NCBI GenBank assembly: GCA_022819905.1
Contig: JAJEGJ010000104.1
Coordinates: 62,001 to 126,000 of the forward strand
Length of the DNA stretch: 64,000 nt
DNA from: Alphaproteobacteria bacterium
Lineage (GTDB): Bacteria > Pseudomonadota > Alphaproteobacteria > TMED109
Reading direction: 5' to 3'
Shown here: positions 1 through 64,000 of the stretch, in pieces
Position numbering within the stretch: position 1 is the first letter of the stretch
Layout: every line of letters starts with the position of its first letter
The notes under the pieces: model-generated
The model's database searches: none
Seen by the model: only the letters and a program-made list of their open reading frames with translations
What the model was told of the DNA's origin: nothing
Position numbers and translations under genes: made by a program

Positions 1-839
1 AGTATTGCAATTGCCGTTAAGGGTTCAACACGAATTCCTTGGCAATCGAAGTCGCTGCCGAACCTACGGAAGCTCCATCCGACACTGCAACTGAACTTCG
101 TTTAGACATCGCCGATCGTTGCCGCGGAGGTCAATCCCCAATGCGGCCATTACCAGAGAGATTGAAGAAGGCGCGGGAAGAAACCTGGGGGCGAGCTGTC
201 CCAGTTGAAGATAGGGGTGGCCTGCCGTCGTGGGCGAACCACGCCTGCAGAGCCCGCCGGAGATCAAGGAATCGGGTTCCGGCTTGCCGTCAGCCAAACT
301 TTCCCGGCGCACAAATCGAACGCGCTGACGACCCGCGCAAGGTCGGTGACCGCGTCGCCAGGCCGATGGAGATGGTGGCCGACGGGCGCTTGAAGTAGCC
401 CTGAGAAGGGAACGTGCAGGCGTTCACCGCTTTGAAATGCGCTCGACAGGCGGGCTTGGCACGCTTTAGTTTTGGACCATCGGGCCGCGAGTCCCCCAGC
501 GCTGGTCAACCATGGACGTGCCCGCTCGTCGAGGTGCAAGCAGGTCAATTCTTGCGTACTCGCGCCTGGTCAGACTGGAAGGTCGCGTCCCTCGCAATGA
601 CATTGCCCTACAACGGGTATCTCGCTTGAGAGTCCGCTCGGAAGAGTCCTGCCGGCATTGCCGCCTGACTAGCCCAGGATCCATTCAGAGCACGGTGTGG
701 GAGCAGGTAACAGTCGGCAGCCTGATCGGGCTACGATGAAGCGCGGACCGACCGCTCCCTCGGCCGTTTCGGCGGGGTATTTTCGCCGGGCATACGGACC
801 AGAGCGCCAAGCGAGGATCAGCATGTTGGTGAGAGGTAC
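1..839. other. Upstream region without a recognisable gene
   Basis: Only short overlapping open frames occur on both strands (the longest about 119 codons), and none gives a protein that I recognise. The region precedes the acetyl-CoA synthetase start, so its last part probably holds that gene's promoter, but I could not pick a convincing -35/-10 pair. It may also hold a decayed gene. Confidence 0.5.
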
Positions 840-2777
840 ATGAACGACACATTATTTCCGGTACCGGACGCAACCGCTGCGGCCGCTCACGTAAACGCGC
901 AGCAATACGGGGCCTTGTATCGCGCCTCCATCGCTGACCCGGAGACGTTCTGGTCGGAACACGCCCGAACGATCGACTGGATTCGTCCCTACACCCGGGT
1001 GCGCGATGTCAGCTACGCATCCGACGACGTCCACATCCGGTGGTTCCAGGACGGAACTCTCAATGTGTCCGCGAATTGCATCGACCGGCATCTCGCGTCC
1101 CGCCGGGATCAGGCAGCCATCGTCTGGGAAGGCGACCGTCCCGGAGACAATCGTACTGTCAGCTACGGCGAACTCCATGGGGAGGTTTGCCGCATGGCCA
1201 ACGTCCTTCTGCAACGTGGGGTTCGGAAGGGTGACCGTGTAACGATCTATATGCCGATGATCCCCGAAGCGGCTTACGCACTTCTTGCCTGTGCTCGAAT
1301 CGGCGCCATTCACTCCGTTGTCTTTGGCGGCTTTTCTCCGGAGTCGCTGGCGGAGCGGATACTGGACTGTGGATCGACCTGTGTGATCACGGCCGACGAG
1401 GGACCTCGAGGAGGCAAGCTGGTGCCCCTTAAGGCAAATACGGACCAGGCGCTTCAGCGTTGCCCGGATGTGCACACGGTGTTGGTCGTGGAAAGAACCG
1501 GCGGCGACGTGGCCATGCAGGGTGGCCGGGACGTGTCATGGTCCGAGATGCGCTCGGGCGTCGACGGCGATTGCCCGCCTGCTGAGATGTCGGCCGAGGA
1601 CCCGCTTTTCATCCTCTACACATCCGGTTCCACCGGTCGGCCCAAAGGGGTGTTGCATACCTCAGGCGGGTACATCGTCTATGCGTCCATGACGCATCGC
1701 TATGTCTTCGATTATCGGGACGGAGAAGTCTACTGGTGCACCGCTGATGTCGGTTGGGTGACCGGTCACAGCTATATCGTCTACGGCCCACTCGCCAACG
1801 GGGCGACGACCCTTATGTTCGAAGGGGTACCCAATTGGCCAGATTCTTCACGCTTTTGGCAAATCTGCGATGAGCACCAAGTCAACATCTTCTATACGGC
1901 ACCTACCGCGATCCGCGCGCTTATGCGGGACGGCGAGGAACCCGTGCGCAAGACCAGTCGTTCATCACTTAGGATCCTCGGTTCCGTCGGCGAACCCATC
2001 AACCCCGAGGCATGGCTCTGGTACCACCGGGTTGTGGGTGAGGAACGTTGCCGCGTAGTCGATACCTGGTGGCAAACCGAGACCGGCGGCATCTTGATCG
2101 CACCGCTTCCCGGCGCTACCGCGCTCAAACCGGGCTCGGCCACCCTGCCCTTCTTCGGAGTGCGCCCGGGCATCGTCGACGACGAGGGAAATCTCCTGGA
2201 AGGGCCTGCATCCGGGAAATTGGTGTTGCTAGACAGTTGGCCGGGGCAGATGCGAACCGTCTACGGCGACCACCGACGTTTTGTCGACACTTACTTCGCG
2301 ACGTACCCGGGAATGTACTTCACTGGCGATGGCGCCAGGCGCGATGAAGATGGCTACTATTGGATCACCGGCCGTGTTGACGATGTCATCAACGTTTCCG
2401 GACACCGGATGGGTACCGCGGAGATCGAGAGTGCTCTCGTAGCACACGAAGCAGTGGCTGAAGCAGCCGTGGTCGGTTACCCGCACGAGATCAAGGGTCA
2501 GGGAATTTACGCCTACGTGACGTTGGTTGCCGGAGTCGCGGCTTCGGATGATCTCCGGGTGAAGCTCGGTCAATGGGTGCGGAGCGAAATCGGCCCGATT
2601 GCCAGACCTGATCTGCTGCAGTGGGCTCCGGCCCTTCCCAAGACCCGGTCGGGCAAGATCATGCGCCGCATTCTCCGAAAGATCGCTGCGAACGAGCACG
2701 ATGAGCTTGGGGATACCTCGACGCTCGCGGACCCGGCGGCGGTCGACGATCTTGTTCAGAACAGGCTCAACCGATGA
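840..2777 (+). CDS. acs: Acetyl-CoA synthetase (AMP-forming)
   Basis: Converts acetate, ATP and CoA to acetyl-CoA, AMP and pyrophosphate in the cytoplasm. At 645 residues it matches the usual family length of about 630-660. The ANL-superfamily adenylation motif [13 protein letters not shown] lies near residue 259, the WWQTETGG motif near 409, and [20 protein letters not shown] near 493. The C-terminal [10 protein letters not shown] near 604 carries the catalytic lysine that acetylation often controls in this family. The ATG at 840 follows GAGAGG closely. The stop overlaps the next gene as ATGA. Propionyl-CoA synthetase is the nearest alternative, but length and motifs fit Acs better. Confidence 0.93.
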
Positions 2778-3118
2778 TGCGTTCGTTTACCGTTGCCCTG
2801 GCCGGAATCGCATTTCTCGTTCCGGCCGCGTCTGCCGCCGAGGCCGTCTGCGTGACTAACACGTTTGAAGTGGCGTGGGTGCACCCGGGAATCTATTTCT
2901 ACGCCAACGAGGACCAGTATCGCTGCGAAGGGCCCTCCGTGCGCGTGAAGCAAGGGGAGACCGGCTGCTTTGCGGCCGAACTGGTAACCGCGGGTAGCCG
3001 GTATTTTCTGGCTGGCGAACACGCGGTGTCGGGAAAATGCGTGCCGATCTGCGAGACGACCCGAGCAGAGACAACGGTGATCTTTGATCTAGAAAACACG
3101 TACGCCTGCGCCGAGTGA
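2774..3118 (+). CDS. Small exported cysteine-containing protein, unknown function
   Basis: The 114-residue product starts with a short positive segment, a hydrophobic core and an AxA-type cleavage site (PAASAAEA near residues 18-25), so it is predicted to be exported. The mature part has six cysteines (CVTNTF, YRCEG, TGCFA, GKCVPIC, ACAE), which would suit disulfide bonds in the periplasm. Its ATG overlaps the acs stop (ATGA), so translation is probably coupled; a second ATG lies three bases later. I do not recognise the family. The coupling to acs is seen directly, but no functional link is established. Confidence 0.75.
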
Positions 3119-3207
3119 CTTGACGTTACTCGGTTAGGCGGACTACCAACCCTTTCGGCCTCGTTCGCGCAGCTTGCAGGCCGCTCACTGCCGGATTTGA
3201 AGACGAT

Positions 3208-5859
3208 ATGGCGACTGCCACGACCACATCGGAAATTCGTGCCGCGTTCCTGGAGTACTTTCGGACGCACGGGCACGAAGTGCTCCCGTCGTCGCCGCTC
3301 GTGCCGCGCAACGACCCCACGCTGCTGTTCACCAGCGCCGGCATGGTGCAGTTCAAGAACATCTTTACCGGCCAGGAGAAACGAAGCCATCCCCGCGCTG
3401 CCACGTCGCAGAAGTGTCTACGGGCCGGCGGCAAGCACAACGACCTTGAGAACGTGGGCTACACCGCCCGGCACCACACATTCTTTGAAATGCTCGGGAA
3501 CTTCAGTTTCGGCGACTATTTCAAGGAACAGGCCATTGAGCACGCTTGGACGCTGGTGACGAGGGAGTTCGGCGTCGATGCCGACCGGTTGCTCGCGACG
3601 GTCTATGCGGACGATGACGAGGCATACGATCTCTGGCGAAAGATCTCCGGGTTACCAGAAGAGCGCATTCTGCGGATTGCGACTTCTGACAATTTCTGGG
3701 CCATGGGCGACACCGGCCCGTGCGGTCCGTGTTCGGAGCTCTTCTTCGATCACGGAGACCAGATCCCAGGCGGACCACCCGGCAGCCCCGATGAAGACGG
3801 CGATCGGTTCGTCGAGATCTGGAACCTCGTATTCATGCAGTACGAACAGGAATCGGCTGACCGCCGGGTCCTGCTGCCACGACCTTCGATCGACACCGGC
3901 ATGGGTCTGGAACGCATGGCGGCCGTGATGCAGGGGTTTACGGACAATTATGACATCGACCTGTTTCGCACCTTGATCGAAGCGTCGAAAGCGGCGACAG
4001 GCGCGGACGAGAACGAGGGGCGCTCGGTTTCGCACCGGGTGATTGCGGATCACCTGCGCGCTTCGGCGTTCGTCATTGCGGAAGGCGTGCTCCCTTCAAA
4101 CGAGGGGCGCGGTTACGTGCTGCGCCGCATTGCGCGGCGAGCCATGCGGCATGCCCATCTGCTGGGCGCCCGCGAGCCGGTATTGTGGAGGATCGCCGGA
4201 AGTGTCGTTGCCGAAATGGGGGACGCTTTCCCGGAACTTGCCCACGCCCGCACGTTGATTGCGGAGACCTTGAAGGGCGAGGAGACGAGATTTGGCGAGA
4301 CGCTTGAACGCGGCATGCGCCTTCTCGCGAACGAGACCTCGAAGCTTGGAGACGGTGCTGCGCTGCCTGGAGCAACCGCGTTCCAACTCTATGACACGTA
4401 CGGTTTCCCCATCGACCTGACGGAAGACATTTTGCGCAGCGAGGGGCGCGCTTTGGACCGGGCAGGCTTTGAGGCGGCAATGGCAGAGCAACGTAGGAAG
4501 GCGCGCGCCGCATGGTCGGGAACGGGAGACACCAAGGCGGAGCGGGTCTGGTTTGACGTTCGTGACGAGACCGAACCCACCGAGTTTCTGGGCTACGCCG
4601 GGACCAGCGCGGAGGCAGTGGTGTCGGCGATCGTGACCGATGGCGAGCAGGTTCGTGTAGCCGATTCGGCCAGCGGGACCATCGGCGTGATATGCAACCA
4701 AACTCCGTTCTACGCTGAAGGTGGAGGTCAGGTCGGCGACACCGGTACGATCCGTTGGCCCGACGGAGTCATGACGGTGTCGGATACCCACTCCCGCGCC
4801 GAAGCACTCCACGTCCATTACGGGACCGTTGACGAAGGCGAATTACGCATTGGCGAGGCGGTCGAACTCGCTGTCGACGAGGACCGGCGCGCAGGCCTGC
4901 GGATTCATCACTCGGCAACCCACCTGTTGCACGCCGCGTTGCGCGAGCGCCTTGGCGGGCACGTCATCCAGAAGGGTTCCCTGGTTGCCCCTGACCGCCT
5001 CCGATTCGATATCAGCCACCCGCGGGCAGTGACTGCTGAAGAACTCGAGGACCTCGAGCGCAAGGTCAATAGCTGGATACGGGCGGACGCGTCCGTCGAA
5101 ACCCGGCTTCTACCGCCGGATGACGCCATGAATTCCGGCGCGCTCGGTTTGTTCGGGGAGAAATACGGCGATGAAGTACGGGTGGTGCGCATGGGCGCGG
5201 AGGCCGGCCCGACATTTTCGCTCGAACTGTGCGGAGGAACCCATGTGGGCCGAACCGGCGAGATAGGCGTTCTGAAGATCGTTTCGGAGTCGGCACTCGC
5301 TTCCGGCGTGCGCCGCCTGGAGGCGGTAGTGGGCCCCGCCGCGTTGAAGCTGTTCCAGGACCACGCCCATGTACTTGATGGGCTTGCCGCCGGCCTAGGG
5401 GTTCGGCAGAACGAACTCGCGAATCGTATTGAGCGGCTCCTGAAGGAACGCCGCGAACTCGAACGTACGATTGAGGACTTGCGCCAGAAGCTTGCTCGCG
5501 GAGATACCGAAACCACTGCCCCGACCGAAATCGCCGGCGTGCGGGTTGCGGGCAGGGTTCTCGACGGCGTCCCTCCGAAGGTGCTTCGCGGCCAAGCCGA
5601 AGAGCTGAGGAACACTCTCGGAAGCGGCTTGGCGGTAGTGGTGACATCCTTCGAAGGGAAAGGTTCGTTGGTGGTCGCCGTCAGCGAGGACCTCACAAAT
5701 CGCTTTGATGCGGTGGACCTGGTGCAGGCCGGCGTGGCGGCGCTCGGCGGGCGAAAGGGAGGTGGCCGCCGCGACATGGCCCAAGGCGGCGGGCCCGATG
5801 GCGGGGCCACCCGGAAGGCCCTGCATGCCGTGCAGCAGGCCATTGGCGAGGCGGGCTAG
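3208..5859 (+). CDS. alaS: Alanine--tRNA ligase
   Basis: Charges tRNA-Ala and edits misacylated Ser/Gly-tRNA-Ala in the cytoplasm. The 883-residue length is typical. The N-terminal class II catalytic domain holds [19 protein letters not shown] near residue 91. The editing domain carries the zinc-binding HHSATHLLH motif near residue 565 and CGGTHVG near 674. A coiled-coil segment with many charged residues follows, and the C-terminal DHHA1-type domain ends in the glycine-rich [16 protein letters not shown]. The ATG at 3208 is followed directly by the conserved N-terminus. The gene converges on icd with only 13 bases between the stops. Confidence 0.97.
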
Positions 5860-5872
5860 GGCTCTGGTCGGC

Positions 5873-7084
5873 TCAGAGGGCCTGTCTCAGATTGTCGGCA
5901 ATCGCGTCAAGGAACGGTTCGGTTTCTAGCCAGCCCTGGTCCGGACCGACGAGCAGGGCAAGATCCTTGGTCATCTTGCCGGATTCGACCGTATCCTGGC
6001 ACACGCGCTCGAGCGTTTGGGCAAACCGCTGCACCTCTGGCGTGTCGTCGAACCGGCCGCGGTGCCACAGTCCCCGCGTCCAGGCGAAAATCGATGCGAT
6101 TGGGTTGGTCGAGGTCGCTTCACCTTTCTGGTAGGCCCGGTAATGCCGGGTGACGGTACCGTGGGCCGCTTCCGCCTCGATCGTCTGTCCGTCGGGCGTC
6201 ATCAGCACCGAGGTCATGAGGCCGAGCGACCCAAATCCCTGCGCAACGAGATCGGATTGAACGTCACCGTCATAGTTCTTGCAGGCCCACACGAAACCAC
6301 CGTCCCACTTGACAGCGCTGGCCACCAGATCGTCGATTAGACGGTGATCGTATTCCAGGCCAGCCTCGTTGAAGCTCGTGGCGAACTCGGCGTCGAAGAC
6401 CTCCTGGAAGATATCCCGGAAACGTCCATCATATTGTTTCAAGATGGTGTTCTTGGTCGACAGATAGACCGGCATCTTGAGATTGAGGCCGTACCGCAGG
6501 CAAGCCCTGGCGAAGCCTCGGATGGATTCGTCCAAGTTGTACATCCCCAGGGCAATACCGGCCTCCCGGAATCGAAACACTTCGGTTTCGGTGGGCGATT
6601 CCCGTCCGTCCGGTTCGAAGCGCATCACAAGGCGCCCCGGGCCGGGGACCTGCAACTCGGTGGCGCGGTACTGATCACCGAATGCATGGCGGCCGATTAC
6701 GATCGGCTTGGACCAGCCGGGCACGTACTTGGGAATGTTGCGGCAGATGATCGGCTCGCGAAACACCGTGCCGCCGAGGATGTTGCGGATGGTCCCGTTC
6801 GGGGACCGCCACATTTTCTTCAGGCCGAATTCGGAGACTCGATCCTCGTCAGGTGTGATCGTCGCGCATTTGACGCCGACACCGTGTTCACGGATGGCGT
6901 GCGCCGCCTCCACCGTGACTTTGTCATCGGTCTGATCGCGGCTCCTGACGTGCAGGTCGTAGCTGACCAGGTCGACGTCGAGATGGGGAAGAATGAGACG
7001 CTCCCGGATCATTTCCCAGATGATCCGGGCCATTTCGTCCCCCTCTAGTTCGACGAGAGGGGAAGCAACCTTGATCTTGCTCAC
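5873..7084 (-). CDS. icd: Isocitrate dehydrogenase (NADP+), eukaryotic type
   Basis: Oxidative decarboxylation of isocitrate to 2-oxoglutarate in the TCA cycle. I chose the GTG at 7084 because the protein then begins [18 protein letters not shown], the usual start of the ~404-residue homodimeric NADP-IDH subfamily (403 residues here), and GGAG lies about 11 bases upstream. The open frame extends 23 codons further upstream without conserved sequence. Motifs include the substrate loop [17 protein letters not shown], the metal-binding [16 protein letters not shown] and the NADP-binding [11 protein letters not shown]. It lies just downstream of the LOG-family gene on the same strand. Confidence 0.95.
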
Positions 7085-7136
7085 GGAATGCGCGCTCCAA
7101 GTGACAAAGATGAGTGACTGCAGGGGATGACTACGT

Positions 7137-7778
7137 TTAGCCGCCAGGTCCAACCGACGCCGGTGTCGCGAGCTGCTCGCTCACTGCCCGAACGGCCGCC
7201 TCGGCGGATTCCACCTTGATCACCATTGAATCAAGAATGTCGGGAAGAAACTCCTGCTCGACCATGCGTTCGAGCATCGCGAACATTGGCGCCCAGTACC
7301 GATCGATATCGATCACCACGATGGGGCGCGGGTGTTGCTGGAGTTCGCGCAGCACCAGCGTTTCCATGATCTCGTCCATGGTTCCGATCGCACCGGGGAG
7401 CGCCACACAGATGTCAGAGGCGTTGAACATCATGGTCTTGCGATCGGCCAGTGAATCCACGACCACCGTTCGCTCCAGCGCTGAATGCATTTCTTGCATG
7501 GACGCAATGTAAACGGGGACGAAACCGGTCGTACGTACGCCTGCTTCCAGGGCGCCGTCGGTTACGGCGCCCATAAGGCCGTGCTGCGAGCCGCCGGTGA
7601 CAAGGCCGTAGCCTGCTTCGCCCAGCCTCCGGCCCAGCTCGCGGGCCTCCTCGGCAAACCTCGGGTTGCTGCCCACCCGCGAACCACAAAACACCAGCAC
7701 GGTGCGCTTCTTCCCAACTTCCGAGCGGCTACGCTGACTGCACGCAGGTAATGTCGTCCTGCCGAAAGACTGTTCCAT
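7137..7778 (-). CDS. LOG-family protein (TIGR00730-type putative phosphoribohydrolase)
   Basis: A 213-residue Rossmann-like protein of the lysine-decarboxylase-like (LOG) family. Characterised members hydrolyse nucleoside 5'-monophosphates such as cytokinin ribotides. The N-terminal [13 protein letters not shown] and [11 protein letters not shown] match the family. The signature PGGxGTxxE appears as PGAIGTMDE near residue 124, with the second glycine replaced by alanine, so activity should not be assumed. The stop lies 52 bases upstream of the icd start, so the two may be co-transcribed. The start codon is uncertain, because the ATG at 7778 has only a weak ribosome site; conserved sequence begins near residue 24. 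Confidence 0.8.
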
Positions 7779-7934
7779 CTACAACCCGTCTCAAGACGCG
7801 GTGAACCTACCGGCCCCCCGCGGGTTCGTCCAGCAAAACTCACGGTCCGTGTCTGCGAGTGATTTAGCTCTTCTACATGGCCGATCCAGCATCTGGCAGC
7901 CCGGTGATTCGCCGGCTGCCAAACAACGTTGTTA

Positions 7935-7963
7935 CGGGCGGTCGCGCAGGGCGCGACCGCCCG
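7935..7963 (-). terminator. Perfect 13-bp inverted repeat, likely terminator of the trkAH operon
   Basis: cgggcggtcgcgc (7935-7947), a 3-base loop, and its exact reverse complement (7951-7963) lie just downstream of the trkH stop and upstream of the LOG gene. No clean T-tract follows, but a 12-base palindrome aacaacgttgtt (7922-7933) lies beside it. The position and very stable stem suit termination of the long ntr-trk transcript. Confidence 0.6.
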
Positions 7964-7978
7964 TCCGCGACGGGCCGT

Positions 7979-9361
7979 CTACCGGGTCCAAAACCAGGGG
8001 CTGAGCACCGCTACGAGGGCGATCACCTCAAGTCGTCCAAGCAGCATCCCGGCCATCAACACCGTCGTGCCAGTGGAGCCGCCCGGAACCGTTACTGCGC
8101 CGACGAGCGTGGACATGCCGGGGCCCGTATTGGTGAGCGCGGCCACTGCGCCCAAGATGGCGTCTTCCGCCGTCGCTCCAGTCACAGAGAGGAGTGCCGC
8201 CAATCCGGCGCAGGCACTGAACCATAGGACCGCAAACGCGAACAGAGCCGAGACCAGGCCTGGTTCTGCAGACTGACCGCCATAGCGCAGGGTTCGGACT
8301 TCATGGGGCTGAACACCGCGGTTCAGCTCGTTCCAAATGACCGCGCCCAGGAGCCATGCGCGGCGGAGACGAAGGCCGCCTGAAGCTCCGGCCACCGAGC
8401 CCCCGATGACCGCGAGCGCAAGCAGCGGCGTAATGGAGGCGTCTCGAGCCTCGGTTACGATGCCGGACGTGCTAATCAGGGAGGCGGTGACAAAGAAACT
8501 GTCAATCAGGCCCATGTCCGGCACTGCCAGCCAGGCGAAGCTGATACCTCCCGCCACCAACGCCGCCAACAGCAACGTTTCCCGGTTCCGGACCATCGCG
8601 GCCATGAAGGCACGAGGCTGAGTAGGGGTGCCGGGAAACCACAGGGTGCCGACGAGCATGAAGACGCCCAGAATCAGTTGGGTGCCGGCGCCCGGAATCG
8701 AGGACGGATAACCCTTGGGGTCACCGCCGGTCGCGATTGCGGATAGCGCGTACAAGACACCATCAAACGCACTCACTCCGCCAAAGAAAAGAAGAAACAC
8801 ACAAATCACTGTCAGCGCCGCATAGGCGACCGTGACCCCGCGGAACACCGAGGGCACCAAGCTGCTGACGCCCGCGGTCGATCCCGGGGTTGCGAACGCG
8901 GCTCCGCCCAGCCCGGCCGGAAGGAACACGATGGCAGCCAACAGGAGCGTGGTCAGACCTCCGGTCCACTGCAGCACGGCCCGCCAGAGCACAAGGGCGG
9001 GGTCAGCCCCGCCGACCTGAATCGACCAGTAACCAGTGGTGGTAACGGCGGAGACGGAATCGAACAGCGCGGCATAGGGATCGCCCCCGGCAACCCAGAA
9101 CGGAACGAGCCCGCCGATTGAAAGGGCCCCCCAGATCGCGGCCGCGCTAAGCAGGGCCGTCCTTCTCGTCCAGCTGCGGCCACGACTGCGAGTGGCGAGA
9201 AGTATTCCGCCGCTGACGAAGAGAGTACCGGTCGTCAGCAGCAGAAACCCACCCGCGGAGGGAAGTCCGTCAAACCATGCCCAGGAGCCGACGACTCCTG
9301 CGAGCAGCCCTTCGGCACCCAGCGCCAACGCCAGGGCTCGCGAAATGGAGGCGAGTACCAC
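7979..9361 (-). CDS. trkH: Potassium uptake protein TrkH (membrane subunit)
   Basis: Integral membrane subunit of the Trk K+ uptake system. The 460-residue product is hydrophobic throughout and shows four pore-loop-like segments: TTTGYW, ATGGDP, STSGIV and NTGPGM. This is the expected fourfold Trk/Ktr/HKT arrangement. The GTG start (9361) lies immediately after the trkA stop (9364-9362), with no spacer, so translation is probably coupled. This subunit would sit in the inner membrane and be gated by the adjacent TrkA. Confidence 0.92.
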   Translation of the reverse strand: MVLASISRALALALGAEGLLAGVVGSWAWFDGLPSAGGFLLLTTGTLFVSGGILLATRSRGRSWTRRTALLSAAAIWGALSIGGLVPFWVAGGDPYAALFDSVSAVTTTGYWSIQVGGADPALVLWRAVLQWTGGLTTLLLAAIVFLPAGLGGAAFATPGSTAGVSSLVPSVFRGVTVAYAALTVICVFLLFFGGVSAFDGVLYALSAIATGGDPKGYPSSIPGAGTQLILGVFMLVGTLWFPGTPTQPRAFMAAMVRNRETLLLAALVAGGISFAWLAVPDMGLIDSFFVTASLISTSGIVTEARDASITPLLALAVIGGSVAGASGGLRLRRAWLLGAVIWNELNRGVQPHEVRTLRYGGQSAEPGLVSALFAFAVLWFSACAGLAALLSVTGATAEDAILGAVAALTNTGPGMSTLVGAVTVPGGSTGTTVLMAGMLLGRLEVIALVAVLSPWFWTR

Positions 9362-10753
9362 TTAGAGCTTGACGGTTCCGAATGCAGCCTCGAGCGCCTG
9401 GACCTTCTCGTGGGTTACGAGGACGATGACTCGGTCGCGAGGGCGGATCACGGTGTCTCCGACCGGCAATATCACTTCGCCGTTTCGCACGATGGCACCG
9501 ACCGCGATGTCGGAATCCAGTTTCAGGTTGCGGAGCGAAGTTCCGGCAATGTTGGAAGTGTCGAGCGCTTCGTAGTCCATGACTTCGGCACGTCCGTCAT
9601 GCAGGGTATGGACAGCTTGGACGCGCCCGCGCCGCACCCATCGCAGGATCTTGGACACTGTCGCGGACCGGGGAACGATGGCCTGGTCGATTCCGAGTTG
9701 GCTTAGCAGGGAGCCGTACTTGTTGTCGTGTGTCACCGTCGCCGCGTAGGGGCAGCCCTTTTGTTTGGCCAGCGCCGAAACAAGCGTGTTGACCTCGTCG
9801 TTCTCGGTGACCGCGAGGAGCATCGCCGCGTCATGCACCCCAGCTTCTTCCAGCACACCGTCGTCACGCGGGTCGCCGACCAGAACCTTCATGCCGTCGA
9901 GTATTTCGTCCGCCTGATGGGCGATATTCGGATCGGCTTCGAGAATCGTCACGCCCTCGGCTGACTCCTGTTTCGCGATCCGTTGCGCGACCAACCGGCC
10001 CAGGTTGCCGCCCCCGACGATCAGGATGCGTCGAGATGCCTCGATGTCCCGCCCAAAGGAACGGAGTACGCGATTGACGCGGTTGGCTTCCGTGACGACG
10101 AACACCTCGTCTCCGACGGTCAGCGTCTCGTCTTTCCTGGGCACGATCCCGACACCGTCACGCACGATGTAGACAACCCTGGCGTGGAGTTCGGGAAACA
10201 GCTCCGTCAGCTCGTGCAGGGGATGCGACAGGACCGGCGACTGTTGGTCCAGCTTCATGCCGATGAGCTGGACCCGGCCGCCCACAAATCCGACGGCATC
10301 GCTTGCCCCGGGCAGTGCGACCAGTCGTGACAGCGCAATCGCCACCTCTCGTTCCGGCACAATGATCTCGGCCGGCAGGTCGTTACGGCCGTACAGCTGT
10401 GGCCAGTCCTCCTCCTGGTAGGCCGGGTTGCTGACGCGTGCAATGCGCGTTCGAATCGAAAACACGCTGTGCGCCACCTGGCAGGCAACCATATTGGTCT
10501 CGTCGCTCCGGGTAACCGCTACCAGCAGATTCGCATTGTCGGCGCCGGCATCGCGCAGCACGGGAGGATGCGCCGGGTGCCCGTGGAGGGTTTCGATTCC
10601 AGCTGTGTCCCGGCGCGCCCTATCCAGGAATTCGGCTTCCTGGGCGACCAGCGTGACCGCGGCTGCTTCCTCTTCGGCGAGGTGTCGGGCGATGCTGCGG
10701 CCAACCTCCCCGGCCCCACAGACGATGGCCCGGAACTGGGCGTCTTCGTTCAC
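9362..10753 (-). CDS. trkA: Trk system potassium uptake protein TrkA
   Basis: Peripheral NAD-binding regulatory subunit of the Trk K+ transporter. The 463-residue protein has two RCK units. The first N-domain begins with AIVCGAGEVGRSIARHL near residue 9, and the second with RILIVGGGNLGRLVAQRI near residue 233. Each is followed by a C-terminal TrkA_C domain; the last ends in RDRVIVLVTHEKVQALEAAFG. The ATG overlaps the ntrX stop by four bases (10750-10753), and trkH follows directly. trkA downstream of ntrX is common in alphaproteobacteria. Confidence 0.94.
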   Translation of the reverse strand: MNEDAQFRAIVCGAGEVGRSIARHLAEEEAAAVTLVAQEAEFLDRARRDTAGIETLHGHPAHPPVLRDAGADNANLLVAVTRSDETNMVACQVAHSVFSIRTRIARVSNPAYQEEDWPQLYGRNDLPAEIIVPEREVAIALSRLVALPGASDAVGFVGGRVQLIGMKLDQQSPVLSHPLHELTELFPELHARVVYIVRDGVGIVPRKDETLTVGDEVFVVTEANRVNRVLRSFGRDIEASRRILIVGGGNLGRLVAQRIAKQESAEGVTILEADPNIAHQADEILDGMKVLVGDPRDDGVLEEAGVHDAAMLLAVTENDEVNTLVSALAKQKGCPYAATVTHDNKYGSLLSQLGIDQAIVPRSATVSKILRWVRRGRVQAVHTLHDGRAEVMDYEALDTSNIAGTSLRNLKLDSDIAVGAIVRNGEVILPVGDTVIRPRDRVIVLVTHEKVQALEAAFGTVKL

Positions 10754-12186
10754 GGTGCCTCCTGCTTGGAGCCGGTCTCGTCGGATATGCCGAGGAGCCG
10801 CAGCTTGCGATGCAGCGATGTGCGTTCCATGCCGACGAAGGCAGCCGTGCGGGTGATGTTGCCACCGAAACGCGCGAGTTGAGACGATAGGTACTGGCGT
10901 TCGAACTGCTCCCGGGCGGCCTTCAGCGGGTGGCTCATGATCGAGTCAGTTCCGAAGCCCCCGCCGGTTTCCCCGTGTTCATAGAGCACGTCGTCGGGCA
11001 GCATCGAAGCCCGCACCGGACTGGCTTCCGAATCCGGTGCCAGGATCAGGACGCGCTCGATGACATTTCGAAGCTGGCGAACGTTCCCGCGCCAGTTGTA
11101 GGCCTGCAGCCGGGCTTCCGCCTCCTCGTCGATCGGGCGCGGCGGCCTGCCCAGGGCCCGCGCGCATTGCGTCATGCAATGCCAAGCCAAGGCAGGAATA
11201 TCTTCGCGGCGTTCTGCGAGGGACGGCACGCGAATGGGCACGACGTTGATTCGGTAGTAGAGGCTGGCCGACAGCCGGTCCTGGCGGATATAGCTCTCGG
11301 GGTCCACGCTGGTCGAGGCGACGACTCGAACGTCCACCTTTACGGGGGTTTGCCCGCCCACGCGCAGGAAGCTGGGATTCTGGAGTGCCCGCAGCAGCCA
11401 TGACTGGGCGTCCATCGACATTTCGGCGACTTCATCCACGAACAGCGTGCCGCCGTGGGCCTGTTCGAGCAGGCCCACGCGAAGTATGCGTCCGCTTTCG
11501 TCCTCCCGCCCGAACAGTTCCTCCTCGAACCGGTCGGCCGACGTGCGCGGAGCGTTCATCACGACAAATGGGGCGTTGCGACGGTGCGATTGGGCGTGAA
11601 TGGCGCGGGCTGCGGTCTCCTTGCCGGAACCAGGTTCCCCGGTGATCAGGACCCGGCTGTTCGTGGTCGCCACGCGCGCGATCGCGTTCTTGAGGGCACG
11701 AATGGCCGGCGAAGTCCCCACAATCGCGTCCGTGGTGCCGGTGCGGTTCACCAGCGCGGCATTTTCCCGACGAAGATGCTGGGTCTCCAGGCTCCGCTTG
11801 ACCACGTGCAGCAGCAATCCGCTGTCGAACGGTTTTTCGAGGAAGTCAACCGCGCCGAGATTCATGGCGTCAACTGCGGTCCGCACGGATCCGTGTCCGC
11901 TGATCATGACGACCGGGAGGCCGTGAAACCGGGTGCCGATCGTCTCCAGGAGGTCGATGCCTTCGCGTTCGCCGTTGCGAAGCCAAATGTCGAGCAGCAC
12001 AAGCGATGGCACCCGTTCCGCCAGGGCGGCCAACGCGCTATCGGTGTCGCTGGCCATTCGCGTCGTGTACCCCTCGTCCTGTAGCAAGTCCTGCACCGCC
12101 GCACAGATGTCCGGCTCGTCGTCGACGATCAATATCTCGCCCATCCAATTGGTCGCGTTTCGAGAATTCTTGGACGTGGTGGCCAT
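10750..12186 (-). CDS. ntrX: Nitrogen assimilation/redox response regulator NtrX
   Basis: Response regulator of the NtrY-NtrX system. It has an N-terminal receiver domain (phospho-acceptor D66 in LVLLDIWLRN), an AAA+ domain (Walker A GEPGSGKE at 183-190, Walker B GGTLFVDEV) and a C-terminal Fis-type helix-turn-helix (GGNITRTAAFVGMERTSLHR). The sigma54-contacting GAFTGA motif is absent: the region reads ELFGREDESGRIL. This is normal for NtrX and suggests it does not act as a sigma54 activator. The receiver domain really begins at MGEILIVDDE, so M15 is an alternative start. It follows ntrY by 5 bases and overlaps trkA by 4. Confidence 0.94.
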   Translation of the reverse strand: MATTSKNSRNATNWMGEILIVDDEPDICAAVQDLLQDEGYTTRMASDTDSALAALAERVPSLVLLDIWLRNGEREGIDLLETIGTRFHGLPVVMISGHGSVRTAVDAMNLGAVDFLEKPFDSGLLLHVVKRSLETQHLRRENAALVNRTGTTDAIVGTSPAIRALKNAIARVATTNSRVLITGEPGSGKETAARAIHAQSHRRNAPFVVMNAPRTSADRFEEELFGREDESGRILRVGLLEQAHGGTLFVDEVAEMSMDAQSWLLRALQNPSFLRVGGQTPVKVDVRVVASTSVDPESYIRQDRLSASLYYRINVVPIRVPSLAERREDIPALAWHCMTQCARALGRPPRPIDEEAEARLQAYNWRGNVRQLRNVIERVLILAPDSEASPVRASMLPDDVLYEHGETGGGFGTDSIMSHPLKAAREQFERQYLSSQLARFGGNITRTAAFVGMERTSLHRKLRLLGISDETGSKQEAP

Positions 12187-12191
12187 GATGA

Positions 12192-14402
12192 TCAGGCCGC
12201 CACGGCGGGCATGGTCGGTGTGGACGGGGCGCAGGGAAGTGTCAGCATCACGCGGGCGCCGCGACCTGTGTTGGCGAGGCTGATCTTTCCGCCCTGGTCC
12301 TCGACGATTCGACGGACGATCGCCAACCCGAGGCCGGTGCCGCCTTGGCGGGTGGTGACGTAGGGCTCGGTCGCGCGGTCAAGGAAGTCCTCGGGAAACC
12401 CGCCTCCGTCGTCCTCGACAATGACGTGGTACGTATCGCCGTCGTCGGCCGCCTCCAAGATGATGTCGATGTTGCCCAACGCCGTACCAGGTTCGGCGTG
12501 GCCGTGAATGGCTTGGACGGCATTCTGGACCAGGTTTCCGAGGGCGCGGTCCAACTGGCTCGCGTCGCACAGAACGTACACGGGTTGGTCGGGGACATGC
12601 GCGCTGATGCGGATATCGGCATGTGCCGTGTCATTGATGGCCTGCACGCCATTGATCAGGGCCACCATGTCGACGCGGCGCAATACCGGGGGCGGCAGCC
12701 GCGCAAACTCCGAGAACTCGTCAACCATTCGGGTCATTTCCACGACCTGGCGCACGATCGTATCGATGCAGGATTCAAATACTTCCGGCTCGGTCCGTAC
12801 TTCCCCGGCGTAGCGGCGCTTGAGCCGTTCGGCGGCCAGGCGGATCGGGGTCAGGGGATTGCGGACTTCGTGGGCGATCCGCCGGGCCACACCACGCCAT
12901 GCCGCCGCCCGCTGGGCGAGAATCCGTTCCGTCATGTCGTCGAACGTGATGACGTACCCTTGGACCCGAGTGTTCCGGGTCGCGGCGTTGACGCGCACCA
13001 GCAACACGCGCTCCTGACCGTTTCGGGTCGTAACGACCTGATCCTGATTGACCCTGCTGGGGTAGATGACCGCACGGTGGAACAAGTCCGACATCGCCGG
13101 AATCGCTTGGGCGAAAGGCCGCCCGGTGAGCGAGTCCTCGGGCACGCCCAGGAGGTCCGAAGCGGAATGATTGGAGAGAAAGATCACGCCACGGGAATCG
13201 ACCGCGACCACCCCGGCGCTCACCCCGGCCAGCACCGCTTCCGTGAATCGCCGGCGCGTGTCGAGTTCGCGGTTGGCCGCTACGAGTTCGTAGCGCTGGT
13301 CCTCGATCTGGCCAGTCATGCGATTGAATGCGCGGAGCAGCAGCAAGAGCTCGCCGCTCTGGCCCTCTTCCTTGACGCGGGCACTCAGGTCGCCATCCCG
13401 CACTCGGTTGGCGGCATGGGCCAGTTCCGACACTGGACCGGCAAACCGGTTGGCGACCTGGAACCCGATCCAGGCGGCGACGGCCACCAGCAGTACGGCC
13501 ACCGCGATGAACACCATCGTAAAGGTGATGTGCAGGCTGGCCCGCTCGCGTTCCGCCTGCTGGTATTCCCCCACCGCCGTTCGCACGGCATCGATATTGC
13601 GCAGTACATTGGTGTCGATGTAGCGCCCTACATAGAGCAGCTGATCGGCGAGCCCCGAGAGCGGAGCCAGTGCCCGCACGCGGTCGCCGCCGCGAATCTG
13701 GAACACGACCGTCTCACCCTGCAGGGCCCTCTGCAGCGCCCCCGCCGGCAGCTGGTCGAACGCCAGCAGCAGACTCAGCGAACTCCGGGCCAGGATTTGC
13801 CCGTCCGCCCGAAGCACGAGAGCTTCGGCAATCCCACGCTCGGTCACCAGTTGGTCAAGGGTCGCGGTATCCAGGCGATTCTCGGTCGGGGTACGTGCGA
13901 GCCCGTTGGCGATCCACAACACGTCGGCCAGCACGAGTTTCCGATGATCTTCGTAGTAGGCGTCCGCCACCGCCATCGAATGCGTCAGCGCCGATGAGAC
14001 GCGCTCCGAAAACCAGCCCTGGATGCCGATCGTGAAGAACCCTGCAGCCCCGGCGGCCACGATGACTGCCGGAGTGGCGGCCAGCAGGCTGAACGCGACG
14101 ACCAGCTGCACATGGAGTCGCGCACCCGGCTGCGCTCGCCGTCGCCGCGCCCAGAGCAGGGCGATCCGGCGCGCGAGGATCAACGTCAGCAGCAGGAGAA
14201 CGAGCAAGTCGGCGTACAGGAGCGCAAGGATCAAGTCGGGATCCGAGTCCGCGCTCGGGGTCAGCACGGCGAACGTGACGACGCCCAGCACCGCTCCGGT
14301 CAGCGCGAGCCCCCACGCGAGCCACAGCTTTACCCGCTTGCTGCCGGCCAGCTGGCGAACTCGCGTCCGCAACGGCGCCCAGACGAACGCGACGGCCGTC
14401 AT
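12192..14402 (-). CDS. ntrY: Sensor histidine kinase NtrY
   Basis: A 736-residue membrane sensor kinase paired with NtrX. It has N-terminal membrane segments (roughly residues 18-110), a periplasmic-type sensor segment, a further membrane helix near 300 and a HAMP linker ([20 protein letters not shown]). A PAS domain follows, then the dimerisation domain with phospho-acceptor His near residue 510 ([19 protein letters not shown]) and an ATPase domain ([18 protein letters not shown]). The start overlaps the ntrC stop by four bases. Known NtrY proteins respond to nitrogen or redox state. Confidence 0.94.
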
Positions 14403-15862
14403 TCGGCTGCTCGCCGCCGCCGCGGCAGCGCCCGGAGATCGAGATCGCGGATCTTCTTGCGGAGTGTGTTCCGGTTGATCCCCAAGAGCTCTGCCGCCCG
14501 GATTTGGTTGCCCCCGGTGGCGCGCAGGGTTCGCAGGATCAGCGGCCTTTCAACCTCTTGCACGAATCGCCGGTACAGCCCGGCAGGCGGCAGGGTATCT
14601 CCATGCGCCGCGAAGTAGCGATGTAGGTGGCGCTCGACGCTGGCACCCAGCGTGGAGCCTTCGGTATCGGGCCGTACCGGTGACTGATCGGCACTGCCGA
14701 GTTCTTCCTCCACCGTATCGGCACTGATCACGTCCCCGGCGGTGAGCACCACCATCCGCCGGAGGAGGTTTTCCAGTTCGCGGACGTTTCCGGGCCACGT
14801 GTGTTCGGTCAGGCGTGACAGGGCCTCTTCGGAGATCCGCTTGGGCTCCATTCCGTCTTCCGAGGCGCGCGCCAGAAGATGCCGGGTCAGCAGGGGAAGG
14901 TCTTCCAATCGGTCCCGAAGCGGCGGCATGCGGATCGGGACCACGTTCAATCGGTAGTACAGGTCCTCGCGGAACAGGCCTTCTCGGACCAGGGCGCCTA
15001 GGTCCCGGTGCGTGGCAGCGACGATGCGGACATCGGCCTGAACGGGAATCATGCCGCCGACAGGATTGAACTCGCCTTCCTGAAGCACACGGAGAAGGCG
15101 GGTCTGGGCATCGGGCGGCATGTCCCCGATCTCGTCGAGGAACAGCGTTCCACCCTCGGCCTGCCGAAAGCGACCGGCGGACGCGCGGTGCGCGCCGGTA
15201 AATGCTCCGCGTTCGTGCCCGAACAGTTCGCTCTCGATCAGGTCGCGGGGAATGGCCGCCATGTTGAGGGCGACAAATGGACGCGCGCGGCGCGGACTGA
15301 AGTCGTGCAGCGCCCGGGCAACGAGTTCCTTGCCCGTTCCCGATTCACCGAGCACGAGCACTGTGAGGTTGGTGTTCACCACGCGGGCGACCACCCGGTA
15401 GACGCGCTGCATCGCGGGCGACCGTCCGACCATGGGCAAGTCGTCCGGCGAAGTGTCGGCGGCGGATGGAGCGGGCACGCGGGTTTCCGCAATGGCGCGT
15501 CGGACGGTCGCCACGAGCTCGTCCAGGTCGAACGGTTTCGGGAAGTACTCGAAGGCTCCACGCTCACCGGCCCGAAGGGCGGTCAGCATCGTGGATCGGG
15601 CGCTGATCACGATGACCGGAAGATCGGGCCGGACCTTTCGAACCCGCGGCAGCAAGTCGAGGCCGTTGCCGGATGGCATTGCGACGTCGGTGATGACGAG
15701 ATCGCCCGCTCCCGAGCTGATCCAGGACCAGAGTTCGCCCATGTCGCCGGTGTCGCGGGCCGCGAAACCGTGCCGGTGCAGGGCACGCCGCACCACGGTC
15801 CGGATGGCCGCGTCGTCGTCGCCCACCAGGATCGTGGCGGTAGGGGAGGTCGGCGTATTCAA
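14399..15862 (-). CDS. ntrC: Nitrogen regulation response regulator NtrC
   Basis: Sigma54-dependent activator of nitrogen-assimilation genes. The 487-residue protein has a receiver domain with D59 as phospho-acceptor ([11 protein letters not shown]), Walker A GESGTGKE at 172-179, the sigma54-contact motif GAFTGA at 219-224, and a C-terminal Fis-type DNA-binding helix-turn-helix ([20 protein letters not shown]). The 4-base overlaps with ntrB upstream and ntrY downstream indicate a single operon. NtrC is expected to be phosphorylated by the NtrB kinase encoded just before it. Confidence 0.96.
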
Positions 15863-16998
15863 CGCGCTGTGTCCGCCGGCGAGGGTGTCTGGACCCCGTC
15901 CGTCGAGGAATTGACGGCCGGGAGGTACACCGTGAAGCGTGTCCCGGATCCGGCCGTCGCGTCCGTGACCTCCACCACGCCACCGTGGTCCTCGATTACC
16001 CGGGCCACCAGCGAAAGCCCCAGACCGCGTCCGCCTGACTTGGTGGTAACGAACGGCTCGAACAGGTGCTGGCGCATGTCTTCGGGAATCCCGGGTCCGC
16101 TGTCCTCGACCGCGACAAACACCGGCAGCCCCCGGTGGGCTGCCGTTCCCGTCTGAACCCGCAGTCCATGCCGGATGCCGGTGATCAGTCGAATGGTCCC
16201 CTCCGGATCAGCCTCGGCTGCATTCTTGGTGAGGTTGAGGAACGATTGGACCAGCCGGTCGCGATCTCCTGGGACCATGGGGATGGAAGGGTCGTACTCG
16301 CGCGTGAACGAAGCGTTCTTGGCAAACCCGTTCTTGGCCAGCATGAAGACTCGATCGAGCACGACGTGCACGTTCACGGGAGCCGTTGGCACGGTGCCCC
16401 CGTCCACGAAGGTGTCGAATCGGGCGAGCAGCTTGCCAATTCGGTCGGTCTCGTCGCGGATCAGGCGGGTGAGCTCGCGGTCGGACGGACCGACGGCTTC
16501 TTCCAGCAGCTGGGCGGCCCCGCGGATCCCGGAGAGCGGGTTGCGAATCTCGTGGGTCAGGGTCTCGGCGAAACCGGTCGCCGAGCGCGCAGCGCTCATT
16601 TGCCCGAGGCGGTGCCCGCCAATCGACTGGGCCACCGACCGTGCGTGCAACGTCAGCACGATCTGATGGAGTGCGTCATGGCAAGGAGATGCCCGGGCAT
16701 CGACGATCCGTGGCGCCATGGCAGGCCCGGTCAGGCGAATTCCGTACTCGACGGCGCTGCTTCCGCGGCGAACGACACGGTCGAGCATGGCGAGCACGGG
16801 GCTATCGCCGGAGAGAAAGTTGCGGATCGGTCGCCGCAAGAGGCTACGGGCACCGGTTCCGAACAGGTGCTCGCCGCCTGGATTGACATAGAGAATATGG
16901 CCGGTGTCAGAGATCAGGAAGACCGGCACTGCCATTGATTCGAGCAGATCCTGAGGACCGACAGCCGTTTGGGTGGAGGTGTCGCGGGACTCCGCCAC
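15859..16998 (-). CDS. ntrB: Nitrogen regulation sensor kinase NtrB
   Basis: Soluble histidine kinase/phosphatase acting on NtrC under PII control. I chose the GTG at 16998 (379 residues, usual for the family) because AGGAG lies nine bases upstream; the frame extends 43 codons further without conserved sequence. A PAS domain ([19 protein letters not shown]) is followed by phospho-acceptor H149 in [20 protein letters not shown], then the ATPase domain with N-box [12 protein letters not shown]1 DSGPGIPED and G2 GGRGLGLSL. It is the first gene of the ntrBCYX-trkAH run. The dusB gene that commonly precedes it in alphaproteobacteria is missing here. Confidence 0.93.
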
Positions 16999-17263
16999 TG
17001 CGCGGTACTCCTGCACAAGGATTAGGCACAACACACTAATACCAGAACACACTCCGGCCCAACATCGGGCAACGGTACGAGCGGCGACGTCGGCGCGGCA
17101 CTCGCCCGACACGATCGTTGTGACCATCGGTCCCGGTCGCGGGGCCCGCTGGCGGATTCTCCGCTGCGAACCTGTGCTCGGCGAGAGCTCGAGACCGTCT
17201 ACGCCGGCTGCCGGCCCGCTCCAGCGGCTCGGTGTCGCACCTGTTCGCCGTCAGGCGGGCTAG

Positions 17264-17279
17264 GGCCGGTCAACCGGCC
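17264..17279 (-). terminator. Short GC hairpin between the monooxygenase gene and ntrB
   Basis: ggccgg (17264-17269), loop tcaa, ccggcc (17274-17279). It lies downstream of the FMO gene stop (17310) and upstream of ntrB, where a terminator would be expected. The stem is short and there is no T-tract, so this is tentative. Confidence 0.3.
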
Positions 17280-17309
17280 GAGCCGGCATCCGCGGATCGG
17301 CGGCAACGA

Positions 17310-19148
17310 TCACCCATCAGCACTGACCACAGGACTGGATCCGTCGCCAGTGAGTGCCGGTCGCGTCAGCGGGATCATGCCTTCGTCACACGCCTTGATC
17401 TGGAGTGCCAGGTATTTCGAGTAGATCCGGCACTGGGCGAAGCTGCCCGCGATGAACCAGAGTCCCGGCTGCCCCGTCCGGGTCCATAGGTTGCGGAGTT
17501 CCTGCTGCTCGGGATCGAACCCCCAGATTGGGCCGACGCGATCCGCGACATCGTCGCCGAACAGCTTTCGGACCAGATAGTCCTGGCCCCTGAAGCCGGT
17601 GGCCAGCACGATGAGATCAGCTGCCTGCACGTCGCCGTCTCGCATGCGGGCCCCGTCGGCGACGAACTCGTCGATATCAGAGAACTGGATCAGCCCGATC
17701 TTGCCATCGGCGATCAGGTCCGAGCAGCCGACGTTGAAGTAGTAGCCACCGCCACGCTCGAGGTACTTGAATTGCCAGCCCGTACCGTCGGTTCCGAAGT
17801 CAAGTTTGAATCCCGCGCGCGCAAGGCCATCGAGGAGATCCCGGTCGAGAGCCTTGGCTTGCTCGGTAATCTGCTGGTGCGTCTTCCTCAGCAACTTCAA
17901 GGGCATCGACGTGGTGATGAGATCGCAGTCCGCCAGCGAAGGGCCCTCGTCGTACAGGGCGTAGGGAAGTTGTGCGCTTGGCTCGATGTTGACGATCAGG
18001 GTCGGGTTCCGCTGGACCATCGTGACATTCGCACCGTGCGAATACAGGTCCTGCGCAATGTCATGACCGCTGTTGCCCGTCCCGACAACCAGCACGTTGC
18101 TGTCGGCCCAATCGGCACCTTCCCCGAATTCACTGGAATGCAGGACCTCGCCGGCAAAGTCGGTCAAGCTCGGAATATTCGGCCGGTTGGGAACGCCGCT
18201 CACACCGGTCGCCATGACGACATGACGTGGACGGATCTCCCGTGTGCTGCCGTCTGGCAAACGCAGCATCACGGACCACCTCTCATCGTGCTCGTCGTAG
18301 GTGCCGCCGGCGAACTCGGTGCCCGTCCAGAAATTGAGCTCCATGATTTCGACGTAGGCCTCGAACCAACCGGCGATCTTGTCCTTGGGGATGTAGGTCG
18401 GCCAGTTCGGCGGGAAGGGCAGGTAGGGCAGGTGATTGACCTGGACCTGATTGTGCAAGGTCAGCGCATGGTACCGGTTGCGCCAGTTGTCCCCGATGCG
18501 TTCTTCGCGATCAACGATGAGTGTGTCGATCTGCAACTGTGTCAGTTGCGCTGCGATGGACAGCCCCGCATGTCCTCCCCCGACCACAAGGACCGTCGGA
18601 TCGCGGTCGGCATAGGCGACGGAAGATTGCCGCTGGTCGAACCAGTTCGGTCCCCGGAAATCCCTCGAATAGGACTGGCCTGTTGGCCTGGCATCGCCAA
18701 CGGCTGCTTCAAACCCTTCGATCTCGCTGAGCGCTGTTAGCAGGGTCCACGCCTTGACAACCCCATCTTCGTCGTCGCGGATCAAGCGAACCACGCCTTC
18801 CGCCGGACCGGATGCGCTCGTGAACTCGAATATGGCTTCGATTCCCTCCGTTCCAGCCCGGGTGACGAGGCGGGGCGGCGTCCGACCCGAATCCGTTTCG
18901 AAACCGCCAGGTCGAGCGCGGGGTTTGTATTGCTTCAACGCCTTGACGATGTTCGCCTTGCCACTGATGGTCTGGACGTTCCAGGTGAAGGCGAGGAGGT
19001 CGCGCCAGTGGCTGTTGCGGAGAAACAACGATTCGAGCGTCCCTGGATCGGAGTCGGAAAGGGCCGACTCGAAATCCGCCAGCCAGCGGTCAACGGCCCG
19101 GACCGGGGTGTCCTCTAACCCGACCAACATGCTTTGTTCCTCGTCCAT
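17310..19148 (-). CDS. Flavin-containing monooxygenase with N-terminal NTF2-like domain
   Basis: A 612-residue FAD/NADPH-dependent oxidoreductase. Residues ~1-150 look like an NTF2/SnoaL-type cone domain (RAVDRWLADFESALSDSDPG at the start). From ~185 the FAD-binding fingerprint VLVVGGGHAGLSIAAQL appears, then an FMO-like FAGEVLHSSEF segment, the NADPH-binding VLVVGTGNSGHDIA near residue 350 and the conserved LIVLATGFRG near 535. The substrate cannot be read from sequence; family members oxidise soft nucleophiles or act as Baeyer-Villiger enzymes. It is divergent from the GMC oxidoreductase across a 510-base gap and lies upstream of ntrB, in the place where dusB is often found. Confidence 0.85.
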   Translation of the reverse strand: MDEEQSMLVGLEDTPVRAVDRWLADFESALSDSDPGTLESLFLRNSHWRDLLAFTWNVQTISGKANIVKALKQYKPRARPGGFETDSGRTPPRLVTRAGTEGIEAIFEFTSASGPAEGVVRLIRDDEDGVVKAWTLLTALSEIEGFEAAVGDARPTGQSYSRDFRGPNWFDQRQSSVAYADRDPTVLVVGGGHAGLSIAAQLTQLQIDTLIVDREERIGDNWRNRYHALTLHNQVQVNHLPYLPFPPNWPTYIPKDKIAGWFEAYVEIMELNFWTGTEFAGGTYDEHDERWSVMLRLPDGSTREIRPRHVVMATGVSGVPNRPNIPSLTDFAGEVLHSSEFGEGADWADSNVLVVGTGNSGHDIAQDLYSHGANVTMVQRNPTLIVNIEPSAQLPYALYDEGPSLADCDLITTSMPLKLLRKTHQQITEQAKALDRDLLDGLARAGFKLDFGTDGTGWQFKYLERGGGYYFNVGCSDLIADGKIGLIQFSDIDEFVADGARMRDGDVQAADLIVLATGFRGQDYLVRKLFGDDVADRVGPIWGFDPEQQELRNLWTRTGQPGLWFIAGSFAQCRIYSKYLALQIKACDEGMIPLTRPALTGDGSSPVVSADG

Positions 19149-19658
19149 GGCGGCAACTCGTCTGTCATTGAGGCCCCGTTGTCGTGGAGCGCCGGGGACG
19201 TTCCGCGTCCTGTTGTCACTCGTTCATCGGACACTGCCGGTCGGGCAGTCTAGGCAGCCGGCCAGCTTGGATCGATGGGCCAAGACGGAATGTTAGTGCA
19301 CGGCGGGTTCGGCGGCCAAGCTTGACGGATGGCCGCGCGAAACGGCGCCGGGTGCACGGGCCCGGCGGCCGGACGGGGTTCGATGCCCGTGTGCGGTAAC
19401 CCAGTCCCGGGCGGCCGCGCCGTGTCGTCAGGGTGACGCCAGATGTCGGTCGGCAGCCGGATGCCGCCACGTGAGAAGATGACCTCCCGATGGGACAGCC
19501 CGTCTCGCCGATCGCCATTTCCTGTGGACCGCCCCGGTGGAATCCGGGGCAGGGGGACCTCGACGAAGCGTGTCGGGGTTCAGGGTTTCCGCCCATGTTC
19601 CGGCGTTGCGCTGCTGTGCACCCTCCGGCACATTGCGCCCGGACTGAGGAGAGGGTTC
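19149..19658. other. Divergent intergenic region between two oxidoreductase genes
   Basis: About 510 bases separate the starts of the minus-strand monooxygenase and the plus-strand GMC oxidoreductase. An open frame continues upstream of the GMC start, but it has no conserved protein sequence. The region presumably carries both promoters; I see no clear operator or repeat. Confidence 0.4.
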
Positions 19659-21272
19659 ATGCGTTCACAGGTGCGGAGTCTCGGCACGTTTGACTATGTG
19701 GTGGTGGGCGCGGGTTCAGCCGGGTGCGTGCTCGCCAACCGCCTGAGCGCGGATCCCGGCACTCGGGTGCTGCTTCTGGAGGCGGGCGGCTCGGACCGTT
19801 GGCACTGGATCCGCATCCCGGTGGGGTACCTCTATTGCATGGGCAACCCGCGGGTGGACTGGTGCTTCTCGACCGAAATCGAGGCGGGACTGGGGGACCG
19901 TGCAATTCCTTATCCACGGGGCCGGGTGCTCGGCGGCTGTTCCTCCATCAACGGCATGATCTACATGCGCGGCCATGCCGCGGACTACGACCATTGGCGC
20001 CAACTCGGCAACGCCGGCTGGTCCTGGGATGACGTGCTCCCGTACTTCATCCGTGCAGAAGACCATTGGCGCGCCGACGACTCGATGCACGGCCAGGGCG
20101 GGGAGTGGCGGGTCGAGCAGGCCCGAATCCGGTGGGACATCCTCGACGCCTTTCGTGCGGCCGCCCGGGAGGCGGGCATTCCGCCGACCGAGGATTTCAA
20201 TCGGGGTGACAACGAGGGCTGCGGCTACTTCGAGGTCAACCAGCGTCAGGGCATGCGCTGGAACGCGGTACGGGGATTTCTGGACCCGGCGCGCCGTCGG
20301 CCCAACCTCGAGGTGGTTCAGGATGCGCATGTCAGGCGGGTTCGGATCGAGGACGGACGGGCCGTCGGGCTCGATCTCTGGCAGGGAACCGAGGCCGTCC
20401 GCGTGGACGCTGCGAACGAGGTGATCCTCGCGGCGGGCGCCATCGGCTCACCACAACTCCTGGAGCTCTCAGGAGTTGGCCAACCGGGGCGACTGGCGGA
20501 GCTCGGGGTGGCTCCAGTAGTGGACCGCGCAGCAGTGGGCGAGAACCTCCAGGACCACCTGCAGGTGCGGCTGGTCTACCGCGTGCAGGGGATACGCACC
20601 CTCAACGAAACCGCCGGGACGCTCAGGGGCAAGGCGGCGATTGCGCTGCAGTACCTGCTTTTCCGTCGAGGGCCGATGACGATGGCCCCGAGTCAGCTGG
20701 GTTGTTTCGCACGCTCCGATCCTGACCGCGATGCGGTCAACCTGCAGTACCACATACAGCCGCTCAGTCTCGACCGCTTCGGCGCACCCTTGGACCCGTA
20801 TCCGGCCTTTACTGCCAGTGTCTGCAACTTGGCGCCGGAATCGCGTGGGAGCGTGCACGCAACGTCTCCCGATTCCCGGACCGCGCCGGCCATCCGGCCC
20901 AACTATCTCTCGGCCCCCGAGGACCGGCGGGTGGCAGCCGATGCGATTCGGCTGACCCGGCGCATCTGCGCGCAGCCGTCCTTGCAGCGATACGGTGCGA
21001 CGGAGGTTCGGCCGGGGCCCACTCCGGACGATGACGAGGGCCTGGCCAGTGCCGCCGGCGCGATCGCCACATCGATCTTTCACCCGGTCGGGACGTGCCA
21101 CATGGGCCGTGACGGGGTAGTCGACGAGCGACTGCGGGTCCATGGGGTTCGCGGACTGCGAGTCGCGGATGCGTCTGTGATGCCCACGATCACGCACGGC
21201 AACACGAATGCACCCACCATGATGATTGCGGAACGGGGCGCGGACATGATTCGCCGGGACGCGCGCGCGTGA
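19659..21272 (+). CDS. GMC-family oxidoreductase (choline dehydrogenase-like)
   Basis: FAD-dependent alcohol dehydrogenase of the glucose-methanol-choline family, 537 residues from the ATG at 19659, which has a strong GAGGAGAGGG ribosome site. The dinucleotide-binding YVVVGAGSAGCVLANRLS starts near residue 11. The first GMC signature is GRVLGGCSSINGMIYMRG and the second GAIGSPQLLELSGVG. The C-terminal HPVGTCHMG and ITHGNTNAPTMMIAERG carry the catalytic His pair region. The frame is open 72 codons further upstream but unconserved. The substrate is unknown, and there are no betaine or glycine-betaine genes nearby to support a choline role. It overlaps ispDF by four bases (GTGA). Confidence 0.9.
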   Translation: MRSQVRSLGTFDYVVVGAGSAGCVLANRLSADPGTRVLLLEAGGSDRWHWIRIPVGYLYCMGNPRVDWCFSTEIEAGLGDRAIPYPRGRVLGGCSSINGMIYMRGHAADYDHWRQLGNAGWSWDDVLPYFIRAEDHWRADDSMHGQGGEWRVEQARIRWDILDAFRAAAREAGIPPTEDFNRGDNEGCGYFEVNQRQGMRWNAVRGFLDPARRRPNLEVVQDAHVRRVRIEDGRAVGLDLWQGTEAVRVDAANEVILAAGAIGSPQLLELSGVGQPGRLAELGVAPVVDRAAVGENLQDHLQVRLVYRVQGIRTLNETAGTLRGKAAIALQYLLFRRGPMTMAPSQLGCFARSDPDRDAVNLQYHIQPLSLDRFGAPLDPYPAFTASVCNLAPESRGSVHATSPDSRTAPAIRPNYLSAPEDRRVAADAIRLTRRICAQPSLQRYGATEVRPGPTPDDDEGLASAAGAIATSIFHPVGTCHMGRDGVVDERLRVHGVRGLRVADASVMPTITHGNTNAPTMMIAERGADMIRRDARA

Positions 21273-22459
21273 CGGCGGACACGGCGGGGGCGCCGCCGGG
21301 ACGCGTCGACGCACTGGTCGTAGCGGCGGGTCGCGGCGAACGCGTCGGGGGCGGAGTGCCCAAGCAATTCCGCGTCGTTCAGGGCCGGCCTATCGTCCGC
21401 TGGGCCGTGGAAGCATTCAAGCGCCACCCCCAGGTTGCACGCGTACTGACCGTCGTCGCGCCCGGTCAAGCCTCCGCTGCCGCCGCCGCACTGAGAGGCG
21501 TGGAGGTTCGCATCCTTGATCGTGGCGGCGCCACCCGGCAGGAAAGTGTGGCGGCGGGTCTGGAGGCGCTCGCCGCGGATCCGCCGCAGGCCGTGCTCAT
21601 CCATGATGGGGCTCGTCCCCGACCCGGCGCAGCACTGATCAGCCGGGTCATCGATGCCCTGTCCAATGCCGACGGCGTGGTGCCGACGGTGCCGCTCAGC
21701 GATACCTTGAAGGAGGCCGGTGACGACGGGCGCATCCGGCGAACCGTCCCCCGGGCCGGCTTGCACGGCGCGCAGACGCCGCAGGGCTTCCGTTTCAACC
21801 TCATCCTCGGTGCGCATCGGGCGGCCTCGGAGGCGACCGGCGCAACCGACGACTCCTCGCTGCTTGAAACGGCTGGTCATGTCGTGCAGGCGGTAGCGGG
21901 GAATCCCGAGAACCTGAAGGTCACCGGGCCCGGCGACTTTGCCCGGGCTGAGAGGTTGTTCGGGGAACGCCTGCCCCGGACCGGTCAGGGCTTCGATGTC
22001 CACCGGTTTGGTCCGGGGGAATCGGTTCAATTGCTAGGTGTCAGGCTCCCGCATGATCAGGCGCTGGTCGGGCACTCTGACGCAGATGTCGGACTTCATG
22101 CCGTGACCGACGCCATTCTGGGTGCCCTCGCCCAGGGTGACATCGGGCAGCATTTCCCTCCCGGAGACCCACGTTGGCGCGACGCCGATTCGGCCAAGTT
22201 CCTTCAGCACGCCGGAGCCGTGGCGCGCCAGGCAGGTGCAGAAATCACGCATGTCGACGTCACCATCATTTGCGAAGCTCCGGCAGTTGCCCCGCATCGC
22301 GAGCGCATGCGGCAGTCCGTGGCCGGCATCCTGGGCCTGCCGGCCGCAGCGGTGAGCGTGAAGGCCACTACAACCGAGGGTCTCGGCTTTGCTGGTCGTC
22401 GTGAAGGGATTGCCGCGTTCGCTTTGGCCACGGTGCTTGTGCCGAACGAAAGCGCGTGA
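21269..22459 (+). CDS. ispDF: Bifunctional IspD/IspF (MEP pathway)
   Basis: A fusion of 2-C-methyl-D-erythritol 4-phosphate cytidylyltransferase (N-terminal half) and 2-C-methyl-D-erythritol 2,4-cyclodiphosphate synthase (C-terminal half), 396 residues, for isoprenoid precursor synthesis. IspD motifs: VVAAGRGERVGGGVPKQF at the start and DGARPRPG in the middle. IspF motifs: GQGFDVHRFGPG (metal-binding D and H), GHSDADVGLHAVTDAILGA and DIGQHFPPGDPRW. The GTG start overlaps the GMC gene stop, and the stop overlaps pgpA. The fused form is typical of alphaproteobacteria and a few other groups. Confidence 0.96.
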   Translation: MTADTAGAPPGRVDALVVAAGRGERVGGGVPKQFRVVQGRPIVRWAVEAFKRHPQVARVLTVVAPGQASAAAAALRGVEVRILDRGGATRQESVAAGLEALAADPPQAVLIHDGARPRPGAALISRVIDALSNADGVVPTVPLSDTLKEAGDDGRIRRTVPRAGLHGAQTPQGFRFNLILGAHRAASEATGATDDSSLLETAGHVVQAVAGNPENLKVTGPGDFARAERLFGERLPRTGQGFDVHRFGPGESVQLLGVRLPHDQALVGHSDADVGLHAVTDAILGALAQGDIGQHFPPGDPRWRDADSAKFLQHAGAVARQAGAEITHVDVTIICEAPAVAPHRERMRQSVAGILGLPAAAVSVKATTTEGLGFAGRREGIAAFALATVLVPNESA

Positions 22460-22935
22460 ACGCGATGGTCAGTGACCGTCTGGCCGAATCCGTGGCACTG
22501 GTGGGCGGCCTGGGCCGGATCGGGCCGGCGCCCGGTACCGTCGCGTCCTTGGCGACGATCCCAATTGGCGTGGCGCTGCATGTCCTGGGCGGCGCGGTGG
22601 CCGTGGCCGTAGCGGTTGCCTGCGTGGCGGCGTGCGGCTGGTGGTCAGCAGAGCGGTACGGGCGACTGACCGGTCGCCATGATGCGCCCGAGGTGGTCGT
22701 GGACGAGGTGGCCGGAATGCTGGTACCACTAGCCGTGGCCGGAACTGACATCGTGCTGGTACTGGTCGCGTTCGGTCTGTTTCGCCTGCTCGATATCGGG
22801 AAGCCGTTCCCGATCTCCTGGTTGGACGCAAAGGTTCCCGGAGGATTGGGAGTCATGGCTGACGATCTGGCCGCGGGTTTCTTGGCAATGGCAGGTACCC
22901 TCGGGTTGGGAGTCTTGCGTGACGCCTGGTTCTGA
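22456..22935 (+). CDS. pgpA: Phosphatidylglycerophosphatase A
   Basis: Inner-membrane phosphatase that makes phosphatidylglycerol from its phosphate. The 159-residue protein has the family start GGLGRIGPAPGTVASL, the acidic VVDEVAGMLV in the middle and the final DIGKPFPISWLDAKVPGG and MADDLAAG motifs. Two to three hydrophobic helices fit a small membrane protein. It overlaps ispDF by four bases at its start and pncC by 17 bases at its end. Confidence 0.9.
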   Translation: MNAMVSDRLAESVALVGGLGRIGPAPGTVASLATIPIGVALHVLGGAVAVAVAVACVAACGWWSAERYGRLTGRHDAPEVVVDEVAGMLVPLAVAGTDIVLVLVAFGLFRLLDIGKPFPISWLDAKVPGGLGVMADDLAAGFLAMAGTLGLGVLRDAWF

Positions 22936-23416
22936 ACTCCGGCAGATCAGCGCGGAATGCCTGCAATTGCTTGATCGCGTCGACCTGACGCTGGCAACGG
23001 CCGAGTCGTGCACCGGCGGGATGATCGCGGCCGCACTGACCGATCACCCGGGCGCGTCGCGAGTGCTCAGCCGTGGTTTCGTGGTCTACTCGGACGATGC
23101 CAAGGAACAAATGCTCGGCGTCCCCCGCAGCGTCCTGACGGCCTGCGGCGCCGTGAGCGAGGAGGTCGCTCTGGCCATGGTCGGGGGTGCGCTTGCGAAG
23201 GCGCCGGTCGACCTCGCGGTCGCCGTCACCGGGATCGCAGGACCGGACGGTGCGACTGCGACGAAGCCTGTTGGGCTCGTGCACATCGCTGCCGGCCGGC
23301 GCGGGGATCGGGCGTGCCATGAGCGCCTGCAACTGGCCGGTGACCGGCAGACCGTCCGAGAACGATCCGCCGTATGCGCACTAAGGTTGCTGATGCAGGC
23401 GGCAGACCGGTCGTGA
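22919..23416 (+). CDS. pncC: Nicotinamide-nucleotide amidase (CinA C-terminal domain protein)
   Basis: Stand-alone CinA C-terminal domain that deamidates nicotinamide mononucleotide in pyridine-nucleotide salvage. The 165-residue protein carries ATAESCTGGMIAAALTDHPG near residue 26, GFVVYSDDAKEQMLGV near 53 and VTGIAGPDGATATKPVG near 104, all typical. The GTG start lies inside the end of pgpA. The last 40 or so residues overlap the upstream extension of the next gene's frame. Neighbours ispDF and pgpA match the usual alphaproteobacterial order. Confidence 0.9.
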   Translation: MTPGSELRQISAECLQLLDRVDLTLATAESCTGGMIAAALTDHPGASRVLSRGFVVYSDDAKEQMLGVPRSVLTACGAVSEEVALAMVGGALAKAPVDLAVAVTGIAGPDGATATKPVGLVHIAAGRRGDRACHERLQLAGDRQTVRERSAVCALRLLMQAADRS

Positions 23417-24372
23417 AGGGTGCACATGCGTTGCTGGTCGGCGGCGCTGGGTTTGTCGGCGGTTGGACCGCACGGGCGTTCCTGGATGCGGGATGGCGCG
23501 TGACGGTTGTCGATCCCTCCGCGGCAATTGCGAGCCGGCTGCCCGGGGGCTGTACCAGCGTGGCTCGGCCGGCGCACGCTGACGTTCTTAATGACATTCT
23601 GACAGCAGATCCGCCTCAGGTTGCGGTCGGGCTCGGTGCGTTCGGTTCCGGTGGGAAGGGGCTTCTGGCGGCCGCGGACCGCGACCCCGGGTCCGCCATT
23701 GCGGTCAATGCCGGGGGGCTCGCAACCCTCCTGGAAGCAGCGGCAGCGGCTGGTGTACGAAGGGTCCTTTGGACCAGCTCCACGGTGGTGTACCGCCGGT
23801 CTGCGGATGGCGGCCCGGCGCCAGCCCACGAGTCGCTACCGGCGGATCCGGACACGACCTACGGTCTCTCGAAGCAGCTGGCGGAGACCACGGCGGAGTG
23901 GTTCCGGGCGTACCGACCGGTCGAGCCAACGGGGCTGCGGTTGCCGCTGGTGCTGGGACCGGGCCTCCACTACCGTGGCGCGGCGGCCGAATTCCTGGAT
24001 GTCATGATCGCTGCGGTTGCCACGGACGCCGTTCCGGCACGGCTGACGGCCGATTTTCGGAGCGATGTGCTGTACGTGAAGGACGCCGCCCGGCTGCTGG
24101 TATCACTGGCGGAATTTCCTGGCGACCTGGCGCCGGTTTACAACGCCCCGTCGTTTTCGCTTCAGCTTTCCGAATTCGTGCGTCAGCTGGCTGCAGAAAC
24201 GGGCAAGATCGTTACGCTGCCTAGGGCTGCCGAAGCAGATACGGAACCCAATTGGCGTACTCTTTCTGACGCGCAGCTGCGTGCTGATACGAATTTTGCG
24301 CCCGCGTTCGACGTTGCTGCAATGATTTCAGATTGGCTGGGGGAGGCCGCAGAAGGGACACGGACAGCATGA
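23413..24372 (+). CDS. NAD-dependent epimerase/dehydratase family protein
   Basis: Extended short-chain dehydrogenase-like protein. The nucleotide-binding ALLVGGAGFVGGWTARAFLDAG is at the N-terminus and the catalytic Ser/Tyr/Lys set appears as LWTSSTVVYR and TYGLSKQLAE. I placed the start at the GTG at 23413 (319 residues) because it overlaps the pncC stop as GTGA, as elsewhere in this operon; an ATG at 23374 would add 13 unconserved residues. The substrate cannot be told from sequence: sugar-nucleotide epimerases and 3-beta-hydroxysteroid-dehydrogenase-like enzymes both fit. It overlaps the creatininase-family gene by four bases. Confidence 0.82.
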   Translation: MKGAHALLVGGAGFVGGWTARAFLDAGWRVTVVDPSAAIASRLPGGCTSVARPAHADVLNDILTADPPQVAVGLGAFGSGGKGLLAAADRDPGSAIAVNAGGLATLLEAAAAAGVRRVLWTSSTVVYRRSADGGPAPAHESLPADPDTTYGLSKQLAETTAEWFRAYRPVEPTGLRLPLVLGPGLHYRGAAAEFLDVMIAAVATDAVPARLTADFRSDVLYVKDAARLLVSLAEFPGDLAPVYNAPSFSLQLSEFVRQLAAETGKIVTLPRAAEADTEPNWRTLSDAQLRADTNFAPAFDVAAMISDWLGEAAEGTRTA

Positions 24373-25133
24373 CCGACTTCCTCGAAATGGCACGACTGAC
24401 TTCACCGGAAATGGCCGCCGCCATTCCCGATATCGAAGTCGCCCTGCAGCCGATCGGGGCCACAGAGCAGCACGGCCCCAACCTGGCGCTCGGTACGGAC
24501 TTCGTGGCGGCCGACCGGATTGCACGCCGCGTCGCTGCCGAGCTGGGTCGCAGGGCGTTGCTTCTGCCCGTATTGCCGTTCGGATTGTCACCGCACCACA
24601 TGGGATTCCCTGGTACGATCACGCTTGACGCGGAAACGGTGATCCGGTTGTGTTTCGACGTCGCGCGCTCGATTGACCGGCAGGGGATCAAAGCGATCGT
24701 GTTCGTCAATGGACACAATGGAAATTCTGCCGTCCTGCAGGTTGCTGCCACCAAGATCCGCTACGAGCTCGGGCTGCGCGCGGCTGTCGCCTTCTACTTT
24801 GCCCAGGCCTCGGATCGGGTGCGGGCGCACGGACGCACGCAGCGTTTCGGCCACGCATGCGAAGTCGAGACCAGCGTTCTGATGCACCTCGACGCGGACT
24901 ACGTCCGGACCGACGCGCTTTCGAAGGGTGAGATGAAGGAGACCGGGCTTGCCCACGGGTTCAACAATGATCCGTTTGCCTTGCAGGTTCCGGTGCCGTT
25001 TGACCGGCAGACTGCGAACGGCGCCTTCGGGGATGCCCGCCTGGCGTCGGTTGAGGCGGGACGTGACATTGTTGACACGGCGGTCGCCCGGACGGTTGCC
25101 TTCATCGAGAGCCTGAAGACCGCTTCTATCTGA
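24369..25133 (+). CDS. Creatininase family protein
   Basis: Metal-dependent amidohydrolase-like protein of the creatininase/MftE fold, 254 residues. Metal ligands are visible in QPIGATEQHGPNLALGTD (E33, H35, D44) and VNGHNGNS near residue 117, with a later conserved Glu in HACEVETSVLM. The ATG at 24369 overlaps the preceding stop (ATGA). The family includes creatinine amidohydrolases, mycofactocin peptide peptidases and 2-amino-5-formylamino pyrimidine hydrolases; nothing here picks one. It is the last gene of the ispDF run. Confidence 0.85.
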   Translation: MTDFLEMARLTSPEMAAAIPDIEVALQPIGATEQHGPNLALGTDFVAADRIARRVAAELGRRALLLPVLPFGLSPHHMGFPGTITLDAETVIRLCFDVARSIDRQGIKAIVFVNGHNGNSAVLQVAATKIRYELGLRAAVAFYFAQASDRVRAHGRTQRFGHACEVETSVLMHLDADYVRTDALSKGEMKETGLAHGFNNDPFALQVPVPFDRQTANGAFGDARLASVEAGRDIVDTAVARTVAFIESLKTASI

Positions 25134-25208
25134 ACAGGAAGATGAAGGCCGCCCCGCAACCATGCGGAGCGCCGTGAATTCCTCGGTACCCCAGCGAGTT
25201 GCCAGCTA

Positions 25209-27296
25209 ATGCGACGAACCAGGTTTGCAGGAATGCCCAGCCCAATACGATCGCCAAGCCTGGTACCAGGACGGGGATCTCCTGCGGTCGCACGATCCGC
25301 GGAGCGCGGTTCCGAATTCATTCGATGTTCGGTACGGATCGTGTGCAGCCTAGCGGTGTTGGTCAGTGTGCTCCTGCTGGAGGCACCCGCGGTCCAAGCG
25401 GCAGCACCAATCCTGTCAACCGATGATCGGGCGCTGTTTCGAAAGGCCCTTGTGGCCATGGATCGGGCCAAGTGGAAGCGCGCTCTCGACCTGACCCGTA
25501 GGGCTGAGGACCCGTTACTGCACACCATCGCGAAGTGGCGCTGGCTGTCGGCCGAGGACGGCCTGGCGACGTGGCGGCAGGCGCGTGATTTCCACACGGG
25601 ACATTCCGGCTGGCCATTTGCAGAGCAGCGGCAGGCGCTCGCCGAGCGCCGGATACCGGCCAATCTCCCGAATTCGGAAGTCATCGATTGGTTTGAGCGT
25701 TTTCCTCCGCAAACCGGACCAGGACAGGTTCGCTTTGCGGAATCGCTCTCTGCGGCGGGCGCCGACGTGGATGTGGCAGTCGAAGCCCGGGATGCGTGGC
25801 GGACGAGCGACTTTCAGTCCGCTGAGGTCCGACCGTTCCTGCAGCGCTACGGAAAGTACCTGAGCGACGAGGACCATGCCGCCCGACTCGACCACCTCAT
25901 CTGGGAGCGGCAGTGGGGGGCTGCACTTCGGCAGCTCCGGCGCGTTTCGGCCGATGTCCAGCGTCTCGGTACCGCACGGATCCGGCTCGGCAGACGGTCG
26001 CCCGGCGTCGACGCCGCCGTTGCCCGGGTTCCGCCGGCACTGACTTCGAATCCGGGGCTCGTGTTTGAGCGGGCGCGCTGGAGACGAAGGTCCGGCCTGC
26101 ACGAACGCGCCCTTGAATTGCTGTCCGAGCCCCCGGGTGAACTTGGACCTAGGCCGGATCGCTGGTGGTTCGAGGTACGCGTGCATGCCCGGCGATTGGT
26201 CAATGCCGAGCGGCATGCCGACGCCTATCGACTGGTGTCCGCATATACGACACTGGATGGAGTTCCGGGAGTTGAGGCGGATTGGCTGGCGGGCTGGCTC
26301 GCCCTCCGGTTTCTTGGCGACAACTCTTCCGCCAACCGTCATTTCAGGAAGATGCACAGCGCCGTCACCATGCCGGTGTCGATCGGCCGCGCGGCCTACT
26401 GGACCGCCCTGTCTTCTGAGGGAGACGAGGAATCCGTGCGCTGGCTCGACGAGGCGGCCGAGTACCCGGCGACGTTCTACGGTCAACTCGCGACCCGTTG
26501 TCGCGAACGCCCCGTTGTGTTGCCTCCGGCCCCGGCCGCTGACGTTGACATGGCACGTTGGGCTTCTCAGCCTGAAGTGCGAGCGATGCTCCTGCTGGCG
26601 GAGCACGGACAACACCGCCTTGCGCGGTCGTTCGCCCGGCAGCTGGCTGGCACGGCAGAATCGCTTGGGGAGGTGACAAGCCTCTACCAGCTGCTTCATT
26701 TGACGGGACACACGCACCTCGGGCTGGCCATGCTCCGGAAGGCCACACGCCTCGGGTTGTACGTGCCCGGGGTCGCCTTCCCGGACGACGCGTATCCCAG
26801 CGCGTTCAATGCGGTCGAAGCAGACGTTGAGAAGGCGCTTCTGTTGGCAGTCGCGCGGCAGGAGAGCGCGTTTCAGGTTGGCGCCCGAAGCGTTGCCAAT
26901 GCCCGCGGGCTGATGCAGGTCCTACCGAGTACTGCGAAGTTTGTCGCTCGTCGGGAACGCATGCAGTACGACCAGCAAAAGCTTTCGACCGACGCGGCCT
27001 ACAACGTCTCGATCGGTTCCCGCTATCTCGCGGGCCTCCTTGAGGACTACGACCAATCGTATCCGCTTGCCTTGGCTGCGTACAACGCGGGTCCTGGTCG
27101 GGTAAGACGGTGGCTCCGGCGGTACGGAGATCCCCGCCAAGGGGAAATCGCCATGCTCGACTGGCTCGAACTGATCCCGATCAACGAGACCCGGAACTAC
27201 GTCCAGCGAGTCCTGGAGGGGCTTGCGATCTATCGTTCAGCCGTAGGCGACGGAATTACGGGGCAATGGAAGATGCCGCTCACGTGCCCGCGCTAG
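25209..27296 (+). CDS. Lytic murein transglycosylase (SLT, GH23 type)
   Basis: Cleaves peptidoglycan glycan strands to 1,6-anhydro products in the periplasm. A hydrophobic export segment (IVCSLAVLVSVLLLEAPAVQ) lies near residues 45-65, so the true start may be downstream of the ATG given here. A long helical superhelical region rich in Arg and Leu follows, as in Slt70. The C-terminal catalytic domain holds the Glu motif LAVARQESAFQVGARS near residue 540, then ARGLMQVLPSTAKFVA and YPLALAAYNAGPGRVRRWL. At 695 residues it is close to Slt70-type proteins. It overlaps the following dehydratase gene by 31 bases. Confidence 0.92.
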   Translation: MRRTRFAGMPSPIRSPSLVPGRGSPAVARSAERGSEFIRCSVRIVCSLAVLVSVLLLEAPAVQAAAPILSTDDRALFRKALVAMDRAKWKRALDLTRRAEDPLLHTIAKWRWLSAEDGLATWRQARDFHTGHSGWPFAEQRQALAERRIPANLPNSEVIDWFERFPPQTGPGQVRFAESLSAAGADVDVAVEARDAWRTSDFQSAEVRPFLQRYGKYLSDEDHAARLDHLIWERQWGAALRQLRRVSADVQRLGTARIRLGRRSPGVDAAVARVPPALTSNPGLVFERARWRRRSGLHERALELLSEPPGELGPRPDRWWFEVRVHARRLVNAERHADAYRLVSAYTTLDGVPGVEADWLAGWLALRFLGDNSSANRHFRKMHSAVTMPVSIGRAAYWTALSSEGDEESVRWLDEAAEYPATFYGQLATRCRERPVVLPPAPAADVDMARWASQPEVRAMLLLAEHGQHRLARSFARQLAGTAESLGEVTSLYQLLHLTGHTHLGLAMLRKATRLGLYVPGVAFPDDAYPSAFNAVEADVEKALLLAVARQESAFQVGARSVANARGLMQVLPSTAKFVARRERMQYDQQKLSTDAAYNVSIGSRYLAGLLEDYDQSYPLALAAYNAGPGRVRRWLRRYGDPRQGEIAMLDWLELIPINETRNYVQRVLEGLAIYRSAVGDGITGQWKMPLTCPR

Positions 27297-28306
27297 AAGT
27301 GGGCGTCGCAGGAATCTCGCGCGACGAGATCGTCGCCGCGAGCAAGGTCATCGAGGGCCGAGCCCGGCGTACACCCCTGCTGGAATCCGGGATGCTCAAC
27401 GCGCGAACCGGAGGGCGCGTACTGATCAAGCCTGAGTGCCTGCAGCGCACCGGATCGTTCAAGTTTCGGGGTGCATACAACCGGATTGCCGCGATACCGA
27501 TCGAGCGGCGCACTGCAGGAATCGTCGCCTGGTCGTCCGGGAACCATGCGCAAGGTGTGGCGTGCGCAGCCCGCCTCTTCGCGAGTCCCGCGACCATCGT
27601 GATGCCGAACGACGCGGCCCGCATCAAGGTGGCCGGTGTCAAGAACTTTGGGGCGGAGATCGTGTTCTACGACCGTCGTGCAGAGGGGCGCGAGGAACTG
27701 GGGACCAAAGTTCTCCGGGAGAGGGGAGGCACGTTCGTCCACCCGTACGACGACCCGCTCGTCGTGGCCGGCCAGGGTACGGCCGGTCTCGAAGCAGCGC
27801 AGCAGATGCGCGCGCGGGACATCGTTCCCGACGTTGCGCTGGTCCCGTGCGGCGGTGGCGGCCTCCTATCCGGCGTGACGGTTGGCCTGCGGTCGGAGTT
27901 TCCGAAAATTGACGTCCGCAGCGTGGAGCCCGAGGTGCACGACGACATGGCGCGCTCACTTGCTGAGGGCCGGCACGTGGCGGCCGATGAAGGGGTCACC
28001 ACGATCTGCGACTCGCTGCTGCCGCCTCGGGTCGGAAAGATCGCCTACGCGATCGGAATCAAGAACCTGGGGCCCGGTCTCGTCGTGTCGGATGCCGAGG
28101 TCATGGAAGCAGTCGCCTTCGCGTTGCTGCGATTGAAGCTGGTCGTGGAACCGGGCGGGGCAGCGGCCTTGGCGGCGGCCCTTTCCGGCCGCATCGATCT
28201 GCGCGACAAGACTGCGCTCCTGGTGGTCTCAGGTGGAAACGCCGACGCGGCTATGTTGGCCCGGGCGCTTGCCGAGGCTCACGAGGCTCGGATCGGCAAT
28301 AGCTGA
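27266..28306 (+). CDS. Threonine/serine dehydratase, PLP-dependent
   Basis: Fold-type II PLP enzyme that likely deaminates threonine or serine to a 2-oxo acid, or racemises serine. At 346 residues it lacks the C-terminal ACT regulatory domain of biosynthetic IlvA, so a catabolic TdcB-like or serine-racemase-like role fits. The PLP lysine is K66 in RTGSFKFRGAYNR; the phosphate-binding glycine loop is PCGGGGLLSGV near residue 193; SSGNHAQGVA is also conserved. The ATG at 27266 lies inside the end of the transglycosylase gene. It is the last chromosomal gene before the island. Confidence 0.9.
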   Translation: MEDAAHVPALEVGVAGISRDEIVAASKVIEGRARRTPLLESGMLNARTGGRVLIKPECLQRTGSFKFRGAYNRIAAIPIERRTAGIVAWSSGNHAQGVACAARLFASPATIVMPNDAARIKVAGVKNFGAEIVFYDRRAEGREELGTKVLRERGGTFVHPYDDPLVVAGQGTAGLEAAQQMRARDIVPDVALVPCGGGGLLSGVTVGLRSEFPKIDVRSVEPEVHDDMARSLAEGRHVAADEGVTTICDSLLPPRVGKIAYAIGIKNLGPGLVVSDAEVMEAVAFALLRLKLVVEPGGAAALAAALSGRIDLRDKTALLVVSGGNADAAMLARALAEAHEARIGNS

Positions 28307-28372
28307 GAATGGCGCCAAGCGCGCTGCCTTCAACGTCTCGTTCAAGGTGCTTGGCAGGGAACCGCTCGGGCG

Positions 28373-28387
28373 GTGGCGGATGGGGCG
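28373..28387. repeat. attL, left 15-bp direct repeat of the island
   Basis: gtggcggatggggcg matches exactly the sequence at 57032-57046, which covers the CCA end, discriminator and 3' acceptor strand of the tRNA-Ser gene. It lies 66 bases after the dehydratase stop and 186 bases before the integrase start, where an attachment site should be. Confidence 0.85.
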
Positions 28388-28573
28388 TCGTCCAGTGTCC
28401 TGTTCCCATATGTTCTTTTGAATCCCTGTTAGTCATTATAAGACAATGAAAAAAGAAGGAGTTATTGTCACATCGCATCCGAAATGTTCCCCTACTGTTC
28501 CTTTCGTGCTTGCCAAATCCGTGTCACAAGTGTAGATGTATCTGTATATAAGTTCTGATGGCAGGGCTGGGGA
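28388..28573. other. AT-rich integrase leader
   Basis: AT-rich DNA between attL and the integrase start. A 6-bp inverted repeat gacaat (28442-28447) / attgtc (28464-28469) brackets a purine run, and the 10-mer aaaagaagga (28451-28460) recurs at 57021-57030 beside attR. These could be integrase arm sites or promoter elements; this is inference. Confidence 0.4.
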
Positions 28574-29740
28574 ATGGCACACAATCTCACCGACCGATTC
28601 GTCCGGAATGCCGCACCGGGATTCTACAGCGACGGCGGCTGTCCGACGCTCAACCTGCGCGTGACGCCGGCGCGCACGCGCCAGTGGGTGCAGCGCCTCG
28701 ACGTGCACGGGCGCGCCCGCCAGCTGGGCCTTGGCGGGTATCCGCTGGTCGGCCTTGCGGAAGCCCGCGAGCAGGCGATGGCCAACCGCAAGCTGGCGCG
28801 CGCCGGCGGCGACCCCTGCGCGCTCAAGCGGACGGGGGAGGCGCCGACGTTCGCGGCGGCAGTCGACCGGGTCATCGCGATTCACCGCGCGGCCTGGAAG
28901 GACGCGGGCAAGAGCGAGGGCCAGTGGCGGGCTTCGCTCCGGGACTATGCGATGAAACGGCTGGGACAGAAGCCGGTGGACGCGATCACGACGGCGGACG
29001 TGATGGCGGTGCTGCTGCCGATCTGGGTGCAGAAGCACGAGACGGCGCGCCGGGTCCGGCAGCGGATCAGCGCGGTGATGCAGTGGGCGGTGGCGGAGGG
29101 GTACCGCCCGGACAATCCGGCGGGCGATGCGATCGGGGCCGCGCTCCCGAAGCGGAACAAGCCGAAGGTGCACCATCGCGCGCTGCCGTTCCGCGAGGTC
29201 GGGGCGGCGGTGGCCACCGTGCGGGGGTCCGCGCAGGCGCACTGGGCGACGAAGGCGGCGTTCGAGTTTCTCGTCCTGACGGCCGCGAGGTCGGGCGAGG
29301 TCCGCGCCGCAGAATGGAGCGAGATGGATCTGGAGGCGCGTACCTGAACGGTTCCGAAGGGGCGCATGAAGGGGGAGCGCGAGCACCGGGTGCCGCTCTC
29401 AGACCGGGCGGTGGCGATCCTGGAGGAAGCGCGCGAGGCCACGGGCGGTTCAGGGCTGGTGTTCCCAACCGCCCGCGGCCGGCCGATGAGCGATTCCACG
29501 CTTTCTAAGCTTCTGCGGGAGCTGAAGATCGGCGCCGTGCCGCACGGGTTCCGCTCGTCGTTCCGCGACTGGGCGGCGGAGTGCTCCGACGCGCCGCGCG
29601 ATGTCTGCGAGCTGGCGCTCGCGCATGTCAATTCGGACCGGGTGGAGGCCGCCTACCGGCGGACCGACCTCTTCGAGCGGCGGCGGTTGCTCATGCAGGA
29701 ATGGGCCGCGTATGTCGCGGCGGACCGGTCCGGCACATAG
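28574..29740 (+). pseudogene. P4-type tyrosine integrase, interrupted by an in-frame TGA
   Basis: Two open segments (28574-29347 and from 29348 to 29740) are in the same frame and together give a full-length integrase of about 388 codons. The first part has the DUF4102-type N-terminal arm-binding domain (LNLRVTPARTRQWVQRLDVH) and the first catalytic arginine in TAARSGEVRAAEW. The TGA at 29345-29347 replaces a tryptophan codon in the conserved DLEARTWTVP stretch, one base from TGG. The second part carries HGFRSSFRDW (H-x-x-R), LAHVNSD and the nucleophile tyrosine region AAYRRTD. An ATG at 29366 could start the C-terminal half alone, but it would lack the first Arg and the arm domain. Confidence 0.88.
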
Positions 29741-29895
29741 ACGGCGAAAGTGGCATGCGTGGCCAGGAGATGCGTTTGAGGGACCTGTAGTGCGCTGGAG
29801 TAATATCGCGAGAAGGCGTCATAACACATTGTTTGACAATCAATATTACGCACCTTACGGTCCCGGAGCCGGAAGAAATTAGGAGGATTGGTAAC

Positions 29896-30102
29896 GTGTC
29901 GACCATTGACCGCATGCTGCGTCGCGAAGAGGTACAGGATCGGACCGGCCTGAGTCGTTCGGCCATCTACCGGCTGATGAGGGAAGGCCAATTTCCGCTG
30001 CCGCGCCGGCTCGGGCAGCGCGCCGTCCGCTGGCGGGAGAGCGACCTCGAGGCGTGGCTGGCGTCGCGTCCGCTGGCCACGGGCCGGAAGGCTGCCGCCT
30101 GA
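29896..30102 (+). CDS. AlpA-family helix-turn-helix regulator / excisionase-like protein
   Basis: The 68-residue protein from the GTG at 29896 has AGGAGG nine bases upstream. The sequence MLRREEVQDRTGLSRSAIYR followed by LPRRLGQRAVRWRESDLEAW is the MerR/AlpA-type winged helix found beside integrases of P4-like islands. There it activates or directs excision. The frame is open about 21 codons further upstream, without conserved residues. It lies between the integrase and the relaxase, as in many alphaproteobacterial integrative elements. Confidence 0.85.
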   Translation: MSTIDRMLRREEVQDRTGLSRSAIYRLMREGQFPLPRRLGQRAVRWRESDLEAWLASRPLATGRKAAA

Positions 30103-30273
30103 CCGGAGGCCATGCGGGACGGAGCGATGTGCGGGCTACGACTCTGCGCCGCGCGGGCTCGCCATCCCCGCGACGGGTATTCCCTGACCATAACCGTTTG
30201 AGCGGGTGCCGCCGCTGATTTCCCTGGCGGGCCTGCGACCGCGGCCGCACGGCGCCGCGCCGGGGCGCCCCCA
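30103..30273. other. Region upstream of the relaxase, possible oriT
   Basis: About 170 GC-rich bases without a gene before the relaxase start. An origin of transfer is often placed here in MobF elements, and ccctgaccataaccg stands out from the GC-rich background, but I find no certain nic site or perfect hairpin. This is position-based inference only. Confidence 0.25.
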
Positions 30274-33200
30274 TTGGTAGCCTCGATCGGCAAGATCGCC
30301 TCGCCGGCGCAGGGCGTGGGGTACTTCGAGAAGGACGGCTATTACACGAAGGACGACGGGGCGCACCGCGAGGCGAGCGCGTGGGCGGGCCGGGGCGCGG
30401 AGGCGCTGGGGCTCGCGGGCCCGGTCGATCCGGAGGCGTTCCGGGGCGTCCTCGAGGGCAAGGTGCCGGGCGGCAGGCAGCTCGGGCGGAAGGAGCCTGA
30501 CGGAAGCATCACGCACCGGCCCGGGCGCGACGTCACGCTGAGCGCGCCGAAATCGGTGTCCCTGATGGCGATGGTCGGCGGCGACGAGCGGATCGTCGCC
30601 GCGCACGACCGGGCGGTGGGCGCCACGCTGGGCTGGATCGAGAGGAACGCCATCGAGACCCGGCTGCGCGACAAGGCCACCGGGGCGATGGTCCGGGCCG
30701 GGGACCAGAAGATGGTCGCGGCGACGTTCCGGCACGACACGTCGCGGAACCTCGACCCCCAGCTCCACACCCATTGCGTGATCGCCAACATGGTCCAGGG
30801 CCGGGATTCGAAATGGCGGACGATGGTCGACGACGGCCTGTTCGCCCACCAGAAGGCCATCGGGGCGATCTACCGGGCGGAACTGGCGCAAGGTCTCGGG
30901 GAGCTTGGCTACGGCATCGCGAAGTCCCACCCGGACGGGCGGTTCGAGATCGCGGGCGTTTCGCGCGAGGTCATCGACGCCTTCTCCACTCGCCGGGCGG
31001 AGATCGAGGCGGCGATGGCGGAGCGGGGCCTGGGCGCCACGGCGGACAACCCGAAGCTCGCGGACCGGGCGGCGCTGCTGACGCGGGCGGCGAAGCGCGA
31101 CGTCGACCGGGGCGAACTCGGCCGGTCGTGGCGGCGCCAGGCCCGCGCCCTCGGCTTCTCGGCGGCGACGGTCAGGGCGCATGCCCGCAAGGCCGAGCGC
31201 GGGCTCGCCGGGCCGGACCTGTTCGCGGGGCCGGGGTACGCGGCGCATGACGCGGCGGCCTGGGCGGTGGAGCACCTGTCGGAGCGGCAGTCGGTGTTCG
31301 GTCACGCCGACCTGCTGGCGGCGACGCTCGCGCGCGAGCCGGGCGCGGTAACGGTCGAGGCGGCGGAGCGGGCGATCGCGGCGCTTGAGCGCGGCGGGTC
31401 GCTCCATGCTGCGAGCGGCCTCGACCCTGGCCGGCACTGGAGCACGGACGCGGCGCTGGCGCGCGAATCCGAGACCATCGCGCTGATGCGCGGAGGCCAG
31501 GGGGCCGAGAGGATGGTGATGCGCCGCTGGGTGGCAGAGACGAAGCTGCACCGGGGCCGGCTCAACGAGGGCCAGAAGGAGGCGGTCAAGACGATCCTCG
31601 CATCGAAGGACCGCGTGATCGGCGTCCAGGGTTACGCCGGGACAGGGAAGACGACGATGCTGAAGCGCCTCCGGGCGCTGGCGCAAAGCCGGGGCTACCG
31701 CACCATCGGGCTCGCGCCGTCGGCCTCGGCGGCGAAGACGCTGGCGAGCGAGTCCGGCATTCGCTCCGAGACCCTGCAACGTTACCTCGCGCGCTTTGAG
31801 GGGATCGCAGAGGGGCGCGGCACGCCGGCGGGCCTGCGCAAGCTCCGCGCCGCCAACGCGAAGACCATGCTGGTGGTGGATGAGTCCTCGCTTGCCTCCA
31901 CCGCGCAGATGCGCAACCTGCTCAGGATCGCGACCGCGCTCCGCCTGCCCCGCGTGGTGCTGGTGGGCGATGAGAAGCAGCTCGGCGCGGTCGCGGCCGG
32001 GAAGCCCTTCGCGCAACTCAAGGCCGCCGGGATGCAGACGGCGGTGATGGACGACATTGTCCGCCAGCGCGACGCCGAGCTGAAGGCGGCGGTCCGGGCG
32101 AGCCTCACCGGCGACGTGAAGGCCGCGTTCGCGAAGCTCGGCGGGCGCATCCGGCAGGTCGGGCGCGAGGACCTCGGCGCGGAGACTGCGCGGCAGTGGC
32201 TCGACCTCGCGCCCGGCGCGCGCGAGCGGACCGGGGTGATCGCGCCCACGCGGGCGCTCCGCGACGAGATCAACGCGACGATCCGCGAGGGGCTGGTGGC
32301 CGAAGGCGCGATCTCCGGTCCGGCCCGGCAGGGGGAGAAGCTGGTATCGCGCGACCTCACACGCGCCGAGATGGCGCGCGCATCCACCTACAACGTTGGC
32401 GACACGGTGATCTTCAACCGTCCCTACAAGCGGATCGGTGTCGAGAAGGGCGACGAGCGCACCGTCACCGGCATCGACCGGCGCTGGGGCACGGTGCACC
32501 TGGCGGACGCCGCGGGCAACGCGACGCTGTGGCGGCCTGGCACGCTGGCCGCCGCGAAGGGCGGGGTGGAGGTCTACCGGAGCGAGGCGATGGAGCTGCG
32601 CCGGGGCGACCGGGTGCGCTTCATGCGCAACGATCCGGCCGCCGGGCTCACCAACGGCGAGACCGCGACGGTGGAATCGTCCGGCCGCGAGGGCGTGGTC
32701 TTCCGTCTCGACGACGGCAGGGTCGCCAAACTCGGCGACGGCGACGCCCAACTTCGGCACGTCGACCGCGCCTTCGCGGCGACGGTGCACGCGTTCCAGG
32801 GCCGGACCGTGGACCGGATCCTCGCGGCGATGCCGGCGGAGAACCCCAACCTGGTCAACCAGCGCGCGTTCTACGTGGCGATCTCAAGGGCGCGGGATGC
32901 GGCCCGGCTCGTCACCGACGATGCCTGGAAGCTCGCTGACACGCTTGAACGCGCCACCGGCGAGCGGCTCGCGGCGCTCGATGCGACGGCGAAACAGGCC
33001 GCCTGGGAGACCGTGTTTGGCCGCGATGACGACCGCGGCCGGGCCGACGATCATGTGGCGCGCGCGCCTGACGCGATGGATCGCGGCGATGACGTTGCCC
33101 GCGACGGGCGGGACGGGCACGAACGAGGGCGCGATTCCGGCCGCGACCGCGGGCGGGGGCACCAGCCGGCGCGCGAACCCGGCGGGGAGCGCGACGGAAA

Positions 33201-33357
33201 AGCCGCCGGTCGCGCACGAAGCGGGCAGGACTCTGCCGGCAAGGACCACGAACTCGACGGCGGCAGCGGGCGCCAACGGGGAGCCTCGCGCGACACCGCG
33301 AACGACAATGCCGCCGAGTCGAAGCAGAAGACGCCCGACCTCGACCTCGGGATGTAG
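30274..33357 (+). CDS. MobF-family conjugative relaxase with helicase domain (TrwC/TraI/TraA type)
   Basis: A 1027-residue protein that would nick oriT and unwind the transferred strand. The start is TTG (30274) followed by VASIGKIASPAQGVGYF, the conserved N-terminus, so the rare start is likely real. The relaxase domain carries SAPKSVSLMAMVG and the metal-binding histidines in FRHDTSRNLDPQLHTHCV near residues 152-168. The SF1 helicase part has Walker A GVQGYAGTGKTT near 450, Walker B VVDESSLAS near 534 and the C-terminal UvrD-like VHAFQGRTVDRI. The final ~100 residues are charged and repetitive (RDRGRGHQPAREP). The gene is very GC-rich and has no mating-pair genes nearby. Confidence 0.92.
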   Translation: MVASIGKIASPAQGVGYFEKDGYYTKDDGAHREASAWAGRGAEALGLAGPVDPEAFRGVLEGKVPGGRQLGRKEPDGSITHRPGRDVTLSAPKSVSLMAMVGGDERIVAAHDRAVGATLGWIERNAIETRLRDKATGAMVRAGDQKMVAATFRHDTSRNLDPQLHTHCVIANMVQGRDSKWRTMVDDGLFAHQKAIGAIYRAELAQGLGELGYGIAKSHPDGRFEIAGVSREVIDAFSTRRAEIEAAMAERGLGATADNPKLADRAALLTRAAKRDVDRGELGRSWRRQARALGFSAATVRAHARKAERGLAGPDLFAGPGYAAHDAAAWAVEHLSERQSVFGHADLLAATLAREPGAVTVEAAERAIAALERGGSLHAASGLDPGRHWSTDAALARESETIALMRGGQGAERMVMRRWVAETKLHRGRLNEGQKEAVKTILASKDRVIGVQGYAGTGKTTMLKRLRALAQSRGYRTIGLAPSASAAKTLASESGIRSETLQRYLARFEGIAEGRGTPAGLRKLRAANAKTMLVVDESSLASTAQMRNLLRIATALRLPRVVLVGDEKQLGAVAAGKPFAQLKAAGMQTAVMDDIVRQRDAELKAAVRASLTGDVKAAFAKLGGRIRQVGREDLGAETARQWLDLAPGARERTGVIAPTRALRDEINATIREGLVAEGAISGPARQGEKLVSRDLTRAEMARASTYNVGDTVIFNRPYKRIGVEKGDERTVTGIDRRWGTVHLADAAGNATLWRPGTLAAAKGGVEVYRSEAMELRRGDRVRFMRNDPAAGLTNGETATVESSGREGVVFRLDDGRVAKLGDGDAQLRHVDRAFAATVHAFQGRTVDRILAAMPAENPNLVNQRAFYVAISRARDAARLVTDDAWKLADTLERATGERLAALDATAKQAAWETVFGRDDDRGRADDHVARAPDAMDRGDDVARDGRDGHERGRDSGRDRGRGHQPAREPGGERDGKAAGRARSGQDSAGKDHELDGGSGRQRGASRDTANDNAAESKQKTPDLDLGM

Positions 33358-33931
33358 CCGCCCGGCCCCGCTTCCGGCCAACGCGAGGCCGGCGAACTCC
33401 CCCGAAAGCGGCCGCGCGACACGTTCCCCGCGGCCTCCGGTCACCCCGAAACCGGGCGCGCGCGCCATCCGGCCTCGTACGGTGCCTAGACGGCGCTGCC
33501 GGGCGCACAGGGATGCCCGGAAGGGCCGGGGGCATCATGGAAAAGCGTGTAGTACGCGGTGCTGTCGGCGGGCCGTCCCCCAGGGGCAAATTCCGGGGGT
33601 TTCCGCGCCCGGGCGACGGCACAGGCGCCCGATTTCTCAAGTAAAATCAAGCGTGTGCCACGGTCGCATGGCGCCGGTATGCTCGCGAGCATACGCGCTT
33701 TTCCAAGGGGTTTCCGGAGCATACGCGGAGGCATATGGGGACAGGAAGCGCCTGGAGGGGCCTGAAAGGGCCCGGAGGGTGACAGGCACCACCGGTGCGG
33801 GTGGTGTGCAGAAAACACTTCCGCAGGAAGTGGGAATGACCTTGTGCGCAGCACGCCGTTGCCAGACTGGCGATCGCTGTCGCCAAGGGCTAGGAGCCGT
33901 CGTGGCGATTGAGCGAGACGACCGGCCAACG
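33358..33931. other. Gene-free gap between relaxase and methyltransferase genes
   Basis: The relaxase and the cytosine methyltransferase genes converge on this 574-base gap. I recognise no protein on either strand. It contains an 18-bp palindrome and repeated agcatacgcg motifs (listed separately). Confidence 0.45.
33677..33694. repeat. Perfect 18-bp palindrome with neighbouring 11-bp direct repeats
   Basis: gtatgctcgcgagcatac is its own reverse complement. Its right half begins a direct repeat gagcatacgcg (33688-33698) that recurs at 33717-33727. Such a set fits an operator, a replication or transfer site, or a protein-binding iteron, but nothing identifies the binding protein. Confidence 0.5.
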
Positions 33932-35224
33932 TTATGTTGCCTCTACCGCTTGAAGTTCGGTGTGGACGGAACCGGCTGTCCCGCCGTCACCAGATGATCC
34001 GTCAGGGTGCCGGAAACGGGGACTCGGTCCGTATCCCGCACCTGGGTGGGCTTCGTGATGACCTGCTAAAGCCATGTATTCGGCTGATACGGGCCGTGGT
34101 GGCGTGGCCGGCGGCACGGATTCCGCACGTGCAATTGCAAGGCCGGGATCGCGGTGAGCTTTCGCTCCGTAGAGCTGCGCCGCGATCGATCGACCAAGAA
34201 GCTCCGCTAGGAGAGGTGGAGTAGCATTTCCGGCTTGCCGAACTTGTTCTCGGTAGGTCCCATCTAGCCTCCAGGATTTCGGGAAGGTCTGAAGCCGGAG
34301 AATTTCTTCTGGCGCAAGAGGACGACTGTCCCAGTGAAAAGGTCCCGTGGCCGGTCCGGGGTTTGCAGGTACTGTCCAGGCAGGCCTGTCCTTAGCGAGC
34401 TTGAGAAGAAACGACCAATATCTGCGTCGGTATCCGAATAGCTCCGGTCCATCCCCCCGCTCGGTGAAAAACTGGTAGTTGAAACCCTCGGGGATCGATG
34501 GAAGTAATCTCGCGAAACGCCCAGTTGGTGCTGGTGGCGCCTCGGGACACACGTCGTGAAGCGCATCCCAAGCCCGCATCGGCCGCTCCCGATGTGTTGC
34601 AGTCGGCCACATTGGGCTCGCGCCACTGCGAAATGCAATCACGATCGCACGCCGGCGGAGCTGCGGGACTCCGAACTCCGCAGCATTGAGCACCCGACAC
34701 GCCAGTTTGTAGCGTGTGCCGCGTCGGCAGTTTATTGCCGAAAGGCGTTTTTCTAGGATCGGCAACGCTGAGCGCTCGCCCCTTACGAACCCCGGCACGT
34801 TCTCGATCAGGATCGCGCGGGGAAGTAGCCGCTCGACCAGGGTCAACAATCCTTGGAGGGTGTCCGCCCGATTATCGTCGAGCCCTCGAGCTCCGGTCTT
34901 TGCCCACTGCGCTGCCTTAGAGAAGGGCTGGCAAGGCGGTCCCGCGGCTAACAAGGCGAGTTCTCCTTCCGCAATTCCAAGGCGGTGCGGGACCAGAGCG
35001 CTCGCGACTTCGTTGATGTCGTGAGGTTTCAAATATGGGATCTGCGGGCGATTGAGTGCTAGGGAGCGTCGCGCAACCGCGTCGATTTCGATTCCCCCGA
35101 TGATGCTGAACCCTGCGTGCTCCAAGCCAAGGTCAAGCCCACCGATGCCCGAGAACGCCGACAAACAGAGTTGCTGTCCGTTGGAAAGGGGCTTTCCCGA
35201 ATTGCCAACCACTGTTTGCCCCAC
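33932..35224 (-). CDS. DNA (cytosine-5-)-methyltransferase
   Basis: A 430-residue C5-cytosine methyltransferase. Motif I AFSGIGGLDLG is at residues 23-33, the catalytic motif IV GPPCQPFS has C98, motif VI is IENVPG near 140, motif VIII is QLRRRAIVIAF and motif X is GNATPP near 335. The target-recognition region lies between VIII and X; its target site cannot be read. A low-complexity tail of ~80 residues follows motif X. It is downstream of the PD-(D/E)XK-like and ParB-like genes on the same strand (gap 159 bases). It could mark self DNA for that pair, or be the DruM-like methylase of a Druantia type II-like system. Confidence 0.92.
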   Translation of the reverse strand: MGQTVVGNSGKPLSNGQQLCLSAFSGIGGLDLGLEHAGFSIIGGIEIDAVARRSLALNRPQIPYLKPHDINEVASALVPHRLGIAEGELALLAAGPPCQPFSKAAQWAKTGARGLDDNRADTLQGLLTLVERLLPRAILIENVPGFVRGERSALPILEKRLSAINCRRGTRYKLACRVLNAAEFGVPQLRRRAIVIAFRSGASPMWPTATHRERPMRAWDALHDVCPEAPPAPTGRFARLLPSIPEGFNYQFFTERGDGPELFGYRRRYWSFLLKLAKDRPAWTVPANPGPATGPFHWDSRPLAPEEILRLQTFPKSWRLDGTYREQVRQAGNATPPLLAELLGRSIAAQLYGAKAHRDPGLAIARAESVPPATPPRPVSAEYMALAGHHEAHPGAGYGPSPRFRHPDGSSGDGGTAGSVHTELQAVEAT

Positions 35225-35383
35225 CGGGCTTCCTCCATGATTCAGCTATTTTTTGGATGTCAGGCATTGCCGGTGGCTTAAGGCCATGCGCAGTCTAGCT
35301 GCAACAGAGGATTTCCCGCTGAACTCCGCGGCAAACACGCGAGTGGGCCTGCACGCTCCGGGACATCAATCCAGCGACCGTCC

Positions 35384-36328
35384 TTAACCAGCAAGCGGCT
35401 CTACATCTTCCCTGATCACGGCTTGGATGATGTCACGCTCGTCGGCTTCGATCTCATCCTTGTACCCGACCAGTCGGAGTCTATCCAAGACGATGGCTTC
35501 ACTCTTGGATGTCAGCCATTCCATCGTTGAACGTTCGACATGATGAGGTACGGCGAGAAACGGTGACGGTGGAACCCACGTACCGGTAAGGCTCTTCCAT
35601 TGGTTTGGGCTCGGTTCGTTGATTTTCTTTTCCCAACTATCGCTACTACCCACTGTGACTTGTCCGATGAATCCCCAGGTGCCAGGTCGAAGTTCCTCTT
35701 CCCATCTGAAATGGGACAGGATGTCCACCCCTTCGTCATGGGCCCTCTTGCGTCGCGGCACCGCATTTGGAGTCGCCTTGAGGCCTGCTTCTTTGCAAGC
35801 GTTCTGTAACGCACTCTCGAATGTGCCGCCTGCACGGCGATGTGCCGCCATCCCGCTCGCCAAAAGCCCCCGGAGTCGCAACACTTTCGCCACGATCCGT
35901 TCGAACATTTCGTGAGGCTGATGCTGTGATTGCACGCTGTATGCGTGTGCGAGCGTTATAGCCAACACGGCAATGTACGCGCTCTCCTCAAAATCGACGC
36001 TACCGTTGTATGTCACCGTTTCGCCCGTGGTCTCGAACGGATAACGACACGCCAGCACGTTGTGACGTTCATTGATCTGCTCGAATACGACGGAGGCCGA
36101 TTCGTGGGCACCGTCCAGCCGTTCGGACAACGGCGTCGCGTCGCTGTCAGCGGTATCACTCTCGGCAGATTGAATTAGCTCAAAGTCCAAGCTGGTATCG
36201 GCCAAAAAGTCCGCAAGGACCGCTCGTTTCACCGGTTCGCCCTTGAGCGCAAGCAGCTCAACTAAGTCCGCTAGCAACGAAGCCCGGGCGTAGCGGCCAT
36301 AGGTGTTGAGGTCAGACGCTGTGATCAT
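35384..36328 (-). CDS. PD-(D/E)XK-like nuclease-fold protein, putative restriction component
   Basis: A 314-residue protein that I cannot place in a named family. Near the C-terminus GVDILSHF (D202) is followed by WGFIGQVTVGSSDSWEKK (Q223, then K234/K235), the D...Q...W-x-x-K pattern of a PD-(D/E)XK subgroup in which Gln replaces the Glu. The N-terminal two-thirds is helical. Its start overlaps the end of the ParB-like gene by 17 bases, so the two are probably made together, and the C5-methyltransferase follows. Inference: the effector nuclease of a three-gene modification-linked defence unit. Confidence 0.65.
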   Translation of the reverse strand: MITASDLNTYGRYARASLLADLVELLALKGEPVKRAVLADFLADTSLDFELIQSAESDTADSDATPLSERLDGAHESASVVFEQINERHNVLACRYPFETTGETVTYNGSVDFEESAYIAVLAITLAHAYSVQSQHQPHEMFERIVAKVLRLRGLLASGMAAHRRAGGTFESALQNACKEAGLKATPNAVPRRKRAHDEGVDILSHFRWEEELRPGTWGFIGQVTVGSSDSWEKKINEPSPNQWKSLTGTWVPPSPFLAVPHHVERSTMEWLTSKSEAIVLDRLRLVGYKDEIEADERDIIQAVIREDVEPLAG

Positions 36329-37427
36329 CCTTATCCAGCTTCCCTTTGACGATGACTCGCGCCGAGTCTGCGAGCTGCGACAGTTCCTTCATGACCTGAA
36401 GCAGACTGCTCGAGAAATCGGCTGGCTCTGCGCGCTGAAGCGTTTCTAGGAATAACTTCACACTCTTCACTAACCGACGAGCGCGTGGCTCCAGCTCAAG
36501 CTCTTCGACGACTTGCCGCGCTAAGCTCAAGTCACCTGTCTTGCGCAGCGTTTCGCGTGCGCGCTCGTCAACGAGGGCACGTCCGTAGATCGTGACGTCA
36601 CGCGAATCTCCCAAGACTGCCCTGCTACGCCCACCTTCGCCTTTGAGATCTCCAAGCACCTCAGCGAGCTTGCGTTGGTCAACGCCCTCCAAGGCTTGTT
36701 CGATTTCTCCATGCGTCCGTGCCTGGCTGAGCCCGATGTAAGTCCTGATGTCTCCCGAATTCATGCAGCGCAACCAAACTCCAAATCTCTGATCCTGAAC
36801 ATAGGCAACGTCCAGGCCAAACTCCTCCCGCGCGTAGAGCAGGATGCGAATCGCGAGATAAGGGTTTCTGACCCCTTGCGCGTTGCTTCCAACCCGTCGG
36901 CCAAGTTCCCGGAAGGGATCGTCGAAGCCCTCTCCTGCGAGCCTGCGAACTTCGGTAAGGAGGTAGCGGGCCTTCGCCTCCGGCGGCCAAGTTTTCAGGC
37001 CGCCAATGTGTCTGAATCCGAGATAGGCATGTGCTTGGCCGCGATCTGAAATTGGGACGCAAGGAATCCTTCGAAGCTGCTCAAGCCGCTCAGCCGACAC
37101 CTGAATCCCAACAAAACTCATGTCGGCGGCCTCGGGCGATCCGTGCAGGATCTTGAGTGCCGCGAGCCGTCGGTTCCCCTCAACAACCGTGTACTTGTCG
37201 GTATCGGGCTCCTGGATGACCAACAGTGGCTCTTGCCGGAAGAAACCGTTGTCCCGAAACGAGTACGCAAGCTCTTCCAAAGCCCCCTCCGAATAGAGAT
37301 AACTCAGAATCTCGGACTGGGGCTCTCCGTGGAGTGGTTCTGGAAGCCGCGGGTTCTCGACATCGAAAATGAGGCTGTCAAAGGGAAGCCACAGGATGGC
37401 TCTTTCCGAAGGATCCGTGTCTATCAT
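36312..37427 (-). CDS. ParB/sulfiredoxin-fold protein
   Basis: A 371-residue protein with an N-terminal ParB/Srx domain: it opens ILWLPFDSLIFDVENPRL and carries the signature VVEGNRRLAALKIL at 81-94 (EGNRR is the nucleotide-binding box). The rest is helical, with no recognisable DNA-partition HTH. ParB-like proteins of this kind in defence loci can be NTP-dependent DNA-binding switches or nucleases. Here it is coupled by a 17-base overlap to the PD-(D/E)XK-like gene, and an IS5 remnant lies just upstream. It is not accompanied by parA, so plasmid partition is unlikely. Confidence 0.75.
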   Translation of the reverse strand: MIDTDPSERAILWLPFDSLIFDVENPRLPEPLHGEPQSEILSYLYSEGALEELAYSFRDNGFFRQEPLLVIQEPDTDKYTVVEGNRRLAALKILHGSPEAADMSFVGIQVSAERLEQLRRIPCVPISDRGQAHAYLGFRHIGGLKTWPPEAKARYLLTEVRRLAGEGFDDPFRELGRRVGSNAQGVRNPYLAIRILLYAREEFGLDVAYVQDQRFGVWLRCMNSGDIRTYIGLSQARTHGEIEQALEGVDQRKLAEVLGDLKGEGGRSRAVLGDSRDVTIYGRALVDERARETLRKTGDLSLARQVVEELELEPRARRLVKSVKLFLETLQRAEPADFSSSLLQVMKELSQLADSARVIVKGKLDKDDHSV

Positions 37428-37606
37428 TCACTGTGCTCCTTCATGAGGCGAGAGGAGATGACGGCGCGGCCCCGAGAGCAGAGTCTACGAAATCTCGAAC
37501 TTCATGATTGTTCTGATGCATTACAAGGGTGTGGTGAGGCGAATCGGAATGCCAGTAGCGGTGACCGGCGCACGCCACATGCCGGCGAGTTTCCCGGCCG
37601 GTGTTC

Positions 37607-37810
37607 CTAGTTTTTCGTCGGGCGGCGGTAGCGACCCAATCACGCAAAGAACTGCTCCACCGTCCAACGTGGCGGTAGCACCGCGAAACCCTTCTGTTCC
37701 TTGGGTTTCTCCACGAAGTGGAGCACCGGCGTTATGTCGATGACGCGGTCGGCTCGCATCACGCGAATTCGCTCTCATTCCCTATCCGTCAGGTCGGTCT
37801 CATAACGCGC
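37607..37810 (-). pseudogene. Decayed, internally deleted IS5-family transposase remnant
   Basis: Read on the minus strand, one frame gives RYETDLTDRE-stop-ERIR joined directly to a C-terminal piece KGFAVLPPRWTVEQFFA-stop-LGRYRRPTKN. The first part is the N-terminus and the second the C-terminal catalytic end of IS5-group transposases (usually YETDLTDREW and RWVVERTFAWLGR). Most of the middle is missing. Both stops are TGA where the family has TGG (Trp). The terminal TAG is at 37609-37607. It separates the ParB-like gene from the large helicase gene. I did not find its terminal inverted repeats. Confidence 0.75.
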
Positions 37811-38034
37811 CCCTGGGCGTCTAAACCTAGCCTGAGTAGCCTTGGTCTAAGCCATGGCAGCCTCCAGATGTAGTGCCTATGCCACATCGTATGACTTCGG
37901 GCTGGGGCTACTCACGAGTTTCCAATCAGTTTTGGAGATCAATTCTTCGTACGACGCCCGTTGCTGGCGACCGCGCCGCACAACCGTCCTCCTGGGGACG
38001 TCGCCACTGTCTCCGCGCTTGCTGCGTGGGATCG

Positions 38035-41000
38035 TTACCCGCTTGGGGGAGACGGCTGCAGCCAAGCGAATACGCGGGCCGGATGCCGCTGAAGAGTCGC
38101 GAGGTCGACGAACTGAACTGACTCGGTGCGGTGCGTCGCGCGTACCTCCGAATCAGCGGCCTCTTGAAGATCCACGAAGTACTCTGGTTCGGAACGCCAC
38201 AGTGGGTGCCCGAATAGCGCGGCTCGCCCCGTCGACGATGCCTTCACGCCGTGAAGTAGGCCCACCGTCACGCGCTCGAAGTCCGTGTGTTCACCGAAAG
38301 CGGCCACGAAGCTGTCGGCCAAAGCCGCGCTTCGGGAAAGCCAACGTGCGGTCGGCAGCGGATCGCCTTTCGCGAGCTGAATGAGGTCGACCGCCAGGCG
38401 CCAATCCAGATGCGGGTGAATGAACCTGTTGTCATAGCTCCGCAGGCAGTCGGGACACGAAGCGTCGCACTTCGCGTTGTGCGGCGGGGAGTCGATTTTC
38501 TCCGTGCTGATTTCTGTCGCCACCTCGTCGATGACGCGCCTCAGCACTTCCGGGGTGCCGAGATGCCTTGCGTAGCCGGCGCCGTTTTCCAGGGAATCCG
38601 CGATGAAGATGCGTCGCGTGACGGTGCCCGCGTCCGTCTTCCACGGCTGCAGCCCCACCTGAAGCTCGTTGGGGCTCACGTCCAGTTCGGCTGCCGCCGC
38701 CATCCGGAGGAGTTGAGCAAACGACCATAGCGCCGACAGCCCCATGGGAAGCACCTCGCTCGTGGTCTCGACGGTTCCATCCGGGCCTGGGATTTCGGAG
38801 CTTCGCAGGGTCAGCGTCAAGACGTCGGTTCGACGCACGGACCCGATGGCACCGACCACGTCGGGATCGCTGTTCCGAGGCTCGGGGCCACGGCGGCCGA
38901 CATAGAGCCCCGGGTCGGAAACCTCCAGGCCGTGGTCCGCCCGGTGCATCTCGAAGAGCAGTCCCTCGTTGTCGTTCACCGTGTAGACGTCCGCGTCCCT
39001 CTGGCTGCAGGCGTCGAGGCAATGTACGCGGGCAGATGCGGGATACGAACCCCCGACGGACAGTTGCGGAGGGGGCAGCAGCGGCCCGCGCTCCGCGTGG
39101 TCGTCGTAGTCCCGTGGCTGGAAGCTGGTGCGGAATCCGCGGGGCTGGTAAAGGTCGAACGGCTCAACCGACGACCCGCACACGCTGCACGAGCGAATGT
39201 CGCTCACTTCGATCGTCTGGGTTGCATCGCACTCCTGGCACCGGACGACGCGCTTCGGCGTACCCAGTGGATTCACCGGCGTGACGTTGTTTCCCCGGAA
39301 CTCCCAAGCGGCGAATCCGACGCAAAGATGCATCTTCTTGTCGCGCAGAACCTCCGCACCCGGCGCGAACGACGAAACCGCCATGTCCATGTCGCGCTCG
39401 CTGACCTTCGCGCGATCGACGTGAAAGGCGCTGCCGGGCGCTCGCTCGTACAGCGCTCTGACTCGTGTCGGAAACCCGAACATCGGCAGGAGGCCACCGC
39501 TGGCAAGTGTCTGGCTAAGCTCGGGCATCCTGTGCGCGGGGTCTTGGCTGACATTGTCGATCAAGTCCGCCAGTTCCTTGCGGATCCACGTGACCAGCGC
39601 TTCCGCCTGTTCGTCCAAGAACCCGGTTCCGGGGCGGAGGCCTTCGACAACGTCAACCACTGCCTCGGCGCTTGCCAGCCAGCCCCTGATGGCATTTCGA
39701 TGTTGCTCGTGCCAATCCGCGGTTGCCCCGAAGGCTCCATGCAAGCTCTCCCGGGTGGGGCGCGGGCCGGCCTTCAGGGCGAGGAAGGCCAGACGGAGGC
39801 ATTCCGCAGCCGCCACCCGGCGCAGGATCGGGGCATTAGTGTCGAGATACGGCTGCGGCGGCGGGTCGCCGGTAATCCTCTCGGCATGATTGAAATAGAA
39901 ATCGTCATGGGTGCGGTCGCGGCACATCGTGAGCGCGTAGGAGAATCGCTGCCCCGCACGCCCGGCGCGGCCCACCCTTTGTTGGTAGTTGAACCGCTGG
40001 GGCGGCATGTTGGCCAGCACGACCGCGCCCAGGGATCCGATGTCGACACCAACCTCCATCGTCGTGGTAACGCTCAGGACGTCGATCCCGTGGCTCAGGT
40101 CGCTTTCCTTCGGGGCAGTGAGCAGTGCGCCCTTGAAGCACCGTTGACGCCTGCGCTGCTCCCCGATCGGCTTCGTTTGCCCCGTGAGTTCCTCCACCTT
40201 CATTCTGCGAGGTGGTCGACCGGACAGCCATCCGTAGTAGTCATCGTCGCCGCCCGCCCGATCGACGGGGGCCAGCCGGGAGGAGTTGCAGGTGGGGTTG
40301 GTGCAGATCCCTCCCGAGCCGTTGACGTGGACGCGCGCGCAGATCTCGCACCGGAGAATCGTCGTCTCGCTGTCCACCAGGCGGATGCCCAAGGGAGCCC
40401 CTGCGGCGCTCGTGGCCAGTTGAAACAGGTCGTTGATGACGCCGGCAGACCGAAGGCGGGCCTCCACTTCCGAGGCAAGTTCTTCCGACGAGACAGAATG
40501 CTCGACGGCGACGGCTTCCAGGTAGCGGCGTAACGGGGCGGGCAGGTTGTCGGCAGGCGTACGCCGGGAATCCTCGAACTGCTGAGCAAGCCCGAGGATG
40601 CGAATTGCGCTGGCGAGCACCTCGCTTGCAACCGTAGGCGAGAGGCCGGAGAGCGTCAGATCCTGCACCGTAGGGACAACGGTTCCTAGACCGATGGCCT
40701 CCAGGTCGCGCCCCGCACGATCGAAGATCGCTTGCGCCACCTCCATCGCGAGGTGCCGGCGGAACCGATCACGGCCCGATGCCGCGGTTTCGTCGTCGAG
40801 TGGTTCCCAGGCTCTTCCGTCGGGCGGAGCGAACAGCCGCCACCAGTCCTCTCCCCTCCAGCGGCTTCGGGAAGGCTGCGGGCCTGCCGGGTTGACGCCG
40901 AGCCGAACGAGACGCTCTTCGAGACTGCCGACCAAGAGGCCCCAGGGCACCAAGCCGTGTTGGCGCGCCTGGACGCGCTCGAACGCGGCGATGCGCTCCA

Positions 41001-43425
41001 GGTCCTCTGCGTCGGCAGCGTCGCGGGCCCCCAGCCGATAAGCCGACCAGACGTCCGGGTGCGTGGCTTTGAGCTGCGCCAGAAGCTCCTGCCGATCCGC
41101 CGGCGTATCTCTGCCTGCGGCGGCGTCCCGCAGCAGCGCTGCCGGATCGGGTCGGGCACGGGCCTCGATCCGGATCAGCTGCCGCAGCAGGTCCCTGAAG
41201 TGGTTCAGCTCGAGTCCCGCCGCCGTCGCCGCGGCGTCGTCACGGCTGTCGGTGAAGACGATCGTTCGCGCGGCTGCGGGATCGGCTCCGAGATTGTCGA
41301 TGAGCCGGTCGACGAGGATCTGGGCGGCGACGGCGGTCCCCATCGTGTGGGCACGGACCGGGCTTCGAACGATCCCCCGGAAGAAGGTTTCGCGGGCGCG
41401 GTTGGTGCCCTCGCCATCGCACCTCGGGCAACGCTCCGGAATCGCGGGAATGCGTACCCCAGTCCCTTCGGGCACCCGTGACACAGCCATCATGGTGCCC
41501 TCGCCGCGCCGGCTCCTTCGCAGCAAGCCGAGGCGCGGGTCCAGTTCGGCCGGCACGAACTGGAAGGCCACGACGTCATGGGTCTCCGGGGTACTGTGGG
41601 TCCATCTCGGCGCGTCCGGGCACGGCCCGGGCCAAAACCACATGTACCGGTCGTAGGAACGACGGAACACCACGTCCTGTTCCCAGCGGGCCTGATCGGT
41701 GGCCCCGGACGTGAGATACCAGGCGCCGTCGTCGTCCTCCACGGCCTCGGCGAAACCGCCGAGAAATGGCTCGCCGCACTCGTAGCAGTAGAGCAGCTCA
41801 AGCACGCGGGATCCGCAGCCGCACTGGATCCGCGGCGTTGCGAAGAGACGGCCTACTCGCCTCGCACCTGACTGAAATTCCGGCGCGACCTCGGTGCAAT
41901 GCGGATTGCAGCACGCCCACAACCCGCGCACCAGCCGAAAGAAATGGTGGGCCCGGAAGCGCGAATCGCTGCCGGAGCCCTCGTCAGCGGCGACCGCCCA
42001 CAGAAGGCCCTCCATTCCGGCCTTGTGCTCCGGGCCACCCTCTTCCGCGAACACTCGGTCCGCCACTGCCGAGAGCGGCGTGGCGCGGCTGGCGCCTTCG
42101 TGCATGCAAGCGGACGAAAGCATGCCCGGCGCGTTGTGATCGGCGCACAGGGCGGTCGCCAGGCTCCTGCGCCGCAGCAAATCGGTCTCTTCCATGAGTT
42201 GGGCGAACGGTCGGCGCGGGACCGGGACCAGTGGTGGCGGCTCCTGAGGTTCGCCCGGGACGATCTCGAACGTCTCCGCCGGAACACCAAAGAACTGCTC
42301 GGCGAACTGGCGGCCGGATTCGCCCTCGAGCGACGCGCTTGTGGCGATGATCCGCAGTTGGGGGGAGTCCGGGGAAAGCCCCAGTCGCCGCAACAGGTTT
42401 CGCACGATGAACGCGACTTCGGTCCCCTGGGTGCCTCGATAGGAGTGAAGCTCGTCGACCACGAGCGTGAAACACTGCTCCGGGTTCGATGCAAGCCAGC
42501 GGCGGGTGGCCTCGAACATCGGGGCCTCGCGTTCCCGCATGAGCATGACATTGGTCATGGAGTAGTTGGTGACGAGGATGTCGGGAGGACTCGCCAGCAT
42601 GTCCCAGCGCGACAGCAGTTCGCCCCGACGGGGATCGGCAAATTGGGACGTGACCTCGGGGTCCCGACCCTCAAGCTCGTCACGGATGCTCTCCATCTCG
42701 AGCAGCTCGCGTGCGACACGACGGACGGTCGCCTGGCGTCGTCGTTGTGGCACGTCGCCCAGCCCCAACGTGGCGCTGGTGTAGCGCCCAAAGAAGATTC
42801 CCGGGGCAGTACCTTCGCCCCCGGCATTCTCCACCGCCCGTCGCAGGCGGGAGACCTGATCCTCCACCAGCGCGTTGGTGGGATAGAGGATCATTGTCCG
42901 AATGGCGGCAGCTCGCTTCTGGTCGGCCCTGCAGTCGCGCCAGGGCTCCCCGTCGGTTTCCCACCACCGAACCAGATCGGGCTGAGCACCCCAAGTCCGC
43001 GCCTCCGCAAGCAGCCGTGCGAACACCGGCAGGAGAAAGCACTGCGTCTTCCCGGACCCGGTTCCGCTTGTCACGATCACGTTCCTCGGTTCCCGTCCGC
43101 CCCCGGACAGGGAAACGCGGAGCGACTGCGCCTGATGGACCCACAGCTCGAACCGGCAGTCTGAATCGAAGAGCATTGCCCCCAGCTGATCGGCCATGCT
43201 GCGGTCGAGTTGGAGGCCCTCGCACACTTCCAGGATCGTCGGTCCCGAGAGGTAGGTCGGGACCGGTTCGATCAGCGCATCTTGGAAGACGTTGCCGGCC
43301 TGCTGGAGCAGCTCGCGCCGCTCCGTCATCAGCGCGTCGTCGCGAAGCCAGAACGCCGTGTCGAAGTAGCGCAGGTAGCCTTCCTCAATGGCTGCCTGCA
43401 ACTGCGCTGGATCCGGTGTGCCCAT
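38035..43425 (-). CDS. Giant DEAD/DEAH helicase with DUF1998 domain, DruE-like
   Basis: A 1796-residue SF2 helicase. Walker A is TSGTGSGKT at 119-127, motif Ia [13 protein letters not shown] near 178, the DEAH-box variant VVDELH at 322-327 and motif III SAS. Cysteine pairs around residues 515-560 (CNPHC, CGCG, CYECG) and 660-680 (CPRC) suggest zinc sites. The second RecA-like part includes [11 protein letters not shown] and [15 protein letters not shown]. Near 1650 the DUF1998/MrfA hallmark [14 protein letters not shown] appears. A fused helicase-DUF1998 of this size is characteristic of DruE of the Druantia anti-phage system. DISARM has the two parts in separate proteins. It follows the 1063-residue partner by 27 bases. 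Confidence 0.85.
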
Positions 43426-43452
43426 CCTTAGTCGTCCGTGGTCATACTGCGG

Positions 43453-46400
43453 TCAGTCGCCGGCGGTGGCCGCCGCCCAGATCGCCTCGGCAACAGCAGG
43501 CGGAACGTGTTCGTACGCCAGGGTCCTGTCTGAGCGCCGATGCGGGAGTCGACCGCTGCACAGTACCGCAGCGCGCTCAAGCAGCCCGGGGAGCGGCGCC
43601 CCAAGCGGTGTAAGCAGCGTTTGGGCCGACGCGTCGTAGCCGATCAATGCGAACGAAGCGTCGCTTGCCGCAAGATGCTTCACGATACGCACGTCCGCCA
43701 CAACTCTTCGCTGATCGGGTGTGCCGGACTCCGGCACGACCGCATAGACCCACGGCCTGCCGCGCAGCCGATAGGCCCCTGCATGATCCATCTGCTCGAC
43801 GGACGTCCAGCGCCCCGAGCGCAGGTCGAGCCACTCCATTCTGTCGGCCGTCGTGGTCAGTTCCGGCAGCAATCCGCGGACGGTGCTCAGGGACGGGAGG
43901 AGCGCCGCGATCTTGGCCGCGGGACGCACCGACAGTTCAATCGGCAGCCGGTGCTGCGCCTTGATTTCGTCGACGACCAGCTCTGCCGCCTCGGACCCGA
44001 GTCCGTGAATCTCCACCACGTCAGGCCCCTCGTCTTGCGGGGCGACGCGCACTTCGCCATCCAAAATCTTGGAGACCTCGGCAACCGTCCGCAGGAGCCG
44101 GGCCGACCGGCTGCCTGTCAGGAAGCAGGGCCCCTGCTCGGGAACGACAATCGTTGATGGCGCGATCGACCATCGCTTGGGCATGAGTGTCTTTTCGTCT
44201 GACTCATGCTCGATGTGGCCCAACGCCTCCAAGCGTCGGGCCGCTTCATGGGGAAACCATGGCGCATCGTCGATCGTGGCGGTGACAGCGCGAAACGATC
44301 TCCACGAGCCGGTTCTGGCGTACGACAGTGCGTCGAGCGCGAGGTTCATGTCGGACTTGCCCCGTTCCGAGATCGAGGGGAGGGGCGGCCGCCGCGAAAT
44401 GTCTTCACCACCGTCGTGCGTTGGGGCGGCGGCCGCCTGCCGTCGCTTGCGATGCTTCTTGAACGGCTCCCACCATCTCTCCCGCCCGCAGTCCTTGCAT
44501 ACGCTGTAGACGGGTTCTTTGCCGAGCTGCATGTCAAGGCGCCAGTGGTGGTATCCCCGCCTGAAGCAATCCGGCAGATCGTCCGGAGTGCCTTCCAGTG
44601 TCGCTTCGGCTGGGTTCCAGTCACTCAATTCCAGGTCTTCTACTTCGATCGACACTCCGGGCTGGGCCGGGATCCGTGTCAGGATGTCGGCGCGATCCTC
44701 AACCTCTGGGCACCCATCAATGTCAATCAGGGCGCCTGCGGCATGGTCCGCCCTTCGGCCGGTCTCCTCGATGCAGCTACCGAAGGGAGCCAGGCAGCTT
44801 CCGTCCAGAAGCGGATGCCCGAGCGGCGTGTCCTCTTCGGGCTCCAATCGTCGCGGCCAGGATCCGGACCGCGCCCGCAGGCTGGCAGTTGCAATGGCCC
44901 GGCCTCCAGATGCGCCCGCGACCACGACGCGGAAATCCCCGTCGCGGAGCATCGGCAATCCGGTCAGGTCGATTATTCCGGCGCCCGTCACCTCACCGAG
45001 CTGCACGTCGACCGGCTCTCTGTCGTCGAGATATCGAATCGGCACCGCGCGGACATGAGCTTCATGGGTCTCGGCGTACTCGTCGACCACGATGCGCAAC
45101 TCGGGCAAGCGGTCGCTATGCCACACGTTCATGCCCGGAAGCGGCAGGCCTCCGCCCAGCGCCAGATGCGTTCGCGCGATCGGCTGAAGCGGCTTCAGGT
45201 CATCGTTGTCCGTGTTCGGAATCCGCTCCAGTTGCACGTTCGCGAACGCCGTCCAGCCCGCGGGCAGTCCCCGCAACGTCTCGCTGGTTAGTTCGCCGAA
45301 TCCTTCCCGTGCAGATGACCGCAGAACATTTCGCACCGGATCGGCCATTTCGTGGACGGTGAGAACGAAGTAGGTCTCCAGCAGCTCGACTCGCCGTGTT
45401 TCGACGAACAAGTGGTCTTCTTCGCGCCACTTGAGCAGGACCAGGCGCTTGGCACGACGCGCGCACGTGACGTCGGTTTCCGCCAGCGCGAGCAAGACAT
45501 CGGCAACCAGAAGGGCCGAGCAGGAGACAAGATGGCTGGGCTCGACCGAAGCCCAAGAGGTTCCCGGAATCCGCTCGAGCCTCATCGCGTCGCCGAGTCG
45601 AGCAAACGTCGTCCGGGCTGCAGAGGTCGCATCCGGGTGCAGAACGGCCCGGCGAGGGCGCTCCCGGCTGCTGTGACGGGCGACCAGGATCAGTTCGATA
45701 GATCGACGCGGATGGGACCTGACTTCCGCGGCGAGCAGGAGGTCATCGTCTCTTCGGACTTCTGCTGACCGGAATTCGTCAGGAAGTTGGCCGTCCCAGG
45801 CTTCCATCTCGGCGCACGCAATCTCCGAGATTCTCTCCCTGGTGGCGGGCTTCGACCACAGTCGCTTGAGAGACTGCGTGACCGGCGAGCGCGGCAGCCA
45901 GTCTGCCAGCAGTTCCTGCATGGCCTGAACAGAAACCCGCTGACCGGGCTGCAGCCCAAACTGCGTGAACAGCATCGGCAGCTTGGCGCGATCCTGCTCA
46001 CGAACCAGCGCCTGCGAAAGCGGCAGTCCGATGTAGCGAAGACGATCGAAAGCGACGGCGGTGGGCAGGCCCCGGCGGCCGTTGCATTCCTCCAGCCACC
46101 GGTTGAGGGTGTTCCACAGAAACGGAGTTTCCTTGCGGAAGTTGCGTGTCACCGTGTCCCGGTGCGCTTCGTCGATATCGAGCGTTTGCAGGAGCCGCCC
46201 GTAGTAGTTCGTCCCGGCAAACTGTTCCGTTTGCTTCATGCTCTCGGCCACCAGGGACAGCACGGCAAGCACCGCGATGCATGGTGGCGGCACCGTACTC
46301 TCCTGGAGCCCCCACCACCAAGCCCGCGACGCGTGGACGCCAAACGGTCCGGTCTCGCCGTCGGGACCGGAAAGGGTCGCCTTGACAATCCCGACCAGCT

Positions 46401-46644
46401 CCTCGGCTGGAGTGGCCTTGTCGCTGAAGCTCAGGTCGCCGGCAATACGAGTCAGGGCGTCGTGGTCAAGATCCAGATATACGGGCCGGCCGGCCGCCTG
46501 CTCGCCAAAGACCTCCTCTGCCACAGCTGCGTTCAACGCATCGTACCGTGCCCAATCCGGGTCTTCCGAATATCCCGCCGTGATCAATTTGGCCATGTTC
46601 GCCGAATCGGCCAGGGTCGGAGAGCAGGTTTCGCCTTGGGGCAT
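43453..46644 (-). CDS. Large partner of the DruE-like helicase (DruH/DruG-like)
   Basis: A 1063-residue protein with no catalytic motif that I recognise. It contains an incomplete zinc-ribbon-like CKDCGRERWW near residue 730, a Trp-rich segment and extended beta-rich stretches. It ends 27 bases before the helicase gene and is surely co-transcribed with it. Known Druantia type III consists of DruH (about this size, function unknown) followed by DruE. Identification as DruH-like rests on size, order and partner, not on a motif. Type II DruG is the alternative. M17 (46596) is another possible start; neither start has a clear ribosome site. Confidence 0.65.
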   Translation of the reverse strand: MPQGETCSPTLADSANMAKLITAGYSEDPDWARYDALNAAVAEEVFGEQAAGRPVYLDLDHDALTRIAGDLSFSDKATPAEELVGIVKATLSGPDGETGPFGVHASRAWWWGLQESTVPPPCIAVLAVLSLVAESMKQTEQFAGTNYYGRLLQTLDIDEAHRDTVTRNFRKETPFLWNTLNRWLEECNGRRGLPTAVAFDRLRYIGLPLSQALVREQDRAKLPMLFTQFGLQPGQRVSVQAMQELLADWLPRSPVTQSLKRLWSKPATRERISEIACAEMEAWDGQLPDEFRSAEVRRDDDLLLAAEVRSHPRRSIELILVARHSSRERPRRAVLHPDATSAARTTFARLGDAMRLERIPGTSWASVEPSHLVSCSALLVADVLLALAETDVTCARRAKRLVLLKWREEDHLFVETRRVELLETYFVLTVHEMADPVRNVLRSSAREGFGELTSETLRGLPAGWTAFANVQLERIPNTDNDDLKPLQPIARTHLALGGGLPLPGMNVWHSDRLPELRIVVDEYAETHEAHVRAVPIRYLDDREPVDVQLGEVTGAGIIDLTGLPMLRDGDFRVVVAGASGGRAIATASLRARSGSWPRRLEPEEDTPLGHPLLDGSCLAPFGSCIEETGRRADHAAGALIDIDGCPEVEDRADILTRIPAQPGVSIEVEDLELSDWNPAEATLEGTPDDLPDCFRRGYHHWRLDMQLGKEPVYSVCKDCGRERWWEPFKKHRKRRQAAAAPTHDGGEDISRRPPLPSISERGKSDMNLALDALSYARTGSWRSFRAVTATIDDAPWFPHEAARRLEALGHIEHESDEKTLMPKRWSIAPSTIVVPEQGPCFLTGSRSARLLRTVAEVSKILDGEVRVAPQDEGPDVVEIHGLGSEAAELVVDEIKAQHRLPIELSVRPAAKIAALLPSLSTVRGLLPELTTTADRMEWLDLRSGRWTSVEQMDHAGAYRLRGRPWVYAVVPESGTPDQRRVVADVRIVKHLAASDASFALIGYDASAQTLLTPLGAPLPGLLERAAVLCSGRLPHRRSDRTLAYEHVPPAVAEAIWAAATAGD

Positions 46645-47280
46645 CGGATCCGAATCAACGGCAGGAATTTCAGTTGGGTCGGTAGGAATTCTAGTAGGAA
46701 TGTTGGCGCATCGTCGACGTCAGAGGCAAGTCCAACTGGCGCCATGACAGCTGCCGAACTGAACTGGTGGTTTACGGCCGGTCAGTGCAGGCGCCGCGGC
46801 ACTAAAGAGGATTTGGCCAGAAGTAGTGCTTTGGTGCCAGCCAGTAGCTCCCGCGGCTTCTGTTCTCCACGACAGCGTGGCGGTCCAAGGTCGATCGCCC
46901 AATGACCTTCGAGACCTTCCCTTGCGCAAATGGCGGTAATGGCGGCGTCCTGCTGATTCTCGCTGCCCCAAGGGAATGTATGAGCTAGTTGATGCTCATG
47001 CGCGTACGGGCCCCAAGGCTGCATTCCCTGGTCGCGACGGCCTATTGGCCCACACGAAGAGGCAGGACGCAAACGCCGTCGCACCACGGCCCGTAGTCCG
47101 CTTTAGCCCGTCGGCCTAGCGTAGTGTATCCATCAGTGCCACACTCCGGTCAGACACACTTACGAGTTGTTACAGCCCCATGAACAGTTGGCCTGCGTGC
47201 ACCGATTCTTGACAGAACCCTCAGTCGTCATTGCGGGGATACCTAACGGGTGCCTTACCAATCGAACCACGGAGCGAAAA
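46645..47280. other. Gene-free divergent region inside the island
   Basis: About 640 bases between the start of the minus-strand DruH-like gene and the plus-strand nuclease remnant. Short open frames on the minus strand (for example 46782-47087) give no recognisable protein. It presumably holds the promoter of the Druantia-like operon; I could not single out promoter boxes. Confidence 0.4.
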
Positions 47281-47625
47281 ATGGATAAGGGAGATTTGCT
47301 TGTTAAGGCCCACTGTTGCCTACTTCACCAATACAATGGTTCGACGATGTCCGCTGCCGCCGAAATGTAGGCCTAGGAACAACTGGGCATGAAGAAAACG
47401 GCGAGAGACACGGACGGTTTCGACGGGCGCCTTCCCGACGGCCAAAAGCTGCAAGTCAAATCGAAAAAGGCTGGTGCTCATAAGGACTCCGCAACTTACG
47501 TCACGCTATCTCAAGTGACGCTCAAACTGGCCGACGACTTGCTGATCGTCTTTCGCTGCCGCATGGCACCGTTTGACACACTGATACGGCGGACGAATCG
47601 CCCGCTTCCGCCGAAAAAGCCATAG
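47281..47625 (+). pseudogene. Broken small nuclease-fold gene (two in-frame TAG stops)
   Basis: From ATG 47281 one frame reads MDKGDLLVKAHCCLLHQYNG ... AAEM, then TAG (47368-47370), one codon, and a second TAG, then EQLGMKKTARDTDGFDG and GQKLQVKSKK to the stop at 47625. The pattern DGR..GQKLQVKSKK is a D...Q-x-K nuclease core of the PD-(D/E)XK type. The two halves read as one ~115-codon protein whose middle has acquired stops. The C-terminal half could still be started at ATG 47389 (78 codons). It is directly upstream of the PGN_0703-like gene, overlapping by one base. Confidence 0.6.
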
Positions 47626-48617
47626 TGTCCGGTGTCCATTTGAGCTTTGGGGTCCGTGAGCGGAAGCGCCAGGCAGCGTTTCGCACGGGGCTCACCACAC
47701 CGTCGGACGCCATTGGACGCCGGCACGGACATCTACTTGCGCTCGGCTACGAGGAAGAGAATCTGTTTCCGGCGCTCCGGGGCGAGAACGGCGCGTCTCG
47801 ATACTTTGCAGAGCGCAACATCAAGTGGTGGCGGGCGACCAGGAGTGGTGACGCCGTCGGTGGGAAAGGTCCGACCCGGAACATGGCGAGTTCACAGATC
47901 GCGTGCGTGAACTTCCTGCTTCCCCTCGTCGACATTCCCGGGGCCCTGACAGCGGTGCTCAAGGCCGTCGACGACGATGTCACGGGCGTCAAGGACATCA
48001 AGTACCAGGGGACCTCTTCTCCGGTCGAGTTCGAGTGGATCGGGCTCAAACATGCGCTGGAGGGCCCTTCGGTGAAGAGCCGCGGTGCGAACTCGACCAG
48101 CGTCGACGCCTTCATGGTTGCCGAGACGACCGCTGGCCTTCGGGCGTACCTGATGGAATGGAAGTATGTCGAGGAGTACCAGTCCGAGGACAAGGGAGAG
48201 GGACAAGCGGGCGAGACACGGCGCCGCAGGTACGCTCACCGCTACAAAGAGTCCCCTTCGTTCAACGGCAACGCCCCCTTCGATGCGTGGCTCTTCGATC
48301 CGTTCTATCAAATCCTGCGGCTTCGCCTCCTGGCTGACCGGATGGTCCGGAGGCAGGAACTCGGGGTCGCCGACGCAAGGGTCATAGTCGTGGTGCCGAA
48401 TGAAAACCGGGCATACCGCGAATGCGTCACGTCGCCGTGGTTCCGACGGAAGTATCCCGATCAGACAGTTGCCGAAATCGTGCGACAAACACTTGTCCAC
48501 CCCCAGCACGCGTACGGATCGATCTCACCGTCCCTGTTGGCGAACTCCGTGCGGGAGAGATGCGGGGCAAACTTGGCATCGTGGAGTTGCTACCTGCGAG
48601 AGCGGTACGGATGGTGA
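47625..48617 (+). CDS. PGN_0703-like putative restriction endonuclease
   Basis: A 330-residue PD-(D/E)XK-type protein. The N-terminal part shows LLALGYEEENLFPALRGENG and IKWWRATRSG, followed by ASSQIACVNFLLPL, typical of the PGN_0703 family. The active site is visible as TSVDAFMVAE (D161) and LMEWKYVEEY (E178, K180). The GTG start at 47625 shares a base with the preceding stop; the first ~30 residues are not conserved, so a later start is possible. No methyltransferase is adjacent on this strand. It is either an orphan nuclease or part of the surrounding defence cluster. Confidence 0.7.
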   Translation: MSGVHLSFGVRERKRQAAFRTGLTTPSDAIGRRHGHLLALGYEEENLFPALRGENGASRYFAERNIKWWRATRSGDAVGGKGPTRNMASSQIACVNFLLPLVDIPGALTAVLKAVDDDVTGVKDIKYQGTSSPVEFEWIGLKHALEGPSVKSRGANSTSVDAFMVAETTAGLRAYLMEWKYVEEYQSEDKGEGQAGETRRRRYAHRYKESPSFNGNAPFDAWLFDPFYQILRLRLLADRMVRRQELGVADARVIVVVPNENRAYRECVTSPWFRRKYPDQTVAEIVRQTLVHPQHAYGSISPSLLANSVRERCGANLASWSCYLRERYGW

Positions 48618-48659
48618 CACTAATCTTCTCGACACGATTGGATCCCGCCCGGCCTTATT

Positions 48660-49583
48660 CTATTCGCGCTCCCGTTCCTTCTTGGAAACGCTTACATCGA
48701 CCGCCAAAACTCGACGTGGATAGGTCAACTCGTCTACCCCTAGGTTCTCATCGACCGGTTCCAAGAAGCGCCCAAAACGCCTATCCACCTCCTCTGTCGA
48801 AAGCAGTTCATTAACCTCAAACAGAGAATCAAACAGTTCAGTCTCTGTTTTGATCCACTCAGGAACTCGCCGGTGCTGAACCACTTTGTCGTCGCTGACA
48901 CTAGTTTCGGGTGGCAAGAAGGCCAGCAAATCCACTTGCTCCATGGCCCTTTCACAATCGAAAATGCAGCGCCATGGGAGGGCTGATGCAGTCTCATGAA
49001 TCGCCGAAAACTTACGACGACCGCGGAGTTTGATAGCGTGGCGAATGTGCCGGGACGGCACAAAGGTGCACCCGAGCTGCTCGGTGTCGCACCCTTGACA
49101 GCAATGCCAGTAGTGAGTTTGTGGGGGTAGCTGAGCCAAGTAATTGTAAAGCAAATAGAGCGGGATAGCTCCCCACGATCGTGCAAACTTATCCAATTTG
49201 TCGATCTGAGGGATTCCAGACGTGTCTTTGTGGCTGAGCGCGTGATAGCGACCAGTGGGATAGAGCTTTTTCGCTTGGATGGCTAAGCGTCGGCCCGCAC
49301 CACCGGGGTATCTGATGCAAATTAGTAAGTCCGCGCCGGACCACGCCTCGTCTCGTTTCGTCGGGTGGTAGATGCGGAATGCATTGATCCTTTGATGAGG
49401 GATCATATCTAGGACAAGGAGGTCCGTAAGTGTCTCTTCGCCGAGACGTGCCCCGAGAACGTGGGCTCGTTCTAGACGGCGCCATGTCTGCGCGGCAATA
49501 GATTCTGCAGGAGTCATCGGGACTGAACTAATCGGCGTAGTCCCGTTTCGTAAGTTCCTTGGCCTGAAGTCTTCGCTGAGCAA
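48660..49583 (-). CDS. DUF6615 family protein, nuclease-like
   Basis: A 307-residue protein. ARLGEETLTDLLVLDM near residue 45, then TKRDEAWSGADLLI (D85) and GRRLAIQAKKLYP (Q103, K105) match the DUF6615 pattern and form a D...Q-x-K core like that of PD-(D/E)XK nucleases. A cysteine cluster CCQGCDTEQLGC near 160 may bind zinc. It converges on the PGN_0703-like gene with 42 bases between the stops. Function is not established; the setting among restriction genes suggests defence. Confidence 0.65.
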   Translation of the reverse strand: MLSEDFRPRNLRNGTTPISSVPMTPAESIAAQTWRRLERAHVLGARLGEETLTDLLVLDMIPHQRINAFRIYHPTKRDEAWSGADLLICIRYPGGAGRRLAIQAKKLYPTGRYHALSHKDTSGIPQIDKLDKFARSWGAIPLYLLYNYLAQLPPQTHYWHCCQGCDTEQLGCTFVPSRHIRHAIKLRGRRKFSAIHETASALPWRCIFDCERAMEQVDLLAFLPPETSVSDDKVVQHRRVPEWIKTETELFDSLFEVNELLSTEEVDRRFGRFLEPVDENLGVDELTYPRRVLAVDVSVSKKERERE

Positions 49584-49702
49584 ACCACGATTCGTCTGGC
49601 AACCGGCACGTCCTAGTATGCCTTCACGGTCGGAATCACTCCTGACCGAGGCAACAGGCCATCGGGAGAAGGGGGATTATAGAGGTGAGTCACAATCACG
49701 AT

Positions 49703-50122
49703 TTAATCGCAAGGGAACCTTTCTCTTAGTGCAGTTACCACCAAGTTCGGGGCTGGCTGCTCTAGGGGGTCGAGCGAAATCGGATCTTCCTTCCCACTAA
49801 CCCGAAGGAATATCTCTGGAGGTTGACGGCGCAACCAAATTCGCACGACAGCTGCAATGTCCATGGACGTGAGAGTGTCGGGAACGTTTACACAGCGCAG
49901 CAAATGGCCGACCGTTTTCTCTTCGCTCTCTTGGTCGGACGTCGGATTGAACACTTGATAACCGTGAAAGACTCCCCTTACGTACGCGATTGCTTGGTCC
50001 GAGATGGATGGATCGTCCGAGTCGAGCGCACCCAACAGAGCATGCCCATCGGGGTAAGCCAGTGCGGGCGACGCCAATACCAATAGCGCGACAGCCGTCG
50101 CTGCCTGAATCGTTCTAATCAT
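49703..50122 (-). CDS. Rap1a/Tai-like exported protein
   Basis: A 139-residue protein with a clear signal peptide (MIRTIQAATAVALLVLASPALAY). The mature part has AIAYVRGVFHGYQVF, CVNVPDTLTSMDIAAVVRIW, LRRQPPEIF and the final ALRERFPC, which follow the Rap1a/Tai fold pattern with two conserved cysteines. Founding members are periplasmic immunity proteins against type VI secretion amidase effectors, but most homologues are of unknown role. No effector gene is next to it. It is unusual for a restriction-rich island to carry an exported protein. Confidence 0.55.
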   Translation of the reverse strand: MIRTIQAATAVALLVLASPALAYPDGHALLGALDSDDPSISDQAIAYVRGVFHGYQVFNPTSDQESEEKTVGHLLRCVNVPDTLTSMDIAAVVRIWLRRQPPEIFLRVSGKEDPISLDPLEQPAPNLVVTALRERFPCD

Positions 50123-50372
50123 CTGGGCGTGCCTTCAGTCGTCATTGGCCTCCCTTCTACGATGATTCTTCTGGTTGTCAAAAGCGCATTCTGACTCTCG
50201 CTAATAATCCCTAGCAGAAGGCTGCGGCATGCCGGATGGCTACGCGCCGCCAAGTCCACGACTGATGCAAGGATGCGCGTTTGGAGTGTGTCACTGCATT
50301 ACGGCGCTCTACGTGTGGGATAACGCCACAATCCAACGGCATTAGCTGCCGCCCATCGCCTCGACTCATGGC

Positions 50373-52853
50373 TTAGTCGTCAGAGCCTTCTGTCGCCTCG
50401 CTGGATAGTGTAGACACGATGGCGCGCAGTCTCTCGAATTGCTCCTTGATCCACTGCGCGGCCTCGGGCCAGTCGCTGTCATCGTCGCGGTTCCAATTCG
50501 TCTGGACGGAGATCGTCGTGCCATCTGTGCTGTTCTTCTCCAGGTTCCCCCCGAGCACTTGGTCACCCATCTCCTCGCGGATTCGAAAAGAACACGCACG
50601 CATCCGCGCCGCCCTTTGTGCTGACGGCTGGCTCGCTCCTGACCGGATGTAGAGCCGAAGTAGCTCCGGGCCGACGTACATCCCGACCCTGTCGCCCTCC
50701 CCGTTCAAGGGACTCGTCCACTGCGACGTTCCTCGCCAATAGTGCTTCTGCCCCGGAACGCCACCTTCGCGTTCCTTGAAGAGCTTCCAGAACGCTTGGG
50801 TCCGAGTGTTTTCTACGAATTCAACCTTGACAGCGACACCGCAGCGCTCGCCCATCTTCCGGCAGCGCTCGGCGCATCTGGGGTAGTCCTGTCCGTAGGG
50901 GTACAAGACATACTCTTCGTGCCCCGGCACCGCGCGCATGGTAAGCGTGCCGGCCGCGGTATTGGGTGGATACCGGCTGGCCAAATGCACATTCGAACTG
51001 ATGGACTCGCCTGAGAGTCTTTCGGCGTTGGCTGGGTCCTGGCTCAGGAGAGCCGCCGCAACGTTCAGTACCATCTGGCTTGCAGTGCTCTCTGCGCGCC
51101 AGGGATCATCCTCGATCCGCCAGCGGAGTTTGGCTGAAGGCGTCTCGCTTTCGCGTGCGGGTGCCGGCTGCTCGGGCCAGGGCCAACGGTCGAGGGCTTT
51201 GCGTGCGAGAAATCCCGAGCGCCGTTCAAGCGCCTCTTCATTCCATTCCGTTTCGTCCGCGAGGCTTCGCGTAATCCCTATCGAGCTCTTCCGGTATATC
51301 TCCCGCTTCGCAGCGAATGTGCCCGCACCCATCACTGTGTTGGTGACGTCTCCGCTCAGCGTCAGGTTGGGAAGCCGGTCGCGATGGCGCCCGTGAATCT
51401 CCTCCGCGTCATCGCCTAGGGATTCTTTCCACTCGTCCGTGAGCTTCTGCGGAATTACATGCTCGATTGTCAGACGGTCACGGGCCGGCGACTCTTCTCC
51501 ATGCTCGGCTTCCATCAGTTCGCAGAGGACTGCGAACGCCGATAGGGTTGCGCCCCCTCCATAGGCCTTCCGGGTTCGAATTCCCTCCCTGACTTCCTCG
51601 TCTCCTGGCACCCCCACTCGCGTGTTGCGGAGCCGCTGGAGCCTGCCGAGCCAGTAGTCGACATAGTCCTCCCCGGCGCCTGGTCCCGGTCCATGAGCGA
51701 TCTCGGCCGCAGCCTTGTTCATCCCGGCCATCGGGCGCTCGGCCAACCACATGCGGGTCGTCCACGTGCCGATTCCTGCAAGGACCTTCGCGAGTGCTTC
51801 GTTACTCTCCTTGGAATCGCCATCTTCGTTCGCGTCGCTCAGCAATCGCAGTGTCAGGGGCCGGTGCACGTCGATCCGCATTGCGCGCAGATGACGCAGT
51901 TCTCTCTCTACCTTCCGATTGCGATGGTGTTCGCCGGTGCCGGTGATGGTCCCGTAAAGTCCGGCGAGGCGGGCAAGATCACGACAGAGGGTCGGTCGAT
52001 TTCCGGCAAGTCCCTCACGCACCGCCCAGCGTCGCAATCCCTCGTAGGCGCGATCGATGCCTTGGATTTCCCCTGTCCGCCAGCGAAGGACGTCCCGAAG
52101 GAACACATCCGTGGGGTCGGTCGTGTGCTCAGCGCCCAGCGTTCGCTCGATCCGAAGCCAGTAGTTGTCGTGGAGGTCCTGCTGTTCCGCGTCCGGTAGC
52201 CCCATAAGCAGCCAATTCTTGACCTTCTCGCTCTCGGTGAGCGGCCTGCCGGTGGCGTTCAGGCTCTCGAAAATCTGTTGGGGGTCCTCCTTCTGTTCGA
52301 GACCGATGCTGACGACCCGGAGACGCTTGAGGCCCTCGAAGAGGCGCGTCACGTCGTTCCGCGCAACAAGGCGGCGCGCAATTCTCCAGGCTTGGCTCAC
52401 TGCACCTGCACCTGTGGGCGTGCCTTCGAGGCCGAGACGATATTCGTCGTCGTCGCCATGTTGGAGCCTCAGCTTGCGGTGCTTCTCCGGGGGCATGTCG
52501 CGATTCGTCAGTCGAACGTCGCGGATCAGTTGCGCGGTCCATTCACCGCATCGCCCGTCAGGCCCCAACGCTTCGGCAATGCACGCCAAGAGGATGCTGA
52601 CGGTGGTCAGCCGCTGCTGACCGTCAACGACACGGATGGTCCTTACCACGCCGGCCGGTCCCGGCTCCGGGAAGGTGAGGAGCGTGCCGCCATAGTGCGC
52701 TACCTCGGGCCCGGCGACCGCGACGGTAAGAAGATCCTCGACTAGCCTTTCGATGTCGGCCTGCGCCCAGCGGTAGCGACGTTGCCAGCGTGGCACGACG
52801 TACTGGACCTGTCCGTCCAGAAGATTGAGGAAGTCGATGTGTTGAGCATCCAT
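50373..52853 (-). CDS. GmrSD-like DUF262/DUF1524 endonuclease (type IV restriction family)
   Basis: An 826-residue fused protein. The DUF262 (ParB/Srx-fold, NTP-dependent) part has VPRWQRRYRW near residue 20, VVDGQQRLTT at 75-84 and FESLNATGRPLTESEKVKN near 220. The DUF1524 His-Asn-His nuclease part has LTIEHVIPQKL near 463. A C-terminal extension of ~250 residues is unassigned. Characterised GmrSD and BrxU proteins cut modified phage DNA, using nucleotides to drive cleavage. It lies downstream of the type IIG gene on the same strand (gap 133 bases), so the pair could attack unmodified and modified DNA respectively. Confidence 0.85.
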   Translation of the reverse strand: MDAQHIDFLNLLDGQVQYVVPRWQRRYRWAQADIERLVEDLLTVAVAGPEVAHYGGTLLTFPEPGPAGVVRTIRVVDGQQRLTTVSILLACIAEALGPDGRCGEWTAQLIRDVRLTNRDMPPEKHRKLRLQHGDDDEYRLGLEGTPTGAGAVSQAWRIARRLVARNDVTRLFEGLKRLRVVSIGLEQKEDPQQIFESLNATGRPLTESEKVKNWLLMGLPDAEQQDLHDNYWLRIERTLGAEHTTDPTDVFLRDVLRWRTGEIQGIDRAYEGLRRWAVREGLAGNRPTLCRDLARLAGLYGTITGTGEHHRNRKVERELRHLRAMRIDVHRPLTLRLLSDANEDGDSKESNEALAKVLAGIGTWTTRMWLAERPMAGMNKAAAEIAHGPGPGAGEDYVDYWLGRLQRLRNTRVGVPGDEEVREGIRTRKAYGGGATLSAFAVLCELMEAEHGEESPARDRLTIEHVIPQKLTDEWKESLGDDAEEIHGRHRDRLPNLTLSGDVTNTVMGAGTFAAKREIYRKSSIGITRSLADETEWNEEALERRSGFLARKALDRWPWPEQPAPARESETPSAKLRWRIEDDPWRAESTASQMVLNVAAALLSQDPANAERLSGESISSNVHLASRYPPNTAAGTLTMRAVPGHEEYVLYPYGQDYPRCAERCRKMGERCGVAVKVEFVENTRTQAFWKLFKEREGGVPGQKHYWRGTSQWTSPLNGEGDRVGMYVGPELLRLYIRSGASQPSAQRAARMRACSFRIREEMGDQVLGGNLEKNSTDGTTISVQTNWNRDDDSDWPEAAQWIKEQFERLRAIVSTLSSEATEGSDD

Positions 52854-52986
52854 GAGCTTGCTTTCTGCTGGCTACAGCGCGTTCTCGGCGTCCGGTCGAT
52901 AGACGTATCCGGAAAAATCAGTAGCGAAAATCCTAGTCACCTCGGCGCATCTTCGCGTCAATTGTTTACAGGCACGGGGGCCAGAG

Positions 52987-55900
52987 CTACCGGGGAATGA
53001 AGAAACGGCTGCTGCCGTCTTGTCCGTCGACCCCTAGCTGGGCGACGCCGGCGGCGACGAGGGTCTGTAGAGCCTTCTCCACTCCCTTCGTGCGCCGGCC
53101 TGACTTCCTGCCCCGGAAGGCGACGCAAAGAGTTTCTGCCGTCACCGGGCCGGGAGCGTGGCTCAGCATGTCGAGGACGACGCGGATTCTCTCCATTTCG
53201 TCCCTTGGCCAAGCAGGCTTGCCGTCGGCAGATGCCGGCACGACTAGCTGCGTCTGGAACTGCTCTGCATCTTCAGGCGCCTTTACTTTGTGGCCGAGCT
53301 TGGGGATCTGATAGTGGGGTCGCAGCCAGCGCACGATGCCGCGACGCTCCTCCTCCACCCGCTCCCGGTTCAGGGCGACGAGGCGCGTGAGCAGCTCTTC
53401 CTCCGCCTCCGCTTGCTCCGGTGTCTTGTGGAGCGATGGGATCGTTGCTCCCGGCTTGCCCACCAGCGCGGGAATCAGGTCAGCCCAGCCATAAGCCTCG
53501 AACACGGCACGGTCGATGTCGTCGTGGATGTCCTTCAAGACGGAAACCAGTCCTGCCTCGTGGATTTCCTTCTCCTTCGCCGTGAAGAGCGGCACGTCGC
53601 AATCGTTCTCAAGCTCCCGCACCCGCTCGAGCACGTTGTAGAGCAAGGTCATCGTGAGGAACTCGTGCTCCGAGAGCCGTTCCTTGCGAAAGGAGTCGAG
53701 GCGACTTCCAAGCTCCGTAAGCGCGTTTCCCGAGCCATCGGCCCCCACGCGAATGGGAAACGGCATGGGATCGAAGGTACGGGACTTGCTGTAGCGAGGA
53801 TCGTTGCCCATCCCCAACCATCCACCAGCTACGATCGACCAACAGACATTCGCACGAGACGACAGGACAGCAAGCAGGCTTCCTGCGTCCGATCCGATGC
53901 AGACAAGCATGTTGTCTGGCCGGATTTTCGAGTCTAGGAACTGGAAAAATCGGTGCTTCGATGTTTCAGCTGTCGCGATGTAGCGCCCCAGTGGTTGCAG
54001 CACCGGACGTAGTTCACTCCTGACTTTGCCGAAAAGCCACCACTTCTTGGCATATTCCGCCATGTCGACAGATCGACCGACTTTGGCATCTCTCTCCGGT
54101 TTCACTCGTTCGGCGACATGCTGATACACCTTTGGGAAGCGGTCACGCACTTCATTGGCGGTCAGCGGATAGAGGTCGATCACCATGACACCCCGCGGAC
54201 GCTGGGCAATATCGCGACCGTGCCTGTACGGCAGAATATGGTCTTCCAGCCCCGGTGTGGTACCGAGACCAAGCGTGGCGGCCTGTTGCGGGGTTACAAT
54301 GAAGCCCGAACCGTGCAGCTTGACACCGGGGCTGGCTACCAAGTCGTTTGCCATCAGCGGCTTGACCGCCGTGATGTCGGCGCCAATCTTCAGGTTGCCG
54401 TTGATCCTGCCCTCCAACTCCATCAGTTCGACGACCGGAGTGTCGGTGTCCAGGCCGCTTTCGCGCTCCACCGTGGCCAGTGTGCCTTCCATTTCGCCAC
54501 GGGCTGCGACGGTCATAGCAATCCGGACCGCTGCCTTGCCGGCCGCCTTCTGCCAGGGGTGGTCGGGCACGGCGTACACCACGGCCAGCGGCTCCTTTGC
54601 CCGAGCGTGCCGCTCGATGACGCGGCGGGAAAAGGTCTGAGTCACGGAGTTGGTGGTGATGAAGCCAAAGCGGCGAAGCGGGTTGGTCTTCCCCTTCATC
54701 CGCTTGCGCAGCAGGCGGGTCGCCGCCTCGTCCCAGAAGTGCATGACGAAGTCTGCGCCGCCAGGGAGTTTCGGGCGGGCCTTCCAGGCCGCCTCGGCGT
54801 AGCCGTCGCCAAGTTCCAAGCGCATGTCCTTGCCGCCGATGAACGGCGGATTCCCCACGATGAACTCGACCTCCGGCCACGCGGAAGGGCGCGGATTCTC
54901 GTATCGGTAAAGTTCCACCGTGGCGTCGGGATCGGGAATCTCTTCACCAGTGATCGGGTGGAGCTTGGTGGTTACGCCGTCCCAGCGGGAGCGGGGAGCG
55001 CCGTTCTCGTCGCGCAGCACTTCCCGTCCGTCCCAAGCGAGGATCGCGTCCTGCTCCTTGATCGTGCCATAAGCATGGAGGACCGGCTCAGCGATCTGGT
55101 CGGCTTTGACGGTGCGGAGTTGCCACTTGAGGTAGCCGATCCAGAGTACGAGGTCGGCGATGGCAACGGCGCGGGGATTGATCTCCAGTCCATGGAATTG
55201 GCGCGGGCTGACCGTCTCGCCCTCCATCGCTAGGCGCGGCAACAAGTCCGGTTCGCCAAGGTCGTCCAGCACCTCCAGAACTTCGCCTTCCAGCCGCTTC
55301 ATCAGCTCCAGCGAGACATAGAGGAAGTTGCCGGTGCCGCAGGCGGGGTCCAGCACGCGGGTGGCGCAGAGCCGATGGTGAAAATCCTTGATCGCCTGCA
55401 GCGCCGCCTGGTGCTTGCCTTCACCCTCCAACGCATGGGCGCGGGTCAGCGCCTCCTCCCAGTCATCACGGAGCGGCTCGATGATTGTGGGGACGACCAG
55501 CCGCTCGACGTAAGTGCGAGGCGTGTAGTGGGCGCCGAGCTTGGAACGCTCCCTCTTGTCGAGCGCGCGCTCCAACAGCGTGCCGAAAATGGCGGGCTCG
55601 ACGTCACGCCAGTCGCGCGCGGCGGCAGCGTGGAGCTCACGGATATTTTTCTTCTCCAGCGCGATTGCTTTGCGGTTCCTGAACAGGGTGCCGTTGAAGC
55701 GCTTGATCATCGCGTTCAGGTGCGGCGCGTAGCCGCCCTCGTCCATGACCTGCCACAGGCTCTCCAGTGCCGGAGCGAAGTTCCGGGGAGTTTCGACCAT
55801 CTTGCCCAACAGGTCTTCGAACCCCTGTTTCGGCAACAAGCCGACATCCTCTGCAAACATGGTGAAGAGGCAGCGCATGAGGAATTCCGCGACTTCCTTG

Positions 55901-56685
55901 GGGTCGTGCTTGCCTTCAAGGCTGTGGGCAATGTGAGCGAGGCGCTCCGCGATGTCGCGGGTGACCTCCGCGCTGCGTCTGGCTGGATCAAGAGAGTGAG
56001 GGGCGCACCAAATCGCGTGTAGTCGGTCCCGGATGGTCTGGTCGCGCAGATTTTCCAGCGGAATGGAGTAGCCCTCTCGATCCGGGAACTGCGCGTAGTT
56101 CTTCCCCTGGCCGGAGAAGTCGGCGTAGACCTCGATCACGTGGCCCACATCAACGACGAGGATGAAGGGGGGCCATCCGTGCTCCTTTGGCAGCGCGCGG
56201 GCGTAGTCTTCAGCCTGCCTCTTGGCAGCGCGCATTACCTTGTCCCACCGTCTTGTACCGCGAGTGGCCGTGCCGGCCTTGATCTGGGTCGCGTCTTCGG
56301 GGATCAGTTCGGGCCGTTCAGGATCGATCTTCTTCGCCTTGAGTCGCTTGGCTGACTGCTTCGCCTCCATGACGAAGCAATCGCGCTTGTATAGGTCGAC
56401 CCTGCCCGCTGTCGTGCTGCCATCGTCGTGTTTGAAGTCGACGCGGCGCTCGAAGACGTAGTCGTTGCCTTCGCCCTGTTCTTGCGTTGGGTCGGGCCTC
56501 GGCACGCCGAGCACATCGCAGAACTCGTTGGCGAATGTTTGAAAATTCGCTAACTCAGCGCCGCCGGATTGATGCCAGCGACCGATGAATGCGTCGATGG
56601 CCGCGTGGTCGGTGCGGTCATCGCCCGGTGGCGCTGGTGCTTCTTCCGCGTTCACGGCGCCAGAGTAGCCAATACGAACAGTCAC
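52987..56685 (-). CDS. MmeI-like type IIG restriction-modification enzyme
   Basis: A single 1232-residue polypeptide with nuclease and adenine methyltransferase activities expected. The N-terminal nuclease core is GRVDLYKRDCFVMEAKQS (D97, E107, K109). The N6-adenine methyltransferase part has motif I DPACGTGNFLYVSLE near residue 446, preceded by GAHYTPRTYVERLV, and catalytic motif IV IVGNPPF near 609. The rest contains the target-recognition domain and a C-terminal winged-helix-like tail. The size, PD-(D/E)XK head and absence of a separate specificity subunit favour type IIG over type I HsdM. BREX PglX is less likely because no other BREX genes are present. Confidence 0.85.
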   Translation of the reverse strand: MTVRIGYSGAVNAEEAPAPPGDDRTDHAAIDAFIGRWHQSGGAELANFQTFANEFCDVLGVPRPDPTQEQGEGNDYVFERRVDFKHDDGSTTAGRVDLYKRDCFVMEAKQSAKRLKAKKIDPERPELIPEDATQIKAGTATRGTRRWDKVMRAAKRQAEDYARALPKEHGWPPFILVVDVGHVIEVYADFSGQGKNYAQFPDREGYSIPLENLRDQTIRDRLHAIWCAPHSLDPARRSAEVTRDIAERLAHIAHSLEGKHDPKEVAEFLMRCLFTMFAEDVGLLPKQGFEDLLGKMVETPRNFAPALESLWQVMDEGGYAPHLNAMIKRFNGTLFRNRKAIALEKKNIRELHAAAARDWRDVEPAIFGTLLERALDKRERSKLGAHYTPRTYVERLVVPTIIEPLRDDWEEALTRAHALEGEGKHQAALQAIKDFHHRLCATRVLDPACGTGNFLYVSLELMKRLEGEVLEVLDDLGEPDLLPRLAMEGETVSPRQFHGLEINPRAVAIADLVLWIGYLKWQLRTVKADQIAEPVLHAYGTIKEQDAILAWDGREVLRDENGAPRSRWDGVTTKLHPITGEEIPDPDATVELYRYENPRPSAWPEVEFIVGNPPFIGGKDMRLELGDGYAEAAWKARPKLPGGADFVMHFWDEAATRLLRKRMKGKTNPLRRFGFITTNSVTQTFSRRVIERHARAKEPLAVVYAVPDHPWQKAAGKAAVRIAMTVAARGEMEGTLATVERESGLDTDTPVVELMELEGRINGNLKIGADITAVKPLMANDLVASPGVKLHGSGFIVTPQQAATLGLGTTPGLEDHILPYRHGRDIAQRPRGVMVIDLYPLTANEVRDRFPKVYQHVAERVKPERDAKVGRSVDMAEYAKKWWLFGKVRSELRPVLQPLGRYIATAETSKHRFFQFLDSKIRPDNMLVCIGSDAGSLLAVLSSRANVCWSIVAGGWLGMGNDPRYSKSRTFDPMPFPIRVGADGSGNALTELGSRLDSFRKERLSEHEFLTMTLLYNVLERVRELENDCDVPLFTAKEKEIHEAGLVSVLKDIHDDIDRAVFEAYGWADLIPALVGKPGATIPSLHKTPEQAEAEEELLTRLVALNRERVEEERRGIVRWLRPHYQIPKLGHKVKAPEDAEQFQTQLVVPASADGKPAWPRDEMERIRVVLDMLSHAPGPVTAETLCVAFRGRKSGRRTKGVEKALQTLVAAGVAQLGVDGQDGSSRFFIPR

Positions 56686-57031
56686 GTAACCCGTTCTCGC
56701 TGCCTCACCTTGTCCCGCACGTTCGCGTTACGATTCTCGGCCGGTCCATTCACCGCCTCGGCAACGTCTGCAAGAAACCGGGCCCAAATGATTGCCGTGC
56801 GATAGTTGGTTATCGGCGAAAGGCGGACCGCAGTTCGAACATTCCCGTCGCCACCCAAGGGATCTTTGCAGTCGCTCGCCCGCACCAAGGAAATGAACAA
56901 TCCAACCAATATGCGAGCTTGGCCTTTAACCACGGGCAGGGAAACCACGGCAACTAATGTATATAACGTCGTATATGTGAATTCGCGTTGTTGAGATTTC
57001 AATAATAGAAACAATAGGATAAAAGAAGGAA
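56686..57031. other. Right end of the island, AT-rich
   Basis: About 346 bases from the type IIG start to attR. The last 100 bases are AT-rich and carry the 10-mer aaaagaagga (57021-57030) shared with the left end. An open frame of 110 codons on the minus strand (56682-57014) has no recognisable features and probably is not a gene. Confidence 0.45.
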
Positions 57032-57046
57032 GTGGCGGATGGGGCG
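57032..57046. repeat. attR, right 15-bp direct repeat overlapping the tRNA-Ser 3' end
   Basis: gtggcggatggggcg, identical to 28373-28387. It covers the encoded CCA, discriminator and 3' acceptor strand of the tRNA-Ser gene, the usual core for tyrosine-integrase insertion, and leaves the tRNA intact. Confidence 0.85.
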
Positions 57047-57125
57047 GGATTCGAACCCGCGATACGGCTCATCACCGTATACTCCCTTAGCAGGGGAGCG
57101 CCTTCAGCCGCTCGGCCACCCATCC
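57033..57125 (-). tRNA. tRNA-Ser(GCU)
   Basis: Read on the minus strand: acceptor stem GGATGGG (57125-57119), D arm GGCCGAGCGGCTGAAGGC, anticodon stem CTCCC/GGGAG with loop CTGCTAA (anticodon GCT at 57091-57089), a long variable arm TACGGTGATGAGCCGTA as in class II tRNAs, T arm GCGGGTTCGAATCCCGC, 3' acceptor strand, G discriminator and encoded CCA. Length is 93 with CCA. It reads AGC/AGU codons and is the insertion target of the island. Confidence 0.97.
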
Positions 57126-57195
57126 AGCGCCACAGTATGGCATGAACTCGGTCCGAATATGGCGGACTGCTGCTCGTTTTTCCACGCTGCTGAAA

Positions 57196-57639
57196 CTATT
57201 GGCGCGAAACATCGGAGGCCGCTCGCGCCAAGGCATCCGCCCGTTCGTTGCCCGGATCGTTCGTGTGGCCGCGTACCCACTGCCACGTCACGGCATGTCT
57301 TGCTGCCGCCTGCTCAAGTCGCTGCCACAGGTCCTGGTTCTTCACCGGTTTGCCGTTGGCGGTCCGCCAATTCCTTCGACGCCAGTTGTCCATCCATGAC
57401 GTGATGCCATCCATCACGTACCGGCTGTCCGTGACGACTTGAACAGGCGAACCAGGCTCGATTTCCTCGAGGGCGCGGATTGCCGCCATCAACTCCATCC
57501 GATTGTTCGTGGTACTAGGGGCACCACCCGACAACTCCCGGGTACCTGCGGGAGATTCGATCACGACCCCCCAGCCTCCGGGCCCTGGATTGCCGATGCA
57601 GGACCCGTCCGTGTAGACGATCGTCGGTTTTTCGATCAC
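57196..57639 (-). CDS. rnhA: Ribonuclease HI
   Basis: Degrades RNA in RNA-DNA hybrids. I chose the GTG at 57639 (147 residues), which overlaps the thrB stop as GTGA and begins VIEKPTIVYTDGSCIGNPGPGG. The catalytic acidic residues are visible in YTDGSCIGNPG (Asp), NRMELMAAIRALE (Glu), VVTDSRYVMDGITSW (Asp) and the final Asp in GNERADALAR. The frame continues 54 codons upstream inside thrB with no conservation. thrB-rnhA is a common alphaproteobacterial pair. Confidence 0.95.
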   Translation of the reverse strand: MIEKPTIVYTDGSCIGNPGPGGWGVVIESPAGTRELSGGAPSTTNNRMELMAAIRALEEIEPGSPVQVVTDSRYVMDGITSWMDNWRRRNWRTANGKPVKNQDLWQRLEQAAARHAVTWQWVRGHTNDPGNERADALARAASDVSRQ

Positions 57640-58604
57640 GTGCGGCCAAGCCCGTAGCTGTTGGGACCCCGAGCTGCGCGGTGAAATCGGAGGCGTCCCA
57701 AGTACTCGGCGGGATCTTTCGGCCGCACCACTGCGGAGGACGGGGTGGTATCCCAATCGACCAGACGCGTGAACAGGAACCGCATCGCTGACCCCGCACA
57801 CAGCACCGGAAGTGCCGCGATCTCGCCGGCCGACAGGCGGCGATTCTCCTCGTACCCCTTCAGGAGTGCGCTGGCTTTCGTGATGTTGAAGTCGGCATCC
57901 CGCTCAAAGCACCAGGCGTTGATACAGATGGCGAGGTCGTAGGCGAAGAAATCGTTGCAGGCGAAGTAAAAGTCGATCAGCCCACTTACCTCTCCGTCCC
58001 TGAAGAACACGTTGTCCGGGAACAAGTCGGCATGAATGACACCCCTGGGCAGGGATGTCGGCCAGGCAGCCGCGATACGCGTGAAGTCGTCGCTAACTTC
58101 CTCGTAGAGCCCCTTGTCGTAGTTCTCGAGTCTCGCTTCCGACTGCGTTAGCGTCTGCTCCCACGCACCGAGCGACAGCCCGTTCGGGCGCGACAGCCCG
58201 AAGTCGGAACTGGCGGTGTGAAGGAGCGCCAGGGCCCGTCCTACGGCGCGGCAATGCCCGGGTTCGATCCGGGAACGGGCGATGCCCTCCAGAAAGGTGA
58301 CGAGTGCGGCCGGGCGGTCCGCCAGGCGGCCTAGCGCGTTGCCATTGCGATCGTGGAGTGGCACCGGACAGGGGATACCCTGATTGCTGAGATGGTCCAT
58401 CAGGTCAAGGAAATACGGCAGGTCGCCTTCCGCTACCCGTTTCTCGTAAAGCGTGAGGATGTATCGGCCCGAGCCAGTAAACAGGAGATAGTTGGTGTTC
58501 TCCACACCATCAGCGATCCCAACGTAGGTTTCCAGGGACCCGATGTCGTAGCCAGCGATGAAGGCCCTAACCTGGTCCGCGTTGACTTGTGTGTAGACCG
58601 CCAT
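57636..58604 (-). CDS. thrB: Homoserine kinase (ThrB, choline-kinase fold)
   Basis: Phosphorylates homoserine in threonine synthesis. From the ATG at 58604 the product has 322 residues and begins MAVYTQVNADQVRAFIAGYD, as in this family. GVENTNYLLFTGSGRYILTLYE is the nucleotide-binding region; RGVIHADLFPDNVFF (Brenner-type catalytic loop) and GLIDFYFACNDFFAYDLAI (metal-binding Asp) confirm the aminoglycoside/choline kinase fold rather than the GHMP type. The open frame extends 30 codons further upstream without conservation. ispH, which often precedes it, is absent here. Confidence 0.94.
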   Translation of the reverse strand: MAVYTQVNADQVRAFIAGYDIGSLETYVGIADGVENTNYLLFTGSGRYILTLYEKRVAEGDLPYFLDLMDHLSNQGIPCPVPLHDRNGNALGRLADRPAALVTFLEGIARSRIEPGHCRAVGRALALLHTASSDFGLSRPNGLSLGAWEQTLTQSEARLENYDKGLYEEVSDDFTRIAAAWPTSLPRGVIHADLFPDNVFFRDGEVSGLIDFYFACNDFFAYDLAICINAWCFERDADFNITKASALLKGYEENRRLSAGEIAALPVLCAGSAMRFLFTRLVDWDTTPSSAVVRPKDPAEYLGRLRFHRAARGPNSYGLGRT

Positions 58605-59000
58605 GGTTCTGCCGCGAAGTCTGAGGGAGCGCTCGGTCAGCGAGACGGGACCGGAGTGTATGGCATTCCTTTGGGAAGCGGCGTCGGCTTTCATCGCCGG
58701 CAGGGCGACGGCGGGCGCGGTAAGCGTTTACCCTGCGGGCCGCACAGGCCGGCCCGTTTCCCGGGGCCCTCTTGGTGCTGATCCGTTGTGCAGTCGGGTG
58801 CTGCCGCGGGCAACTGGGGTGGGCGGCGGCAGGCGGCGCGGCACTTGCCGCGAGCCGCTACGCTGCGGCGAGGTGCTGGTACAGGACTGAGGGCAGATTG
58901 GCGTGCCACTACAACAGCCGCAGCGTCTGGTCGCGGGTGACGGGGGTGTGCCTCCCGCGTGCGCCCTTCCTCGAGACGGCTTGAGCCAGGGAGCTTGACG
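58605..59000. other. Divergent intergenic region without a recognised gene
   Basis: About 400 GC-rich bases between the divergent thrB and D-amino-acid aminotransferase starts. Short open frames on both strands give arginine- and proline-rich, unconserved peptides. It presumably holds both promoters. Confidence 0.4.
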
Positions 59001-59849
59001 GTGGCCCGCGTCGCTTACGTAGACGGACGGTATTCGGACCTGCCTGGAGCTGTGGTCTCCGTCGAAGATCGCGGGCTGCAGTTCGCCGACAGCGTCTACG
59101 AGGTAATTGCACTGGTCGCTGGGAGACTGGTTGACCTCGACCAGCATCTTGCGCGGTTGGTGCGATCCAGGCGCGGATTAGGGCTGCCGGCGCCGATGAC
59201 CGACGCAGGGCTGCGCGTCGTGCTGCGTGAGGTGGTACGGCGCAACCGGTTGCGGGACGGGCTCCTCTACCTGCAGGTCACCCGAGGGCAGGCACCGCGA
59301 AACCACGCGTTCCCGGCCGAACCGCGGGCCTCGCTGATGGTGACGCTGCGCTCGTGGACGCCGTTCCCCAGCTCGCTGGCCTCGGGCGTGGCAGTGGTTT
59401 CCTGCAACGATCTTCGCTGGCAGCGGTGCGACCTTAAGACGACCGGCCTGCTCCCGAACGTTCTGGCCAAACAGCGTGCCCAGGAAGCCGGCGCATTTGA
59501 GTGCTGGATGGTCAAAGGCGGAGTGGTGACGGAAGGCGCGTCGTCCAACGCTTGGATCGTGCGGGACGGGTCAGTCCACACGCATCCACTGAGTCACGAC
59601 GTGCTGGGCGGTATCACGCGTGAGGTGCTACTGGAACTTGCCGCCGCGAACGACATAGAAATCCTGGAGGAGCCCTTTCACCCGACCGATGTCAGAAGTG
59701 CCGAGGAGGCGTTTCTGACCAGTACATCGTCGTTCGTCGTGCCGGTTATTTCCATTGACGGCAACGAGATCGGGGACGGTATTCCGGGTCCGGTGACCCG
59801 TCGCCTGCGGGAACTCTACCGGGACCACGTGTATGGCCCGACCGGCTGA
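59001..59849 (+). CDS. D-amino-acid aminotransferase (class IV PLP)
   Basis: Interconverts D-amino acids and 2-oxo acids, for example D-Ala and D-Glu for peptidoglycan. I chose the GTG at 59001, with GGGAG about ten bases upstream, giving 282 residues and the usual start VAYVDGRYSDLPGAVVSVED. The PLP lysine is K146 in RCDLKTTGLLPNVLAKQ, and TEGASSNAWIV is the conserved phosphate-binding region. The pattern fits D-Ala aminotransferase better than branched-chain aminotransferase, but class IV members are hard to separate. It converges with the DUF1501 gene. Confidence 0.85.
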   Translation: MARVAYVDGRYSDLPGAVVSVEDRGLQFADSVYEVIALVAGRLVDLDQHLARLVRSRRGLGLPAPMTDAGLRVVLREVVRRNRLRDGLLYLQVTRGQAPRNHAFPAEPRASLMVTLRSWTPFPSSLASGVAVVSCNDLRWQRCDLKTTGLLPNVLAKQRAQEAGAFECWMVKGGVVTEGASSNAWIVRDGSVHTHPLSHDVLGGITREVLLELAAANDIEILEEPFHPTDVRSAEEAFLTSTSSFVVPVISIDGNEIGDGIPGPVTRRLRELYRDHVYGPTG

Positions 59850-59861
59850 TCCGCCAGCCGG
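59842..59861. terminator. Hairpin between convergent aminotransferase and DUF1501 genes
   Basis: ccggctg (59842-59848), a 6-base loop and cagccgg (59855-59861) form a perfect 7-bp stem that includes the aminotransferase stop codon. The position between convergent genes 30 bases apart fits a bidirectional terminator, but there is no T-tract. Confidence 0.4.
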
Positions 59862-59879
59862 GCCCAATGCGGTTTGTCG

Positions 59880-61142
59880 TCAGGCGGTCGCAACCGCCGG
59901 AATCGGGTCGAAGTCGCCCCCCAGAACCACCGCCGGGTCTGCCCCCATCCAGTTCCCGACCGCGCTGGCGTAGACCCTGCGGAAGTCGGTCGTGTGAAGC
60001 AGGTTGCCATCATCTAGCTCGGTCAGGCTGGGAGGTGTCCCGTATTGGCCGCCGGCCACCGGCGCGCCGGCGAGGAACACCGGAGTGGCAGTCCCATGGT
60101 CGGTACCCAGGGAGATGTTCTCGGGTACACGGCGCCCGAATTCGGTGAACACCAGCATAAGCACATCGTCGCTGCGGCCGATTCGTTCGACGTCATCCAC
60201 GAAGCCGCGAATCGCGTCCGTTGCATAGGCCAGAAGCCGCGCATGGACGTCCGCCTGGTGGACATGGGTGTCAAAGGAGTTGCCACGGTACCCGCAGTAG
60301 TAGAAACGAGCGGGCATCCTGGCATCGATTAGCGACACGATTTTCCGCAGGTCTTGCGCGAGACCGATGTTGATGCCGTAGTCGACGTCACTCTGATAGG
60401 CATTCCATGCTTCGCGAACGAGCATTGCCGACTGCCGTGCGTCCCGTGCGCTCCGGCTCAGGAACGCCAGGTTGGATTCGGAAGCCCCGGGGTCTCCGAT
60501 CAGCTCGTCGAACATCGGTTGCTGCTCGTAAACGCCGTCTCTCCGGAAGGTTTCCGGCTGGTCGAACACGAGCGCCGGGTGCACCGGATTCCGCACTGCC
60601 TGCGACGGACGCTCATCCACGTTGATGATGTAGTCGCGCTGCGGGGTCGGACTGAGGTTCGCTGCAGCGCGCCCCACCCATCCGGAAGACTCGCCGCTGT
60701 TGGGTGCCGCCGAGTGCCAGTAGCTCATGGAGATGAAATGCGAAAAGCTTGGCTGGTCGTAGCCGCATCCGTGCACGATCGCGAGTTCTCCCCGGTCGTA
60801 CAGCTCGGCCAGACCCTTGCACGACGGATGGAAGCCGAAATGGTCGTCGATGGTTCGAAGGTCGCCGGCCGGGATCCCGATTCTGGGTCTCGCGTTGTAA
60901 TAGGCGTCATCACCGTACGGTACGACGGTGTTTAGCCCGTCATTCCCGCCGGTGAGCTCGACCACGACCAGAATTCGCCCTTCGCGGTCTAGCGCAGCTT
61001 GGTCGCCAGCGTCCGTGGGCACATCGGAGGCGGCGAGGGCCTGCTGGAACACCGCCGGCACGCCGAACGCGCCGAGTCCCGCAGCGCCGGCTGCGGACAT
61101 GAAGTGACGGCGAGACAGGCGCCGAAATGGGGAGAAGTTCAT
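59880..61142 (-). CDS. DUF1501 domain-containing protein, Tat-exported
   Basis: A 420-residue protein of the DUF1501 (sulfatase/phosphatase-superfamily-like) family. From the ATG at 61142 it opens with a twin-arginine signal: LSRRHFMSAAGAAGLGAFG. The mature part starts ILVVVELTGGNDGLNTVVPY, the family hallmark, and includes VFTEFGRRVPEN and HGTATPVFLAGAPVAGG near the C-terminus. The start overlaps the DUF1800 stop by four bases. The two families are almost always adjacent and exported together; their biochemical role is not established. Confidence 0.9.
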   Translation of the reverse strand: MNFSPFRRLSRRHFMSAAGAAGLGAFGVPAVFQQALAASDVPTDAGDQAALDREGRILVVVELTGGNDGLNTVVPYGDDAYYNARPRIGIPAGDLRTIDDHFGFHPSCKGLAELYDRGELAIVHGCGYDQPSFSHFISMSYWHSAAPNSGESSGWVGRAAANLSPTPQRDYIINVDERPSQAVRNPVHPALVFDQPETFRRDGVYEQQPMFDELIGDPGASESNLAFLSRSARDARQSAMLVREAWNAYQSDVDYGINIGLAQDLRKIVSLIDARMPARFYYCGYRGNSFDTHVHQADVHARLLAYATDAIRGFVDDVERIGRSDDVLMLVFTEFGRRVPENISLGTDHGTATPVFLAGAPVAGGQYGTPPSLTELDDGNLLHTTDFRRVYASAVGNWMGADPAVVLGGDFDPIPAVATA

Positions 61143-62953
61143 GATAGCTGGTATTCCGGGGTGCTGAGTACGAGGTGCACGAGAAGACGGAGTGGTTCGC
61201 GGATCCATGACGTTGCTTCCGCAAGCGAAGCACCTGCGAACTCGTCGTCCAGGAACTGAACCAACGCCAGTCGGTCCGCCTCGGCGAGTGGGCGTCGCAG
61301 CAGCCGCTGGCAGAGCGAATCCACGACTTGCTCCGAGGTCTCCAGCCCATCCACCAGGGCCAGGACGTCCAAATGAGCGGCATCGTCCTTGGTGGGTTTG
61401 ACGACGCGCATGGCTTCGGAGTGGCCATGCCATGACGCGTAACGCGTGTTGTAGGCTTCGTCGGACGCCGCCATCTCCATCGCCATGGATTCGCCCTGCA
61501 CCGTGGCCTGGGTGATCTCCGCGCCCGCGGCGATCTTCACCCCGACCTTGACCAGCGTGTCGGAATAGAGCGGATCCGGCGATCGGAACGCGAACATGTC
61601 GGGGAACAGGAGCTCCCGGCCGAAGTTCCCGCGGTCAAGCAGGGTGGCAGAGGTAATCCAGGCACGGCCACCGGCCCATCCGGCGACATTGGGAGGCTCA
61701 AACAGCCGCTGCCCCAGCCGCTCCGTGGTCACGTGAAAGTCGGGCACGCCGGGCAATTCGGCGAGACCGAGTTTGCGGTACGTGCCCACCACCATCTGCA
61801 CAGGGCTCTTGATGAGGCTCCCGACGGAGGCCGGCGCGTAAAAGTCCCGGCTCAGGAAGATCGTCCGGAGCAAGCCTGCGGTGTCGTAGTCGCTTTCCCG
61901 GTACGCATTCGCCAAGGCGTCGACGACCGCTTCTCCGCCGCGGTCGCGCACGAAGTAGCGATACATCTTCCCGGCGAGGAATCGCGCGGTTGCAGGCTGC
62001 TGGAGGATCAGGTCGATGATGTCGTAGCCGTCGAAGTTGCCGGTGTGTCCGAGGAACGTCTTCGGGTCGGTGTCGTGCTGGTCGGCATTGACCACGAAGG
62101 AAAGCGTATGAGGGTCATGCGTCCAGCCCGTGAACGCGCGGGCCGCTTCTCGAATGTCGGCTTCCGTGTAGTTGCCCGGGCCCAGCGTGAAGAGCTCGAG
62201 GATTTCGCGGGCGAAGTTCTCGTTTGGATTGCCCCGCACGTTCTGTCCGGCGTCCAGGTACACCAGCATCGCCGGGTCGGTGGCGACGCCGCGAAGCAGG
62301 TCCCGCAGGGATCCCTTGCCCTTGGCGTGGAACAGCTCGAGCTGCTGCAGCATCTTCCGGTAGTCACGGACCTTGACATTGCCGGTGGCGAAATGCCCGT
62401 GCCAGAACAGTGCGAGTTTTTCCTGCAACGGTCGCTCGGTCAGCACCATGCGCTCACCCCACCACCGTGACAGTCGCCTGATTTCCAGGCGGTCGGCATT
62501 CAGGATGTAGAAAAACGCATTCACGACCGGCTGCAGCGGCCGTGATCCGCCGGGTTTGATCATCACGCCCAAGGTCTCACCGTCACGACGGGCGTCGCGC
62601 ACCGCCTGTGCACGGCTTCGCGGCACTTCGATCATGCCCGCCCGAAAGATGTCGGAATGGTCGAAATCCTGCAGGCGGTCGTTTGGCACGCGTTCCCAAT
62701 CGATCAGGAACGAGACTGCGTCTTCCGGGCTCAGCGCTGCCAGGCGTGCCACATCTTCGGGGGTGCCGCCGAATCCCGCCCGCTCCAGCAGGTGAGCGGC
62801 GTGCTCGTAGCTCCACTCCGACGCTGTAATCGGAGCGAGATCCCCCTCCCACTGAGTCATGGCTGTGCGGTCGCCGGCACTTCCGGTCACAGCGATCGCC
62901 ATCACCCCAAGGATTGGCGCAAAGGCCAAGAATATTCGCGTCATGATGCCCAT
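61139..62953 (-). CDS. DUF1800 domain-containing protein, exported
   Basis: A ~604-residue DUF1800 protein. From the ATG at 62953 (AGGGA just upstream) it begins with an export signal MGIMTRIFLAFAPILGVMAI; the ATG at 62944 is equally possible. Family motifs include AAHLLERAGFGGTPEDVARL near the start, LALFWHGHFATGNVKV, NENFAREILELFTLGPGNY, ARAFTGWTHDP and FLGHTGNFDGYDIIDLIL. It overlaps the DUF1501 gene by four bases and clearly forms an operon with it. Confidence 0.9.
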   Translation of the reverse strand: MGIMTRIFLAFAPILGVMAIAVTGSAGDRTAMTQWEGDLAPITASEWSYEHAAHLLERAGFGGTPEDVARLAALSPEDAVSFLIDWERVPNDRLQDFDHSDIFRAGMIEVPRSRAQAVRDARRDGETLGVMIKPGGSRPLQPVVNAFFYILNADRLEIRRLSRWWGERMVLTERPLQEKLALFWHGHFATGNVKVRDYRKMLQQLELFHAKGKGSLRDLLRGVATDPAMLVYLDAGQNVRGNPNENFAREILELFTLGPGNYTEADIREAARAFTGWTHDPHTLSFVVNADQHDTDPKTFLGHTGNFDGYDIIDLILQQPATARFLAGKMYRYFVRDRGGEAVVDALANAYRESDYDTAGLLRTIFLSRDFYAPASVGSLIKSPVQMVVGTYRKLGLAELPGVPDFHVTTERLGQRLFEPPNVAGWAGGRAWITSATLLDRGNFGRELLFPDMFAFRSPDPLYSDTLVKVGVKIAAGAEITQATVQGESMAMEMAASDEAYNTRYASWHGHSEAMRVVKPTKDDAAHLDVLALVDGLETSEQVVDSLCQRLLRRPLAEADRLALVQFLDDEFAGASLAEATSWIREPLRLLVHLVLSTPEYQLS

Positions 62954-63186
62954 TTCCCTGGAAGAGCTTCCGTGCAGACTATAGCAGCCGCAATAGAGCC
63001 GAGACGGCGCTGCGATCGCGGTGATCGACGTACGAAGGGGCGGAACGAACTCGAACACGCTGATGATCCCGGCCGGGCGGCTGTTGGGCGTACGGTTCGG
63101 TGGGTTCCGTCCAGGTTCGTCTCGCTCACCGATCGCCTGTCCCGCCACACTCGCGTGCCGCCTGGACCGAGTACAGGAGACGTCGG

Positions 63187-63546
63187 TTGGACATCAGACG
63201 CGTTGTTCCGAACATCACGTCCGATCGCCTCGAGGAAAGCCGGGCGTTCTATACGGAATTCCTCGGCTTCGAGGTTGCAATGGACCTGGACTGGATCATG
63301 ACGCTCGCATCACCGAGCCCGCCGGCCGCCCAGGTCAGCCTGCTGCGGGGCACCCGGTCGGACGCCGGGCACGACGGGATGAGCATGTCCGTCGAGGTCG
63401 CGGACGTTGACAAAGTCTACGCTGACGCGGTGTCACGAGGCATTCGGATTGCGTATCCGTTGACGGACGAACCATGGGGAGTCCGCCGCTTCCAGGTCAA
63501 CGATCCGAACGGCGTACTCATCAACATCCTGAGCCATACCGGGTGA
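63187..63546 (+). CDS. VOC/glyoxalase-fold family protein
   Basis: A small single-domain vicinal-oxygen-chelate protein, 119 residues from a TTG at 63187. That start is favoured because AGGAGA lies seven bases upstream and the protein then begins LDIRRVVPNITSDRLEESRAFY, the usual beginning. The sequence continues EFLGFEVAMDL and MSVEVADVDKVYADAVSRG, and ends WGVRRFQVNDPNGVLINIL. The metal ligands of true glyoxalase I are not obvious. Substrate unknown; resistance-type and isomerase-type members look alike. Confidence 0.8.
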   Translation: MDIRRVVPNITSDRLEESRAFYTEFLGFEVAMDLDWIMTLASPSPPAAQVSLLRGTRSDAGHDGMSMSVEVADVDKVYADAVSRGIRIAYPLTDEPWGVRRFQVNDPNGVLINILSHTG

Positions 63547-63772
63547 CATCCTCCGGGAGGAGGCATTGTCGCCCGGCATTGCCGGCTGAGGGCATCCCGT
63601 CGTTCGCGGTAGTCGGAGATTTTCCGGCAGCTTGCGCGGTGTTCGCTGGTCGAGAACGGCGCCGCTGCCTGCTTCCCGGAGGCAGCGCCTTGCTTGCGGG
63701 AGACTGGTGTAGTCTTGTTACGAATCGCCATAATTTCGGTGCAACTGGTCACTCGTTGGGCTAGGGAAACAC
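63547..63772. other. Intergenic region upstream of zur
   Basis: About 226 bases with no recognisable gene. It should contain the zur promoter; I did not find a clear Zur box. Confidence 0.35.
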
Positions 63773-64000
63773 ATGACAACGCTGTCGTCTCTGTTCCCGG
63801 CCCCGCGGCATGATCACAGTGAGTGCATAGCGACTGGCCTCGCCCGGGCCGAGGAAATATGCCAGGACCGACAGGAACGGCTCACCGAGAACCGTCGGCA
63901 AGTGCTCGAACTCTTGCTGGCGGAACACCGCTCGGCCGGGGCCTACGACATCCTGGAGCGGTTCGACTGGAAGGGCCGCAAGCCGGCGCCGGTGCAAATC
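63773..64000 (+). CDS. zur: Fur-family regulator, Zur type (cut by window end)
   Basis: The first 76 codons of a Fur-family regulator, probably the zinc uptake regulator Zur. The ATG at 63773 follows AGGGA. After a His/Cys-containing start (APRHDHSECI), the winged-helix region reads LTENRRQVLELLLAEHRSAG followed by AYDILERFDWKGRKPAPVQI, the Zur pattern (R-x-x-V-L-x-L-L and GAYDIL). The metal-binding C-terminal part lies beyond the window, so Zur versus another Fur member cannot be fully settled. Confidence 0.85.
   Translation, partial: MTTLSSLFPAPRHDHSECIATGLARAEEICQDRQERLTENRRQVLELLLAEHRSAGAYDILERFDWKGRKPAPVQI

Follow-up and report, generated by a model that had tools for sequence, protein, structure and literature searches.

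The window, as we call the whole 64,000-nucleotide stretch of DNA analysed here, carries a rare pair of neighbouring genes for a Druantia-type DruE helicase and a DruF partner, which is probably an anti-phage system. The reading we prefer, with a probability of roughly 55%, is a two-gene Druantia core from the II/IV branch, in which DruE is paired with a long DruF that has a DruL-like C-terminal part, with the cassette next door being a separate system. The two minus-strand open reading frames are 27 bases apart, with the 1063-residue gene upstream, and lie where the initial annotation had placed them:

38035-43425, minus strand: DruE (1796 aa), a YprA-family SF2 helicase with an MrfA-type Zn-binding domain
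43453-46644, minus strand: DruF, long form (1063 aa), matched by PADLOC model PDLC00023, 27 bases upstream of DruE

A chance pair of reading frames can be dismissed, since both give full-length profile matches (1570 and 546 bits) and have syntenic relatives with 57-72% identity at locus L005.

By sequence, the window helicase falls among the DruE proteins of Druantia's II/IV branch; it is of the DruE2/DruE4 kind rather than DruE3. In PADLOC, the DruE2 model PDLC00015 covers residues 5-1791 of the 1796-residue protein with 1570 bits, and the other scores are 1498 bits for a second DruE2 model, 1452 for DruE4, 574 for DruE1, and at most 398 for DruE3. Pfam finds the DEAD, Helicase_C, and MrfA Zn-binding (formerly DUF1998) domains, and a motif scan agrees, which bears out the initial description of a helicase with a DELH box and DUF1998. 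The motifs start at residues 121 (Walker A, GTGSGKT), 324 (DELH), 1149 (motif VI, QRVGRAGR), and 1653 (Zn-binding, CDASCPDC), and the helicase motifs are intact in the window and invariant across relatives. The full-length DruE2 score, the Pfam domains, and the motifs together support membership of Druantia through DruE. The closest solved structures are PDB 9wae (E=1e-153), which carries the bare name 'Helicase', and 9tu7 (E=1e-52), and the MrfA structure 6znp is far below 9wae (E=2e-8); a better match to the MrfA type, which the initial annotation had named as an outcome that would overturn it, was thus not seen. An HKD nuclease motif (HxK(x4)D) was sought in the DruE sequence and not found, in line with the DruE C-terminal nucleases of Druantia I and II, which are predicted to be inactive (PMC12458937). 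A DISARM reading was tried and dropped on its profile scores, as PADLOC gives at most 38 bits for DrmA and 62 bits for DpdJ, both partial matches to helicase segments alone, and finds no DISARM or Dpd gene set in the window.

The DruF partner had been described as a protein with weak visible features that might be DruH, DruG, or a new subunit. Profiles instead place it over its full length in a known family, DruF. The long DruF2 model PDLC00023 in PADLOC matches residues 29-1055 (546 bits, 5.3e-164), the other long DruF2 model matches end to end (538 bits), and short DruF2 and DruF4 models cover the first ~500 residues (30-500) and nothing beyond. The DruL4 model PDLC00057 matches the C-terminal third (residues 803-1057, 5.2e-20). 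Going by the boundaries of these matches, the partner looks like a DruF-DruL fusion with DruL at its C-terminus. It matches DruF and DruL models alone, and not an unrelated family as the initial annotation had allowed for. Conserved cysteines in the DruF alignment (C693..C716-x-x-C719) form a possible zinc site, and the position of the start codon is uncertain because homology to relatives begins at about residue 34. Structure prediction of this protein, a check proposed at the outset, gave an AF2 model of moderate confidence (mean pLDDT 66), and a fold search of the model against the PDB gave no usable match (best E=0.05). Viral contigs searched with DruF gave no match, and promoter and terminator scans gave signals at the chance level or lower.

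The Druantia-like part of the initial annotation stands, as DruE2 and DruF2 match at full length; its type III part does not, with DruE3 at 398 bits or less and DruF in the place of DruH. Profile searches with DruE, DruH, DruG, and DISARM models had been proposed, and they gave DruE, neither DruH nor DruG, and partial domain matches for DrmA. The DruH model PDLC00038 finds nothing in the partner or across the window's genome, and the DruG models PDLC00024 and PDLC00025 remain without a match across this genome (96% complete) even at an E threshold of 1. The DruF and DruE of type II are both present at full length (PDLC00023 and PDLC00015). The PADLOC paper defines type IV by DruL in addition to DruE-DruF and by the absence of DruM and DruG (PMC8565338). 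DruL is seen here as the C-terminal part of DruF alone (E=5e-20), and the two reading frames do not form the type IV layout of separate DruF, DruL, and DruE genes. In its predicted gene content, the window pair is an exact fit to neither type: it departs from type II in having no DruG, and from type IV in having no DruL gene of its own.

The pair is located in a ~28.7-kb region at a tRNA-Ser (28373-57046), which by its annotated features is a defence-loaded integrated mobilizable element. Host genes for RNase H and a PALP enzyme flank it, and it contains:

28373-28387: left att-like direct repeat of 15 bp, an exact match to 57032-57046
28574-29740, plus strand: tyrosine integrase (Pfam Phage_int_M 6.5e-25, Arm-DNA-bind_3 5e-14), broken by one in-frame stop near 29345
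about 29905-30102: AlpA-like regulator
30274-33357, plus strand: TrwC/TraI-type relaxase-helicase (Pfam TrwC 1.2e-85)
47625-48617, plus strand: REase-ARP family PD-(D/E)XK protein, upstream of DruF
48660-49583, minus strand: DUF6615 protein, convergent with the REase-ARP gene, upstream of DruF
50373-52853: GmrSD-family type IV restriction-like protein (826 aa)
52987-56685: MmeI-like type IIG restriction enzyme-methyltransferase (1232 aa), adjoining tRNA-Ser
57032-57046: right att-like repeat of 15 bp, at the 3' end of tRNA-Ser (57033-57125, minus strand)

The initial annotation was silent on this mobile element, on the ParB cassette next to DruE, and on the usual third gene of the relatives. 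The cassette and the gap in front of it are as follows:

37428-38034, minus strand: gap of 607 bp between DruE and the next gene, with a degenerate IS5-type transposase fragment containing in-frame stops
36312-37427, minus strand: ParB-N-like protein (371 aa; TIGR00180 1e-7, PADLOC PD-Lambda-5_A 7e-18)
35384-36328, minus strand: 314-aa protein, whose gene shares 17 nt with the end of its ParB-like neighbour
33932-35224, minus strand: C5 cytosine DNA methyltransferase (430 aa; PF00145 2.9e-40), with core motifs intact

Pieces of the IS5 fossil lie at 37610-37690 and 37778-37804, with tblastn matches to IS5 family transposase records (E=4e-3); Pfam gives no match for its 38-aa fragment. We read the three genes as an independent restriction-like cassette beside the Druantia pair, on the evidence of their company elsewhere. 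The ParB-like gene matches P2-like phages in tblastn (2e-33 to 6e-18), and a ParB homologue is followed by a 314-aa homologue in all eight loci of P2-like phages and plasmids, with a convergent C5 methylase after this pair in three P2-like phages. The ParB gene, the 314-aa homologue, and the methylase are also kept together in 16/16 complete IMG/VR loci; these loci were retrieved with three query proteins and form three close groups, so they do not amount to 16 independent events. The window methylase scores 202 bits with the DruM2 model PDLC00026 and 190 bits with the general MTase_II model in PADLOC, and it lies in this separable cassette. Because the trio is conserved without Druantia in P2-like (pro)phages, the methylase is not clearly DruM; it is probably the partner of the cassette rather than DruM, and might possibly be counted as DruM.

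PADLOC, Pfam, and NCBIfam assign the 314-aa protein to no family. Its own family conserves G200-x-D202, Q223, and W232-x-x-K235, a pattern in keeping with a PD-(D/E)XK-type nuclease, and we infer that it is a putative nuclease of this type. Its AF2 model is of low confidence (pLDDT 56), and a PDB fold search gave no match. A single-sequence match to designed repeat proteins in the PDB was rejected as repeat-summed noise (~4 bits per repeat), and the readings of the gene as DruG or as one of the known restriction enzymes were likewise rejected, as no profile matches it. Viral contigs searched with the window's 314-aa protein gave no match. We also note a phage 314-aa homologue split by an inserted gene (L024, 2998-5139), and a phage-like scaffold carrying two pairs of the ParB/314-aa type, one on each strand (L020, 3297-7863).

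A profile built from three long DruFs found seven genome loci, and tblastn added two plasmid loci, nine in total. A long DruF is followed by DruE in 9/9 of them; the contig of L010 stops inside DruE. Directly after DruE, a P-loop gene of ~655 aa is present in 7/7 complete loci (L003, L004, L006, L007, L008, L009, L011), overlapping the DruE stop in most of them. These P-loop proteins are 39-82% identical among themselves and give weak UvrD/AAA and NERD signals. DruG models give no match at the relatives' loci, so by profile the gene is not DruG, and we regard it as a candidate new Druantia subunit. The window contains no trace of it, and elsewhere in the window's genome there is a weak 91-residue match (E=4.6e-4) and nothing more. 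Each of the seven complete relatives has a C5 methylase at a distance of at most 10 kb, in varying positions and orientations, and in five of the seven a type II restriction enzyme goes with it, MvaI/BcnI in L003, L007, L008, and L011 (that of L003 taken from existing annotation) and MspI in L006. These methylases and restriction enzymes appear to be exchangeable restriction-modification neighbours of the long-DruF loci. In L004, from Shinella, the region 1325-11765 also holds a DndH-like 1817-aa protein, family-less genes of 503 and 702 aa, and a C5 methylase, and the DndH-like group runs divergent from the Druantia genes.

The nearest relative, L005, is 57% identical in DruF and 68-72% in DruE, and its metagenome-assembled contig ends 295 bp past DruE. 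Its DruE (7051-12426) is split over two frames, by a frameshift or an assembly error. Within the window's sub-clade, the downstream side of DruE is therefore fully visible in the window alone. The L005 assembly, which is possibly incomplete, holds a 71-residue P-loop match to the ~655-aa gene and nothing further. The long-DruF family is rare: besides the window's genome, it was found in 0/398 sampled genomes of the phylum and 0/27 of the order, and 384 other genomes of the class gave one weak C-terminal match.

How such a pair may act can be proposed from its relatives. In type III, DruH is the sensor, and DruE loads onto 3' single-stranded DNA, with cutting by its C-terminal PLD domain (PMC13192584); in mycobacteria, a DruH-DruE pair keeps phage DNA from circularizing (PMC13316683). 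By homology, DruF and DruE of the window would form a complex in which DruF might be the sensor or gate for DruE loading. DruE would then load where DNA exposes 3' single strands, as its type III counterpart does, and block or unwind phage replication intermediates. As DruE has no obvious active nuclease, any cutting would fall to DruF itself or to other nucleases. A bolder form of this proposal, which we hold to be rather unlikely, is a minimal two-gene Druantia that arose by fusion of DruL to DruF and does without DruM, DruG, DruH, and a recognisable DruE nuclease, with DruF as a combined sensor and effector switch, and with relatives in which this core is joined by C5 restriction-modification modules that can be exchanged.

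Two genes may be too few, since the ~655-aa P-loop gene is present in every complete relative. The pair could be a truncated Druantia that lost this gene, or DruG, by insertion and decay and is now inactive or partly active. The IS5 fossil directly after DruE could mark such a loss, and the integrase of the element is also broken by a stop. Yet neither DruF nor DruE is shortened and their motifs are conserved, the window retains no remnant of a third gene, and neither does the L005 assembly, itself maybe incomplete, beyond its short P-loop match. Truncation is thus a possible but doubtful account. That all five genes cooperate as a type II system, with the methylase at 33932-35224 as a DruM marking self and the ParB and 314-aa proteins replacing the missing DruG, or with DruG simply missing, is still more doubtful. 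The slightly better score of the methylase with DruM2 than with type II methylases (202 vs 190 bits), the C5 methylases near all seven complete relatives, and the common strand of the five genes argue for it; against it, P2-like phages carry the trio without any Druantia, 607 bp with an insertion sequence fossil separate it from DruE, DruG is absent from the genome, and the L005 genome assembly has no ParB homologue.

The two remaining accounts are far weaker. A non-defence DNA-repair helicase of the MrfA/YprA type would share the YprA fold and the MrfA Zn-binding domain with DruE, but it is highly improbable given the far stronger DruE models and PDB 9wae, a dedicated DruF partner, a mobile defence island, and a rare, patchy distribution. 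Type III (DruH-DruE), as initially annotated, has in its favour two neighbouring genes of similar sizes and a helicase with DUF1998; the profiles already refute it, with 1570 bits for DruE2 against at most 398 for DruE3, a partner matching DruF and DruL models alone, and an empty DruH search across the genome, and the window DruE has no HKD motif, unlike type III DruE (PMC13192584). We therefore keep to the two-gene core of the II/IV branch.

The type III pair is now known in detail, but for types II and IV the literature we searched described no mechanism; the role of DruF would be simple to approach in a compact DruF-DruE pair. In the relatives, the P-loop third gene is constant and the methylase and restriction enzyme families change, which questions DruM as a true subunit. 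Given these long-DruF relatives, DruM may alternatively be part of an adjacent restriction-modification system.

Compared with known systems, the cassette resembles those of P2-like phages (e.g. WPhi gp98-gp96-mth) in its three genes (ParB, a ~310-370-aa protein, and a C5 methylase) and in the overlap of the first two, whereas the phage methylase is convergent, all three window genes are co-directional, and identity is 17-34%. The long-DruF loci of Rhodobacteraceae, Shinella, and Pseudidiomarina (L003, L004, L006-L011) share with the window a long DruF followed by DruE and a nearby methylase; they differ in having the ~655-aa gene after DruE, and their DruE is ~40% identical. Type III shares the two-gene layout and a YprA-family DruE, but pairs it with DruH in the place of DruF, and its DruE has a C-terminal PLD nuclease with an HKD motif that is absent here. 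Type IV (DruE-DruF-DruL, PADLOC 2021) is similar in that the window has DruE, DruF, and DruL sequences and no DruG; here, however, the DruL-like part is fused to DruF, and DruE and DruF favour type II models. Type II (DruM-DruF-DruG-DruE) provides these best models, DruE2 and DruF2, and has a methylase as its DruM, whereas the window genome is without DruG, DruF and DruE are adjacent, and the C5 methylase belongs by synteny to the ParB/314-aa cassette. These comparisons place the pair as a variant within the known Druantia systems, in the II/IV branch rather than III.
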